DNA of 45,008 bases from Bacillota bacterium (GTDB taxonomy: Bacteria; Bacillota; Clostridia; Saccharofermentanales; Fastidiosipilaceae): contig JASGUU010000024.1 of assembly GCA_030057555.1 (NCBI GenBank), positions 1 to 45,008 on the forward strand, given 5' to 3'. Shown piece after piece: positions 1 to 45,008 of the stretch (the stretch's first letter is position 1; the number at the start of each line of letters is the position of its first letter). A program made the translations under genes and the position numbers. The notes beneath the pieces are model-generated. The model saw only the letters and a list, made by a program, of their open reading frames with translations. It did not search any database and was not told the DNA's origin.

Positions 1-8
1 AATCATTT

Positions 9-46
9 TGACTGAGAGCCAGACAAATCAGTGCTGGCTCCAGTCA
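9..46. repeat. Hairpin-forming inverted repeat
   Basis: TGACTG and GAGCCAG (9-22, separated by one A) pair with CTGGCTC and CAGTCA (34-46), giving a 13-bp stem with one bulge and an 11-nt loop. There is no T-tract on either side, so it does not look like an intrinsic terminator. It resembles the other intergenic hairpin repeats of this window in style but not in sequence. Confidence 0.6.
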
Positions 47-50
47 GAAT

Positions 51-107
51 GAGCAGGTGGCTCCGTTTGAGCCGCGCTGCTGGCCCCAAACGAACGAGCA
101 GGTGGCT
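51..107. repeat. Direct repeat pair GAGCAGGTGGCT flanking a short palindrome
   Basis: GAGCAGGTGGCT occurs at 51-62 and again at 96-107. Between the copies CGTTTG and CAAACG can pair. The element lies directly upstream of the truncated sigma factor tail, so it may mark the rearrangement that removed the rest of that gene. That link is inference. Confidence 0.55.
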
Positions 108-132
108 TTTTCAGAACGCGCTTTGCAAGAGG

Positions 133-225
133 GTAGGACTTTCTGAAAAGAATGTGTCAGTTCGGCTTTTTCGTATACGTCAAAAAATAAAACAATACAT
201 GATTGAAAGAGGGGTTTATATATGA
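133..225 (+). pseudogene. 3' remnant of an ECF sigma-70 family sigma factor
   Basis: The last 30 or so codons before the TGA at 223-225 read as the end of sigma region 4 (VGLSEKNVSVRLFRIRQK followed by a short basic tail). This is the recognition helix typical of small ECF sigma factors of Clostridia. Upstream the frame leaves homology and enters repeat DNA, so regions 2 and most of 4 are missing. The stop overlaps the start of the next gene (ATGA at 222-225), the usual translational coupling of an ECF sigma gene to its membrane partner. Only the 5' part of the operon was lost. Confidence rests on the motif and the context. Confidence 0.65.
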
Positions 226-929
226 ACACAAAAAAGTTTTCGGAAGCAATGAGTGAAGTTAACGATAAATACTATGTGGAAGCTGTAAGCTATCAACCGA
301 AGCGAAAGAAACAGATCTGGATAAAATGGGGAGCGATGGCAGCTTGTCTGTGCCTTGTGCTTGTGGTCGCTTTTATGTTCCGGAAAGGGAGTTGGAGCAA
401 CCACGAAATAACATTTGATAACGGAGACACATTGGTATTTGCAAAATCTGACAGCGCAGGTTGGGAGCAATTTGAAGTAAAACGCTCCAATGTAGAGAGT
501 CGTGTATTAACTTCGTCTGAAATCAACCTGCTGTTTAGTGAACTTCCTGCGTTTGGTGTAGCTTACTTTGACAAAGACAGTGGACTGTTTGTTGCTTTTG
601 AAGGCAATATAAATGATGTGCTGCTGGCTGTTACTGCCCCTGGTGAAATCTTTGCGGATACACTGATTGACGGCAAGGAAACGATTTCAGAAATCGAAGG
701 TACAGCAGTACATGCAGGGTATTTTCTTACTGACAAAAACAGCAAAGGAGAAAGGACCATCATTTATTATGCAGGTTTCAAGCTCGGTCAGTACGAGCTA
801 TATGTTGAAAATGCAGGTATTGAGAGTAATGGTGATGCAGTAAAAACCAGGTTGGCAAATACTGTTCACGTTTTGATTTCAAACGGTGAACTTGATATGG
901 GTTTAATCTCTGTTAAGCCCGCAGAGTAA
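222..929 (+). CDS. Single-pass membrane protein, likely anti-sigma partner of the lost ECF sigma factor
   Basis: This is a 235-residue protein. The N-terminal cytoplasmic stretch (about residues 1-38, starting MNTKKFSEAMSEVNDKY) is followed by one membrane helix (about 39-54, AACLCLVLVVAFMF) and an extracytoplasmic domain to the end. The N-terminus matches a common clostridial family encoded just after ECF sigma genes. The start is fixed by the ATGA overlap with the sigma remnant at 223-225. In the family these proteins are thought to hold the sigma factor at the membrane; with the sigma gene truncated here, the protein may be orphaned or may serve another sigma factor. No catalytic motif is visible. 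The role is inferred from family context. Confidence 0.75.
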   Translation: MNTKKFSEAMSEVNDKYYVEAVSYQPKRKKQIWIKWGAMAACLCLVLVVAFMFRKGSWSNHEITFDNGDTLVFAKSDSAGWEQFEVKRSNVESRVLTSSEINLLFSELPAFGVAYFDKDSGLFVAFEGNINDVLLAVTAPGEIFADTLIDGKETISEIEGTAVHAGYFLTDKNSKGERTIIYYAGFKLGQYELYVENAGIESNGDAVKTRLANTVHVLISNGELDMGLISVKPAE

Positions 930-1065
930 AAAGGATTTAACGACAAGAAGCAGTAAGCCAAATTCATCTTTGTTGAACTGAATAGCATATATCGCCTCTT
1001 ATGTTGTCAATCTGGCCTTTAACCAAACGACCGGAGAAATCGTGTCAGCAGCGAATGTAAGATGA

Positions 1066-1422
1066 GTGACCTCGAACCTGGAAATATCTACCGGGGGGCT
1101 GGCGAGAATTGAAGATACCTCTGAAATCTCCAAATCGGAGTTCTCTACCTGCCCTGTCGTTGTCCGCACCAGCGAGCATATTGATGCCCGCTTTATATGC
1201 TGTTTTACCGCCCTGGTGATCATTCGGCTGCTGCAGGCGAAGTGGCAGAACAGGTTTCCAGTTGGGCATGTTCTCGAATCGCTCCGCTAATACTGCTGTG
1301 TTCCCCTGGACGCTACAACCTGCCAGTTTATATACTACGATGAGGCTCTGGAAGCCTGTGCCGGGATATTCAACAAAGAGTATAACCGCATATACCTCAC
1401 AAGACAGCAAATCCAGAGATGA
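1066..1422 (+). pseudogene. Degenerate IS1634/IS4-like transposase, C-terminal part
   Basis: One frame, broken by a stop at 1288-1290 and another just upstream at 1063-1065, reads like the end of an IS1634-type DDE transposase. It contains an IEDTSEISKSEF block, the TCPVVVRTSEHIDARFICCF block and a terminal CQFIYYDEALEAC block. The first two correspond to the region around the catalytic glutamate, and the third to the usual C-terminus. The N-terminal two thirds and clear terminal inverted repeats are absent. It is an old inactive fragment. Confidence 0.6.
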
Positions 1423-1718
1423 CTGCGATATTGAAAAATGATTCGAACGCCTTTTGGTTCGCCATCTGGATGAAATCGTGAAAGCCCTGCTGCTGCAGGG
1501 TTTCAGCGTTATTTCTGAAAAATTCGAGATACGCTCACAAGTCGAAGTATTGTTCACGAAGTCATTATGCAACAGGCAGTGAGGTCCTCCGGCAGGCCAT
1601 GACGCGACGCCCGCTGGCTGTGTGCTTGAGCTTCCTGTCCCTGCTGATACGCGGGCGGCTCAATATCTCCGCCTGACAGAAGTCTGCAGGCTGCTTCGAA
1701 TCCAGCCCGAAAGTCCCA

Positions 1719-2195
1719 TCAGGCCTTGCGCTTCATCGCGAGCAGGGTGCCGTCCTGGGCATCCAGTCTGACCACATGCAGATTGGCCCCGTTCTCATCG
1801 ACCACTTTGACCTGCCAGAGGCTGCGTTCCTTCTTCCTTTTCAGTTTCCACCTGATGGGCGTCGAAACGGGGACGGCATTGAACACGATCGCGTTGACGT
1901 CGCCCAGCGGCAGCATGTTCTCCAGGTTCAAGGCCCTCGCATCCAGTCGCCTGGCATTCCGGGCTTTGCGCTTGAGAGTCCGGGCGGTTTTTTTGACGGG
2001 CTCTCCCGTCTGGGCATTGAGCTTGAGTCTGTGGCGCCTGGTGCCGTTATTCCCGACCAGGGAATACTGGTAAAACGGTCCCCTGAGAGCCAGCTGCAGC
2101 CTGGTCAGGTCGTCATCCGGATAATGGTCGAGATACGTTTCGATGGCAGCGGCGACGGAGATAATGCCCAGTTTCGTTTCAGAAATACTCGTCAT
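1719..2195 (-). CDS. Small PepSY-like domain protein
   Basis: This is a 158-residue protein. The start at 2195 is chosen because GGAAAGGA lies eight bases upstream; longer readings to 2261 have no such site. Two segments (about residues 10-65 and 100-158) share the PepSY pattern: a helix of the AAIETYLDHYP type, then beta strands ending in KLNAQTGEPV or RLDAQDGTLL. No signal peptide or membrane helix is visible, although most PepSY proteins are exported. The middle is very rich in Arg and Lys. It stands alone on the minus strand, divergent from the purine operon. The function is unknown. Confidence 0.6.
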   Translation of the reverse strand: MTSISETKLGIISVAAAIETYLDHYPDDDLTRLQLALRGPFYQYSLVGNNGTRRHRLKLNAQTGEPVKKTARTLKRKARNARRLDARALNLENMLPLGDVNAIVFNAVPVSTPIRWKLKRKKERSLWQVKVVDENGANLHVVRLDAQDGTLLAMKRKA

Positions 2196-2332
2196 GGCAC
2201 ACGTCCTTTCCTCTGAATACCGCTTCTGCTGGTGCGGGTACTCTGTTATGCGCATATTCATAACTTGTTAGCCAGGGTTAACAACATGTTACCGTCCGGT
2301 CTGGCATGCTGTCAAAAACTCCATCCCGCGGT

Positions 2333-2360
2333 GGACGCGGGCAGGCCGAGACGGTACAAT
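2333..2360 (+). promoter_or_regulatory. Predicted sigma-70 promoter of the purine operon
   Basis: A -35 like TGGACG (2333-2338) and a -10 TACAAT (2355-2360) are separated by 16 bases. They lie about 140 bases before purE, leaving a GC-rich leader of roughly 135 bases. A CGCCCG/CGGGCG hairpin can form in that leader. No known riboswitch consensus was recognised. Confidence 0.55.
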
Positions 2361-2500
2361 GCAAATCTGTGTTGCGACCGCCGACTGCCGCTGCCGCCCG
2401 GCATATGATACGGGCGTGTGTTGGCCGCCAACTATCCCGTTCCCGCCCCGGCTGGCCGCGGGTCTGCGCCGGATGAGGCGCCCAGATGGAGTCCCGATTG

Positions 2501-3031
2501 ATGAAGAAAGTTGCCATCGTCATGGGCAGCGCGAGCGATTATGACCGCGTCCGCCCCGCTGTTGAAGTTCTCCGGGAGGCGGGCGTACCTCTGGTCACGC
2601 GCGTCCTCTCCGCCCACCGCACACCGGAGGAAGCCGGGCTGTTCGCGGCCACGGCCGCCGCACACAGTATCGGCGTCATCATCGCCGCGGCCGGGAAGGC
2701 CGCCCATCTCGCCGGTGCCCTCGCCGCACGCACCACCCTGCCCGTCATCGGCATTCCCATCCGCGCCACGGCCCTCGACGGCATGGATGCCCTCCTCTCA
2801 ACCGTGCAGATGCCGCAGGGCATCCCGGTGGCGACGGTGGCCATCGACGGCGCTGCCAACGCCGCGATTCTGGCGCTCGAGATCCTCGCCCTGGGCGATC
2901 CCGGGATCGCGGCCCGGGTGCTCGAGATGCGCGAACGCATCCGGCAGCAGGCCCTCGCCGCGGACGCGGAGGTCCAGCAGCGGATCGCGGCCGAATTCGG
3001 CGCGGACGTAGCGGAGGCCTGCGCCCCGTGA
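2501..3031 (+). CDS. purE: N5-carboxyaminoimidazole ribonucleotide mutase / AIR carboxylase PurE
   Basis: This 176-residue PurE (family usual about 160-170) catalyses the carboxylation step that makes CAIR in purine synthesis. The N-terminus KKVAIVMGSASDYD carries the GSxSD nucleotide-binding motif. SAHRTPE with the catalytic His follows at about residue 40, and IIAAAGKAAHLAG near 70. The start at 2501 is preferred over the ATG at 2486 because GGAG (2488-2491) lies nine bases before it. Its stop overlaps the GTG start of purF. No purK is in the window, so it cannot be seen whether the ATP-dependent partner exists elsewhere. Confidence 0.95.
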   Translation: MKKVAIVMGSASDYDRVRPAVEVLREAGVPLVTRVLSAHRTPEEAGLFAATAAAHSIGVIIAAAGKAAHLAGALAARTTLPVIGIPIRATALDGMDALLSTVQMPQGIPVATVAIDGAANAAILALEILALGDPGIAARVLEMRERIRQQALAADAEVQQRIAAEFGADVAEACAP

Positions 3032-4452
3032 GCGGGGTCTTCGGGGTCTATTCGCCCACGCGCAGCAACCTCGCCTCCGAGGTCTACTACGGCATCTACG
3101 CCCTGCAGCACCGCGGCCAGGAGAGCTGCGGCATCGCGGTCAACGACGGCGGCGTCATCAGCAGCCATAAGGATGTCGGGCTCGTCGACGCGGTCTTCGA
3201 CCGCGAGGTGCTCGCGCGTCTCGGCGACGGCGAGATCGCGATCGGGCACTGCCACTACAGCAAGCGCGTTACCGCCACCCGGGCCAACGCCCAGCCGATG
3301 ACCGTCAACCACATCAAGGGCCAGATGGCCCTCGCCATGAACGGCGCCCTCATCAACGCCCCCCGGCTGCGCCATGAGCTCGAGCTGCTGGGCTCCATCT
3401 TTCACTCGCTGAGCGACTCCGAGCTCATCGCCACCACCATCGTCCACGAACGCCTCAGGAATCCCTCCATTGAGGCGGCGGTCTCGGCCGCCATGTACCG
3501 CCTGGAGGGTGCCTACAGCCTCGTCCTGATGTCGCCGCGGAAGCTCATCGGCGTCCGCGATCCCCTCGGTTTTCGCCCCCTGGTCCTCGGCGAGCGCGAC
3601 GGCGTCCACGTGCTGGCCTCGGAGAGCTGCGCCCTCGATGCGGTCGGCGCCGCCTTCGTCCGCGACATCGAGCCCGGCGAGATCGTCGTCATCGATCCCG
3701 GCGGCCTGCGCTCCCTGCGCGAGCATGTGACCGGTGGCCGGCATGCCCTCTGCGCCTTTGAGTACATCTATTTTGCCCGCCCCGATTCCGTGGTCGAGGG
3801 CACCCAGGTTCATGAGGCCAGAAAGCGCCTCGGTGCCGCCCTCGCCCGCAGCCACCCTGTCGACGCCGATGTGGTCCTCGGTGTCCCCGACTCCGGCATC
3901 GACGCCGCGCTCGGCTATGCGGAGACCTCGGGGATTCCCTATGGCCTCGGCTTCATCAAGAACAAGTACATCGGCCGCACCTTCATCCGCAACGACCAGC
4001 GCGAGCGCGAGGACCGTGTGCGCATCAAGCTCAACGTCATCGAGAGCCAGGTCCGCGGCCGCCGCGTCATCATGGTCGACGACTCCATCGTCCGCGGCAC
4101 CACCGTGGCCCGCATCGTCCGCCTGCTGCGGCTGGCCGGCGCCCGTGAGATCCATGTGCTGAGCTCGGCCCCGCCCTTCCTCAACCCCTGCTACTTCGGC
4201 ACCGACATCGACTCGCGCGAGGACCTCATCTCCGTCCGCCTGGAGCCGGACGAGATCGCCCGCCGCATCGGAGCCGACTCGGTCGGCTTCCTGCGCCATG
4301 AGGATGTCAATGAAATGGTGGCGGGCTGCCCGCTGGATCTCTGCAAAGGCTGCTTCAGCGGCTGCTACCCGCTCGCGATTCCCCCCAACCTGGATGCCCT
4401 GCGCATCAGAGACGAGCGCCGCTTCGGCGCCCGCCTGTCCCAGGCCAACTGA
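3028..4452 (+). CDS. purF: Amidophosphoribosyltransferase PurF with degenerate glutaminase site
   Basis: This is a 474-residue first enzyme of purine synthesis. The N-terminal Ntn-type glutaminase domain (about 1-230) is followed by a phosphoribosyltransferase domain with the PRPP motif [10 protein letters not shown]. Cysteines in [14 protein letters not shown] and [11 protein letters not shown] match the Fe-S ligands of the B. subtilis-type enzyme. The catalytic N-terminal Cys is missing: the GTG start is followed directly by Ser ([10 protein letters not shown]). Other glutamine-site residues have changed too: GHCHYS at 73-78 where GHxRYS is normal, and MNGAL at 104-108 for HNGNL. The start overlaps the purE stop and no upstream Cys codon is suitably placed. 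The synthase half looks intact, so ammonia-dependent activity is the simplest inference. Confidence 0.93.
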
Positions 4453-4462
4453 GGAGACTGAC

Positions 4463-5518
4463 ATGACAGAGAACCGGCGCCACAGCGCCTCCGACCGCTA
4501 CCGCGACGCGGGTGTCGACGTCAACGCCGGCTACCGGGCCGTCGATCTGATGCGCGCCCACGTCGCCTCCACCCGCACCCCCGGTGTTCTCGGCGATATC
4601 GGCGGCTTCGGCGGCCTCTTCCGCCCCGATCTCACGGGCCTTCAGGAGCCCGTCCTCATCGGCGCCACCGACGGCGTCGGCACGAAGCTCAGGATCGCGC
4701 AGCTGCTGGACCGGCACGACACGATCGGCATCGACTGCGTCGCCATGTGCGTCAATGACCTCATCTGTGCCGGAGCTGCGCCGCTCTTCTTCCTCGACTA
4801 TATCGCCGTCGGCCGCAATGTCCCCGAACGCGTCGCCGCCATCGTCGCCGGCGTCGCCGCCGGCTGCCGCCAGGCCGGCTGCGCCCTCATCGGCGGCGAG
4901 ACGGCCGAGATGCCCGGCCTCTACGCCCCCGACGCCTACGACATCGCGGGCTTCGCGGTCGGCCTCGTCGACCGGCCCGCCATCCTCGACGGCAGCCGCC
5001 TCGAGGCGGGCGACACGATCCTCGGCCTCGCCTCTTCGGGACTGCACTCGAACGGCTTTTCCCTGGTGCGCCAGGTGCTGGGTGTCGAGTCGCGCGATCT
5101 CACAGCCGAGGTTCCGGAGCTGGGCATGAGTCTCGGTGAGGCTCTGCTCGAACCGACACGCATCTATGCAAAGTCTGTCGCCGCCCTCCGCGGCCGCGTT
5201 GACGTGAAGGCGGTTGCCCACATCACCGGCGGCGGCTGGCATGAGAACCTGCCGCGCCTGCTGCCCGCCGACAGCGGGCTGGGGCTCGAAGTGCGGCGGG
5301 GATCGGTGCCGGAACGGCCGGCGATCTTTGCCTATATCGAGGAGGTGGGGCAGATCCCCGAACACGAGATGTACCATACCTTCAACATGGGCCTCGGGCT
5401 GGCGCTGGTTGTCGCGCCGGCAGAGGCGGAGACGGCGCTCGCCGGGCTCGCTGAGGCGGGGGAGACAGCCTGGATCCTCGGCAGCGTGACCGCCACGCCC
5501 GGGCTGGTGACAGCATGA
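4463..5518 (+). CDS. purM: Phosphoribosylformylglycinamidine cyclo-ligase (AIR synthetase) PurM
   Basis: This 351-residue PurM converts FGAM to AIR with ATP. The start follows a GAGGAG site at 4451-4456. Visible landmarks are [18 protein letters not shown] at the N-terminus, [13 protein letters not shown] with the metal and ATP-binding residues, [27 protein letters not shown] and [13 protein letters not shown]. Length and motif order match the family. The stop overlaps the start of purND in an ATGA, so the two are translationally coupled. Confidence 0.96.
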
Positions 5519-7425
5519 GCCGGCCGCTGCACATCGCCGTCCTGGTTTCGGGCGGCGGCAGCAACCTCCAGGCCCTGATCGACGCCGGTCTACCCGGCTG
5601 CGAGATCGCCCTGGTCGTGTCGAACCGTCCCGACGCCGGTGCCCTCGAGCGCGCCCGGGCGGCCGGCATTCCGACGGCTGTCATCACCTCGACCCCGGAG
5701 GAGCGCCGCACGCTCGAACGCCCGGCCCGCGACGCCGTCGTGGAGAAGCGCCTCGAGACCCGTCTGCGCGAGGCCCGGGTTGAGCTCATTGTCCTCGCCG
5801 GCTACCTGCGCATCTTGAGCCCCCGCTTCGTGCGCCGCTGGCCGGAGCGCATCCTGAACATCCATCCGGCCCTGCTGCCCGACTTTGGCGGCCCCGGCTT
5901 CTACGGCCGTCACGTCCATGAGGCCGTGCTGGCGGCCGGCGCGCGAGAGAGCGGGGCGACGGTGCACCTGGTCACGGCGGAGGTCGACGGCGGCCCCATT
6001 CTGGCCCAGGAGCGGGTGCCGGTTGAGCCGGGCGACAGCCCTGAGAGCCTCGCTGCCCGCGTGCTCGCGGTCGAGCACCGGATCCTGCCGGTCACGGTCG
6101 CGGCCCATGCGGTCCGGCTGCGCAAGGAGCGCCTGCGTGTCATGGTCGTCGGCGGCGGTGGGCGCGAGCATGCCCTGGTCCGCGGTATCGCCGCCGACCC
6201 CTGGGTCGACTTCATCCACGCCCTGCCGGGCAACGGCGGCATAGCAGAGCTGGCCACCTGTTTCCCCATCGCGGCGACCGACCTCGACGCGATCGAGGCC
6301 CACGCTGTCGAGCACGGGATCAACTTCGCGGTGGTGGCCCCGGACGATCCGCTGGTGCTGGGGCTGGTCGACCGCCTCGCTGCCCGCGGCATCCGCTCGT
6401 TCGGCCCGACAAAGGCCGCCGCCCGCATCGAGGGCTCGAAGCGCTACGCCAAGAACCTGATGCGAAAGTACGGGATTCCGACCGCGGACTTTGCCGAGTT
6501 TGAAAATGTAGAAGCGGCCCGCGCGTATCTGCACACGAAAACGGTCTGGCCCCAGGTGCTGAAGGCCGACGGCCTGGCCCTGGGGAAGGGGGTCTACATT
6601 GCCCCCGACCCCGCCGCCGCCGAAGCCGCCCTCGCAGCCCTGATGATCGACAGGGCCCACGGCGACGCCGGCCGCAGCATCGTCATTGAGGACTGGCTCG
6701 GCGAGCCGGCGCGCGAGATCACGGTGCTGGCCTTCTGCGACGGGGAGCGCGCCGTCGCCATGCCCTCTTCCATGGACCACAAGCGGGCGCTTGACGGCGA
6801 CAAAGGTCCCAACACCGGCGGCATGGGCGTCATCGCCCCCAATCCGCTCTATACCCCGGAGGTGGCGGCGCGGGTGGAACGCGAAATTCTGCAGCCGACT
6901 GTCGCTGCGCTGCAGGCGGAGGGCTGCCCCTTCCGCGGCTGCCTGTACCTGGGCCTGATGCTGACCGACGACGGCCCTAAAGTCATCGAGTACAACTGCC
7001 GCTTCGGCGATCCGGAGGCCCAGGCCGTGCTGCCGCTGCTCGAGAGCGGTCTGCTGCCTCTGCTTGAAGCCTGTGCCGACGGCTGCCTGGACCGGGTCGA
7101 CGTTGAATTCCAGGAGGCGGCCACCTGCACCGTGATCCTGACTTCGGCGGGCTATCCCGGCCGCTATCAGACGGGTTTCCCGATCGACTTCGGGGGTGTC
7201 GAGGAGCTGCCGGACATCTTTATCTACCACGCAGGGACGAAGCGCATAGGCAAAGACATCCTGACCTCCGGCGGTCGCGTCCTCGCCGTCACCGCCCGTG
7301 CGGCGACGCTGCCTGAGGCTATCGATCTCGCCTACGAGGCCAGTGACCGCATTCATTTTGAGGGTAGAAGCTGCCGCCGTGACATCGGCGCCGCCGCCCT
7401 GCGCCATCTGAAGGAGCATTCATGA
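5515..7425 (+). CDS. purN-purD: Bifunctional PurN-PurD: GAR formyltransferase fused to GAR synthetase
   Basis: One uninterrupted 636-codon frame encodes two enzymes. Residues 1 to about 205 are a PurN-type formyltransferase: [15 protein letters not shown] at the N-terminus, catalytic NIHPALLP and EVDGGPI. From about residue 209 a complete PurD begins at [18 protein letters not shown]. It has an ATP-grasp domain with [10 protein letters not shown] and [10 protein letters not shown] and ends as PurD usually does. The product of the PurD half (GAR) is the substrate of the PurN half, so the fusion could channel it. The junction is short (about ten residues) and shows no stop or ribosome site. The gene overlaps purM and purL by ATGA at both ends. 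Confidence 0.93.
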
Positions 7426-10400
7426 TTCAGCGTATCTATGTGGAGAAAAAGCCCGGCTTTGACCAGGAGGCCCGGCAGCTGCGGGCGGAGCTGGCAGAGA
7501 GCCTTGGCATCGAGGGCCTCGGCAGCCTGCGCCTGATCAACCGCTACGATGTTGAGGGGCTGGATGAGGCCGGGCTCGAGCGGGCGCTGTGGACGGTCTT
7601 CGCCGAGGCGCCGGTGGATCTGGTGCACCCGGAGCTGCCCGCCGCCCCCTATCGGCTTGTCGTCGAATACCTGCCCGGGCAGTACGACCAGCGCGCCGAT
7701 GCCGCGGCCCAGTGCGCCCAGTTTGTCATTGGCGGCCCCAGGCCCCGGGTGCGTCATGCCCGTGTCTGGCTGCTGGATGGCGAATTGACGGCAGAGGAGC
7801 TCGGGCGCATCCGCGGCTGGCTCGTGAATCCGGTCGACAGCCATGTCACCGGCTGCGCTCTTCCGACGAGCCTGACACAGGGGGCTCCCTGCCCCGCCCC
7901 CATCCCGATCCATACGGGCTTTCGCGAGCTGGCGGATGCAGCTTCCCGCAGCGCCTGGCTCTCCGCCCATGGCTTCGCGATGAGCGAGGCTGACCTCGCC
8001 TGCTGCGTCGAATACTTCCGCGCCGAGAACCGCGATCCCAGCGAGACTGAGCTGCGTGTGCTCGACACCTACTGGTCGGACCACTGCCGCCATACGACCT
8101 TCCAGACCGGGCTTCGTGATATTACGAGCCATAATCCCGACGCTACCCGCACGCTTGAACGTGTCCGGGAGCTGCGCCGGGAACTCGGCCGCGACAATCG
8201 CCCCCTGACTCTGATGGAGCTCGCGACCATCGGCATGCGTGCTCTGCGCGCCGCCGGCCGCCTCGAGGCTCTCGACGTCTCGGAGGAGGTCAACGCCTGC
8301 ACCGTCCGCGTTACGGTGGACGTCGACGGCCGCGACGAGGACTGGCTGCTGCTCTTCAAGAACGAAACCCACAACCACCCGACCGAGATCGAGCCCTTCG
8401 GCGGGGCGGCGACCTGCCTCGGCGGGGCGATCCGCGATCCCCTCTCGGGGCGCGGCTATGTCTACCAGGCCATGCGCGTCAGCGGTGCCGGCGATCCGAC
8501 CCGGCCCATTGATGAGACCCTGCCCGGCAAACTGCCGCAGATCGTGATCTGTCGCGAGGCGGCGCGCGGCTACGCCTCCTACGGCAACCAGATCGGCCTC
8601 GCGACCGGTCTCGTCGACGAGATCTACCATCCCGGCTATGTGGCCAAGCGCATGGAGCTCGGCGCCGTCATCGCCGCGGCTCCGGCGGCTGCGGTCGTGC
8701 GCGCCCGCCCCGAGCCCGGCGACCGCGTCCTGCTGGTCGGCGGCCGCACCGGCCGTGACGGCCTCGGCGGGGCGACGGGCTCCTCCCAGGCCCACGATGA
8801 GACTTCGCTCTCGAGCTCCGGTGCCGAGGTGCAGAAGGGCAACGCGCCCGAGGAGCGCAAGCTGCAGCGCCTCTTCCGCCGCCCGGAGGCCACCCGCCTC
8901 ATCCGCCGCTCGAACGACTTCGGCGCCGGCGGTATTGCGGTAGCCGTCGGTGAGCTCGCCGACGGGTTGGTGATCAATCTGGATGCCGTGCCGACCAAGT
9001 ACGCTGGCCTCGACGGCACGGAACTCGCCATCTCGGAGTCGCAGGAGCGCATGGCGGTGGTGGTGCGGGCGGATGACGTCGAGTCCTTTGCCTCTCTCGC
9101 CGCCGAGGAGAACCTCGAATGCACCGAGATCGCCGTCGTTACCAGTGAGCCCCGCCTGGTCATGCACTGGCGCGGGGAGCGGATCGTCGATCTGGCCCGC
9201 GATTTTCTCGATACCAACGGCGCCCGCCGCCATGCCAGTGTGGAAATCCAGGCGCCCGCCGTGCCGCCCGTCCGTTTCCGCTATGAGGGCGACTGGCAGA
9301 GCTCAATGCTGAAGCTGGTGGGCGACCTCGCCGTGGCCTCGCGCCGTGGCCTCGTCGAGCGCTTTGACTCCACCATCGGCGCCGCGTCGCTGCTGCTGCC
9401 ACTTGGCGGCAGTCGCCAGCTGACCCCGATCGAGGCCATGGCCGCCCGCCTGCCCGTGCTCACGGGCGAGACGACGAGCGCCTCGCTCATGGCCTATAGC
9501 TATGATCCCTGGCTGACGGAGGCCGACCCCTGGCGCGGTGGCCGCCTCGCTGTTCTGGAGGCCGTCGGCCGCATCACAGCCGCCGGCGGCGAGCTCGGGC
9601 GCTGCTGGCTCTCGCTGCAGGAGTTCTTCCCCCGTCTCGGGGAGGATCCCGCGCGCTGGGGCCTGCCCGCGGCCGCCCTGCTCGGCGCCGTCTCGGCCCA
9701 GCTCGATCTCGGACTCGCCGCCATCGGGGGCAAGGATTCCATGTCCGGATCCTTTGAGGATCTCGATGTCCCGCCGACCCTGGTCGCCTTCGCCGTCGCG
9801 ATGACGCGGGACGACCGGGTGCGCTCGCCCGAGTTCCGTCGGGCAGGGAGCACGGTCTGGCTTCTGGAGGCGCCGGAGGGCGAAGCTGAGCTGCGGGGCT
9901 ATCTCGAGCACGTTTCGGGGCTGCTGCGGCGTCCCGAAATCCTCTCGGCTTCGCTGGTCACGGCGGGCGGCCTCGCCCGGCGCGTCTTCCTCTCGGCTGT
10001 CGGCAACGGGCTCGGCTTCCGTTTCAGCGACGATGTCGGGAGGGAGGAGGTCTTTGCCGCGAAACCCCTGGCCTTCCTGATTGAGTCCGACGAGCCCGTG
10101 CCCGGCGCGCGCCTGATCGGCGTGACGACCCAGGAACGGAGCCTGGTTCTGGGCGGGGAAAAGGTCTTGCTTGATACGCTCGAAACAGCCTGGGAGGCGA
10201 AACTCGAGCCGGTCTATCCCACACGCACGGAGAACGGGGGACGGGTCGAGACGATCTCCATGTCCCGCGTGGCGCCGCCCGCCGTTTCTCTCGGCCGCAG
10301 GCCGCGCGTGCTGCTGCCGGTTTTCCCGGGGACGAACGGGGAGTACGACATGGCGTGGGCCTTCCGCCGGGCCGGGGCCGAGGTTGAGACACTGCTTATC

Positions 10401-11126
10401 GGGAACCTGACACCGGAAGCTGTTGCCAGCTCGCTTGAGGCGCTGCGCGAGGCGCTGGGGCGCTGCCAGATTCTCTTCCTGTCGGGCGGCTTCTCGGGCG
10501 GCGATGAGCCGGACGGCTCCGGGAAGTTCATCACCTCGGTGCTGCGCCAGCCGCAGGTGGCCGAGGCTCTCGGGGCACTGCTCGCGCGCGACGGCCTCGT
10601 TGGCGGCATCTGCAACGGCTTCCAGGCCCTCGTGAAGCTGGGGCTGCTGCCCTGGGGCGAGATCCGCACGATCCGGGCGGACGACCCCACGCTGACCCAT
10701 AACGCCATCGGACGGCATCAGTCACGGCTGGTGCTGGCGCGCGTGGCCTCGACGGCCTCGCCCTGGCTCTCGGGATCGAGGGTCGGCGACATCCATCCGG
10801 TGGTCATCTCGCACGGCGAGGGCCGTTTCGTCTGCCGGCCGGAGCTCTTTGCCGAACTTGCCGCCAACGGTCAGATTACGACGCAGTATGTCGATGCCGC
10901 GGGCTATCCGACGCTCGACATCGCCGCCAATCCGAACGGCTCACAGGGGGCCGTCGAAAGCCTCATTTCGCCCGACGGCCGCATCTTCGGCCGCATGGGA
11001 CACTCGGAGCGCATGGCGGCGGGGCTCTACCGGAATGCCGGTGATCCGGGTGCCGGAATTGATCCCGGGCAGGGGAGACTCGCGACGTGCACGCTCTTCG
11101 AGAACGCCGTCCGGGCCTTTCGCTAA
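7422..11126 (+). CDS. purL: Phosphoribosylformylglycinamidine synthase, PurL fused to PurQ glutaminase
   Basis: This 1234-residue single-chain FGAM synthase is of the type found in Clostridia. The N-terminal PurS-like region is followed by the linker with DTYWSDHCRHTTF (about residue 215) and two AIR-synthase-like ATP domains; KNETHNHPTEIEPFGGAAT marks the active site. From about residue 960 a class I glutaminase begins (VLLPVFPGTNGEYDMA). Its nucleophilic Cys lies in GGICNGFQAL (about 1061), and SHGEG and MGHSERM follow near the C-terminus. Unlike PurF of this operon, the glutaminase triad looks intact. The start overlaps the purND stop. Confidence 0.95.
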   Translation: MIQRIYVEKKPGFDQEARQLRAELAESLGIEGLGSLRLINRYDVEGLDEAGLERALWTVFAEAPVDLVHPELPAAPYRLVVEYLPGQYDQRADAAAQCAQFVIGGPRPRVRHARVWLLDGELTAEELGRIRGWLVNPVDSHVTGCALPTSLTQGAPCPAPIPIHTGFRELADAASRSAWLSAHGFAMSEADLACCVEYFRAENRDPSETELRVLDTYWSDHCRHTTFQTGLRDITSHNPDATRTLERVRELRRELGRDNRPLTLMELATIGMRALRAAGRLEALDVSEEVNACTVRVTVDVDGRDEDWLLLFKNETHNHPTEIEPFGGAATCLGGAIRDPLSGRGYVYQAMRVSGAGDPTRPIDETLPGKLPQIVICREAARGYASYGNQIGLATGLVDEIYHPGYVAKRMELGAVIAAAPAAAVVRARPEPGDRVLLVGGRTGRDGLGGATGSSQAHDETSLSSSGAEVQKGNAPEERKLQRLFRRPEATRLIRRSNDFGAGGIAVAVGELADGLVINLDAVPTKYAGLDGTELAISESQERMAVVVRADDVESFASLAAEENLECTEIAVVTSEPRLVMHWRGERIVDLARDFLDTNGARRHASVEIQAPAVPPVRFRYEGDWQSSMLKLVGDLAVASRRGLVERFDSTIGAASLLLPLGGSRQLTPIEAMAARLPVLTGETTSASLMAYSYDPWLTEADPWRGGRLAVLEAVGRITAAGGELGRCWLSLQEFFPRLGEDPARWGLPAAALLGAVSAQLDLGLAAIGGKDSMSGSFEDLDVPPTLVAFAVAMTRDDRVRSPEFRRAGSTVWLLEAPEGEAELRGYLEHVSGLLRRPEILSASLVTAGGLARRVFLSAVGNGLGFRFSDDVGREEVFAAKPLAFLIESDEPVPGARLIGVTTQERSLVLGGEKVLLDTLETAWEAKLEPVYPTRTENGGRVETISMSRVAPPAVSLGRRPRVLLPVFPGTNGEYDMAWAFRRAGAEVETLLIGNLTPEAVASSLEALREALGRCQILFLSGGFSGGDEPDGSGKFITSVLRQPQVAEALGALLARDGLVGGICNGFQALVKLGLLPWGEIRTIRADDPTLTHNAIGRHQSRLVLARVASTASPWLSGSRVGDIHPVVISHGEGRFVCRPELFAELAANGQITTQYVDAAGYPTLDIAANPNGSQGAVESLISPDGRIFGRMGHSERMAAGLYRNAGDPGAGIDPGQGRLATCTLFENAVRAFR

Positions 11127-11142
11127 TTGAGGGAGACTGAGT

Positions 11143-11841
11143 ATGAAACTGCGCTACAGCGGGAAAACCAAGGACGTCTACGAGCTCGAGAACGGCCATT
11201 ACCTGCTCAAGTTCAAGGACAGTGTGACCGGCAGCGACGGCGTCTTCGACCCCGGCGCCAACACGGTGGGGCTCGAGATCCCTGGCATCGGGCGGCAGAA
11301 CCTCGCGGTGTCCACCTTCTTTTTTGAGGGGCTCGAAGCTGAGGGGATCCGGACGCATTACGTGGCGAGCGATCTCGAGGCGGGGACGATGGAGGTGCTG
11401 CCGGCCCGGAGCTACGGCCATGGGGTCGAGGTGATCTGCCGCTTCCGGGCGGTCGGCTCCTTTCTGCGCCGCTATGGGCTTTATGCAAAGGCAGGCGACC
11501 GTCTCCCGGGCCCCTATGTCGAGATGACGCTGAAGGATGACGGGCGCGGTGACCCGCTGATCACGAGGGAGGGGCTCGAGGCGCTCGGCATCATGAGGGG
11601 GGACGAATACGACGCGATTGTCGATCAGACCAGGCGCATCGCCAACTGGATTGACGCGCTGCTCGAGCGGCACGATCTCTGCCTCTATGACATCAAGCTC
11701 GAGTTCGGGCACAGCGGGGACGGCGAGCCCTTCCTGATCGACGAGATTTCGTCCGGCAACATGCGCGTCTATCGTCTGGACGGGAAGATCCTCGAACCGC
11801 AGGAGCTCTATCAGCTGCTGCTGGAGGAGAGGGCGGACTGA
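11143..11841 (+). CDS. purC: SAICAR synthetase PurC, clostridial divergent type
   Basis: This 232-residue enzyme joins CAIR and aspartate using ATP. LRYSGKTKDVYEL at the N-terminus is the nucleotide loop. Further landmarks are LKFKDSVTGSDG, the EVICRFRAVGSFLRRYG block, VEMTLKDDGRGDP and YDIKLEFG, then IDEISSGNMRVY. The spacing and the DPGANTVGL insertion match the divergent PurC seen in Clostridia rather than the E. coli form. GGGAG lies just upstream. It is the last gene of the operon; purB, purH, purA and guaA are not in this window. Confidence 0.92.
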   Translation: MKLRYSGKTKDVYELENGHYLLKFKDSVTGSDGVFDPGANTVGLEIPGIGRQNLAVSTFFFEGLEAEGIRTHYVASDLEAGTMEVLPARSYGHGVEVICRFRAVGSFLRRYGLYAKAGDRLPGPYVEMTLKDDGRGDPLITREGLEALGIMRGDEYDAIVDQTRRIANWIDALLERHDLCLYDIKLEFGHSGDGEPFLIDEISSGNMRVYRLDGKILEPQELYQLLLEERAD

Positions 11842-11874
11842 AAGGCCCGGGCGGCGGGCATGGCTGTTGTCGCA

Positions 11875-12172
11875 TGTGCAAAATTTCGACCCTGCGCAGG
11901 GCTGGACGCATAATTATTCATCCCGATGCATATTTTGGCCGATCTATGCAGTTTTGTGGATGTTTATGCAGCGGGAGGCCGCAAAGCCTGCGGAACCTTG
12001 AAGAATTGCACATCTTCGTGCCTGTCTGTGCAAAATTTCGACCTTCCGCAGTGTTGGCTGCATAATTACTCATTCCGTTGCATATTTCTTGCGTTTTATG
12101 CAGTATCACGGGTATTTATGCACCGGGAGGCCTCAAAACCTGCGGAACCTTGATAATTTGCACAGCGCCCAC
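11875..12172. repeat. Two tandem long palindromic intergenic repeats (family A)
   Basis: Two copies start at 11875 and 12027, a period of 152 bases. Each opens with TGTGCAAAATTTCGAC and closes with TGCGGAACCTTGA plus an AT-rich tail ending in TTGCACA. The two ends are imperfect inverted repeats (TGTGCAA and TTCCGCA pair with TGCGGAA and TTGCACA), so each copy can fold into one long hairpin. The copies differ in the middle. The ends match the shorter repeats at 26014. Confidence 0.8.
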
Positions 12173-12257
12173 CATCAAAGCACGCAGTGCCCGCTCCCAA
12201 AGCGTGCATTTTGCGATCAAATGATGGAAAATCATCGCAGCACCGGCGGGAGAAGAT

Positions 12258-12707
12258 ATGGAATTCATTTCATGTCATCTGAAATACGACCGCCGGAGGC
12301 TGGATGCGCTTGAGAACAGGGCTCTGACCCGTGAAGATGTCTACGAGACGCAACAGCTCCTGAAAGCATGGGATGACCTGGTAGACGAGGGCTTTACGGA
12401 GCTGATACGGCTGATGGAAAACGGCTTTTCCGCTGTGAGCAGGCTGCACAAGCTGCCCGAAAGAGCCGCTGTCTCTCCCTTTCCGCTCGACCACGACAGA
12501 CTGCCCCATTCCTGCTATCAGACGGAAGAGCATGAACTCGTCTTTACATCCATGAATATTGTGAGCTCTCAGTCTATTGTGCCTGCGACCGGGGCTTTTT
12601 CCGAGAGGGCTCAGTCAGCACGAGAGCGCTCCGGCATCGCGCGACCGTTCGCGGCGGAAACGAAGTGCCGGCACGCTTCAGCAGGACCAGGGTGCATCGA
12701 CAATTGA
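12258..12707 (+). CDS. Hypothetical protein
   Basis: This is a 149-codon frame with GGGAG five bases before the ATG. The first 75 residues look like a real, mainly helical protein (YDRRRLDALENRALTRED, then LLKAWDDLVDEGFTELIRLMENG). The last 45 residues are Ser, Ala and Arg rich and look like non-coding translation, so the gene may be truncated or frameshifted after about residue 85. No family was recognised. It lies between the family A repeats and the methyltransferase. Confidence 0.4.
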   Translation: MEFISCHLKYDRRRLDALENRALTREDVYETQQLLKAWDDLVDEGFTELIRLMENGFSAVSRLHKLPERAAVSPFPLDHDRLPHSCYQTEEHELVFTSMNIVSSQSIVPATGAFSERAQSARERSGIARPFAAETKCRHASAGPGCIDN

Positions 12708-12857
12708 GAGTACCGGGCAATCAGTCCAGACGCTTGAAAGAGCGCCGAAACAAGCTTATGCTGATACCGCGGTTAGCATAAACTAACCAAGAGGTGGCTT
12801 TCTTTCGGGAGGGGAAGAGAGATCCATGTGTATCACCTGGGATGCTGGAGGAAGACC

Positions 12858-13538
12858 GTGGAAGAGAATCGCAGGATTCAGAACGCCTACCGCCTGACCG
12901 GCAGCAACAGCTTCTATGATGGCATGATCACCTGCTCGACCTTTCCCGGCAGGGTGGTGAGTCGTCTGGTCTGGGACATGACGGCAGAGGATGCCCGGGA
13001 ATATCTGTCGCGGGCGCTGTCCGGCATCCCCAGAGGCTTCTCGGGTCGACTGCTGGAGGTCCCGGTTGGCACGGGTGTTTTGACCATGCCGCTCTACCAG
13101 AGCCTGCCTGACGCGAAAATTGTCTGCCTGGACTATTCAGCGGAGATGCTGGCCCAGGCGCAGACAAAGGCCAGGCGCCTGGGGCTTGAGCATGTCGCCT
13201 TCCATCAGGGCGATGTGGGTGCACTGCCTTTTAAAGACGAAAGCTTTGATGTTGTTTTATCCCTGAACGGTTTCCACGCCTTCCCGGACAAGGAAGCGGC
13301 CGGTTCTGAGACCTTCCGTGTCCTGAAACGTGGCGGTTCGTTCTGTGGCTGCTTTTATGTGGCAGGTTCCTGTAAACGAACGGACTGGTTTATCCGCCAT
13401 ATCTACCAGCGGCTGAAGTTCTTTACTCCGCCATATGAAAACATGGAGAGCCTGGCTGCCCGCCTGCAGCGTTTGTACAGGGAGGTGGAACTGAGCCGGG
13501 TCAAGGGCATCGCTGTTTTTGTCTGCCGTAAAGAATGA
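12858..13538 (+). CDS. Class I SAM-dependent methyltransferase
   Basis: This is a 226-residue protein. Motif I is LLEVPVGTGVLTMPLY, followed by an acidic SAM ribose contact in IVCLDYSAEML, motif II/III around FHQGDVGALPFKDESFDVV and a typical VLKRGGSF strand. It belongs to the Methyltransf_11 (UbiE-like) group; the substrate cannot be told. The GTG at 12858 is preferred because GGAGG (12847-12851) sits six bases upstream. An alternative GTG at 12828 would add ten residues. It stands alone with no informative neighbour. Confidence 0.8.
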   Translation: MEENRRIQNAYRLTGSNSFYDGMITCSTFPGRVVSRLVWDMTAEDAREYLSRALSGIPRGFSGRLLEVPVGTGVLTMPLYQSLPDAKIVCLDYSAEMLAQAQTKARRLGLEHVAFHQGDVGALPFKDESFDVVLSLNGFHAFPDKEAAGSETFRVLKRGGSFCGCFYVAGSCKRTDWFIRHIYQRLKFFTPPYENMESLAARLQRLYREVELSRVKGIAVFVCRKE

Positions 13539-13582
13539 CTTTTTGTGAGCACAGGAAAACAGGCGCAGATAAAAAAAGGCGA

Positions 13583-13753
13583 ATGACGGAAGCCGGGTTA
13601 CCGCGCAGCTGCCATGGCTGCTCTCTGTTTCTGCCACAGACGGGAGGCTGCATCCTGCCTGACAGCTACGCTGGCATGACGGACCGCATCCGGCACTTTT
13701 GCAGCTTCACATCGCGTGATTCATCAAACCTTGATTTCTGCCCCGGCGCCTAG
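13583..13753 (+). CDS. Possible small cysteine-containing protein
   Basis: This is a 56-codon frame beginning shortly after the methyltransferase. It contains CHGC, then Cys in GGCILP and again in RHFCSF, a C-x2-C-x9-C-x16-C pattern that could bind zinc or an Fe-S cluster. The ribosome site is weak (AAAAAGGCG) and the last codons overlap the end of the convergent URO-D gene. It may be chance; no homologue is recalled. Confidence 0.25.
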   Translation: MTEAGLPRSCHGCSLFLPQTGGCILPDSYAGMTDRIRHFCSFTSRDSSNLDFCPGA

Positions 13754-14868
13754 AAGGCCATGCGCGCCCAGGTCGTGCGGTCGTCCGGGGCGAAGCCGAG
13801 GCGCCGGCGTGCCTCGGCCACATAATAGCGATACGCTTCGAGCGGCGTGCCGTTCGGGATGCGGTGGTCGAGTCCGAAGCAGATGCCGGTGTCCATGCCG
13901 GGCGCTCCGAGCGTGCGCTCGAGTTCGGCGTCGATGGCGTCCCGGCCCTGGCGCAGGACGTGCTTGTCGATGCCGCCCTTGAAGGCCATCCGCCTGCCGT
14001 GGCGCTGCCGCAGGGCGACCATGTCCATGCCGGAGGCGGGTTCGGCCGGGTACATGACATTGACGCCGCAGTCGATCAGGGCGTCGACGAGCACGGTCAT
14101 GTCACCGTCGCTGTCCTGGCTGAAGAGGGCCGAACCGCGGCCCGAGGCGAGGTCCCAGATGCGGCGGTAGTAGGGGAGCATCGACTCCCGCACCAGAGAA
14201 GGGCCGATGAGGGGACCGGACTTCCCGGCCATGTCCTCGTGGATGGAAATGACGTCGATGACAAGCTCCCGGGTGATCTGCCGGATAGCGTCCGTGACCA
14301 TGGCTGCGGCCAGGTCCAGGATGTCGGCGATGAATTCGGGCGCGTCATAGTAGAGATAGCAGAGCAACTCCTCGCCGAGCAGCTGGCGCGGCAGGTCGAA
14401 GGCGCCGGGTACGAAAAGAATGCTGAGGGCACCGGCCGCCTGACGATCCTTCGCCTCCTGCAGGCGCAGTCTCTCATAGCGCACGGGGTCGGGGCGGAAC
14501 CAGTCGCGGATGCGCAGCCAGTCGTCCGGTTCGCGGACGGGGTGGTCGAGAGGCAGGGGGAGGGTGGCGGAGCTGTGTACCAGGCGCATGGTGCGGCCGT
14601 ATTCATCGATCGAGATCCGCTCCTCCTCCGTCTCCCGCAGGATTTGTGGCCTGATGCCGCTCAGGGGGCCGAAGTTGACCTCCAGCTGCAAGACTTCGAC
14701 GCGGTCGAAGCCAAAGGCATCGAGCGAGAGTTCGGCGGATATCGCACCCTGCCGGATCCATTCGGCTTCGAGCTGCGCCAGAGGGCCGAAGAGCTCCACC
14801 AGCATCGGCCGTTCGACGGAGCCGAAGGTCATGAGTCGGATGTATTCCTCGCGCGACCAGACTGCCAT
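13750..14868 (-). CDS. Uroporphyrinogen decarboxylase (URO-D) family protein
   Basis: This is a 372-residue protein. The start at 14868 follows GGGAGG six bases upstream; the frame is open further but without a site. The C-terminal half has the URO-D family layout: DSDGDMTVLVDALIDCG, PAEPASGMDMV and MAFKGGIDKHVLRQG. True HemE motifs at the N-terminus are absent. This fits the broad URO-D-like group that includes corrinoid-linked methyltransferases and many uncharacterised clostridial proteins. A second, distant member lies at 36254. No corrinoid protein gene is adjacent, so the substrate is unknown. Confidence 0.8.
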   Translation of the reverse strand: MAVWSREEYIRLMTFGSVERPMLVELFGPLAQLEAEWIRQGAISAELSLDAFGFDRVEVLQLEVNFGPLSGIRPQILRETEEERISIDEYGRTMRLVHSSATLPLPLDHPVREPDDWLRIRDWFRPDPVRYERLRLQEAKDRQAAGALSILFVPGAFDLPRQLLGEELLCYLYYDAPEFIADILDLAAAMVTDAIRQITRELVIDVISIHEDMAGKSGPLIGPSLVRESMLPYYRRIWDLASGRGSALFSQDSDGDMTVLVDALIDCGVNVMYPAEPASGMDMVALRQRHGRRMAFKGGIDKHVLRQGRDAIDAELERTLGAPGMDTGICFGLDHRIPNGTPLEAYRYYVAEARRRLGFAPDDRTTWARMAF

Positions 14869-15527
14869 GGCACACCTCCCGAGGGGAACAGGGTCAGCTG
14901 AATTATGCCCGAAGACGCGGAAGCTTTCAGGTGCCGCTGCATGCGAAGACATCATTTTTGTCTGCAAAGCACTGGCAGCTGCCCGGACGCGCCCTGGCCG
15001 GCGGACGAGATTCAGCTGTTTGCCGTGGACGGGGCATTCACGGCGTGAGCCGGGAGGCCGGACAGAGAAATCCTGACAGAAGATTTGCCGTAACAGCAGG
15101 GGGGACCATGGCAGGCTGTTCTGGTTCTTCTTTAATGCCCTGTCGGGATGCCCGATGGTGCCTGGCCTGGCCCCCCCTGGAAGAGGGAAGAGCCGCTGAT
15201 CAACGGGCGGGAGGAGGCCGGCCTGAACCGCGTAGCCCTGGGGATCTTCGAGGTTCACATGCCAGGTGCTCAGGCCTCCCTGAGGCGGCTTCTGCCTTTT
15301 GCCCTGGCGCAGGGCGTTTTGTTTTTGGCAGACCTGTTGCTGACCAGGGTGATTTCAGGATGGATGATCAGGGTATCCGTCCGCAATATTCCCTCAGCTC
15401 TTTGGCGTCTATCCTCCCGGTTCAGCCCGGGTGACAGAAAATGTTCCGTTTGGCAGTCCGCCTTTGCGGATCGGAATCATGACGGCCGTCTGTGCCGCCT
15501 GAAAGCAGAGGCTTTGAAAAATAGAGA
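14869..15527. other. Intergenic region without a supported gene
   Basis: About 660 bases separate the URO-D gene from the terminator at 15528. Open frames exist on the plus strand (for example 15148-15540) but lack ribosome sites, and their translations look like random GC-rich sequence. The only clear signal is the URO-D ribosome binding site next to 14868. Confidence 0.5.
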
Positions 15528-15570
15528 GGCTGTCTCTTAAGCGCCGGTGTCTGGCGCTTTGGAGACAGCC
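15528..15570 (-). terminator. Intrinsic terminator of the transporter/mutase/PhnD operon
   Basis: GGCTGTCTC (15528-15536) pairs with GAGACAGCC (15562-15570), and an inner AAGCGCC pairs with GGCGCTT. This makes a nearly continuous 16-bp stem. On the minus strand it is followed by a T-rich run (TCTCTATTTTTC). It lies about 30 bases past the stop of the PhnD-like gene. Confidence 0.85.
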
Positions 15571-15600
15571 CCTTTGATTATCTGACAATCCTGACTGCTC

Positions 15601-16470
15601 TTACTCGATCCCGAGTGCCTTATAGGCCTCTCGCAATTCGTCATAGTCGGAGTCATTCGCTTTGACAAAAGAGGATTCGGCGTATTTTTCGTTCTCTTTT
15701 GAAACCAGTATGGCTGACATTAAGGCATCGGATTTCTCAATGATGGCTGTCCTGATACCCTCAACAAAAGCCTTGTCCAGGTGACTGCCACCGACCAGCA
15801 GGTCATTGGGCAGCTGATTGCCCTGCCAGATGATATTCACCCTGAGATATTCTCTGGCTCTCAGCTGCTGATAGTTGATCAGTGTGGTAGGAAGCAGATC
15901 TATCTCATGAGCCAGGAAAGCTTCTTCATTGGCAGTGCCTGTTACCTGGACGATCACATCTTTGCTGATGTCCAGACCAGCATCTACCAGAGCCTTGAGT
16001 GGCATCAGATGTCCGGAAGTCGAGCCAACACTCCTTGTGCCGATAATGTGTTCCGGTCTTATGTCGGCAATAGAGTTGATCCCGGAATCGGCATGAGAAA
16101 GGATGATGGGAATGTAGCCTGGACGGGTGATGGCTGCGATGGGATAGACAGATTCAATGGAATTTTTGATCAACACATAATCTGCACCACCGGCAAGGAT
16201 TAAATCAACTTCCTTCGCCTCCAGTGCGGCAATGGCAGAAGTGGTATCGGTCAAGGCATGGAACTCAACCGGCAGCCCAATGACATTTTCCAGTTCATCC
16301 TTGAAGGCACCAAACTCGCTGTGCAGCTGTTCCATACCTTCAATACCGGTAACGGCCAGTTTGACTTTTTCCAGTTTGTCCTTTTTGCTGCTTTCACCTG
16401 AACCTGAATCACAAGCAACCAAAGAAAGTGCCAATACGAGTGATAAAAAAACAGTAATGATTTTTTTCAT
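15601..16470 (-). CDS. PhnD-like phosphate/phosphonate-type solute-binding lipoprotein
   Basis: This is a 289-residue protein. The start at 16470 gives a classic lipoprotein signal (MKKIITVFLSLVLALSLVAC) with lipobox LVAC and a GGGAG site. The mature part has the PhnD family pattern: VKLAVTGIEG, a strand-helix EVDLILAGGADYVL, and the ligand-loop RSVGSTSGHLMP. It should sit on the outer face of the membrane and bind an oxyanion such as phosphonate, phosphite or phosphate. No PhnC/PhnE-type ABC ATPase or permease is nearby. It follows an anion transporter and a phosphatase-superfamily enzyme in the same operon, 41 bases after the latter. Confidence 0.85.
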   Translation of the reverse strand: MKKIITVFLSLVLALSLVACDSGSGESSKKDKLEKVKLAVTGIEGMEQLHSEFGAFKDELENVIGLPVEFHALTDTTSAIAALEAKEVDLILAGGADYVLIKNSIESVYPIAAITRPGYIPIILSHADSGINSIADIRPEHIIGTRSVGSTSGHLMPLKALVDAGLDISKDVIVQVTGTANEEAFLAHEIDLLPTTLINYQQLRAREYLRVNIIWQGNQLPNDLLVGGSHLDKAFVEGIRTAIIEKSDALMSAILVSKENEKYAESSFVKANDSDYDELREAYKALGIE

Positions 16471-16511
16471 TTCATTTCTCCCTTCACCTATATTTTGCAT
16501 AGACGTTGAGT

Positions 16512-17753
16512 CTAGTTTCCTCGTTTCTTGGTGGCTTCCAGGTAGTCCATCAGGTGGTTGAAGAACATGTTGGCGCTGACGCGGTTCAGACCGCCTCTGG
16601 CCGCAGCCATCTCATCAAAGGTCGTGTTGCCGTCCTTTCTGATGTTCCTGCCGCTGATGAGCACGGGAACCGGATCCCCGCTGTGCTCCCTGCGCTCGCA
16701 TGGCGTGCTGTGGTCGGCAGCCAGAGCTACGATGACATTCTCCTCGACGGAGCTTAAGCCTTCCATCACAAAGCCCATCAGCCTGTCAAAGGTCTCTACG
16801 GCCTTTACCTTGCCCTCGGGGTTGTTGTCGTGGCCCATGAGGTCGGGGGCCTTGAAGTGCAGGACGACAAAGTCGTTATCCTTCAGGGCCTCTACGGCCG
16901 TTTTCGCTTTTAAGGCGATATCCGTGTCGATATTTCCCGTAAAGCGGGGGTCTGTTATGGGCTTGATGCCGGCCAGCCTGGCGACGCCGAGAACCGTGCT
17001 CTCAGCCGCTATGCAGGCCGCCCTGACTTTGAGATCCTCGGCTGTCTTTCTGAGATTCGGCATGATGCCTGCCCCGCGGGTCAGAATGAAGTTGGCGGGC
17101 AGTTTCCCTGCCGCTTCCCTCTCCCTGTTAACCGGGTGCGCAAGCAGAACTTCATTGGCCTGCAGCAGGAACTGATTCAGGATACGCGCGGTCTTCTCGG
17201 CCTCGGCTGTCGGAGCCGTGGCCTTCGCCTTTTTGTACTTGAGCGCTTCCACCTTGGGGTCCGTATCGCTGATTTCCTCACTCAGGCCGGGCCCCCGCAG
17301 AATCAGGACAGCCCTGTGCTCGGTCGCCTCTTTGAAGACAACCCTGATGTCCTCAATCTGCATGCCGTTCAGGGCAGCGGCCAGTTTGTCGGTGTCCTGG
17401 CGGATGCGGCCCGCCCGCCTGTCCACGACAACCAGCTCGCTGTCCACCGTGGCGAAGTTGGCGCGGAAGGCCACGTCGCCCGCCTGCAGCTCCACACCTT
17501 CGCCAAAGGCCTCTATGGGCCCTCTGCCGGGGTAGTCGGCATATTCGTAGCCGAAGAGGAGCATATGTCCGAGGTCGGTTCCGACCGGGGAGCCCAGCTT
17601 ATAGAGGTCCATGATGCCGGATGAGCCAGTCGCGGCAAGGGCGTCCAGAGTCGGCTTTCTGGCGTACTCCAGCGGGGTCCTGCCACCCAGGCATTCGACG
17701 GGTCTGTCGCCTACGCCGTCGGCTATGGCGAGCAGAATCTTGTTCTTTGACAT
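16512..17753 (-). CDS. Alkaline-phosphatase-superfamily enzyme of the archaeal-type phosphoglycerate mutase (ApgM) group
   Basis: This is a 413-residue protein starting at 17753 with AGGAG eight bases upstream. Metal-ligand motifs of the family are present: IADGVGDRP at the N-terminus, APDLMGHDNNPEGK near 310, and AADHSTPCERREHSGDPVP near 355. Where ApgM has PGSD with the phosphoacceptor Ser, this protein reads PVGTDLGH, so the nucleophile appears to be Thr. That is reminiscent of phosphonoacetate hydrolase and NPP-type members. A glycolytic mutase remains possible. The operon with a PhnD-like protein and an anion carrier suggests instead an enzyme acting on an imported phospho- or phosphono-compound; that is inference. 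Confidence 0.8.
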   Translation of the reverse strand: MSKNKILLAIADGVGDRPVECLGGRTPLEYARKPTLDALAATGSSGIMDLYKLGSPVGTDLGHMLLFGYEYADYPGRGPIEAFGEGVELQAGDVAFRANFATVDSELVVVDRRAGRIRQDTDKLAAALNGMQIEDIRVVFKEATEHRAVLILRGPGLSEEISDTDPKVEALKYKKAKATAPTAEAEKTARILNQFLLQANEVLLAHPVNREREAAGKLPANFILTRGAGIMPNLRKTAEDLKVRAACIAAESTVLGVARLAGIKPITDPRFTGNIDTDIALKAKTAVEALKDNDFVVLHFKAPDLMGHDNNPEGKVKAVETFDRLMGFVMEGLSSVEENVIVALAADHSTPCERREHSGDPVPVLISGRNIRKDGNTTFDEMAAARGGLNRVSANMFFNHLMDYLEATKKRGN

Positions 17754-17763
17754 CACAGTACTC

Positions 17764-19236
17764 CTATACAATTGCGCCTATCCAGGTGAAGTAGCCCAGG
17801 CATATGGCAACGCAGCCGATAAAGCAGGAGACCAGACCGAAGACAAGTTCGTCTTTGACGTTAAAGTAGCCTGTACCAAAGTAGAGGGTGTTAACCTTGG
17901 AGTGCGGCGGCAGCGTGATGGTATATGCGATGCCCAGAGAGCAGGCAATGGCGAGTTTGACCGGGTCCATGCCGAGACCGGTGGCGATGTTCAGGACGGC
18001 CGGAATCATGATGGTCGTTCTGACTGTTTTGGAGGTGAAGATCAGGTGGCTGAAGACAGAGATGAAGATCAGGACGATGGCGATCAGTGACGGGCTCATC
18101 TTGTTCAGGCCGATGGCGTCGATGAGCTTCTGAATCAGGAAGGTTGCTCCGCCCGAGTCATTGAGGGCGTTTCCGGCTGCATAGGCACCCGCGGAGAAGA
18201 GCATGAGATCCCATTTGATATCGGCTTCCTTCCACGTGAGGACGCCGATGCCGGGCAGGAAGCAGAGCAGCATGGCGATAACAGCCGTCTGTTCCGTGGA
18301 AATCTCAAAGCCGAACATCTGCTCGTGGTAATTGCCGGTGGCCCAGAGGAAGAGAGTCAGGAGGAAGATGCCGGTGGCGCGCTTTTCCACACTGGTCATC
18401 TTGCCGAGCTTTGCAAGCTCAGCCTTGAGAATCTCTCTGACCTGGCTGGAGCCGTCGGTTGTGATCTCGCTGTCGAAGTTGTAAAGCTTGGTGCCGACCA
18501 GGAATGTCAGGACGATCGTGATCAGGGCCTGCGGGACCGAGCTCAGCATCCACTCCATGTAGCCCAGATTGCTGCCCGTATGCTGGTTGATGAAGCCGAC
18601 GGCCAGAACCTGAGCCGAAGTGGCGGTCATGATCATGGAGGTGGCAAAAGCGTTGTTCTGAACTCCCTGGAGCATCATCAGCCGGCCAAAATTGCTCTCG
18701 CCGGGAACTGCCTTGTAGACCTCGAGGAGGACCATGGCGATCGGCATGATGAGCGAAGCCCTCGCCGTGGTGGAGGGGACGAAGAGGGCGAGCAGGATGT
18801 TGACCAGAACCAGAACGGCCAGTGTCTGCTTCGGCGTCCGGCCCAGCTTCGTAACCAGTGTAAGCGCGATGCGTTTGCCGAGATTGGACTTTGACATGGC
18901 CGAGGTGAGGACGAAGGCCGCAACCATGAGCCAGATGATGTCATAGCCCAGGGTGCCGAAGGCGACCTCCTGGTCCTCCACTACCCCCAGCAGCGGAAGC
19001 AGCAGGACGACAATGATCGATGTGAGGTAGATGGGGACCGGCCTCGCAACCCACATGATCAGAGCGCCAATGAACACGGCGATGGCTTTCTGCCCAACCG
19101 GATCAAGGCCTGGAGGCGTGGGCATGAAATACAGGATCAGGAAGACCACGAATGCCAGAATGGCTCCTATGGCGCCCCCCGATAAAGAGGCTTTAATTTT
19201 GTTCCCCAAACTGCCTGATGCATTTGCTTTAGTCAT
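17764..19236 (-). CDS. DASS (SLC13) family sodium:anion symporter
   Basis: This is a 490-residue protein with about a dozen membrane helices (for example residues 20-40, 48-80 and 460-485). It is likely a sodium-coupled carrier for a dicarboxylate or similar anion. The two substrate-loop motifs, normally containing SNT, read PSTTARASLIMPI and FTSKTVRTTIMIPA. The second has a lysine at the place of Asn, which may mean a different or more negatively charged substrate. The start is supported by GGGAGG a few bases upstream. Ten bases separate it from the mutase-like gene. It is the first gene of the operon. Confidence 0.88.
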   Translation of the reverse strand: MTKANASGSLGNKIKASLSGGAIGAILAFVVFLILYFMPTPPGLDPVGQKAIAVFIGALIMWVARPVPIYLTSIIVVLLLPLLGVVEDQEVAFGTLGYDIIWLMVAAFVLTSAMSKSNLGKRIALTLVTKLGRTPKQTLAVLVLVNILLALFVPSTTARASLIMPIAMVLLEVYKAVPGESNFGRLMMLQGVQNNAFATSMIMTATSAQVLAVGFINQHTGSNLGYMEWMLSSVPQALITIVLTFLVGTKLYNFDSEITTDGSSQVREILKAELAKLGKMTSVEKRATGIFLLTLFLWATGNYHEQMFGFEISTEQTAVIAMLLCFLPGIGVLTWKEADIKWDLMLFSAGAYAAGNALNDSGGATFLIQKLIDAIGLNKMSPSLIAIVLIFISVFSHLIFTSKTVRTTIMIPAVLNIATGLGMDPVKLAIACSLGIAYTITLPPHSKVNTLYFGTGYFNVKDELVFGLVSCFIGCVAICLGYFTWIGAIV

Positions 19237-19273
19237 ACATACCTCCCAGCGAAAGAAAGTTAACGTGGTGCCA

Positions 19274-19316
19274 ATGTATACATAACAATAGCTTTACACG
19301 TTATTAACATATGTTA
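19274..19316 (-). promoter_or_regulatory. Two perfect palindromes upstream of the DASS operon, possible operators
   Basis: ATGTATACAT (19274-19283) and TAACATATGTTA (19305-19316) are perfect palindromes in the short AT-rich region just upstream of the transporter gene. They could be repressor sites or overlap the promoter. No clean -35/-10 pair could be fixed. Confidence 0.4.
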
Positions 19317-19416
19317 TCAGCGATACGCGCACGCCACTTTCTGTTATTTGTCAGTTTTGCTTTATTCTGCGAAAGTGCTTTCATGCCTGGACCATGGAGC
19401 CGTACAGGAGGGAAAA

Positions 19417-19447
19417 GGACCGGACATCAGGCAGTCCGGCCCTTTTT
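19417..19447. terminator. Bidirectional intrinsic terminator ending the radical SAM/GH3 operon
   Basis: GGACCGGAC (19417-19425) pairs with GTCCGGCCC (19434-19442) with one mismatch. TTTTT follows on the plus strand, and TTTTCCC follows on the minus strand. It lies about 80 bases past the stop of the last operon gene (19530). Confidence 0.85.
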
Positions 19448-19529
19448 ACTTCCGTATGAGGACTTCTATTGAGAAAGAATATGGCGCAACTGGGCAGATG
19501 TCAGCTGCTTTCCCAGGCCCGGCCACCCC

Positions 19530-20864
19530 TCACGGCACCGGGATATCCGAATTGTCGCACATCACCGAGCGGGTGAAGCGCTCGATCCTGTCGGCATAGC
19601 CCTTGTAGCCCATATTGAGCGGCAGAGAAAGCCAGGGAGCGAGGCGGTAGGGCTTGAGGCGGTCATGAACGGAGCGGTAGCGGTAGACCTCCCGCCAGGC
19701 ACGGAACGTGCCGGCCTCGAGCTCCTCGGGTGTCATCTGGCGGGGACGGAAGACGCAGTGCTCCACGTCGTACATCGGCCAGGCACGATCGATGATGCGC
19801 CCCTCCGACTCCAGCTGGCGGTAGTAGGCGGTGTTCGGGAAGGGCGTCAGGATCGAGTAGCGCGGCAGGTCGATCTTTGCCTTTATGCAGAGCTCCACCG
19901 TACGGTCAAAGACCCCCGGGTCGTCCTCGTCGCCGCCAAAGGCGAAGCAGCCCTGTACCAGAATCCCGTTGTCGTGCAGGATCTGCATCAGCTCGTAGTA
20001 GTTGGTGACCTGGTTGACACCCTTGTTGATAAAGGACTGTGAGGCCTGGTTGACCGACTCCATCCCGATCAGGAGACCGCGGCAGCCCGAGCGCGCGAAG
20101 CAGCTGACGAGCTCGGCATCGAAGCCGACGTGTGAGGTCGCAAGTCCCAGCCAGCTGACCTTGAGCGGCTCGATGGCCCGGAAGAGCTTCAGGGCATAGC
20201 TGCGGTCGGCGATCAGGTTGACGTCAGGGAAGACGACGACGCGCGCGTTGAGCGCTGCGATCTCGGCGACCACTTCTTCCACCGGGCGGCGGTAGACCTG
20301 ACGCCCGAAGGCGGCCGGATAGGCGCAGAAGGTGCAGGGCAGCTGGCAGCCGCGGATGGCCTCGACCGTGTTCTTTGTGATGTAGCCACGGCGGCTGAGC
20401 AGCTCGCGGCGCGGGATCGGGCGGCCGGCCATGGTGAAGCCCGGCTGCTGGCTGTAGCGCGGCTGGAGCTGGCCGGCCCGGGCATCCTCCAGCAGCTGGC
20501 CAAAGATCTGCTCGGCGAAACCCGTCACCACCGCATCGGCATGCTGCTGGGCCTCATCCGGCATCAGGGTTGGGTGGACGCCGCCCAGCACCACCGGAAT
20601 CCCACGCGCCCGGAAATAGTCCGCATAGGCATAGACACGCGCGGCCGTCCCCGTGATCGCCGTCATCAGGATCAGGTCGGCCTCGAGATCAAGCGGGATC
20701 GGGCCGACCGTCTCGTCGTAGATCACTGCTTCGTGTTCAAAATTCTCCGGCACCAGGGCCGCGAGCGTCGTCAGCGTCAGCGGCGCGTAGTGCAGGCTGT
20801 GGCCGAAGCTGCCGTCATGGCGGTGCATGGCACCCGCCGGTGCGAGAAAGGCCAGCCTCATCAT
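19530..20864 (-). CDS. B12-binding-domain radical SAM protein (third of three)
   Basis: This is a 444-residue protein. The N-terminal Rossmann-like cobalamin-binding type domain (about 1-140) contains LVPENFEHEAVIYDE and VLGGVHPTLMPDEA. The usual DxHxxG histidine loop is not seen. The radical SAM core starts with RGCQLPCTFCAY at about residue 170 (CxxxCxxC, ligands of the 4Fe-4S cluster), followed by VFPDVNLIAD and the GMESVNQ strand. The C-terminal part (TPEELEAGTFRAWREVYRYRS) is the accessory helix region of such proteins. Its ATG overlaps the end of the GH3 gene. Members methylate, link or rearrange unactivated carbons in lipids and natural products; the substrate here is unknown. Confidence 0.88.
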   Translation of the reverse strand: MMRLAFLAPAGAMHRHDGSFGHSLHYAPLTLTTLAALVPENFEHEAVIYDETVGPIPLDLEADLILMTAITGTAARVYAYADYFRARGIPVVLGGVHPTLMPDEAQQHADAVVTGFAEQIFGQLLEDARAGQLQPRYSQQPGFTMAGRPIPRRELLSRRGYITKNTVEAIRGCQLPCTFCAYPAAFGRQVYRRPVEEVVAEIAALNARVVVFPDVNLIADRSYALKLFRAIEPLKVSWLGLATSHVGFDAELVSCFARSGCRGLLIGMESVNQASQSFINKGVNQVTNYYELMQILHDNGILVQGCFAFGGDEDDPGVFDRTVELCIKAKIDLPRYSILTPFPNTAYYRQLESEGRIIDRAWPMYDVEHCVFRPRQMTPEELEAGTFRAWREVYRYRSVHDRLKPYRLAPWLSLPLNMGYKGYADRIERFTRSVMCDNSDIPVP

Positions 20865-22519
20865 GCAGGTGCCCTCCCTTTCTGTATCCCGTACATGATA
20901 GCAGCGGAGACGCCAAGGCGCTCGGCCCAGTCAAGGCGTCCCGACAGCCGCAGCGGCTTGAGATCCCCGAGCCGCCGCCCCTCCGCCAGCTCTGCCGCCA
21001 CAAAACGCCCCTCGGCATCCCCCGGCACCGGGACGACCCGTGCCTGCTCGAGCTGACCCAGGCGGCGGCAGTAGTCGTAGTGATAGTGTTCCCGCAGCTC
21101 GCGATCGAGTGCCGCCTCGAGTTCGGAGAATTCCGGCCATTTCGCGAGCCGCGCGCTGTCACAGAAGAGCAGATAGTGGCGCCGGGAAGGATGAGGGGCT
21201 AAGAGGCAGAGCCCGAGTCCGCCTCCCGCGGCCGGCAGCAGCCGGTCCAGGATCTGAGTGACACTGGCCTCGTCCAGCTTCTCGCCATGCAGGTCGACTG
21301 ACGCCTGACCGCGCCCGATGAAGCGAAAGCGTGGCAGGGCCCCAAGTTTCCCACTGACCTCGATGCGGTCACCGAGGCGGTAGCGACAGAGCCCACCACC
21401 ATTGGTGATGACGACCTCATAGCGGGCACCGGGCTCGAGATCGGAGGCGGACTTTGCGTCATTTGTGTTGACTGTACCGTCGCCGGCGAGCGGCAGAAAC
21501 TCGAAGTGATGGGAGCGCCAGGCAAGCAGCGGCTCGCTCCCGTCCGCCCAGGGCAGGCTGACAAAGCCTTCGGTGGCGAGCAGGCCCTTGGGCTGCAGCC
21601 GGGCCTGCGGGAAGAGGAGCTCGAGCTGCCGGGCGTCCTGGGCGGCGGCTGCATCGGCCCAGCAGCTGATGACTTCGAGTTCCGGCCAGAGCTTCGCCCA
21701 GTTGCCTTCGAGGCTGCGGTACACCGCAAAGTTCCTGTCGCTCTCGACGAGCCGTTCGAGGTGCTCGAGCAGGCGCAGCAGGAAGCTCGGGTTCCAGATT
21801 GAGATCAGGCCGAGGTCGGGGCTTGCCACCAGATCCTCGAGGCAGTGGCGAAAGAAGCGCTCCATGTCGCGCTCAGCCGCGAGTCCCGGCCGGCTGACGA
21901 AGACAGCGCGCATGGCCCGGGCCTCGAGGCGGCCGAGGTAGTCCGTTTCGTCGTCGAAGCCGATCGCGAGGCCGCCCGCGCTTCTGGCCGGGCGGTCCCC
22001 GACCGGCGTCACGGACCAGTAGGAGCGGGTGCGCATGAGGCGGGGATGGGCCTCATAGAGATTGCTCAGCCAGGCCGCGATGCCGCGGGCGAAGGCACGC
22101 CGCAGCCGTTCGCCGTAGGGGATCAGCTTGACGGTGCCACCCGAACCCGAGGTCGGCTCGAGGCGGCGGATGCGCTCGCTCGTCAGCACCGCAGGCTCGC
22201 CGGCCGCCGTCCGTTCAACGTAGGGTTCGAGAGAGCTCCAGGTCTCGAGTGGTACCCGGTCGCGCCAGGCGGCGAGGAAGTCGTCGCCCTCGTAGTCGAG
22301 AAGGCTGTGAAAGCCCCGCTCCCGCCCGTAAACCGTATCGGCGTCCAGTTCTGCCGTCTGCCGCAGCAGGCGGAGCTGACCCAGTCGGAGGGCCTCTTCA
22401 CCGGCTGTCCCCGGTACGAGGGCCCGCCGGAAGCGGGCGGCTTCGGCCCGGAAACTCGCCCGCAGCAGGGCGTTGGCGCCCAGTGTCAGGAGGCGTCTGT
22501 GTCGCGGGACTCTTCGCAT
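20861..22519 (-). CDS. GH3 auxin-responsive-promoter family acyl-adenylate/amide synthetase
   Basis: This is a 552-residue protein. The adenylation signature PTSGSGGTVKLIPYG lies near residue 125, and VVITNGGGLCRYRLGDRIEV near 385 is the second GH3 nucleotide motif. FIGRGQASVDLHGEKLDE opens the small C-terminal domain. Plant GH3 enzymes activate carboxylic acids with ATP and join them to amino acids; bacterial members are mostly uncharacterised. Its start overlaps the stop of the GNAT-like gene (TGATG), and its end overlaps the third radical SAM gene, so the products are probably made in step. It likely activates a carboxylic acid for transfer within this pathway. Confidence 0.9.
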   Translation of the reverse strand: MRRVPRHRRLLTLGANALLRASFRAEAARFRRALVPGTAGEEALRLGQLRLLRQTAELDADTVYGRERGFHSLLDYEGDDFLAAWRDRVPLETWSSLEPYVERTAAGEPAVLTSERIRRLEPTSGSGGTVKLIPYGERLRRAFARGIAAWLSNLYEAHPRLMRTRSYWSVTPVGDRPARSAGGLAIGFDDETDYLGRLEARAMRAVFVSRPGLAAERDMERFFRHCLEDLVASPDLGLISIWNPSFLLRLLEHLERLVESDRNFAVYRSLEGNWAKLWPELEVISCWADAAAAQDARQLELLFPQARLQPKGLLATEGFVSLPWADGSEPLLAWRSHHFEFLPLAGDGTVNTNDAKSASDLEPGARYEVVITNGGGLCRYRLGDRIEVSGKLGALPRFRFIGRGQASVDLHGEKLDEASVTQILDRLLPAAGGGLGLCLLAPHPSRRHYLLFCDSARLAKWPEFSELEAALDRELREHYHYDYCRRLGQLEQARVVPVPGDAEGRFVAAELAEGRRLGDLKPLRLSGRLDWAERLGVSAAIMYGIQKGRAPA

Positions 22520-23223
22520 CAGCCGAGCAGACGCTCCGGGTCGCGCAGGTTTTCCGGTTTCAGGGAGGCCAGGCAGACGAGGTCGTCCCCGTCGACCCAG
22601 CCGGGATTCGCCGCCTGGAACCAGGCGATGTCGGGATTCCGGAGGCAGCGTGCGTCGATGTCGGCGATGCCCGGGCGCAGGCGGTCCTTTGCATCCCTAT
22701 AGCGCAGCACCCCGCTTGAGGCGTCATAGATATCGCCGTAGAGCTGGCGGGCATAGGCCTCCCGGATTGTGTTGATGCGCGGCGGCGTCGCGGTGTCGCG
22801 GCGCGGATACCAGTCGCGGAAGAGGGTGGGGAGGATGCGGTAGGTCTTATAGCCCTTTGAGATCAGAAACCACCAGTAGTCGCCATCGGCAGCTGCGGCC
22901 GCGGGAACGTGGCGCAGGGCGAAGGAGCGAAAAAGCGCTGTGGAGCCGCGGCTCGTGGCCCGGATGATGGTGTCGCCGCTGAAGACGCCGGTCTCCCGGC
23001 TGCCGTCGGGCAGCGTCACCGCGAGGCGCCGCTCGCTCGAGAAGCCCTCGACATCGCCGTCCGGACCGCGGAGGAGGTGGATGCCGTCCTTCGCCATGAG
23101 ATCCTGGCGGAAGCGCGCCTCGTCCATGCCGAGGTAGCTCTCCTCCATCAGTTCGTAGAGGGTCGCGATGAGGTCATCGGACAGAGCTGCGACGGGCAGA
23201 AATTCGGCTTCCAGGCGTTTCAT
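22519..23223 (-). CDS. GNAT-like acyltransferase domain protein of the GH3 cluster
   Basis: This is a 234-residue protein with AAGGAG six bases before the start. Visible blocks are LYELMEESYLGMDEARFRQDLMAKDGIHLL, DGDVEGFSSERRLAV, FSGDTIIRATSRG and WFLISKGYKTYRILPTLFRDWYP. The last is reminiscent of the acyl-CoA binding part of GNAT-fold N-acyltransferases. The C-terminus FQAANPGWVDGDDLVCLA looks conserved in character. Assignment is by pattern only; a novel family is possible. It sits between a radical SAM gene and the GH3 gene and overlaps both. Confidence 0.65.
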   Translation of the reverse strand: MKRLEAEFLPVAALSDDLIATLYELMEESYLGMDEARFRQDLMAKDGIHLLRGPDGDVEGFSSERRLAVTLPDGSRETGVFSGDTIIRATSRGSTALFRSFALRHVPAAAAADGDYWWFLISKGYKTYRILPTLFRDWYPRRDTATPPRINTIREAYARQLYGDIYDASSGVLRYRDAKDRLRPGIADIDARCLRNPDIAWFQAANPGWVDGDDLVCLASLKPENLRDPERLLG

Positions 23224-24581
23224 GGCGTCTCCTTGCTGCCAAAGGGTTCAAGGTCGCGGTCCTCGATCCCGAAATGCAGGCCCTGCTTGCGGAACACTTC
23301 GCGGCGGAAAAGCGGATTGTAGAGCCAGTAGGTCAGCGCCCGGTAGGGGCTTCTGAGGTTGGTCCGCGGCTCGAGGAAGCGGCTCCAGATTGCGCCCGGC
23401 GCCGAAAAGCGGCTGCGGCACTCGAAGCCGATCGCGGTCAGCTCATCGGCTGTCATCTGTGCCGGCACGAAGGCCGCATGGTTGAAGCGGTAGTCCGGAT
23501 GCAGCCACCATCTGCCGTCGTAGAGCAGACGCCCCTCGGCCTCGAGGCGGTGGTAGAGCTCTGTGCCGGGGTAGGGCATCAGGATGTTAAAGGCGGCGAA
23601 GGTGAACTTCTGCCGGATCGCCCAGTCGCAGGTGCGGCGGATCGAGGCCAGGTCGTCGCCGTCGTGTCCGATCGTGAAGGCGGCCCAGGTCTGCAGGCCA
23701 AGGCGGCGCAGATGCTCCACGACCTCGTCGTACGGACGGCGGTTGGGGCTTTTGCGCATCTCAGCGAGACTTGACGCAGTCAGCGACTCGAAGCCGATCA
23801 CGAAGCCGAGGCAGCCCGACGCCACAATGAGCTCCATCAGCTCGGGGTCGTCGAGCATGTCCATCGAGCCCTGGCTGACCCAGCGTACCCGGAGGGGGAT
23901 GAGGGCGCGGCAGAGTTCTTTGAGCGCGCGGCGGTTGGCGGTGATGTTGTCGTCGACGAAGAAGAGCAGGCGCCGCCGCTGAGCCCGGATCTCCGCGACC
24001 ACCTCAGCGATGGGGCGGGTGTAGTGGTGGCGGTGGAAGTAGCAGCTGATGGCACAGTAGGTGCAGGCGTGGGGACAGCCGCGGGAGAACTGCAGCAGCG
24101 TGATGGGGAGGTAGGGCTTCCCGGCGAAGACGGCTCTGTCGACCGCCACCCCGAGCTGGGGCTGTGGGTTCGCGGCTGCGTCGTAGCGGCGTTTGAGGCG
24201 GCCGGCTGCGAGGTCAGCGAGCATCTCTGCCCAGACCGTCTCGGCGTCGCCGGTGATGATGGCATCGGCGTAGTCGAGGGCCTCCTCGGGAAGGAGCGTG
24301 ACATGCATGCCGCCCATGACGACCGGGATGCCGCGACGGTGGAGGGCTGTCGCGATCTCATAGGCGCGGCGGGCGGTGAAGCTCTCGACCGTCAGGGCCG
24401 CGAGGTCCCAGCCACCGTCGTAGGGGATTGTTTCGAAGCGATCGTCGGCGAGCACGACCTCGTGTCCGGGCGGGGTCAGGCCGGCGAGGAGGCCGAGCTG
24501 CAGCGGCTCCATGCGCCCCTCGTCGACATAGCGGCCCTGGTCGGGGCGGCCGATGGTGGGCTTGATCAGGAGGATGCGCAT
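23220..24581 (-). CDS. B12-binding-domain radical SAM protein (second of three)
   Basis: This is a 453-residue protein starting at MRILLIKPTIGRPDQG (24581), inside the end of the preceding gene. The frame extends to 24851, but that part is only a shadow of the upstream gene. The N-terminal domain (about 1-150) has PPGHEVVLADDR and VMGGMHVTLLPEEALDYAD. The cluster motif RGCPHACTYCAI (CxxxCxxC) follows near residue 178, then FFVDDNITANRR and GFVIGFESLT. The C-terminal YWLYNPLFRREVFRKQG tail recalls DUF4070-type partners of hopanoid-modifying enzymes. The ribosome site is weak, consistent with coupling. Confidence 0.88.
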   Translation of the reverse strand: MRILLIKPTIGRPDQGRYVDEGRMEPLQLGLLAGLTPPGHEVVLADDRFETIPYDGGWDLAALTVESFTARRAYEIATALHRRGIPVVMGGMHVTLLPEEALDYADAIITGDAETVWAEMLADLAAGRLKRRYDAAANPQPQLGVAVDRAVFAGKPYLPITLLQFSRGCPHACTYCAISCYFHRHHYTRPIAEVVAEIRAQRRRLLFFVDDNITANRRALKELCRALIPLRVRWVSQGSMDMLDDPELMELIVASGCLGFVIGFESLTASSLAEMRKSPNRRPYDEVVEHLRRLGLQTWAAFTIGHDGDDLASIRRTCDWAIRQKFTFAAFNILMPYPGTELYHRLEAEGRLLYDGRWWLHPDYRFNHAAFVPAQMTADELTAIGFECRSRFSAPGAIWSRFLEPRTNLRSPYRALTYWLYNPLFRREVFRKQGLHFGIEDRDLEPFGSKETP

Positions 24582-25942
24582 GGGGACCTGCTGTCTGTGT
24601 CGGCGGGGACGGCGCTGAGGCGGCGGCCCTGTTTGCGGTGGATGGAGTGGCGGGAGACGAGGTTTGCCCCGAGCTGGATCAGGCGGGCGCTGAAGCTGGC
24701 GCGCCGAACGGTGCGCAGGCGGTGCAGGATGGAGCCCAGGCGGTTGAAGTCGAGGCGCAGTCGGTAGCAGCCGGCGGCGAGCTCGGCAGCCGTCATTTGG
24801 GCGGGTTCGTAGGCGACATCGCCGTAGCGGAAGTCGGGGTCGAGCCACCATTCGGGATCGGGCAGGCGGCCCGCGGCGACGAGGCGGCGGTAGAGGGCGG
24901 TGCCGGGCATCGGCATCAGGGAGTTGAAGTTCGCCATCGCGAAGCCGGCTTCCTGGGCGAAGCGGCCTGTCTCTGTGAAGCTCGATGGGTCATCGTGGTC
25001 GTAGCCCAGGATGAAAGTTGCGTAGATCAGGAGGCCGTGGGCGTGGACGCGCTCGACGATGCGGCGGTAGGCGGCCTCCGGACTGTCGCTGCCGGCGGTC
25101 TGGAGGTTACTGGTTTTGCGCATCTCTTTCAGATTGGCGGGATTGAGGCTCTCAAAGCCCGTCAGCACGAGGAAGCAGCCTGATTCGCGCAGGGCCCGGA
25201 GGTGGCGCTCGCTCGCCAGGATATCGAGGCTGATCTGGCAGCACCAGCGCTTGCCGCTCTGGCGGAGGACGTCGAGGGTGGCGAAGAACTGCTCGTCATC
25301 CTGGTGCAGGTTGTCGTCGGCGATAAAGACGGTGCGGGCGCGCACGGTGCGGAGCTCGCGGGCGAGTTCGTCGAGGGGCTTGCGCCGCAGCCGGCCGCCG
25401 TAGAGGGCGTGGATGGAGCAGAATTCGCAGGCGTTGCGGCAGCCGCGGGAGGTCTCGACGATGGCAAGCGGGAGGTAGCGGTGGTGCTGGCCGCGTTCGC
25501 GGCCCGTGCGGTGGGGGACGGCGGTGAGCGGCGCCGACATGTCGGAGCGGTAGACGGGCTGGCGGCAGCCGGCGGCGTGGTCGCGGAGGAGGGTAGCCCA
25601 GGTGTCTTCGGCGTCGCCGATGACCACAGTGTCGACGTGGCGGGCGGCTTCGTCGGGGCAGACCGAGACGTGATGTCCGCCGGCGACGAGGACGCAGCCC
25701 TCGGCGCGATAGCGGCGGGCGAGCTCCCAGGCTCGGGCGGCGGCGTAGGTTTCGACGGACATGGCGACGATCGCGAAGCCATCGCCGGACGGCAGCTCCT
25801 CCACGCGGTCGTCGCGGCAGGTCAGCTCGAAGCCCGGCGGCGTCAGCGCCTCGAGCAGATCGAAGATGACCGGGTCGAGCGCATCGCTGCCGCGCTGCCC
25901 GCCCATTCCGACCCGGATGAGAAGAATTTTCTCTGGAGTCAT
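24566..25942 (-). CDS. B12-binding-domain radical SAM protein (first of three)
   Basis: This is a 458-residue protein. The N-terminal domain (about 1-150) includes TPPGFELTCRDDRVEE and LVAGGHHVSVCPDEAARHVD. The radical SAM motif SRGCRNACEFCSIH (CxxxCxxC) is followed by FIADDNLHQDDEQF and VLTGFESLNPANLKEMRK. The C-terminus is basic and ends in helices. It is the first gene of the five-gene operon. No ribosome binding site precedes the ATG; a promoter lies so close that the transcript may begin at the ATG itself. It is clearly related to the next radical SAM gene (shared order of blocks), suggesting duplication. Confidence 0.88.
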   Translation of the reverse strand: MTPEKILLIRVGMGGQRGSDALDPVIFDLLEALTPPGFELTCRDDRVEELPSGDGFAIVAMSVETYAAARAWELARRYRAEGCVLVAGGHHVSVCPDEAARHVDTVVIGDAEDTWATLLRDHAAGCRQPVYRSDMSAPLTAVPHRTGRERGQHHRYLPLAIVETSRGCRNACEFCSIHALYGGRLRRKPLDELARELRTVRARTVFIADDNLHQDDEQFFATLDVLRQSGKRWCCQISLDILASERHLRALRESGCFLVLTGFESLNPANLKEMRKTSNLQTAGSDSPEAAYRRIVERVHAHGLLIYATFILGYDHDDPSSFTETGRFAQEAGFAMANFNSLMPMPGTALYRRLVAAGRLPDPEWWLDPDFRYGDVAYEPAQMTAAELAAGCYRLRLDFNRLGSILHRLRTVRRASFSARLIQLGANLVSRHSIHRKQGRRLSAVPADTDSRSPCASS

Positions 25943-25948
25943 ACGTAA

Positions 25949-25978
25949 ATTTTAGGCGAGCGCGCCTGCTGCTGTCCA
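25949..25978 (-). promoter_or_regulatory. Predicted promoter for a leaderless transcript of the radical SAM/GH3 operon
   Basis: On the minus strand TGGACA (25978-25973) and TAAAAT (25954-25949) are separated by 18 bases. The -10 is followed by six bases and then the ATG at 25942. A transcript would therefore start at or next to the A of the ATG, which also explains the missing ribosome site. Confidence 0.55.
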
Positions 25979-26013
25979 CGATGGAGGGGCTGCGGCGGCC
26001 GCGCCCCCAGATC

Positions 26014-26220
26014 GCTGCGTTTTGTGCAGAATTTCAGGTTTCCACATCCGAAACGCTCGGAAGCTTGAAAAATTGAGCATTTTCGCTGCGTTTTATGCAG
26101 AATTTCGAGTTTCCGCATCTGAAACGCGCGGAAGCTTGAAAAACTGAGCATTTTCGCTGCGTTTTGTGCAGAATTTCGAGTTTCCGAACCCGAAACGCAC
26201 GGAAGCTTGAAAAATTGAAC
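26014..26220. repeat. Three tandem 71-bp palindromic repeats (family B)
   Basis: Copies begin at 26014, 26085 and 26156, with GCTGCGTTTTRTGCAGAATT at each start. CGAGTTTCCG and CGGAAGCTTG within each copy pair imperfectly, and the pairing extends into AATTTC and GAAAAATT. The ends match the long repeats at 11875 (GCARAATTTCGA; GCGGAASCTTGAARAATTG), so B is a short form of the same family. Confidence 0.85.
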
Positions 26221-26328
26221 ACCTGGCCTGGTCGGCTCACCCAAAGCCGGAGTTGAGACTCTGTTTTGATGTCCATTCCTGCCGGTGACTGAGGTGGCAG
26301 CATTATACGTACAGATCGCTGGAATAAC

Positions 26329-26500
26329 CTGAGCAAGATTTCCGCTCTGGACACAGAAAAGCGCTCCTGATCTGTCCAGACCGTAAAAAATGCTCAGCTG
26401 GCCTCCGTTCCTGAGCAAAATTTCCGCTCTGGACACAGAAAAGCGCTCCTGATCTGTCCAGACCGCAAAAAATGCTCAGCTGGCCCCCGTTCCTGAGTAG
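26329..26500. repeat. Tandem 82-bp hairpin repeats (family C)
   Basis: Copies begin at 26329 and 26411, with a third cut short near 26491. In each, CTGAGCA pairs with TGCTCAG at the ends, and TCTGGACA pairs with TGTCCAGA inside. The two full copies are almost identical, so the duplication is recent. The AAATTTC stretch after the first arm is shared with families A and B. Confidence 0.85.
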
Positions 26501-26577
26501 ATTTTCGCTGGGGTTCAACCTTGGCAACTGAATGGAGAAGCGGAAGCGCCCGACCCTCTGGTCCAGCAGCAAGATGG

Positions 26578-26745
26578 ATGCGCAAGTCCGCCCGCTGGCA
26601 GCTGGAGGCCTGGGAGCGTGGTGACGGCTGGTGCTACTGGAGCTACAGGCTGCTCTGCAGCAGTGTCCGGGAAGCTGGGAAACAGGGACTCGAGGCCAGG
26701 GATTTCGACCAGGCGACGGCGGCCTGCTGGCTGCCGAAACCCTGA
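26578..26745 (+). pseudogene. Possible 3' remnant of a GH5-type glycoside hydrolase
   Basis: The frame ending at 26745 reads QLEAWERGDGWCYWSYRLL, then DFDQATAACWLPKP at the stop. The GDGWxYWSYKL pattern and a terminal W-D-F then P close to the stop recall the end of GH5 exo-glucanases. Nothing upstream in any frame continues the homology; repeats occupy that space. Assignment is from a short motif only. Confidence 0.35.
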
Positions 26746-26776
26746 GCCTGCCATGATAGAATGACAGACAGCAAAC

Positions 26777-26871
26777 GCAGGCGGACCTCGCGCACCCGCC
26801 TGCAGTGACAGAGCCTGTGAGTTAACAGGCAGAGAGAACCCGGTTCCCGGCGCCCCCGAGCCCTGGAACCG
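26777..26871 (+). promoter_or_regulatory. Structured 5' leader with three consecutive hairpins
   Basis: GCAGGCGG/CCGCCTGC (26777-26803), GCCTGT/ACAGGC (26813-26830) and CGGTTCC/GGAACCG (26841-26871) form three hairpins in a row, 60 bases before the isomerase gene. A TAGAAT (26757-26762) upstream could be a -10. The third hairpin is followed by TTTCTGATTG, a weak terminator-like tail. No known riboswitch was recognised. Confidence 0.45.
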
Positions 26872-26929
26872 GTTTCTGATTGAACGGCCGCCCAGGCAGA
26901 AGAGTTGGAAGAGGAGCAGGAGGTTACAC

Positions 26930-27796
26930 ATGACTGAGAAACGTCAAGGCAAAATTGGTGTGCAGCTGTCAATGCTGCGTGATGAATTCCTCGAACACGG
27001 CGTCACGGCCAGCATGGCGAAGCTGGCCGAGCTCGGCTTCTTCGCCGTCGAGATTTCACAGCTGCCGATGACTCCGGAAAACGTCGCCGCCTTCAAAAGC
27101 AGCGCGGCCGATCACGGCATTGAGATCGCCGCCCTCTCGGCCCAGCTCGAGGGCACGCCCGGCCGTCCCGGTGAGAACCTCACCGATGACTATGACAAGA
27201 TCGTGGCTGACTGCCATGAACTCGGCAGCCGCTTCCTGCGCATCGGCATGCTGCCGCTGCAGTACATGGGCAGCCGCGACAGCGCCCTCGCCTTTACGGA
27301 GCGCTGCGAGGCGATGGCCGAGCGCCTGGCCGGCGACGGCATCGAGCTCTACTACCACAACCACCATGTCGAGTTCGTCAAGTATGACGGCGAGACTCTG
27401 CTCGACCTGATCCGCGACAACACCAAACGGCTCGGCTTCGAGCTCGATGTCCACTGGATCTGGCGCGGCGGCTTCGACCCCGTCGAGGTGATCAGGGCCT
27501 ACAGCGGCCGTGTCACCCTGCTGCACCTGAAGGACTACCGCATCGCCCCGCTGGTCCTGCCCGAGGGCGGACTGAAGGATATGAGCGGCTTTATGCGCCT
27601 CTTCACCGATGTGGTCCAGTTCGCCGAGGTGGGGGCGGGTTCGCTTGACATGCCGGCCATCATCGAGGCAGGCTATGACGCCGGATCGCGCTACTTCCTG
27701 ATCGAGCAGGATACCTGCTACGGCCGCGATCCCTGGGACAGCCTGGCCGAATCGGGTGAGAACCTGAAACGCATGGGCTACGCAGACTGGTTCTAG
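26930..27796 (+). CDS. Sugar phosphate isomerase/epimerase (xylose-isomerase-like TIM barrel)
   Basis: This is a 288-residue protein with AGGAGG upstream. The family barrel can be followed: GKIGVQLSMLRDEF (strand 1), AELGFFAVEIS (strand 2), GIEIAALSAQLEG (strand 3), FLRIGML (strand 4), ELYYHNHHVEF with metal-ligand candidates, GFELDVHWIWRGGFDP and VTLLHLKDY with a histidine ligand, ending in EQDTCYGRDPWDSL. It probably isomerises a sugar or cyclitol. It is followed 44 bases later by proS but is unlikely to be functionally linked to it. A relative lies at 44324. Confidence 0.85.
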   Translation: MTEKRQGKIGVQLSMLRDEFLEHGVTASMAKLAELGFFAVEISQLPMTPENVAAFKSSAADHGIEIAALSAQLEGTPGRPGENLTDDYDKIVADCHELGSRFLRIGMLPLQYMGSRDSALAFTERCEAMAERLAGDGIELYYHNHHVEFVKYDGETLLDLIRDNTKRLGFELDVHWIWRGGFDPVEVIRAYSGRVTLLHLKDYRIAPLVLPEGGLKDMSGFMRLFTDVVQFAEVGAGSLDMPAIIEAGYDAGSRYFLIEQDTCYGRDPWDSLAESGENLKRMGYADWF

Positions 27797-27840
27797 AACC
27801 TTCTGCAGTGGTAATCATCAGATTGTAAACGAGGAACTAC

Positions 27841-29532
27841 ATGAGACTGAGTCGGGACTTTTTTTACACCCTGCGCGAAGACGTCAGGGATGAAGACAGC
27901 GCGAGCGGCAATCTGCTGACACGGGCCGGCATGATCCGGCGCGTGGCGGCCGGCGTCTACATGATGCTGCCGCTCGGCCTGCGTGCGATGGAGAAGATAG
28001 AGGCCATCATCCGCGAGGAGATGGTCCGCGCCGGTTCCGTGGAGCTGCGCATGCCGGCCCTGATCCCCGAGGATGTCTACATCGCTTCGGGACGGCGCGA
28101 GGCCTTCGGCGCCTCGATGTTCGCGCTGCGGGACCGCGGCGGCCGGCCCTTTGTTCTCGGCCCGACGCATGAGGAGCTCTTCGCCGTCGCCGCGCGGCAG
28201 GCGATTCATTCCTACAAGGACCTCCCGCTCAGTCTCTTTCAGTTCCAGACCAAGTACCGCGACGAGCCCCGGCCGCGCTTCGGCCTGATCCGGGTGCGCG
28301 AGTTCGTGATGAAGGACGCCTACTCCTTCGATCTCGACCTCGAGGGGCTCGGCCGCTCCTATCAGGCGATGTTCGACGCCTATAAGCGTGCCTTCGACCG
28401 CATGGAGATCGACTACGCAATTGTCACGGCCGACACCGGGGCGATGGGCGGTCTGCTCTCGGAGGAATTTCAGGCCCTCTGTCCGATCGGGGAGGACATC
28501 CTGGTCATGAATGAGGAGACGGGCTATGCCGCGAACCTCGAGGTGGCCGCCTGTCCCAGGCCGGAGCCCAGCAGCGAAGAGCATCGTGCGCCGCGGAAAG
28601 TGCCGACACCGGGCCAGAAGACGATCGAGGATGTCACGAGATTCTTCGGCGAGACCGCCGAGCGCTTCGTCAAGACCCTGATCTACCTCGCCGATGGCAG
28701 GCCCGCCGCCTTCCTGGTCCGTGGTGATCATGAAATCAGCGAGGTGAAGGCGATGAAGCTCGCCGGCTGCCACGAGCTCGAGATGGCACCGCCCGAGGTG
28801 GTCGAAGAGGTGACACGGGCGCCGGTGGGCTTTGCCGGGCCGATCGGGCTCGAGATTCCGGTCTATGCGGACTACTCCATCATGGCCATGGCCAACATGA
28901 TCACCGGCGGCAACGAGGCGGACATGCATATTGTCGATGTCAACCTCGAGGACTTCAGCGTTACCGCGAGCGGCGACATCCGCCAGATCCACGAGGGCGA
29001 GACGACGCCCGAGAGCGGCGGTCCCGTGCACTTCCGCCGCGGCATCGAGATCGGCAACACTTTCAAGCTCGGTGAGAAGTACTCCATGGCCATGGACCTC
29101 TTCTATACCGACAGCGACAACCAGCGCCGTCCCGTCGTCATGGGCAGCTATGGCATCGGACCGGGCCGCTGCCTCGCGGCGATTGTGGAGCAGAACCACG
29201 CCGACGGCCGGATCTTCTGGCCGCGCGCCGTGGCGCCCATCGAGGTCGCTATCGTGGTGGTCAGCACGAAGAACGAGACGCAGGTTGCCGTTGCCGAGGG
29301 GCTCTACGAGAGCTTCCAGCAGGCAGGCTACGACGTGCTGCTTGACGACCGCGACGAGCGGGCGGGGATCAAGTTCAACGACATGGACCTGATCGGGGCC
29401 TGGCTGCGGGTGACCGTAGGCCGCGGCGTGGCAGAGGGGAAGGTAGAGCTCAAGCTCGCCTCCTCCGATGAAGTGGAAGAAGTGGCGATTGCCGATGCGC
29501 CGGCCAGAGTTGCGGAGCTGCTGGGCCGCTGA
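27841..29532 (+). CDS. proS: Prolyl-tRNA synthetase
   Basis: This 563-residue bacterial-type enzyme charges tRNA-Pro. Class II motif 1 lies in LLTRAGMIRRVAAGVYMMLP, motif 2 in QTKYRDEPRPRFGLIRVREF and motif 3 in GSYGIGPGRCLAA. The editing insertion domain lies between motifs 2 and 3 (about 225-385). The C-terminal anticodon-binding domain begins near VAIVVVSTKNE. Length fits the bacterial form with editing domain. A GAGGAA site precedes the ATG, and a strong terminator follows. Confidence 0.96.
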   Translation: MRLSRDFFYTLREDVRDEDSASGNLLTRAGMIRRVAAGVYMMLPLGLRAMEKIEAIIREEMVRAGSVELRMPALIPEDVYIASGRREAFGASMFALRDRGGRPFVLGPTHEELFAVAARQAIHSYKDLPLSLFQFQTKYRDEPRPRFGLIRVREFVMKDAYSFDLDLEGLGRSYQAMFDAYKRAFDRMEIDYAIVTADTGAMGGLLSEEFQALCPIGEDILVMNEETGYAANLEVAACPRPEPSSEEHRAPRKVPTPGQKTIEDVTRFFGETAERFVKTLIYLADGRPAAFLVRGDHEISEVKAMKLAGCHELEMAPPEVVEEVTRAPVGFAGPIGLEIPVYADYSIMAMANMITGGNEADMHIVDVNLEDFSVTASGDIRQIHEGETTPESGGPVHFRRGIEIGNTFKLGEKYSMAMDLFYTDSDNQRRPVVMGSYGIGPGRCLAAIVEQNHADGRIFWPRAVAPIEVAIVVVSTKNETQVAVAEGLYESFQQAGYDVLLDDRDERAGIKFNDMDLIGAWLRVTVGRGVAEGKVELKLASSDEVEEVAIADAPARVAELLGR

Positions 29533-29563
29533 CCCGAGCGCTGTACCCGGATTTATCCAGGCA

Positions 29564-29604
29564 AACTCCGTTGTGATGGCCCCGACAGGCATCACAGCGG
29601 AGTT
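29564..29604 (+). terminator. Intrinsic terminator after proS
   Basis: AACTCCGTTGTGATG (from 29564) pairs with CATCACAGCGGAGTT (to 29604) around an 11-nt loop, a 15-bp stem with one mismatch. A short T-rich tail (CTTGCGTT) follows. Confidence 0.8.
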
Positions 29605-30253
29605 CTTGCGTTGCGCGCACCTCTGCTTGAGACCAGGGCTGAGATAGAAGAATCCTTTTTGCGAAGTCTGCTACGTGCAGACGCTTTCCGTTTCCACTGT
29701 TTACCTGACGGCGAGAGCTTCGACAGCCTCCACTTCTTCTCTGCTGGGTGATATTGAGGCGGGACGCTGGCCGTCGGTCAGGACGGCAGGTGCTGCTTCG
29801 AGCCGGAGACGATCAGAAATATAACAGGCAAGCCGCGTTTCATCCTTATGATATTTGGCTATAATTCAATAAATCTATTACTATAAGAGCTGAACCTGCT
29901 GACTTTAAGAGAGACTCTACATTGGGCCTTTGCGATCGGAGCCGTCACAGACTGTCTGCAGCAGTAGAGAAGTGGTGATTTACGTCACGCACAGGCATCA
30001 GGTACCGCATGAACAATTCGCAGCCGCGTTGTATAGATGGACATGATAAACACATGAGCTTTGTCTCGTGACAGTAATCGGGATGGCAGCTCCTCCAGCA
30101 GCTGCAGGAGCCTGGTACAAGCTCCAAATATCTGTCAATTGTGCCTTTAGTGACCAGAGATCACCAGGCGGTACGCATGAGTTGTCAACGGATACAAAAA
30201 ACTAACTGCCAAAGGAAAAAAGGACTGATACCAGGTCGCAAGGGAGGATGAAG
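29605..30253. other. Long intergenic leader before the secreted repeat protein
   Basis: About 650 bases without a supported gene. An AT-rich patch around 29860-29890 contains TTGGCT and TACTAT-like elements that could be a promoter. The last bases hold GGGAGG (30242-30247) for the next gene. A CTGAGA near 29640 resembles one TPP-riboswitch motif but lacks the rest. Confidence 0.4.
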
Positions 30254-32500
30254 ATGAAACGGAAAAAAGGCATAGCAGGTGTTGTCGTGCTGGTGCTGCT
30301 GGCATCCCTGATCCTGCAGGCTAACCCGGTGATGGCGGCAGAAGGGGATGTAGCCATCAACGCGACGAACTTTCCCGATGCCAATTTCAGGAACTTTGTT
30401 AAACAGTACGACACCAACGGAGACAACATTCTGCAGCAGAGTGAACGGGATACTGTGAAAAGAATGGACGCCGGGAAGAAAGAAATAGCCAGCCTTGTGG
30501 GAATAGAGTATTTTTCCAAGCTGACCTCATTACTCTGCTATGATAACCAGCTCCAAACTCTCGATGTCAGCAATAATACTGAATTGGGATCTTTGATTTG
30601 CGGCAATAACCAGCTTGAAGAGCTTGATGTCAGCAGGAATCTCGAGTTGTGCTCACTGTATTGTCATGATAACCAGCTCTGGTCCCTTGATGTCAGCAGG
30701 AATACGGAGTTGACCGCTCTGGCGTGCAGTAACAACCACATCACATCCCTTGATGTCCGCCAGAACACGAAGTTGGAGTTGCTATCGTGTACGCGTAACC
30801 ACCTCAGCTTTCTTGACTTAAGCCGTAACAACAATTTACTGACAGATTATGTATTTATATATGGACAGACTCTTCACTTCCCGATTTACTCTATGTGGGC
30901 TGGAGGCAAGTATCAGGCCCATATAGCGGCAAACAGTGATGACAATCCCGCGAATATATCAGGCGTCAGGCTGTCGGATGGCAGCCCTCTGCCGGCCAGT
31001 GCGAGTTATGATGCCGACAGCGGAATCCTGACGATCGATCCCGATGAGAAAATAGATGAAATCACCTTTGACTACGATGTGCACTCCCCTCCGTTTCCTG
31101 ATCTGCGCATGGATGTTACAGCAGAAGTGTCATGTGGTTTTGACGTAAATATCGCACATATCGACGGCAATGGAACGGTACAGGCGGATAAGACGAGCGG
31201 TATCGATCCTGGTGAGACGGTTACCCTGACCATCACACCGGCCGCAGGCTACGAGCTCGATTATCTGTGGGTGGCCGACTGCTTCTCGGGAGAGGTGACA
31301 GTTACTAACAATCAATTCGTGATGCCGGAATCGTATGTGAATGTCGCTGTCGGTTTCAGGGAGAAAGGCTCCGGTCCCCATATCGCTGTCTTCCGCGCGG
31401 GCACCAAGACGGAGTACACGGCAGGAGAAACGGTTGCCCTGGCGGCACGAGCCGAAGGCGGGACGCCGCCGTATAAGTATGAGTTCTATGTCATACGCTC
31501 CAATGGAGCCAGGGTGATCCTGCGTAATTATGCAATCGCTAACACCTACAACTGGAAACCGGTGACGCCGGATACCTACACCGTCGGTGTGAATGCCAAA
31601 GACGCCAACGGGAAGATCGCGAATATGGAAAGGACTGTGAAAGTCAATTCCGCCACGGCCGATCCTCTTCGGATCGCCGTCTTCCGTGCAGGCACCAAGA
31701 CGGAATACAGCCCGGGAGAAACGGTTGCCCTGGCGGCACGGGCTGAGGGCGGGATGCCGTCGTATCAGTATCAGTTCTATATCATACGCTCAAATGGAAC
31801 CAGGGTGATCCTGCGCGATTATGCAATCGGTAACACCTATAACTGGAAACCTGTTACACCGGACACCTATAAGGTCGGCGTAAGTGCCAGGGATGCCAAC
31901 GGAAAGACGGTTAAACAGGAAAAGACGGTTACCGTGACGTCGCCACTCGTGGTCGCTGTCTTCCGTGCAGGCACTAAGACAGTTTACACGGCAGGCGAAA
32001 CAGTTGCCCTGGCGGCCAGGGGGGAAGGCGGATTGCCGCCGTATCAGTATCAGTTCTATGTCATACGATCCAATGGAACCAGGGTGATCCTGCGCAATTA
32101 TGCAACTGGTAACACCTACAACTGGAAACCGGTGACGCCGGATACCTATAAAGTCGGCGTAAGTATCAGGGATACTGCAGGTACTGTTCGCAATCAGGAA
32201 AAGACGGTTACCGTGACGTCGCCACTCGTGGTAGCTGTCTTCCGTGCAGGCACCAAGACGGAATACACAGCAGGCGAAACGGTAGCTCTGGCCGCCAGGG
32301 GAGAAGGCGGACTGCCGTCGTATCAGTATCAGTTCTATGTCTACCGCTCCAACGGGACCAGGGTGATCCTGCGGGATTATGCCCTGAGCAACGTATACAA
32401 CTGGAAACCGGTGACGCCGGACACCTATAAGGTCTGTGTTGCGATCAAAGACTCGAATGGGAAAGTGGTGACAGCGGCGGTTTTTGTTACCGTGAACTAA
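30254..32500 (+). CDS. Secreted leucine-rich-repeat protein with four C-terminal tandem repeats
   Basis: This is a 748-residue protein. The start at 30254 is six bases after GGGAGG; the ATG at 30248 abuts it. A signal peptide ends near NPVMAAEG. Next come a FPDANFRNF segment with an EF-hand-like DTNGDNILQQSE loop (about 45-60), five or six leucine-rich repeats of the NNQLxxLDVSxN type (about 80-200), and a bacterial-repeat domain (GNGTVQADKTSG). Finally there are four copies of a roughly 95-residue domain beginning AVFRAGTKTEYTAGETVALA and containing NTYNWKPVTPDTYKVGV. No LPXTG or S-layer anchor is seen, so it may be released. A surface or binding role is likely; no enzyme motif is present. 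Confidence 0.85.
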   Translation: MKRKKGIAGVVVLVLLASLILQANPVMAAEGDVAINATNFPDANFRNFVKQYDTNGDNILQQSERDTVKRMDAGKKEIASLVGIEYFSKLTSLLCYDNQLQTLDVSNNTELGSLICGNNQLEELDVSRNLELCSLYCHDNQLWSLDVSRNTELTALACSNNHITSLDVRQNTKLELLSCTRNHLSFLDLSRNNNLLTDYVFIYGQTLHFPIYSMWAGGKYQAHIAANSDDNPANISGVRLSDGSPLPASASYDADSGILTIDPDEKIDEITFDYDVHSPPFPDLRMDVTAEVSCGFDVNIAHIDGNGTVQADKTSGIDPGETVTLTITPAAGYELDYLWVADCFSGEVTVTNNQFVMPESYVNVAVGFREKGSGPHIAVFRAGTKTEYTAGETVALAARAEGGTPPYKYEFYVIRSNGARVILRNYAIANTYNWKPVTPDTYTVGVNAKDANGKIANMERTVKVNSATADPLRIAVFRAGTKTEYSPGETVALAARAEGGMPSYQYQFYIIRSNGTRVILRDYAIGNTYNWKPVTPDTYKVGVSARDANGKTVKQEKTVTVTSPLVVAVFRAGTKTVYTAGETVALAARGEGGLPPYQYQFYVIRSNGTRVILRNYATGNTYNWKPVTPDTYKVGVSIRDTAGTVRNQEKTVTVTSPLVVAVFRAGTKTEYTAGETVALAARGEGGLPSYQYQFYVYRSNGTRVILRDYALSNVYNWKPVTPDTYKVCVAIKDSNGKVVTAAVFVTVN
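31382..32497 (+). repeat. Four in-gene tandem repeats of 279-291 bp
   Basis: The shared sequence GC(T/C)GTCTTCCG recurs at 31385, 31676, 31955 and 32234, giving periods of 291, 279 and 279. Copies are very similar at DNA level over long stretches, including TGGAAACCGGTGACGCCGGA-like blocks, so they expanded recently or are kept alike by conversion. Each copy encodes one predicted Ig-like domain. Confidence 0.9.
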
Positions 32501-32533
32501 GCACTCATTCATGATAGAAGAGCAGATGGTGCG

Positions 32534-32577
32534 GGGCAGGATCCTGATTCAATGTGGGATTGGGATCCTGCCCTTTG
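32534..32577 (+). terminator. Intrinsic terminator after the secreted repeat protein
   Basis: GGGCAGGATCC (32534-32544) pairs with GGATCCTGCCC (32563-32573) with no mismatch, followed by TTTG. Confidence 0.85.
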
Positions 32578-32822
32578 TGCGCTGCCATGATACAAATATG
32601 GGCTTGAAGGCTTCCTGCATGTGAAGATTGGTTCTATACCGCCATGCGTGCCGATCAGACGCGAGATGAGGGGTTTGGGCTTCTTTCACTCCATATGTTC
32701 ATGAAGCTTCCTGACAGCCGATCCCACAGGGCATGTCCAACTCTGTGCGGGTCTGTTCCTGCGACGGCAATGTATAAAAACTCCTCCAGGTCGATTGAGT
32801 GACTCTCATCGCTGTCCGTTGT

Positions 32823-33818
32823 TCAGCGTGGTGCAGAACTTTCCAAAAACTGCAGCACTTCGCCGTCGAAAGCGTCAATCTGGAAAATATACTTCTGCTC
32901 GCCGGTGATAATTTCGAGCTCGTAGAAGAGCACTCCCTGGCGGTATTTCAGCTCTTCTCTTGCAAAGTGAAGCTCGGCCTCCTCATGTCCAATCCAGGTG
33001 CCGGCGAGCGCCCGTGCCTCTGCGAGACTGAAGCTCTGCGGGGCCCCGTCCGCTGAATTGTCGATTGCACAGGCACCGTCATTGTCGAGGCGGATGGAGG
33101 AAGCGGCACAGGGTCGCTCGGAGAATTCGAGCATATCACCATTCCGGGCGTCGATATGAAGCTCAAAGAGGCGATCACCAGCGAGCACTTCGAGATCGTA
33201 GAAAAGAATTCCATTATGGTATTCAAGTTCCTCGTCCAGATAGATCAGTTCCATATCTCCTGCTTCGATCCAGAACTCGGCGATGCCGCGGGCTGCCTCA
33301 CGGTCAATCTCGGGCTCGGAATGCTCCTTGAGGGACCGGGGCCTGCTGTGTGTGAACGCGGGGAGACCCAGACGGCTGTAGAGCCTGTCCATGCCCTGCT
33401 GGAATTCCTGCCAGTCATCATCGTCGTCATCATCGTCGTCATCATCGGCCCGCCCGAGTTCCAGAATCAGGGTGTTGCCGTCGACTTCGAGATCGTCGAT
33501 GGCATAACCGCCGGGTTCGAGATGTACAAGCAGCTGCTCCACAGCTTCGGGGAGAGGCAGTCCGACAAGGGCGCGCAGCTCCACGATAGCGATGGCAGCC
33601 TCGGCGTGGCGACCGGTAATGTACAGTACCTCTCCTGTGTCGTCAAACCCAAGCCGGAGTTCAGACTCCGGCCCGTTCTCCCTGACCGGTGTTGTTGTTG
33701 AGTCGGGATGGCCGGTGGACAGCCGGGAGCAGCTGCCAAGCAGGAAGAGGAGAGAAAGACCCGCGGCGGCCAGACACCGCCAGAACAGCTGCCGGCACCG
33801 CGGGAAGGAACTTCGCAT
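32823..33818 (-). CDS. PepSY-domain lipoprotein with a poly-Asp tract
   Basis: This is a 331-residue protein. The start at 33818 gives a lipoprotein signal (LSLLFLLGSC lipobox, Cys near 30); longer readings translate the Asp-codon repeats of the previous gene. After a linker and a first domain (VGLPLPEAVEQLL) there is a run of eleven aspartates (about 127-137). Two related PepSY units follow: EAARGIAEFWIEAGDMELIY with LHIDARNGDMLEF, and LAEARALAGTWIGHEEAELH with QIDAFDGEVLQF. It would be tethered outside the cell. It begins one base after the rsgI stop, so it is co-translated with the sigma/anti-sigma pair. PepSY is often linked to peptidase inhibition or metal handling. Confidence 0.8.
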   Translation of the reverse strand: MRSSFPRCRQLFWRCLAAAGLSLLFLLGSCSRLSTGHPDSTTTPVRENGPESELRLGFDDTGEVLYITGRHAEAAIAIVELRALVGLPLPEAVEQLLVHLEPGGYAIDDLEVDGNTLILELGRADDDDDDDDDDDWQEFQQGMDRLYSRLGLPAFTHSRPRSLKEHSEPEIDREAARGIAEFWIEAGDMELIYLDEELEYHNGILFYDLEVLAGDRLFELHIDARNGDMLEFSERPCAASSIRLDNDGACAIDNSADGAPQSFSLAEARALAGTWIGHEEAELHFAREELKYRQGVLFYELEIITGEQKYIFQIDAFDGEVLQFLESSAPR

Positions 33819-33819
33819 C

Positions 33820-34764
33820 CTAGTCATCGTCATCGAGATCGTCGTCATCATCGTCATCGAGATCATCGTCGTCATCATACGGCGTGGGTGTCGGCGTTGG
33901 GGCTGCCGTCGGGCGAGTGGTCGGGGTCGGCCCTACTGTCGGCTGAGTGGGAGGAGGACTCGTCGGGCGGCTTGACGGCTGAGTCGTCGTGGCCGGGGAG
34001 AGAGTCGGCGTTGTTGAGGGTACCGGTGTCGTGTCCCGGCTGTTGGAGGGTCGGATCACGGGCTGAGTGGACGGAGATGTGGTCCGGTCATCATCCCGCT
34101 CTGGAACAGTCGTGGCTTCTGTGTCCGGGGAGTCGGCGTCTGTCGACTCATCGGTCATCCAGTCGTCGTAGTCATCAGGCAGGTCATCCAGGGTACCGCC
34201 GCGGACCTCAAGCAGGAAACGGTAATCCGCTGAGAGCAGGGCGGCCGCGGCATCGTGAAACTCGCGTCCATAACGCTCGACGAGTTCGCTGTCCGGCGCG
34301 TCGATGATAAAGGAGATGCGGCTGCGGTCATGGATGAAGCCCAGCTCGATGGCACGATTCAGGAGGTCGGTGGCGACGGTTGCGCGGTCGCGGCCTTTGC
34401 CCCGATAGCCCTCTATCAGCGCATCGCCATCCGGGTTGAGGCCCTCGAGACGGACTACGGTGCCGCTGCGGTTGAAGTCGATGCTGACGGCCGGGTTGAT
34501 GGAAAGATAGACTGTGGTATAGGGTTCCGTGATCCACTGGTAGTAGCGAATGCCGACAACCAGGGCGAGGCAGGCGGCGATGGCTGCGAGGGCAAGCGTC
34601 CAGCGCGCCATCGTTGTGGTGCGTGAGGAAGAGCCAATGAGGCGGATGGGGCCGGTGATGGTGTCACCGACCTGGTAGTTGTGATTCGCGGCACGGAGGA
34701 AGCGCCCCTCCTCGTCGAGGAGGATGGCGTAGTCACGGCTGCTTTCCATGACGAGGTAACGCAT
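33820..34764 (-). CDS. rsgI: RsgI-like anti-sigma-I factor, membrane protein with Thr/Pro-rich and poly-Asp tail
   Basis: This is a 314-residue protein starting at 34764 after GGAG. The N-terminal RsgI-type domain (about 1-50, RYLVMESSRDYAILLDEEG) binds the sigma factor in the cytoplasm. One membrane helix follows (about 56-72, LALAAIAACLALVVGI), then the conserved outer domain TVYLSINPAVSIDFNRSG with LEGLNPDGDALI. The tail (about 200-314) is Thr/Pro-rich linker ending in acidic runs (DDDDDLDDDDDDDL). In cellulolytic Clostridia such tails carry carbohydrate sensors; here none is seen, and the acidic end might sense or bind calcium. It follows sigI by 11 bases. Confidence 0.85.
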   Translation of the reverse strand: MRYLVMESSRDYAILLDEEGRFLRAANHNYQVGDTITGPIRLIGSSSRTTTMARWTLALAAIAACLALVVGIRYYQWITEPYTTVYLSINPAVSIDFNRSGTVVRLEGLNPDGDALIEGYRGKGRDRATVATDLLNRAIELGFIHDRSRISFIIDAPDSELVERYGREFHDAAAALLSADYRFLLEVRGGTLDDLPDDYDDWMTDESTDADSPDTEATTVPERDDDRTTSPSTQPVIRPSNSRDTTPVPSTTPTLSPATTTQPSSRPTSPPPTQPTVGPTPTTRPTAAPTPTPTPYDDDDDLDDDDDDDLDDDD

Positions 34765-34775
34765 CTTATCTCCTT

Positions 34776-35495
34776 TCATCGCATGACCTCGGCGATGTGG
34801 CCGCGGATCAGGTCGTAACCGTTTGAGAAGATGATGAGCAGGGCAGCGATGTATTTGCGGTGACGCTCGAGGGTTTTCCGCGCGACGCCGCTCAGCTCAG
34901 TCAAGCTCTTCATGGGCAGGCGGCGGGTGCGCAAAAACTCAGCCATGAGCCCGGGGTTGTCGCGCGCCGTGATGGCGGCCAGGCGACAGGCCTCGAGGGT
35001 GCGCTGCTGTTTGGGGCAGTTGTCCGCCACGTCCGAAAGCGTGAGACCGAAATCCTCCATCTGCCTGACCAGTTCCTCGATCTCGGCACGGGATGCCATG
35101 CGGGTGGTGTACTTGACATCCTGTGTCTCCTCATCATCGGCTATTTTGTCGCTCAGACTGCGGTCGTCGTCATCTTCAAATGCCATGTCGAGCGAGATGA
35201 CGCTGCTGTGTCGCCTCTGGCGGCGCTGGTTGTCAATCAGGCGGCTGCGGATCAGGGTGGCGGCATAACTCAGAAAGCTGCCACGCTCCGCTTCGTAGCC
35301 GGTGATTGCTTCGTGGAAGGCGATCATGGCGATGCTAAGCTCATCGTCATGCCCATCAACCGGCGGACGGCCAAGAAACTTCGCGGTCTCCGATCGGATG
35401 AACGGCATGTAGGCTTCGATCAGCCGATCGGCGGCCTCGAGGTCAATCTTTGCCTCATTGACCTGAATGATGATGGGGTGCAGGTCCCCGCTCAT
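34776..35495 (-). CDS. sigI: RNA polymerase sigma-I factor
   Basis: This is a 239-residue protein. The start at 35495 has GGAGG six bases upstream, whereas the ATG at 35507 overlaps that site. The sigma region 2 part reads ADRLIEAYMPFIRSETAKF, then DELSIAMIAFHEAITGYEAERGSFLSYA with RSRLIDNQRRQRRH. A SigI-specific acidic linker follows, and the C-terminal DNA-binding part LTELSGVARKTLERHRKYIAA. SigI is specific to Bacillota and is held by RsgI, encoded next. Targets cannot be told from this window, but autoregulation is usual. Confidence 0.9.
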   Translation of the reverse strand: MSGDLHPIIIQVNEAKIDLEAADRLIEAYMPFIRSETAKFLGRPPVDGHDDELSIAMIAFHEAITGYEAERGSFLSYAATLIRSRLIDNQRRQRRHSSVISLDMAFEDDDDRSLSDKIADDEETQDVKYTTRMASRAEIEELVRQMEDFGLTLSDVADNCPKQQRTLEACRLAAITARDNPGLMAEFLRTRRLPMKSLTELSGVARKTLERHRKYIAALLIIFSNGYDLIRGHIAEVMR

Positions 35496-35712
35496 AAGCG
35501 CCTCCATGTTGTAGATTACGCAAGCTGAACGCCTGAATCGGGGTCGCCAGGTGAAAAAACGTTCCGTTTTCGCAGCAGCCCAGGAAATCCAGTGTCATCA
35601 GGGTACCGCAAGTCATCAAGGATCGCGGTAAAATGACAGAAGTTGTATTGACATTTATCTATTATGCCCGTTCTCAGCGGGATGTTTGTTAAATGGAGGA
35701 AGAGAAAGCGTC

Positions 35713-36162
35713 ATGAAAAATATCGAAATCTTTGAAATGGGCTTCGATCAGAGCATATGCCCCAGCGTCGGCGAGCCCGATGCCCGGAGTCTGAAAAATG
35801 CCAGTATTCTGACAACACTGGAGTTTATGGGCTTCTTTATCAAGCGTCATGACCTCGAGTCCAGTCCCCGGGCCTTCATTGAAAACCCCTATGTGGCCCA
35901 GCTGCTGCAGACGAGCGGTGATGAGGCATTTCCTGTGATTCTGATTGATGAAGAGCTCGCGGTCAGCGGCTACTTCCCGGATGCCGGGGAGTGGGGGGAG
36001 CTCTGCGGGATTGAGGACTTCGCCGAGCGGCTCATCCCCGTATCGGTGGAGGAGTATACGCAGGCAAATGGCGGATGCACCGAGAGCGAAGCCGTATTGA
36101 CGTCCGGCGGCTGCCCGCCCAGCGGCTGCGGAAGCTGCCGCGGTTGCAGCGGGTTCTTCTGA
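35713..36162 (+). CDS. ArsD-like protein with displaced cysteines and a Cys/Gly-rich tail
   Basis: This is a 149-residue protein. The body matches the thioredoxin-fold arsenic metallochaperone ArsD: MKNIEIFEMGF at the N-terminus, SPRAFIENPYVAQLLQTSG, EAFPVILIDEELAVSG and FPDAGEW. The canonical Cys-Cys-x4-Cys near residue 12 is reduced to one Cys (SICPSVG). In place of it a tail after residue 120 has six cysteines (GGCPPSGCGSCRGCSGFF). Known ArsD proteins pass As(III) to ArsA; no arsA, arsB or arsR is nearby. Start chosen at the ATG that fits homology; GGAGG lies 13 bases upstream. Function as a metal(loid) chaperone is inference. Confidence 0.7.
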   Translation: MKNIEIFEMGFDQSICPSVGEPDARSLKNASILTTLEFMGFFIKRHDLESSPRAFIENPYVAQLLQTSGDEAFPVILIDEELAVSGYFPDAGEWGELCGIEDFAERLIPVSVEEYTQANGGCTESEAVLTSGGCPPSGCGSCRGCSGFF

Positions 36163-36228
36163 GCAGACGCGCGGCTGCGCAAGCTGTCGCGGCTGCAGCG
36201 GATTTTTCTGAGGGCAGACGCGTGGCTG
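36124..36228 (+). repeat. Tandem 49-bp duplication of the ArsD-like gene's 3' end
   Basis: The stretch from 36124 encoding GCGSCRGCSGFF plus stop, with about ten bases after it, is repeated from 36173. The second copy would encode GCASCRGCSGFF plus stop. The copies are 49 bases apart, so the second is out of frame and past the stop. Most differences fall at third codon positions. Confidence 0.8.
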
Positions 36229-36253
36229 CCTGTAGGCACCAGGAGGATGGAGC

Positions 36254-37399
36254 ATGACTCAATCAGGCAGTTGCACGGAGCTACCGCGTGTCCATGACCT
36301 TGGGCGCTACAAGCCGGACTGGCCGGTGGCACGCGAACGCATGGCGGACTGGTTCGCCGGGTGTCTCAAGGGGCGGCCGCTGATGAGCATCGAAGTGCTC
36401 CGTGACGGTGCGGAGGATGGTGTTCCGGAGGCGCTTCGCATCCGCTCCACCCACGATCAGTATCGTTCGGCGGAGCTTCTTTCGGCACGCTATCGTCACT
36501 ACTGTGAGACGCACCGCTTCCTCGCCGAATCCTTTCCGAATCTTGACGCCAACTTCGGGCCGGGCTCGCTCGCGGCCTATCTCGGCTCGCCCCTGGTCTT
36601 TCGTCCCGAATCGGTCTGGTTTGACCGCGTGGTCGAGGACTGGAGCGACTGGCCGGAGATCCGGCCTCTTCCCGACGATCCGCAGTGGCTCGAGCACTAC
36701 CGGCTGATTCAGGAATGTCAGCGTCTCGCCGCTGGAGACTGGCTGGTTACGATCCCGGATCTGGTCGAGAATCTCGACACGCTGGCCTCGCTGCGCGGCA
36801 CGGAACAGCTGCTCTTTGACCTCATCGACCAGCCTGAGGAAATCGAGCGCCGCCTGTGGGAGCTCGATGACGTGTACTTCTACTATTACGACCGCTTCTA
36901 CGATCTGGTCCACGACACGGCCGGCGGGTCGTCGTTTACGGCCTTCCGAATCTGGGGCCCGGGCCGCTGCGCCAAGCTGCAGTGTGACTTCTCCGCCATG
37001 ATCGGGCCGGACCTCTTCCGCCGCTTCGTCCAGCCCTCGCTCGCACGACAGTCCGCCCGCCTCGATCAGGTGATCTACCATCTCGACGGCCCGGATGCCA
37101 TCAAGCATCTGCCGGCCCTGCTCGAGATCGAGGGTATCGATGCTATCCAGTGGACACCGGGCGATCCCAACCCCGATGGCACGCATGAGCGCTGGTATCC
37201 GCTTTACGAAGCGACACTCGCAGCAGGAAAACGGCTCTGGATCCCGGTTGCAGACGGTGATATCGAGGACTGGATCCGCGGCTGCTCCCGCCTGGTGGAG
37301 CGTTTCGGTGCGACGTCTCTCTATCTGAATTTTCTGACGGTCATGACGCAGGCGGAGGGGGAGAGGCTGCTCGAAACGGCCGAGAGCTGCTGGCGCTGA
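36254..37399 (+). CDS. Uroporphyrinogen decarboxylase (URO-D) family protein
   Basis: This is a 381-residue protein with AGGAGG upstream. The family pattern is seen in VTIPDLVENLDTLASLRG, FRIWGPGRCAKLQCDFSAMI, VIYHLDGPDAIKHLPALLEI and IQWTPGDPNPDGTHERW. This is the barrel of URO-D-like proteins, but HemE signature arginines at the N-terminus are not evident. Many such genes in anaerobes act with corrinoid or glycyl systems, and some are uncharacterised. It lies 90 bases after the ArsD-like gene on the same strand and may share its transcript. It is only distantly like the URO-D protein at 13750. Confidence 0.8.
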   Translation: MTQSGSCTELPRVHDLGRYKPDWPVARERMADWFAGCLKGRPLMSIEVLRDGAEDGVPEALRIRSTHDQYRSAELLSARYRHYCETHRFLAESFPNLDANFGPGSLAAYLGSPLVFRPESVWFDRVVEDWSDWPEIRPLPDDPQWLEHYRLIQECQRLAAGDWLVTIPDLVENLDTLASLRGTEQLLFDLIDQPEEIERRLWELDDVYFYYYDRFYDLVHDTAGGSSFTAFRIWGPGRCAKLQCDFSAMIGPDLFRRFVQPSLARQSARLDQVIYHLDGPDAIKHLPALLEIEGIDAIQWTPGDPNPDGTHERWYPLYEATLAAGKRLWIPVADGDIEDWIRGCSRLVERFGATSLYLNFLTVMTQAEGERLLETAESCWR

Positions 37400-37841
37400 C
37401 AAAGCGGCCACAGCACGGGAAACCTGCGATTTCCCCTTTCGCGCCAACTCCGCCCTCGGTCATCTGCCTGTCTTCTGGGCAGGCGAGCCGTGGCCTGCTA
37501 TGCAGACTGTTGATCTCAGGCAGCGTCTGCGGGGCATGAACAAAGGGGCCCAGGCATGAGGACGGACCCGCAGCGCGCTTCTGGCCACCGGGCATTCTGA
37601 TTGTCATGACGAAAGCGGATCCCCGTTTTTCTGCTGAGGCCCCCGCAGCCATGAAATAATGACAGCAAAAGCCACGGTATCGTTACCGCACCTGGCCAGA
37701 CAGGCGCAACATACGTGTCTGCCTCTTAACTTCTTCCGTCCTGCATTTTAGTTTGATTTAAGTTTTGCTCGAGATTGCTTTCATCCTGACCCCGTAAGCT
37801 CACATTAAGCATCAGACGAATGTTTGTGTGAGGTGAGCTGG
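37400..37841. other. Intergenic region before the ABC operon
   Basis: Some 440 bases without a supported gene. A small CCTGtcttctggGCAGG hairpin lies near 37470. The part from 37740 is AT-rich and probably holds the ABC operon promoter, though no clear pair was fixed. Confidence 0.4.
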
Positions 37842-38537
37842 ATGATGAGAATAAAGGATTTAAGCAAACGCTTTGGCCAGAAGGAAATCTTCTGCAGATT
37901 GAACCTGCATTTTGAATCAGGCAAGGTCTTCGCCCTGATCGGGCCCAACGGAGCCGGTAAAACGACTCTCATGCGGATGATTCTGGGCTGGGACAAAGAC
38001 TATGAAGGCGAAATTGTCTGCGACGATGATATCCGTCTGGGCTATTCGCCGGAAACGCCCTGGTTTCCGGAAATACTGACCGGCCAAGAGGTCCTGTCCT
38101 ACTACCTGGAAGTCAGAGGGACGGACAAAAAGACTGCCATAACAGAAAGCGCCAGACTCATGCAGGAAGTGGGTCTGGATCTGGAAAAGGATACGCTGGT
38201 AAAAAACTACTCCAAGGGCATGCGACAGCGTCTGGGTGTCGCACAGGCCCTCATCGGAGATCCTGATCTTCTCCTGCTGGATGAACCGTCAGCAGGCCTG
38301 GACTTCTTCGGCCAGCTGCAGATGCAGACCCTGATCGGAAAACTGAAAGCTCAGGGCAAGACCATCATCCTCAACTCTCACCTGCTTCATGACGTGGAAA
38401 AGGTAGCGGACGCGGGCTATCTCTTTATGAATACACACGTTTTTCGTCACTTTGACAAAGCGGAGTTCGAACACGAGTCGCTCGCGGACATGTTTATCGC
38501 TACAGCGAAGGGGGCTCGAGATGAAGGCCTTTATTAA
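37842..38537 (+). CDS. ABC transporter ATP-binding protein
   Basis: This is a 231-residue ATPase. Walker A is GPNGAGKTT (about residues 35-43), the signature is YSKGMRQRLG, Walker B is LLLLDEPSAGLDFF and the switch histidine lies in ILNSHLLHDVEKV. The start at 37842 follows GAGGTGAGC. The C-terminus is short, as in exporters of the bacitracin or antibiotic-type (ABC-2) class. It overlaps the permease gene by 17 bases. Confidence 0.93.
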   Translation: MMRIKDLSKRFGQKEIFCRLNLHFESGKVFALIGPNGAGKTTLMRMILGWDKDYEGEIVCDDDIRLGYSPETPWFPEILTGQEVLSYYLEVRGTDKKTAITESARLMQEVGLDLEKDTLVKNYSKGMRQRLGVAQALIGDPDLLLLDEPSAGLDFFGQLQMQTLIGKLKAQGKTIILNSHLLHDVEKVADAGYLFMNTHVFRHFDKAEFEHESLADMFIATAKGARDEGLY

Positions 38538-39291
38538 ACTGCATCTGAAGGAATACGTTGGGGGGAAGAGCTTTATCCTCTTCGGGATCCTGGGCGGCCT
38601 GGTCACTCTTATCCTGTTTACGGCCGGGGAAGTGAGCTTTGCCAACAATCCGACAGAAGAAGTCATCAGCCAGTTTGGCTCCCAGTGGAAATTCCTCTCC
38701 ATCATGGCAGGCTTCGCGGCTGTTGTGGTTTCCATGGGCACAATCGAAAAGCACCGCAGGGAGAAACGGGCAGAGCTGCTGATGCTTCACAGGCTGGGCC
38801 TCGAGCGGCAGATGCTGGGTCTGGCCATCGGCAACGCCCTGGTCTCCATGCTTCTCTCAGCCGTACTGGCTGTCGTGCTCATCTTCGTCGTCATTTTCGC
38901 CGGGGCCCCCACCAGCTTCATCGGCTTTATCGCGGCTTTTCTCAGCTACCTTCTGACTGCCGGCATGCTGGCGCTCATGGTTTCCGTATTGAATGTCTTC
39001 CTGCCGAGTGTCGTTGTTGCCGTGTTGGGTGTCCTCCTGGTTATTGTCGGATCCTTTCATCAGACGATTCAGGGGATGCTCCTGAACAATGGTCAGCTCA
39101 TGGGCAGGATTCTCGCGAAAGTCATGAACATCCTGCCACCCCTGGATGTCTTCAACCGGCTTACACGCAGCCTGTTTTTCCTGGAGTTCCGCGGCGGACA
39201 GGATCTCATTATCTTTCTTGTTTATCTCTGGTTGACACTGACAATTGTCTTTCTGACTGCGAAAAGGGCGGGTCGTCATGAGAAAATCTAG
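38521..39291 (+). CDS. ABC-2 type transporter permease
   Basis: This is a 256-residue membrane protein with about six helices (near residues 16-37, 59-80, 103-130, 138-160, 165-190 and 225-247). AGGGGG precedes the ATG. The charged loop EKHRREKRAELLMLHRLGLER between helices 2 and 3 is usual for ABC-2 permeases and contacts the ATPase. Together with the ATPase it should form a small exporter. It overlaps the following peptidase-like gene by 14 bases. Confidence 0.85.
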   Translation: MKAFIKLHLKEYVGGKSFILFGILGGLVTLILFTAGEVSFANNPTEEVISQFGSQWKFLSIMAGFAAVVVSMGTIEKHRREKRAELLMLHRLGLERQMLGLAIGNALVSMLLSAVLAVVLIFVVIFAGAPTSFIGFIAAFLSYLLTAGMLALMVSVLNVFLPSVVVAVLGVLLVIVGSFHQTIQGMLLNNGQLMGRILAKVMNILPPLDVFNRLTRSLFFLEFRGGQDLIIFLVYLWLTLTIVFLTAKRAGRHEKI

Positions 39292-40225
39292 CGTTGTCCT
39301 GTGGTTTGTCTGCGGTGCTGCCCTGCTGCTCTCATTCTGCAGCGGTCGGGCCGGGCTGGTCGACGCCCACACGATCGAGCTGATCGATCAGGCGCGAATG
39401 CTTGACTTTGATGAGGACTGGCCGGGTTTCCAGCCGGGGATCTATCCGCTGGACATCTACAGGAAAAATCTGCTGACCAGAGACTCCGTTATCCGCTATG
39501 ACAGCGACGGATTACGTGAGATAAAGGACCGGACGCCTGTTTATGCACTGTCGATGGACGTGGATCCGGATGGACAGGTGGTTGTGCTGCTGCTGAATGC
39601 CAGAGACTTTCGCAGTTTTGCGGATGCGGGAGATCTGGATGCCTCTTCAGCGGATCTCTACTACCAGGCGGCCATCTGTCACGAAGCGTTTCACTGCTTT
39701 CAGGCCGGGCAGGGACTCTATGATGTATATGCCGATGGAATCACGGCTCGTGACGGATCCACTGTCCCTGCAACTTCACGTCTGCTGGATGCCGATGATG
39801 AATACCGGAGACTGTGGGTCCAGGAGATGGAGGCCCTGGCACAGTATGCAAAAGAGGACAGCCGCCAGAATCATCAGCTCTGCTTCGCTGCATATCAGGC
39901 GCGTCTGGACTACCTGTACAGTCGTTTCGATGACACAGAGGTTCAGGAGTATCTCGACTACGCTGCCTTCTACGAAAAGGTAGAGGGAACCGCACAGTAT
40001 ATCGAGAACATCACACTGTCGAAACTCAGTGGCAAAGACCTGGAATTTGCCCTAACGGGTTATGCGGAAGGCACGGCCAAGTTCTACAGTTCCGGCTTCT
40101 TCAAGGCATTCATTCTGGATCGGGTGGCAGATTTTGACTGGAAAACGGATTTTTTTAATACGAGCGTAACCTTTGAAGACTATCTTTTTACAGTCCCACT
40201 GCAGGAATGTCAGGAAGAGCAGTGA
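39278..40225 (+). CDS. Exported protein with zinc-metallopeptidase HEXXH motif
   Basis: This is a 315-residue protein. An N-terminal hydrophobic signal (residues 5-20) ends in LLSFCSG, a possible though atypical lipoprotein site. CHEAFHCFQ near residue 129 contains HEXXH, the zinc-binding and catalytic motif of gluzincin-like peptidases; YEKVEGTAQYIE about 105 residues later offers the third ligand. No known peptidase family was recognised. Co-translation with the ABC exporter suggests it processes or resists the exported or an external peptide on the outer face. That role is inferred from context. Confidence 0.7.
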   Translation: MRKSSVVLWFVCGAALLLSFCSGRAGLVDAHTIELIDQARMLDFDEDWPGFQPGIYPLDIYRKNLLTRDSVIRYDSDGLREIKDRTPVYALSMDVDPDGQVVVLLLNARDFRSFADAGDLDASSADLYYQAAICHEAFHCFQAGQGLYDVYADGITARDGSTVPATSRLLDADDEYRRLWVQEMEALAQYAKEDSRQNHQLCFAAYQARLDYLYSRFDDTEVQEYLDYAAFYEKVEGTAQYIENITLSKLSGKDLEFALTGYAEGTAKFYSSGFFKAFILDRVADFDWKTDFFNTSVTFEDYLFTVPLQECQEEQ

Positions 40226-40294
40226 TCCCTGCAGCCTGATCGGGGCAAAAATGCGGCGTTCTTCGGCATGGATGAAGTATGCTGCTGGCAGAAA

Positions 40295-40337
40295 GCGGAC
40301 TTGTGCAGAGGTTTTGCTGTGTTAAGTCCGCATTTTT
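40295..40337 (+). terminator. Intrinsic terminator after the ABC/peptidase operon
   Basis: GCGGACTT (40295-40302) pairs with AAGTCCGC (40324-40331) around a 21-nt loop, followed by ATTTTT. Confidence 0.7.
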
Positions 40338-40485
40338 ACACATAATCCGGTGCGGGTGGTGGCTGCTGCCCTGCTGCTGGCATCGTACTCAAGCGGCAAA
40401 GCATGGAATGTGGAGAGAAGAAATCTGTACACGAGGCTTCCGGAATCGGGCAGAGTCCGAAACATGAACCAGACAGGATGGTGCG

Positions 40486-41184
40486 ATGAAACAGAGAATC
40501 ATGGTTGTGGATGATGCCCGGGAGCTCAGAGATGTCCTAAGCCTCTATCTCCGGAATGCAGGCTATGAAGTGCTGGAGGCCGCTGATGGACTGGCTGCTC
40601 TGGACTGCCTGAAATCCAGCGAAATTGATCTGATGATTCTGGATATCATGATGCCGCGCATGGATGGCTTTGAGCTCCTGAAACACCTGGACAGACAGGA
40701 GAAAAAGCGGCAGTTCCCCATCATCTTCCTGTCGGCCCGGACAGAAGTCCAAGACAAGATCCGCGGCCTGACACTCGGTGCGGATGACTACATCGAAAAG
40801 CCCTACGATCCCAGCGAAGTTCTGGCACGCGTGATGGCCGTTCTGCGGCGCACGCGTCAGCAGAAGGAGGAACAGTCGAGACCGGTCAAGGTGGGGGAGC
40901 TGACCTGGGATGTGACGAATCGCCTGATCTATCTAAATGATGAACTGCTGCAGCTGCGGGCCAAGGAATACCAGCTTCTGACCCTGTTTATGAAGTATCC
41001 AGGCCGCGTCTATACGAAGCAGGAAATCTATGAATACCTGTGGCAGCAGCCTTACCTTAATGACGAAAACACCATCATGGTTCACATCTCCAACCTGCGT
41101 GAGAAGCTGAACGATGACCCCAGGAATCCGGACAAGATTGTTACCATCAGGGGTCTGGGCTACATGCTGAAGAAAGAGGATTGA
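40486..41184 (+). CDS. OmpR/PhoB-family response regulator
   Basis: This is a 232-residue protein. The receiver domain (1-120) has the acidic pair in VVDDAREL, the phospho-accepting Asp in LMILDIMMP (about residue 51) and the conserved Lys in ADDYIEKPYDP. The C-terminal winged helix (about 135-230) shows LRAKEYQLLTLFMKYPGRVYTKQEIYEYLW and HISNLREKLNDD. Its sensor kinase is three bases downstream. The neighbouring ABC/peptidase operon is a plausible target, by location only. Confidence 0.95.
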   Translation: MKQRIMVVDDARELRDVLSLYLRNAGYEVLEAADGLAALDCLKSSEIDLMILDIMMPRMDGFELLKHLDRQEKKRQFPIIFLSARTEVQDKIRGLTLGADDYIEKPYDPSEVLARVMAVLRRTRQQKEEQSRPVKVGELTWDVTNRLIYLNDELLQLRAKEYQLLTLFMKYPGRVYTKQEIYEYLWQQPYLNDENTIMVHISNLREKLNDDPRNPDKIVTIRGLGYMLKKED

Positions 41185-41187
41185 GGC

Positions 41188-42405
41188 ATGGCTGCAAACA
41201 AGAAGCAGCGCTTCAGCAATATACTGAAGACGAGCTCCAAATTTATCGTCGCCTTTATCCTGCTGACCATTCTCTATGCTTTGGCGAATATGGGAGTTCT
41301 GGTTTATCTGTCCGGCAGTCTGCCGATCTACGAGTATGCTCCTGTCCGGCAATGTCAGGAAGCAGCGGCCCTGAACTGGGAAGAGATTCACAGGCTGGGG
41401 GGATACGGCTTCCTGATCGATGCCAGGGGTACTGTCCTGTGGCAGAGCCGGGATGCGGGCATACCCCAAAATGTTTCGCTCAGCGATCTGCTGAACCGGA
41501 ATCTGACACGGGGAAACGAGAGAAGCAGCTTCACCTATACAACAGCGGAGGGGAACTGGCTGATACTGAGCTATCCGTCGGAAGTCTTCAGCAACGAGCC
41601 GACGTTCAGCATCGATGCTGCTCCCGCCGGACAGCAGCGGCTGCTTCTGTTCAGTCTGCTTGCCTTGATCGCTTTATACCTTCTCGGCATTTTTCTGCTC
41701 TTCCACCGCCTGTCCGTCCGCCTGGAGAGAAGTGTCCAGGAGATCTATGAGGCGGAAGAGGAGAAAAAACGCTTCTTCTTCAGAGGTCTGGCACACGATG
41801 TGAAGACGCCCCTGGCCACGATCATGGCGTACAGCCGGGCACTCGGGGACGGTCTGCTGCAGGCGGAGCAGGCAGAACAGTATCAGGAAACGATTTTCCG
41901 GCAGGCCAATGTCCTGAAAGGCCGCCTCGACGACATGATGGAATATGCGAGCCTCGAGGAGCAGCTGGCCGACAAGATGCAGAAAGCGGACGTGCTCGAA
42001 GCGATCCGCCGCTATGTGGGGGAGAACTACAGCTGGTTCAGTGAACGGGAAGCCGGGATCGATATCCGCTTTCGGGATGACGATATGTATGTGACGAGTT
42101 TTAACCAGAGTCTCCTGGCCCGCCTGCTGCAGAATCTGCTCAACAATTCCGTTGAACATAATGCGCCGGGTGTTTGTATTCATATTGGCTGGGATGCGAA
42201 GACGAAATGTCTGACACTGGGCGATGACGGGCCCGGCATTCCCGCTGCCATACACGACAGCCTTTTCGAGCCCATGGTGACCGGCGAGCCAAGCCGCACC
42301 GGGGAGCAGTTCCGGGGCATGGGTCTGGCGAATGTAAAACGGATTGCCGAGCTCCATGGCTGGGAGCTCGACTATGACGGGGAGTTCCGGATCCGGCTCG
42401 CTTGA
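41188..42405 (+). CDS. Two-component sensor histidine kinase
   Basis: This is a 405-residue membrane kinase. Helix 1 spans about residues 18-44, a short outer domain of about 100 residues follows, and helix 2 lies near 153-173 (LLALIALYLLGIFLLF). The phosphorylated His is in RGLAHDVKTPLATIMAY (about residue 208). The N box is NLLNNSVEHN, and the G boxes are GDDGPGIP and FRGMGLANVKRI. The ligand is unknown. It forms a pair with the regulator just upstream and phosphorylates it. Confidence 0.94.
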   Translation: MAANKKQRFSNILKTSSKFIVAFILLTILYALANMGVLVYLSGSLPIYEYAPVRQCQEAAALNWEEIHRLGGYGFLIDARGTVLWQSRDAGIPQNVSLSDLLNRNLTRGNERSSFTYTTAEGNWLILSYPSEVFSNEPTFSIDAAPAGQQRLLLFSLLALIALYLLGIFLLFHRLSVRLERSVQEIYEAEEEKKRFFFRGLAHDVKTPLATIMAYSRALGDGLLQAEQAEQYQETIFRQANVLKGRLDDMMEYASLEEQLADKMQKADVLEAIRRYVGENYSWFSEREAGIDIRFRDDDMYVTSFNQSLLARLLQNLLNNSVEHNAPGVCIHIGWDAKTKCLTLGDDGPGIPAAIHDSLFEPMVTGEPSRTGEQFRGMGLANVKRIAELHGWELDYDGEFRIRLA

Positions 42406-42798
42406 TGAGTGATTCAGCTGTATGTCTGTGTGGACAGGCGGAGACAGCTGCCCTGGAAACGATGCCTGAGGTGGATGCCGGATAAAGATGTCTGAAGCGG
42501 ATGGGGTTGAGTGGCGTTTTGCTGTCAGACTGTCCACATACGATTGGGAGTTGGGTTGATGGTATTTTTATGATTGGGGTGTCAGATGTTTTTGCCTTAT
42601 CCATCTAAAAACATTCTAAGACTATTATTCAATAGCAAAATATCGTCAAATTCATGGCATTCATATAATGCATTTCACTTTTTGACCCCGGCGATTCAGA
42701 AGTTGGAAATGCATCCTTTTGGGACTTGCTCAGGTTGCAGGAGGTAAAGCCCGGAGTCCCGGGTGGGTGGCCGTTGTCGGAGTTGAACCGGCTCTGGT
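42406..42798. other. Intergenic region
   Basis: About 390 bases without a supported gene. Composition turns AT-rich after 42590, marking the edge of the phage-derived DNA. A CCCGG/CCGGG palindromic patch occurs near 42750. Confidence 0.4.
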
Positions 42799-42813
42799 GC
42801 ACCTGCTTACAAC
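42799..42813. repeat. Left inverted repeat flanking the phage remnant
   Basis: GCACCTGCTTACAAC here is the reverse complement, with one mismatch, of the sequence ending at 43633 on the other side of the phage remnant. The 12-base core GTAAGCAGGTGC is identical. Confidence 0.55.
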
Positions 42814-42820
42814 CATAAAA

Positions 42821-42838
42821 AACCGCCCGAAGGCGGTT
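42821..42838 (-). terminator. Intrinsic terminator of the phage-derived genes
   Basis: AACCGCC (42821-42827) and GGCGGTT (42832-42838) form a tight hairpin with a CGAA loop. On the minus strand it is followed by TTTTTT. It lies 27 bases after the small phage-type gene. Confidence 0.88.
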
Positions 42839-42864
42839 ATTAATGCCTTTGAAGCCGAAGCCTT

Positions 42865-43095
42865 TTAGTACCAGGACACCACGCGGTCTCTCAGCTTTAC
42901 CGTCGCAGGCGTGTCTGATAACCGTTGTAGAGCGCTGATGGCGTGCATAAGCCCATACCCCTCCGCCTTTTTTTGCTCTACTACTTCCCCTGTAATTTTA
43001 TCTATCTTAATAAACCCCTCGACACTAGACCCTTCGGGTAAATAATTCGCAGATATATAACGCTCGTTATTTTGTATGTTTTTAAGTTGCAGCAT
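42865..43095 (-). CDS. Small phage-associated protein
   Basis: This is a 76-residue protein starting MLQLKNIQNNERYISANYLP with a GGAAGAG site. EGSSVEGFIKIDKITGEVVEQ and the terminal VVSWY recall a small conserved protein found in clostridial prophages among structural genes. It overlaps the end of the frameshifted gene before it by 14 bases, as phage genes often do. The function is unknown. It appears intact although its neighbours are broken. Confidence 0.65.
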   Translation of the reverse strand: MLQLKNIQNNERYISANYLPEGSSVEGFIKIDKITGEVVEQKKAEGYGLMHAISALQRLSDTPATVKLRDRVVSWY

Positions 43096-43398
43096 AATAC
43101 TCTTCCGCCTCGCGTTGGTAAACACACCATCTGGAAGTCTCCCTGCGCGCTTGGTCTTGGGTAAAACCTTTAGAGACGAATCGCTCTTCTACAAGTTCAT
43201 GCTTTATCAAAGTGATGTCGTGGGTTTTTATATCTTTCACCTCCAGCAGTCTTCGCCGGCTTTCGGCGATCCAATAATCCGAATCAAATCGTCTAACATC
43301 CCCTCCATTAGCTGATGGTAGTCAACAACAAGTGCTTTGTCACACGCTCTATCTGATCAGTACGGAATCCTGTGTTCGCTACAGTTTTCCAGCGTCAC
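43082..43398 (-). pseudogene. Frameshifted phage protein remnant
   Basis: The GTG at 43398 has a good GGAGG site, but the frame stops after 13 codons. Homology-like sequence goes on in a second frame (TGFRTDQIERVTKHLL) and then a third (DVRRFDSDYWIAESRRRLLE, then THDITLIKHELVEERF), ending at 43082. The last part, with its LKHEL-type motif, recalls proteins encoded near phage minor capsid genes. At least two frameshifts make it a pseudogene. Confidence 0.6.
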
Positions 43399-43476
43399 CT
43401 TTCCTCCTTCACACAGCCTCATCATACATATCAGCGTACTTCTTCGTCTCTTATGACTCCGAATCCAAAGCCCCAG

Positions 43477-43620
43477 CTAAGGCGTCAGAGGTACATTTCT
43501 CTTCCCTTTCCCCGTCATCTTCTCATATTGAGCTATCGCACTCTCTGCTTCCCGACGATCGACATAGACCACTGTCGAGCTGCAGCAATTCGGGTGTATC
43601 GGCGGCGCACTTAATGCAGG
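43477..43620 (-). pseudogene. 3' remnant of a phage minor head protein (SPP1 gp7-like)
   Basis: The frame ending at 43477 reads SAPPIHPNCCSSTVVYVD followed by a charged helix. PPxHPNCR is the hallmark at the end of SPP1 gp7/Mu F-type head morphogenesis proteins. The rest of the gene is absent; the right inverted repeat at 43633 interrupts it. Confidence 0.65.
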
Positions 43621-43633
43621 TGTAAGCAGGTGC
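43619..43633. repeat. Right inverted repeat flanking the phage remnant
   Basis: GGTGTAAGCAGGTGC matches the reverse complement of 42799-42813 with one difference. It is followed by TTAC, so GTAAGC/GCTTAC here is also a short palindrome on its own. Confidence 0.55.
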
Positions 43634-43675
43634 TTACTTGAGAGCGAGCAAGGAACTGCGAAACAGGAGAGAATC

Positions 43676-43840
43676 GACACAACTCCAAAAGTTGGCCATT
43701 CAACCCTCGAAATTGACAAAAAAGCGAGTTGTGGCAGAAAAAAGTGACACAACTCCAAAAGTTGGCCCATTCAACCCTCGAAGTTGACAAAAAAGCGAGT
43801 TGTGGCAGGAAAAAGTGACACAACTCCAAAAGTTGGCACA
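43676..43840. repeat. Tandem 70-71 bp hairpin repeats (family D)
   Basis: Copies begin at 43676 and 43746, with a third partial copy from 43817. In each full copy CACAACTC pairs with GAGTTGTG (for example 43678-43685 with 43726-43733). The two full copies are nearly identical. The sequence is unrelated to families A to C, but the layout is the same. Confidence 0.85.
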
Positions 43841-43990
43841 CCGTGTTGACTAGAGGTGCTGGAATCTCACTGCTATCCCCTCTGGACAGCAACCATTACC
43901 TGGAAAGAAAAAACTGGCAGTATGGCGTGGGAGTAACAGGCATGATCCAACTCAGTATTATGCGTTGACCTGGAATACAATCTGGTTTTT

Positions 43991-44036
43991 GAGTGCTTTC
44001 TAGTATTTTCGAGTGCGTTCTAGTACTTTCGAGTTG
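43991..44036. repeat. Tandem 20-bp repeats
   Basis: GAGTGCTTTCTAGTATTTTC (43991-44010) is followed directly by GAGTGCGTTCTAGTACTTTC (44011-44030), and a third copy begins with GAGT. The rest of 43841-44240 holds no gene that can be supported. Confidence 0.7.
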
Positions 44037-44243
44037 GCCAGTACATGGAACGGCCTTTGATTTCTAAAACACCTGTGTTTCAGTTGTTTGAGCCATTTCT
44101 ACCCGCTCATCAGGCAGTTTCAAGCAAATATCAAGTATTTTTGAGCAGGTCCACATTGAGCTCTCTTTCAGTGGCGTCCGGGCTGCGATCGCATCTGTTT
44201 CCAGTGCTGTGTTCAGCCGCCGGCTGAGGGATAAAAAGCTTTG

Positions 44244-44271
44244 CTTACAAATGCCTGCGATGCGCTACAAT
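44244..44271 (+). promoter_or_regulatory. Predicted promoter of the second TIM-barrel isomerase gene
   Basis: CTTACA (44244-44249) and TACAAT (44266-44271) are 16 bases apart; TTGCTT at 44241 with a 19-base spacer is an alternative -35. The gene starts about 50 bases further on, after GGAGG. Confidence 0.5.
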
Positions 44272-44323
44272 AAATCCATCGATCCGTCGCCCGGAGCGAC
44301 ATCTCACGATCTGGAGGTACCCC

Positions 44324-45008
44324 ATGAAACTGTCCGTATTCGCCGTGCTGCTGGCCGACCGTCCGCTGAAGGATGCCCTCGCCTATCTGGCTTCACTGGG
44401 TGTGCAGGCCGTTGAGCTTGGCACCGGTGGCTTCCCCGGGAAGGCCCATGTCAACCCCGCCGCCCTCCTCGAGAACCCGACAGAGCTCGAAACCCTGAAG
44501 CAGACCATCGCCGATTCCGGTCTCGAGATCGCCGCGCTCAGCTGCCACGGCAATGCCGTCCATCCGCAGAAGGAGATCGCGAAGGGCTTCCAGGACGACT
44601 TCGAAGCCACCGTCCGCCTGGCCGAAAAGCTCGGCATCAGCCGCGTCGTCACCTTCTCCGGCTGCCCCGGCGACTCGCCTGGCTCGCTCTACCCCAACTG
44701 GGTCACCTGCCCCTGGCCGGATGACTTCCTGACGATTCTCGACTACCAGTGGAACGAGGTTCTCTTCCCCTACTGGACGGAGCAGGTGAAGTTCGCCACC
44801 GATCATGGCGTCACGCGCATCGCCCTCGAGATGCACCCGGGCTTCTGCGTCTACAACCCCGAGACCATGCTCAAGCTCCGTAAAGAGGTCGGCCCGGTCG
44901 TCGGCGCCAACCTGGATCCGAGCCATCTCTTCTGGCAGGGCATCGACCCGGTCGCCGCCATCCGCGAGCTCGGCGATGCCATCCAGTTCTTCCATGCGAA
45001 GGACACCA
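44324..45008 (+). CDS. Sugar phosphate isomerase/epimerase, 3' end beyond the window
   Basis: At least 228 codons are open to the window edge. GGAGG lies about seven bases before the ATG. Barrel landmarks are LASLGVQAVELGTGGFPGK, GLEIAALSCHGNAVHP, LGISRVVTFSGCPGDSPGS, ITRIALEMHP-like VTRIALEMHPGFCVYN with a Glu metal ligand, GANLDPSHLFWQGIDP with Asp and His ligands, and QFFHAKD at the edge with another His. All metal-ligand positions of the xylose-isomerase-like family are present. The FSGCPGD block matches proteins often annotated next to dehydrogenases for cyclitol or sugar use. It is partial only because the window ends. Confidence 0.85.
   Translation, partial: MKLSVFAVLLADRPLKDALAYLASLGVQAVELGTGGFPGKAHVNPAALLENPTELETLKQTIADSGLEIAALSCHGNAVHPQKEIAKGFQDDFEATVRLAEKLGISRVVTFSGCPGDSPGSLYPNWVTCPWPDDFLTILDYQWNEVLFPYWTEQVKFATDHGVTRIALEMHPGFCVYNPETMLKLRKEVGPVVGANLDPSHLFWQGIDPVAAIRELGDAIQFFHAKDT

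Follow-up and report, generated by a model that had tools for sequence, protein, structure and literature searches.

OlsH of Singulisphaera acidiphila is a characterised bacterial GH3 enzyme, the N-acyl amino acid synthetase of an ornithine-lipid pathway; it produces N-acyl ornithine from a free fatty acid and needs neither ACP nor CoA, and the authors of that study expect other N-acyl amino acids to be formed by other bacterial GH3 enzymes (PMC12493201). OlsH and OlsI resemble the genes described here in that an ATP-dependent bacterial GH3 ligase is encoded in an operon without a carrier protein, and OlsH shares three nucleotide-binding motifs with our enzyme; however, its neighbours are an N-methyltransferase and an alpha/beta-hydrolase, whereas our GH3 gene lies among radical SAM and GNAT genes, and the words radical, GNAT and acetyltransferase are absent from the text of that paper (PMC12493201). 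The plant amido synthetases GH3.8, GH3.12 and JAR1 carry the same Pfam domains and adenylation motifs, and a plant GH3 is, by sequence, the nearest relative with a solved structure (E 7.9e-18), but the sequence matches are local only, and the plant enzymes have other partners in another organism. Among radical SAM enzymes, the closest described systems are the 1,2-diol dehydratase AprD4 (6fd2) and the cobalamin-dependent enzymes MgmA (9ccb, a glutamine C-methylase), CysS, TsrM, TokK and OxsB, which have a two-domain fold like that of R3, one of the proteins analysed here.

Layout of the five-gene set

In the window (the whole stretch of DNA analysed, 45,008 nucleotides), five open frames occupy positions 19530-25942 on the minus strand, each overlapping its neighbour. 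Two of them encode the radical SAM proteins R1 (24566-25942, 458 aa, motif CRNACEFC) and R2 (23220-24581, 453 aa, motif CPHACTYC), which overlap by 16 bases. R2 is joined through ATGA to the gene for a GNAT-fold protein, named from its predicted fold (22519-23223, 234 aa), and this in turn through TGATG to the gene for a GH3 acyl-amide synthetase-like enzyme with three GH3 Pfam domains (20861-22519, 552 aa). A second ATGA leads to R3 (19530-20864, 444 aa, motif CQLPCTFC), a radical SAM protein with an N-terminal B12-binding-like domain. Re-reading the frames bore out the overlaps given in a first-pass annotation of this DNA. Between the window's genome and a congener, dN/dS is 0.130 for R1, 0.091 for R2, 0.105 for GNAT, 0.181 for GH3 and 0.042 for R3, and we therefore conclude from this span (0.042-0.181) that all five frames are coding genes under constraint.

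The same annotation had the set bounded by one promoter and one terminator, a claim that we find weak. With 10 of 12 matches, the promoter-like site (25978-25949) stops 6 bases short of the R1 ATG, too close for a ribosome-binding site to fit in between, and two such sites were observed in 19200-26700 compared with 0.7 (sd 0.9) in shuffles. A possible terminator hairpin 3' of R3 (19420-19439) is flagged as terminator-like on the plus strand only; on the minus strand, where its tail is TCCTTTTCCC, it is weak. The genes flanking the set are one of the sodium:sulfate symporter type (17764-19236) and one for a TIM barrel (26930-27796); an operon of the S. acidiphila type, with the OlsI alpha/beta-hydrolase and the OlsG methyltransferase, is not found around it.

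Conserved linkage across genomes

A genome scan with the GNAT-fold protein alone returned 193 relatives, and the best 80 loci were kept; these over-represent close relatives, because they are the best of the 193 and were picked via two conserved peptide patterns. As labelled, the sampled loci are frequently from rumen and gut Clostridia. GH3 is present in 75 of the 80 loci, R3 in 67, C3 (a second GNAT-like protein) in 65, R4 (a fourth radical SAM protein) in 62, R1 and R2 in 52 each and R0 (a fifth) in 39, the radical SAM counts being minima because frames shorter than 380 aa or below 100 bits were removed before the tree was built. The core of R3, R4, C3, GNAT and GH3 is complete in 61/80 loci, while 43/80 hold at least seven members and 29/80 all eight. 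In 73 of the 76 testable loci, GH3 is the gene immediately after GNAT, and the two frames overlap in 64/75. A GH3 match was found in all 17 genomes tested behind the GNAT loci; exceptions to the linkage are a locus without GH3 (L094) and a 15.8 kb locus on which GNAT stands without any other set member (L098).

The tree of 276 radical SAM sequences resolves into five clades (R0-R4) with one member per locus and none left over (R1, 53 sequences, support 0.988; R2, 53, 1.0; R3, 68, 0.891). Such one-per-locus clades, together with the adjacency of GNAT and GH3 in 73/76 loci, led us to reject a chance neighbourhood. The set is also larger than the five genes of the window, comprising seven or eight enzymes through the addition of R4, C3 and often R0. 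R4 and C3 are present in 6/6 genomes tested, among them the window's own, where they lie side by side on another contig, and in the culture collection strain Peptoclostridium litorale DSM 5388 (L084) seven set genes stand in a row. The linkage conserved across phyla and the R4-C3 pair elsewhere in the same genome strongly support the view that these genes make up one functional set, and the earlier proposal of a new system is supported as well. In titles and abstract openings of the literature we found no account of the gene set, in agreement with the first-pass annotation; two GH3 leads, PMC8841776 and PMC4454575, concern glycoside hydrolase family 3.

Other genes are not regular companions of the set: among the 25 commonest of 102 families, no non-member family occurs in more than 5 of 83 flanking proteins. 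There are five Radical_SAM matches among flanking proteins of the set loci, and the flanking radical SAM proteins picked by motif (L037, L068, L075, L096) gave no match to R1-R3. Nor do GH3 genes generally travel with radical SAM genes: nine GH3 loci from elsewhere in the phylum (L015-L017, L165-L170), over the 5.9-19.1 kb read, hold no ORF of at least 90 aa that matches R2 or R3 or carries CxxxCxxC. In a draw of 398 genomes from the phylum, 27 gave a GH3 hit at E 0.001, and scores above 760 bits occurred only in five genomes with a strong GNAT match, the next being 200 bits, a gap that is partly built in because those five genomes are rows of the query alignment. A strong match to the window's GH3 among 198 relatives was confined to the window's genome and the congener. 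A sixth GNAT match (G335, E 4.5e-4), containing five stops, was put aside as a remnant.

Features of the encoded proteins

The GH3 enzyme scores 90.9, 62.5 and 24.1 bits for the N-terminal, middle and C-terminal Pfam domains (cut-offs 23.6 each), the C-terminal match being narrow. The three nucleotide-binding motifs are present as TSGSGGTVK at 123, LLATEG at 313 and GGLCRYRLGD at 375, positions that were set against those given in PMC12493201, and eight adenylation-motif residues (G125, K131, T316, E317, G375, G376, R379 and D384) are kept in 75/75 relatives. In a tree of the set's 76 GH3s and 10 other bacterial GH3s, the former group apart (support 0.727, stem 0.76). From knowledge of the family and the intact motifs, we infer that the enzyme forms an amide. 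Two planctomycete GH3s (L171, L172) lie in no operon recognisable by eye as OlsH-OlsI.

Each of the three radical SAM proteins in the window contains CxxxCxxC, as annotated, and passes the Pfam Radical_SAM cut-off (R1 51.5, R2 63.6 and R3 46.4 bits); CxxxCxxC and GGxH are both found in 272/272 R0-R4 sequences. The description of all three as B12-type holds in part: the B12-binding domain match of R3 (38.4 bits) exceeds the Pfam cut-off of 32.1, but those of R1 (28.4) and R2 (27.5) fall below it. Among the R0-R4 examples tested, none reached a curated NCBIfam cut-off, methylase families included, and the five clades are, as judged by these profiles, without a curated family. The closest solved structure to the predicted R3 model (pLDDT 90.0) is AprD4 with its aminosugar substrate bound (Z 31.8, 387 residues, 20% identity), ahead of MgmA (26.4), CysS (26.3), TsrM (24.7), OxsB (24.2) and TokK (18.1). 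AprD4 is likewise the best match of the R3 sequence profile to solved structures (E 3.7e-17), but R3 scores only 64.3 bits against the curated AprD4 family, far under the cut-off of 500. AprD4 is not known to need cobalamin; since R3 is structurally nearest to it, "B12-type" denotes a domain resemblance, and cobalamin dependence is only putative.

The GNAT-fold protein has no Pfam match at E 0.01 and no NCBIfam match. Its AlphaFold2 model (pLDDT 95.1) has GNATs as top Foldseek matches and superimposes on GCN5 (Z 13.2, rmsd 2.8, 156 aligned), so the label GNAT-like can be kept for this predicted fold. The acyl-CoA loop motif of GNATs is R-Q-x-x-G-x-G/A; in relatives of our protein, the loop after FSGDTII instead mostly reads WG-x-x-EL, which together with the absence of a Pfam GNAT match makes its acyl donor uncertain. 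Compared with proteins of solved structure, the GNAT and C3 profiles yielded no convincing match by sequence and no close acyltransferase, and the two proteins appear to represent two GNAT-like families that Pfam does not cover.

A candidate amide pathway and its alternatives

We propose that the genes encode a self-contained pathway in which radical SAM enzymes edit a carbon skeleton and GH3 forms an amide on it, leading to a single product, a reading that we hold to be evenly balanced between right and wrong. Seven enzymes would take part in this genome: R1, R2, GNAT, GH3 and R3 from the window, and R4 and C3 from the other contig. The radical SAM enzymes would edit the skeleton of a small precursor from primary metabolism, by C-methylation, deoxygenation or ring chemistry; GH3 would adenylate a carboxylate with ATP and condense it with an amine, probably that of an amino acid; and GNAT and C3 would acylate amines of the intermediate. 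The genes, their linkage, their conservation as one copy per locus, the selection on them, the GNAT fold of one protein and the GH3 and radical SAM motifs are observed; from these we infer joint action towards a single product, the sequence of the steps, the formation of an amide, any use of cobalamin and the kind of substrate. The carrier-free chemistry of OlsH (PMC12493201) is in keeping with the lack of a carrier protein in the set, while the patchy distribution of the set and its split over two places in its own genome count against a single pathway. With slightly less assurance, we suggest that the core R3-R4-C3-GNAT-GH3, common to Bacillota, Planctomycetota, Nitrospirota, Desulfobacterales and others, constitutes an undescribed pathway to amide metabolites of a new class or to a membrane amino-lipid, in which GH3 would ligate a radical-SAM-built acid without a carrier, and R1, R2 and R0 would be lineage-specific elaborations of one scaffold.

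The first-pass suggestion of an acyl amide or a modified lipid agrees with the GH3 family and motifs as far as the amide is concerned; the lipid is only one option. In a specifically amino-lipid pathway, GH3 would work like OlsH and couple a fatty acid with an amino acid, while the fatty chain would be methylated, cyclised or otherwise modified by the radical SAM enzymes. The precedent of OlsH and weak radical SAM matches to hopanoid and ladderane-lipid families (HpnJ, HpnR, TIGR04072) speak for this, but those matches lie far below the cut-offs (for example, 85 versus 577.6 bits), the 25 commonest of the 102 flanking families include no recurrent lipid gene, and an OlsI-kind O-acyltransferase was not identified beside the window's set; we regard this pathway as unlikely, though a serious candidate. 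It is more doubtful still that the product is an aminosugar or cyclitol metabolite, in which R3 would act as an AprD4-like dehydratase on a substrate resembling a sugar, the GNATs would N-acylate and GH3 would attach an amino acid. The structural and profile resemblance of R3 to AprD4 points this way, as does a sugar kinase-isomerase fusion that overlaps the R4 start by 4 bases in the window's genome and the congener; however, R3 falls short of the AprD4 family cut-off, the set has no AprD3-type partner reductase, the R4 profile best matches MgmA and finds both MgmA and TokK before AprD4, and ROK is absent from the 25 Pfam families that are commonest in the 83 flanking proteins. Modification of a ribosomal peptide is highly improbable despite weak NCBIfam matches to the RiPP radical SAM enzymes ApyD and rSAM_ocin_1, as the short ORFs that start with ATG in the 800 bases next to either end include none common to more than 3 of 81 loci and the GNAT/GH3 overlap leaves no room for a precursor gene between them.

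The amide pathway proposed above would bring together five radical SAM clades, two GNAT-like families and a separate GH3 clade, putatively on one common substrate. A compact carrier-free enzyme set kept in distant phyla points to a conserved metabolite, and the seven-gene row of P. litorale opens the question of its identity to experiment now.

Two further roles were considered. Anti-phage defence was rejected, since neither C3 nor any of the five proteins matched a PADLOC profile at E 0.001, and control of the set by RNA was rejected, since Rfam at the gathering score gave no match inside the set in 13 sources. Outside it, the nearest upstream Rfam match is a tRNA about 0.7 kb away (L076), and downstream matches are a group II intron domain at about 0.7 kb (L084) and a c-di-GMP-I riboswitch at about 1.1 kb (L067).

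Gene order and recurrence of the set

Five overlapping frames run along the minus strand of the window, from 25942 to 19530, in the order R1 (458 aa), R2 (453 aa), GNAT (234 aa), GH3 (552 aa) and R3 (444 aa), where R1–R3 are radical SAM proteins, GNAT is a GNAT-fold protein and GH3 is an acyl-amide synthetase-like enzyme. The overlaps described in the first-pass annotation were confirmed (16 bases, ATGA, TGATG and ATGA at successive junctions) and its radical SAM and GH3 assignments passed the Pfam cut-offs; support for the promoter and terminator that it placed around the five genes was weak. R1, R2 and R3 all score far below curated NCBIfam cut-offs (best 85.0 of 577.6 bits), as do examples of R4 and R0, two further radical SAM clades of the set, and GNAT matches no Pfam or NCBIfam family at E 0.01. 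A congener, the second species of the genus carrying the set, has these five genes in unchanged order, with dN/dS between the two genomes ranging from 0.042 (R3) to 0.181 (GH3).

Species genomes were scanned by GNAT alignment, and the best 80 of 193 relatives were retained as loci. Among these best 80 loci GH3 is present in 75, R3 in 67, R4 in 62, R1 and R2 in 52 each and R0 in 39, with C3, a second GNAT-like protein, in 65; since short frames of radical SAM genes near contig ends were left out, these counts are minima. The core of R3, R4, C3, GNAT and GH3 is intact in 61 of the 80 loci, at least seven members occur in 43 and all eight in 29. Exactly the core five are found in sixteen loci, which include L079, L088, L090, L092, L095 and L096 from groups other than the Clostridia. 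GH3 lies directly 3' of the GNAT gene in 73 of the 76 loci that continue for 1.2 kb or more beyond that gene. This adjacency is broken in L091, where 7 kb separate the two genes within the cluster, and GH3 is absent from the loci L094 and L098. The latter carries GNAT without any other set member on the locus, and argues most clearly against the linkage being obligate.

Judging by record titles, which are uncurated for metagenome-assembled genomes, the loci come mostly from rumen and gut Clostridia, and beyond these from planctomycetes, Nitrospirota, Desulfobacterales, Verrucomicrobia, Anaerolineales, Thermoanaerobaculales and Saganbacteria. Among 198 relatives, strong matches to the window GH3 were limited to the window's own genome and the congener (weak in three others), and the set is therefore patchy within its order. 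A draw of 398 genomes from the phylum gave GNAT at E < 1e-30 in five, the window's own included; the four remaining genomes represent different families, and each of them has GH3 and radical SAM members of the set in one cluster with GNAT. In L013 (G335:C144:22311-22574) the GNAT gene of the set survives as a remnant interrupted by five stop codons, which suggests that the G335 lineage once lost the set.

Radical SAM, GH3 and GNAT families

When 276 radical SAM sequences were placed in a FastTree phylogeny (443 columns), they split fully into five clades of 39, 53, 53, 68 and 63 sequences (supports 0.997, 0.988, 1.0, 0.891 and 0.937, respectively), every clade holding one sequence per locus, and R1, R2 and R3 of the window sit in three separate clades. 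The CxxxCxxC motif occurs in 272 of 272 sequences. The predicted structure of R3 (pLDDT 90.0) is best matched among solved structures by AprD4 (Z 31.8, rmsd 2.8, 387 residues), followed by MgmA (Z 26.4) and CysS (Z 26.3), whereas the R4 sequence profile places MgmA and TokK ahead of AprD4. It is thus plausible that R3 and R4 catalyse different reactions, and the same contrast means that not all of these enzymes can be assumed to use cobalamin; a cofactor review places the residue beneath the cobalt in a loop (PMC13331322).

The window GH3 matches three GH3 domains, and its nucleotide motif residues (G125, K131, T316, E317, G375, G376, R379 and D384) are found in 75 of 75 relatives. A long stem (length 0.76, support 0.727) separates the 76 GH3 proteins of the set from 10 other bacterial GH3s, and at nine other GH3 loci no radical SAM gene lies nearby. 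One planctomycete stretch (L171:6323-8326 and 10551-14470) holds a second, different GH3 together with ORFs resembling, by eye, beta-ketoacyl synthase and acyl carrier protein, and is possibly another GH3 lipid locus.

The GNAT model (pLDDT 95.1) has a clear GNAT fold (against GCN5, Z 13.2, rmsd 2.8, 156 residues). Its FSGDT motif occurs in 79 of 80 sequences, which is not independent evidence as the motif belonged to the search pattern. C3 is mostly ~345 aa, and its N-terminal half gives weak GNAT matches.

A split set and its candidate pathway

R4 is absent from the window and lies elsewhere in the same genome (C56:5276-6607), with C3 next after it (C56:6638-7681); in the congener the two genes are paired likewise on contig C174, and both genes were found in six of six genomes tested. 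R0 was not found in the window's own genome (2.9 Mb, 96% complete), where the four radical SAM proteins matched by the R4 profile are R1–R4. The window, which is the entire contig C24, hence holds five of seven genes of a split system. CobS had no match in this genome, the congener or G353, and was matched in G508, G432 and G308, the other three of six genomes tested. Other proteins of the window's own genome carry strong B12-binding domains, so that cobalamin could come from outside the cell; if the set uses it, it may need to be imported.

Radical SAM enzymes act on unactivated carbons, GH3 enzymes combine adenylation with amide bond formation, and GNATs transfer acyl groups. Taking the set as a single pathway, the radical SAM steps would act on unactivated carbons, GH3 would adenylate and then form an amide bond, and GNAT would transfer an acyl group. 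The main rivals to this reading are a pathway to an amino-lipid and one of aminosugar type, the latter resting on the likeness of R3 to AprD4, described as the diol dehydratase, a radical SAM enzyme, in the route to apramycin (PMC5461906). The bacterial GH3 OlsH is described as converting free fatty acid, ornithine and ATP to N-acyl ornithine without ACP or CoA (PMC12493201). Such a reaction is compatible with the present set, which likewise lacks a carrier protein, but the precedent does not establish a fatty acid as the GH3 substrate here.

In the window's own genome and the congener, R4 is preceded by a ROK sugar kinase/GmhA-like phosphoheptose isomerase fusion (L121:3615-5270 on C56; L122:301-1935), with a 4-base overlap at the R4 start. 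This fusion, which is not among the commonest families listed for flanking proteins elsewhere, is a possible hint at the substrate.

The first-pass annotation knew of no described pathway with this gene set, and none was found among the matches listed in a search of titles and abstract starts in the open-licence literature, most subscription papers lying outside it. The enzyme families are of known kinds; what appears undescribed is their combination, together with its radical SAM clades and its GH3 clade, and there is a fair chance that the product belongs to a new class.

Surroundings of the set

In the 83 flanking proteins scanned (of 134 listed), each Pfam family is seen in at most five, the commonest being Radical_SAM, in proteins that are unlike R1–R3 as far as they could be told by motif. 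No short ORF beside the set is common to more than three of 81 loci, and no Rfam family lies within the set in 13 sources. Just 5' of R1, the window has two tandem arrays (26012-26497; a 71-base unit × 2.9 and an 82-base unit × 2.1), with further arrays at 43676-43837 (71-base) and 11875-12164 (152-base). The 750 aa protein encoded at 30248-32500 carries 3.7 copies of a 279-base repeat, matches LRR, InlB-repeat and Ig-like families weakly, and is probably a surface protein. At 33820-35507, a gene for a sigma-70 region 2 protein precedes one for an RsgI-like anti-sigma protein.
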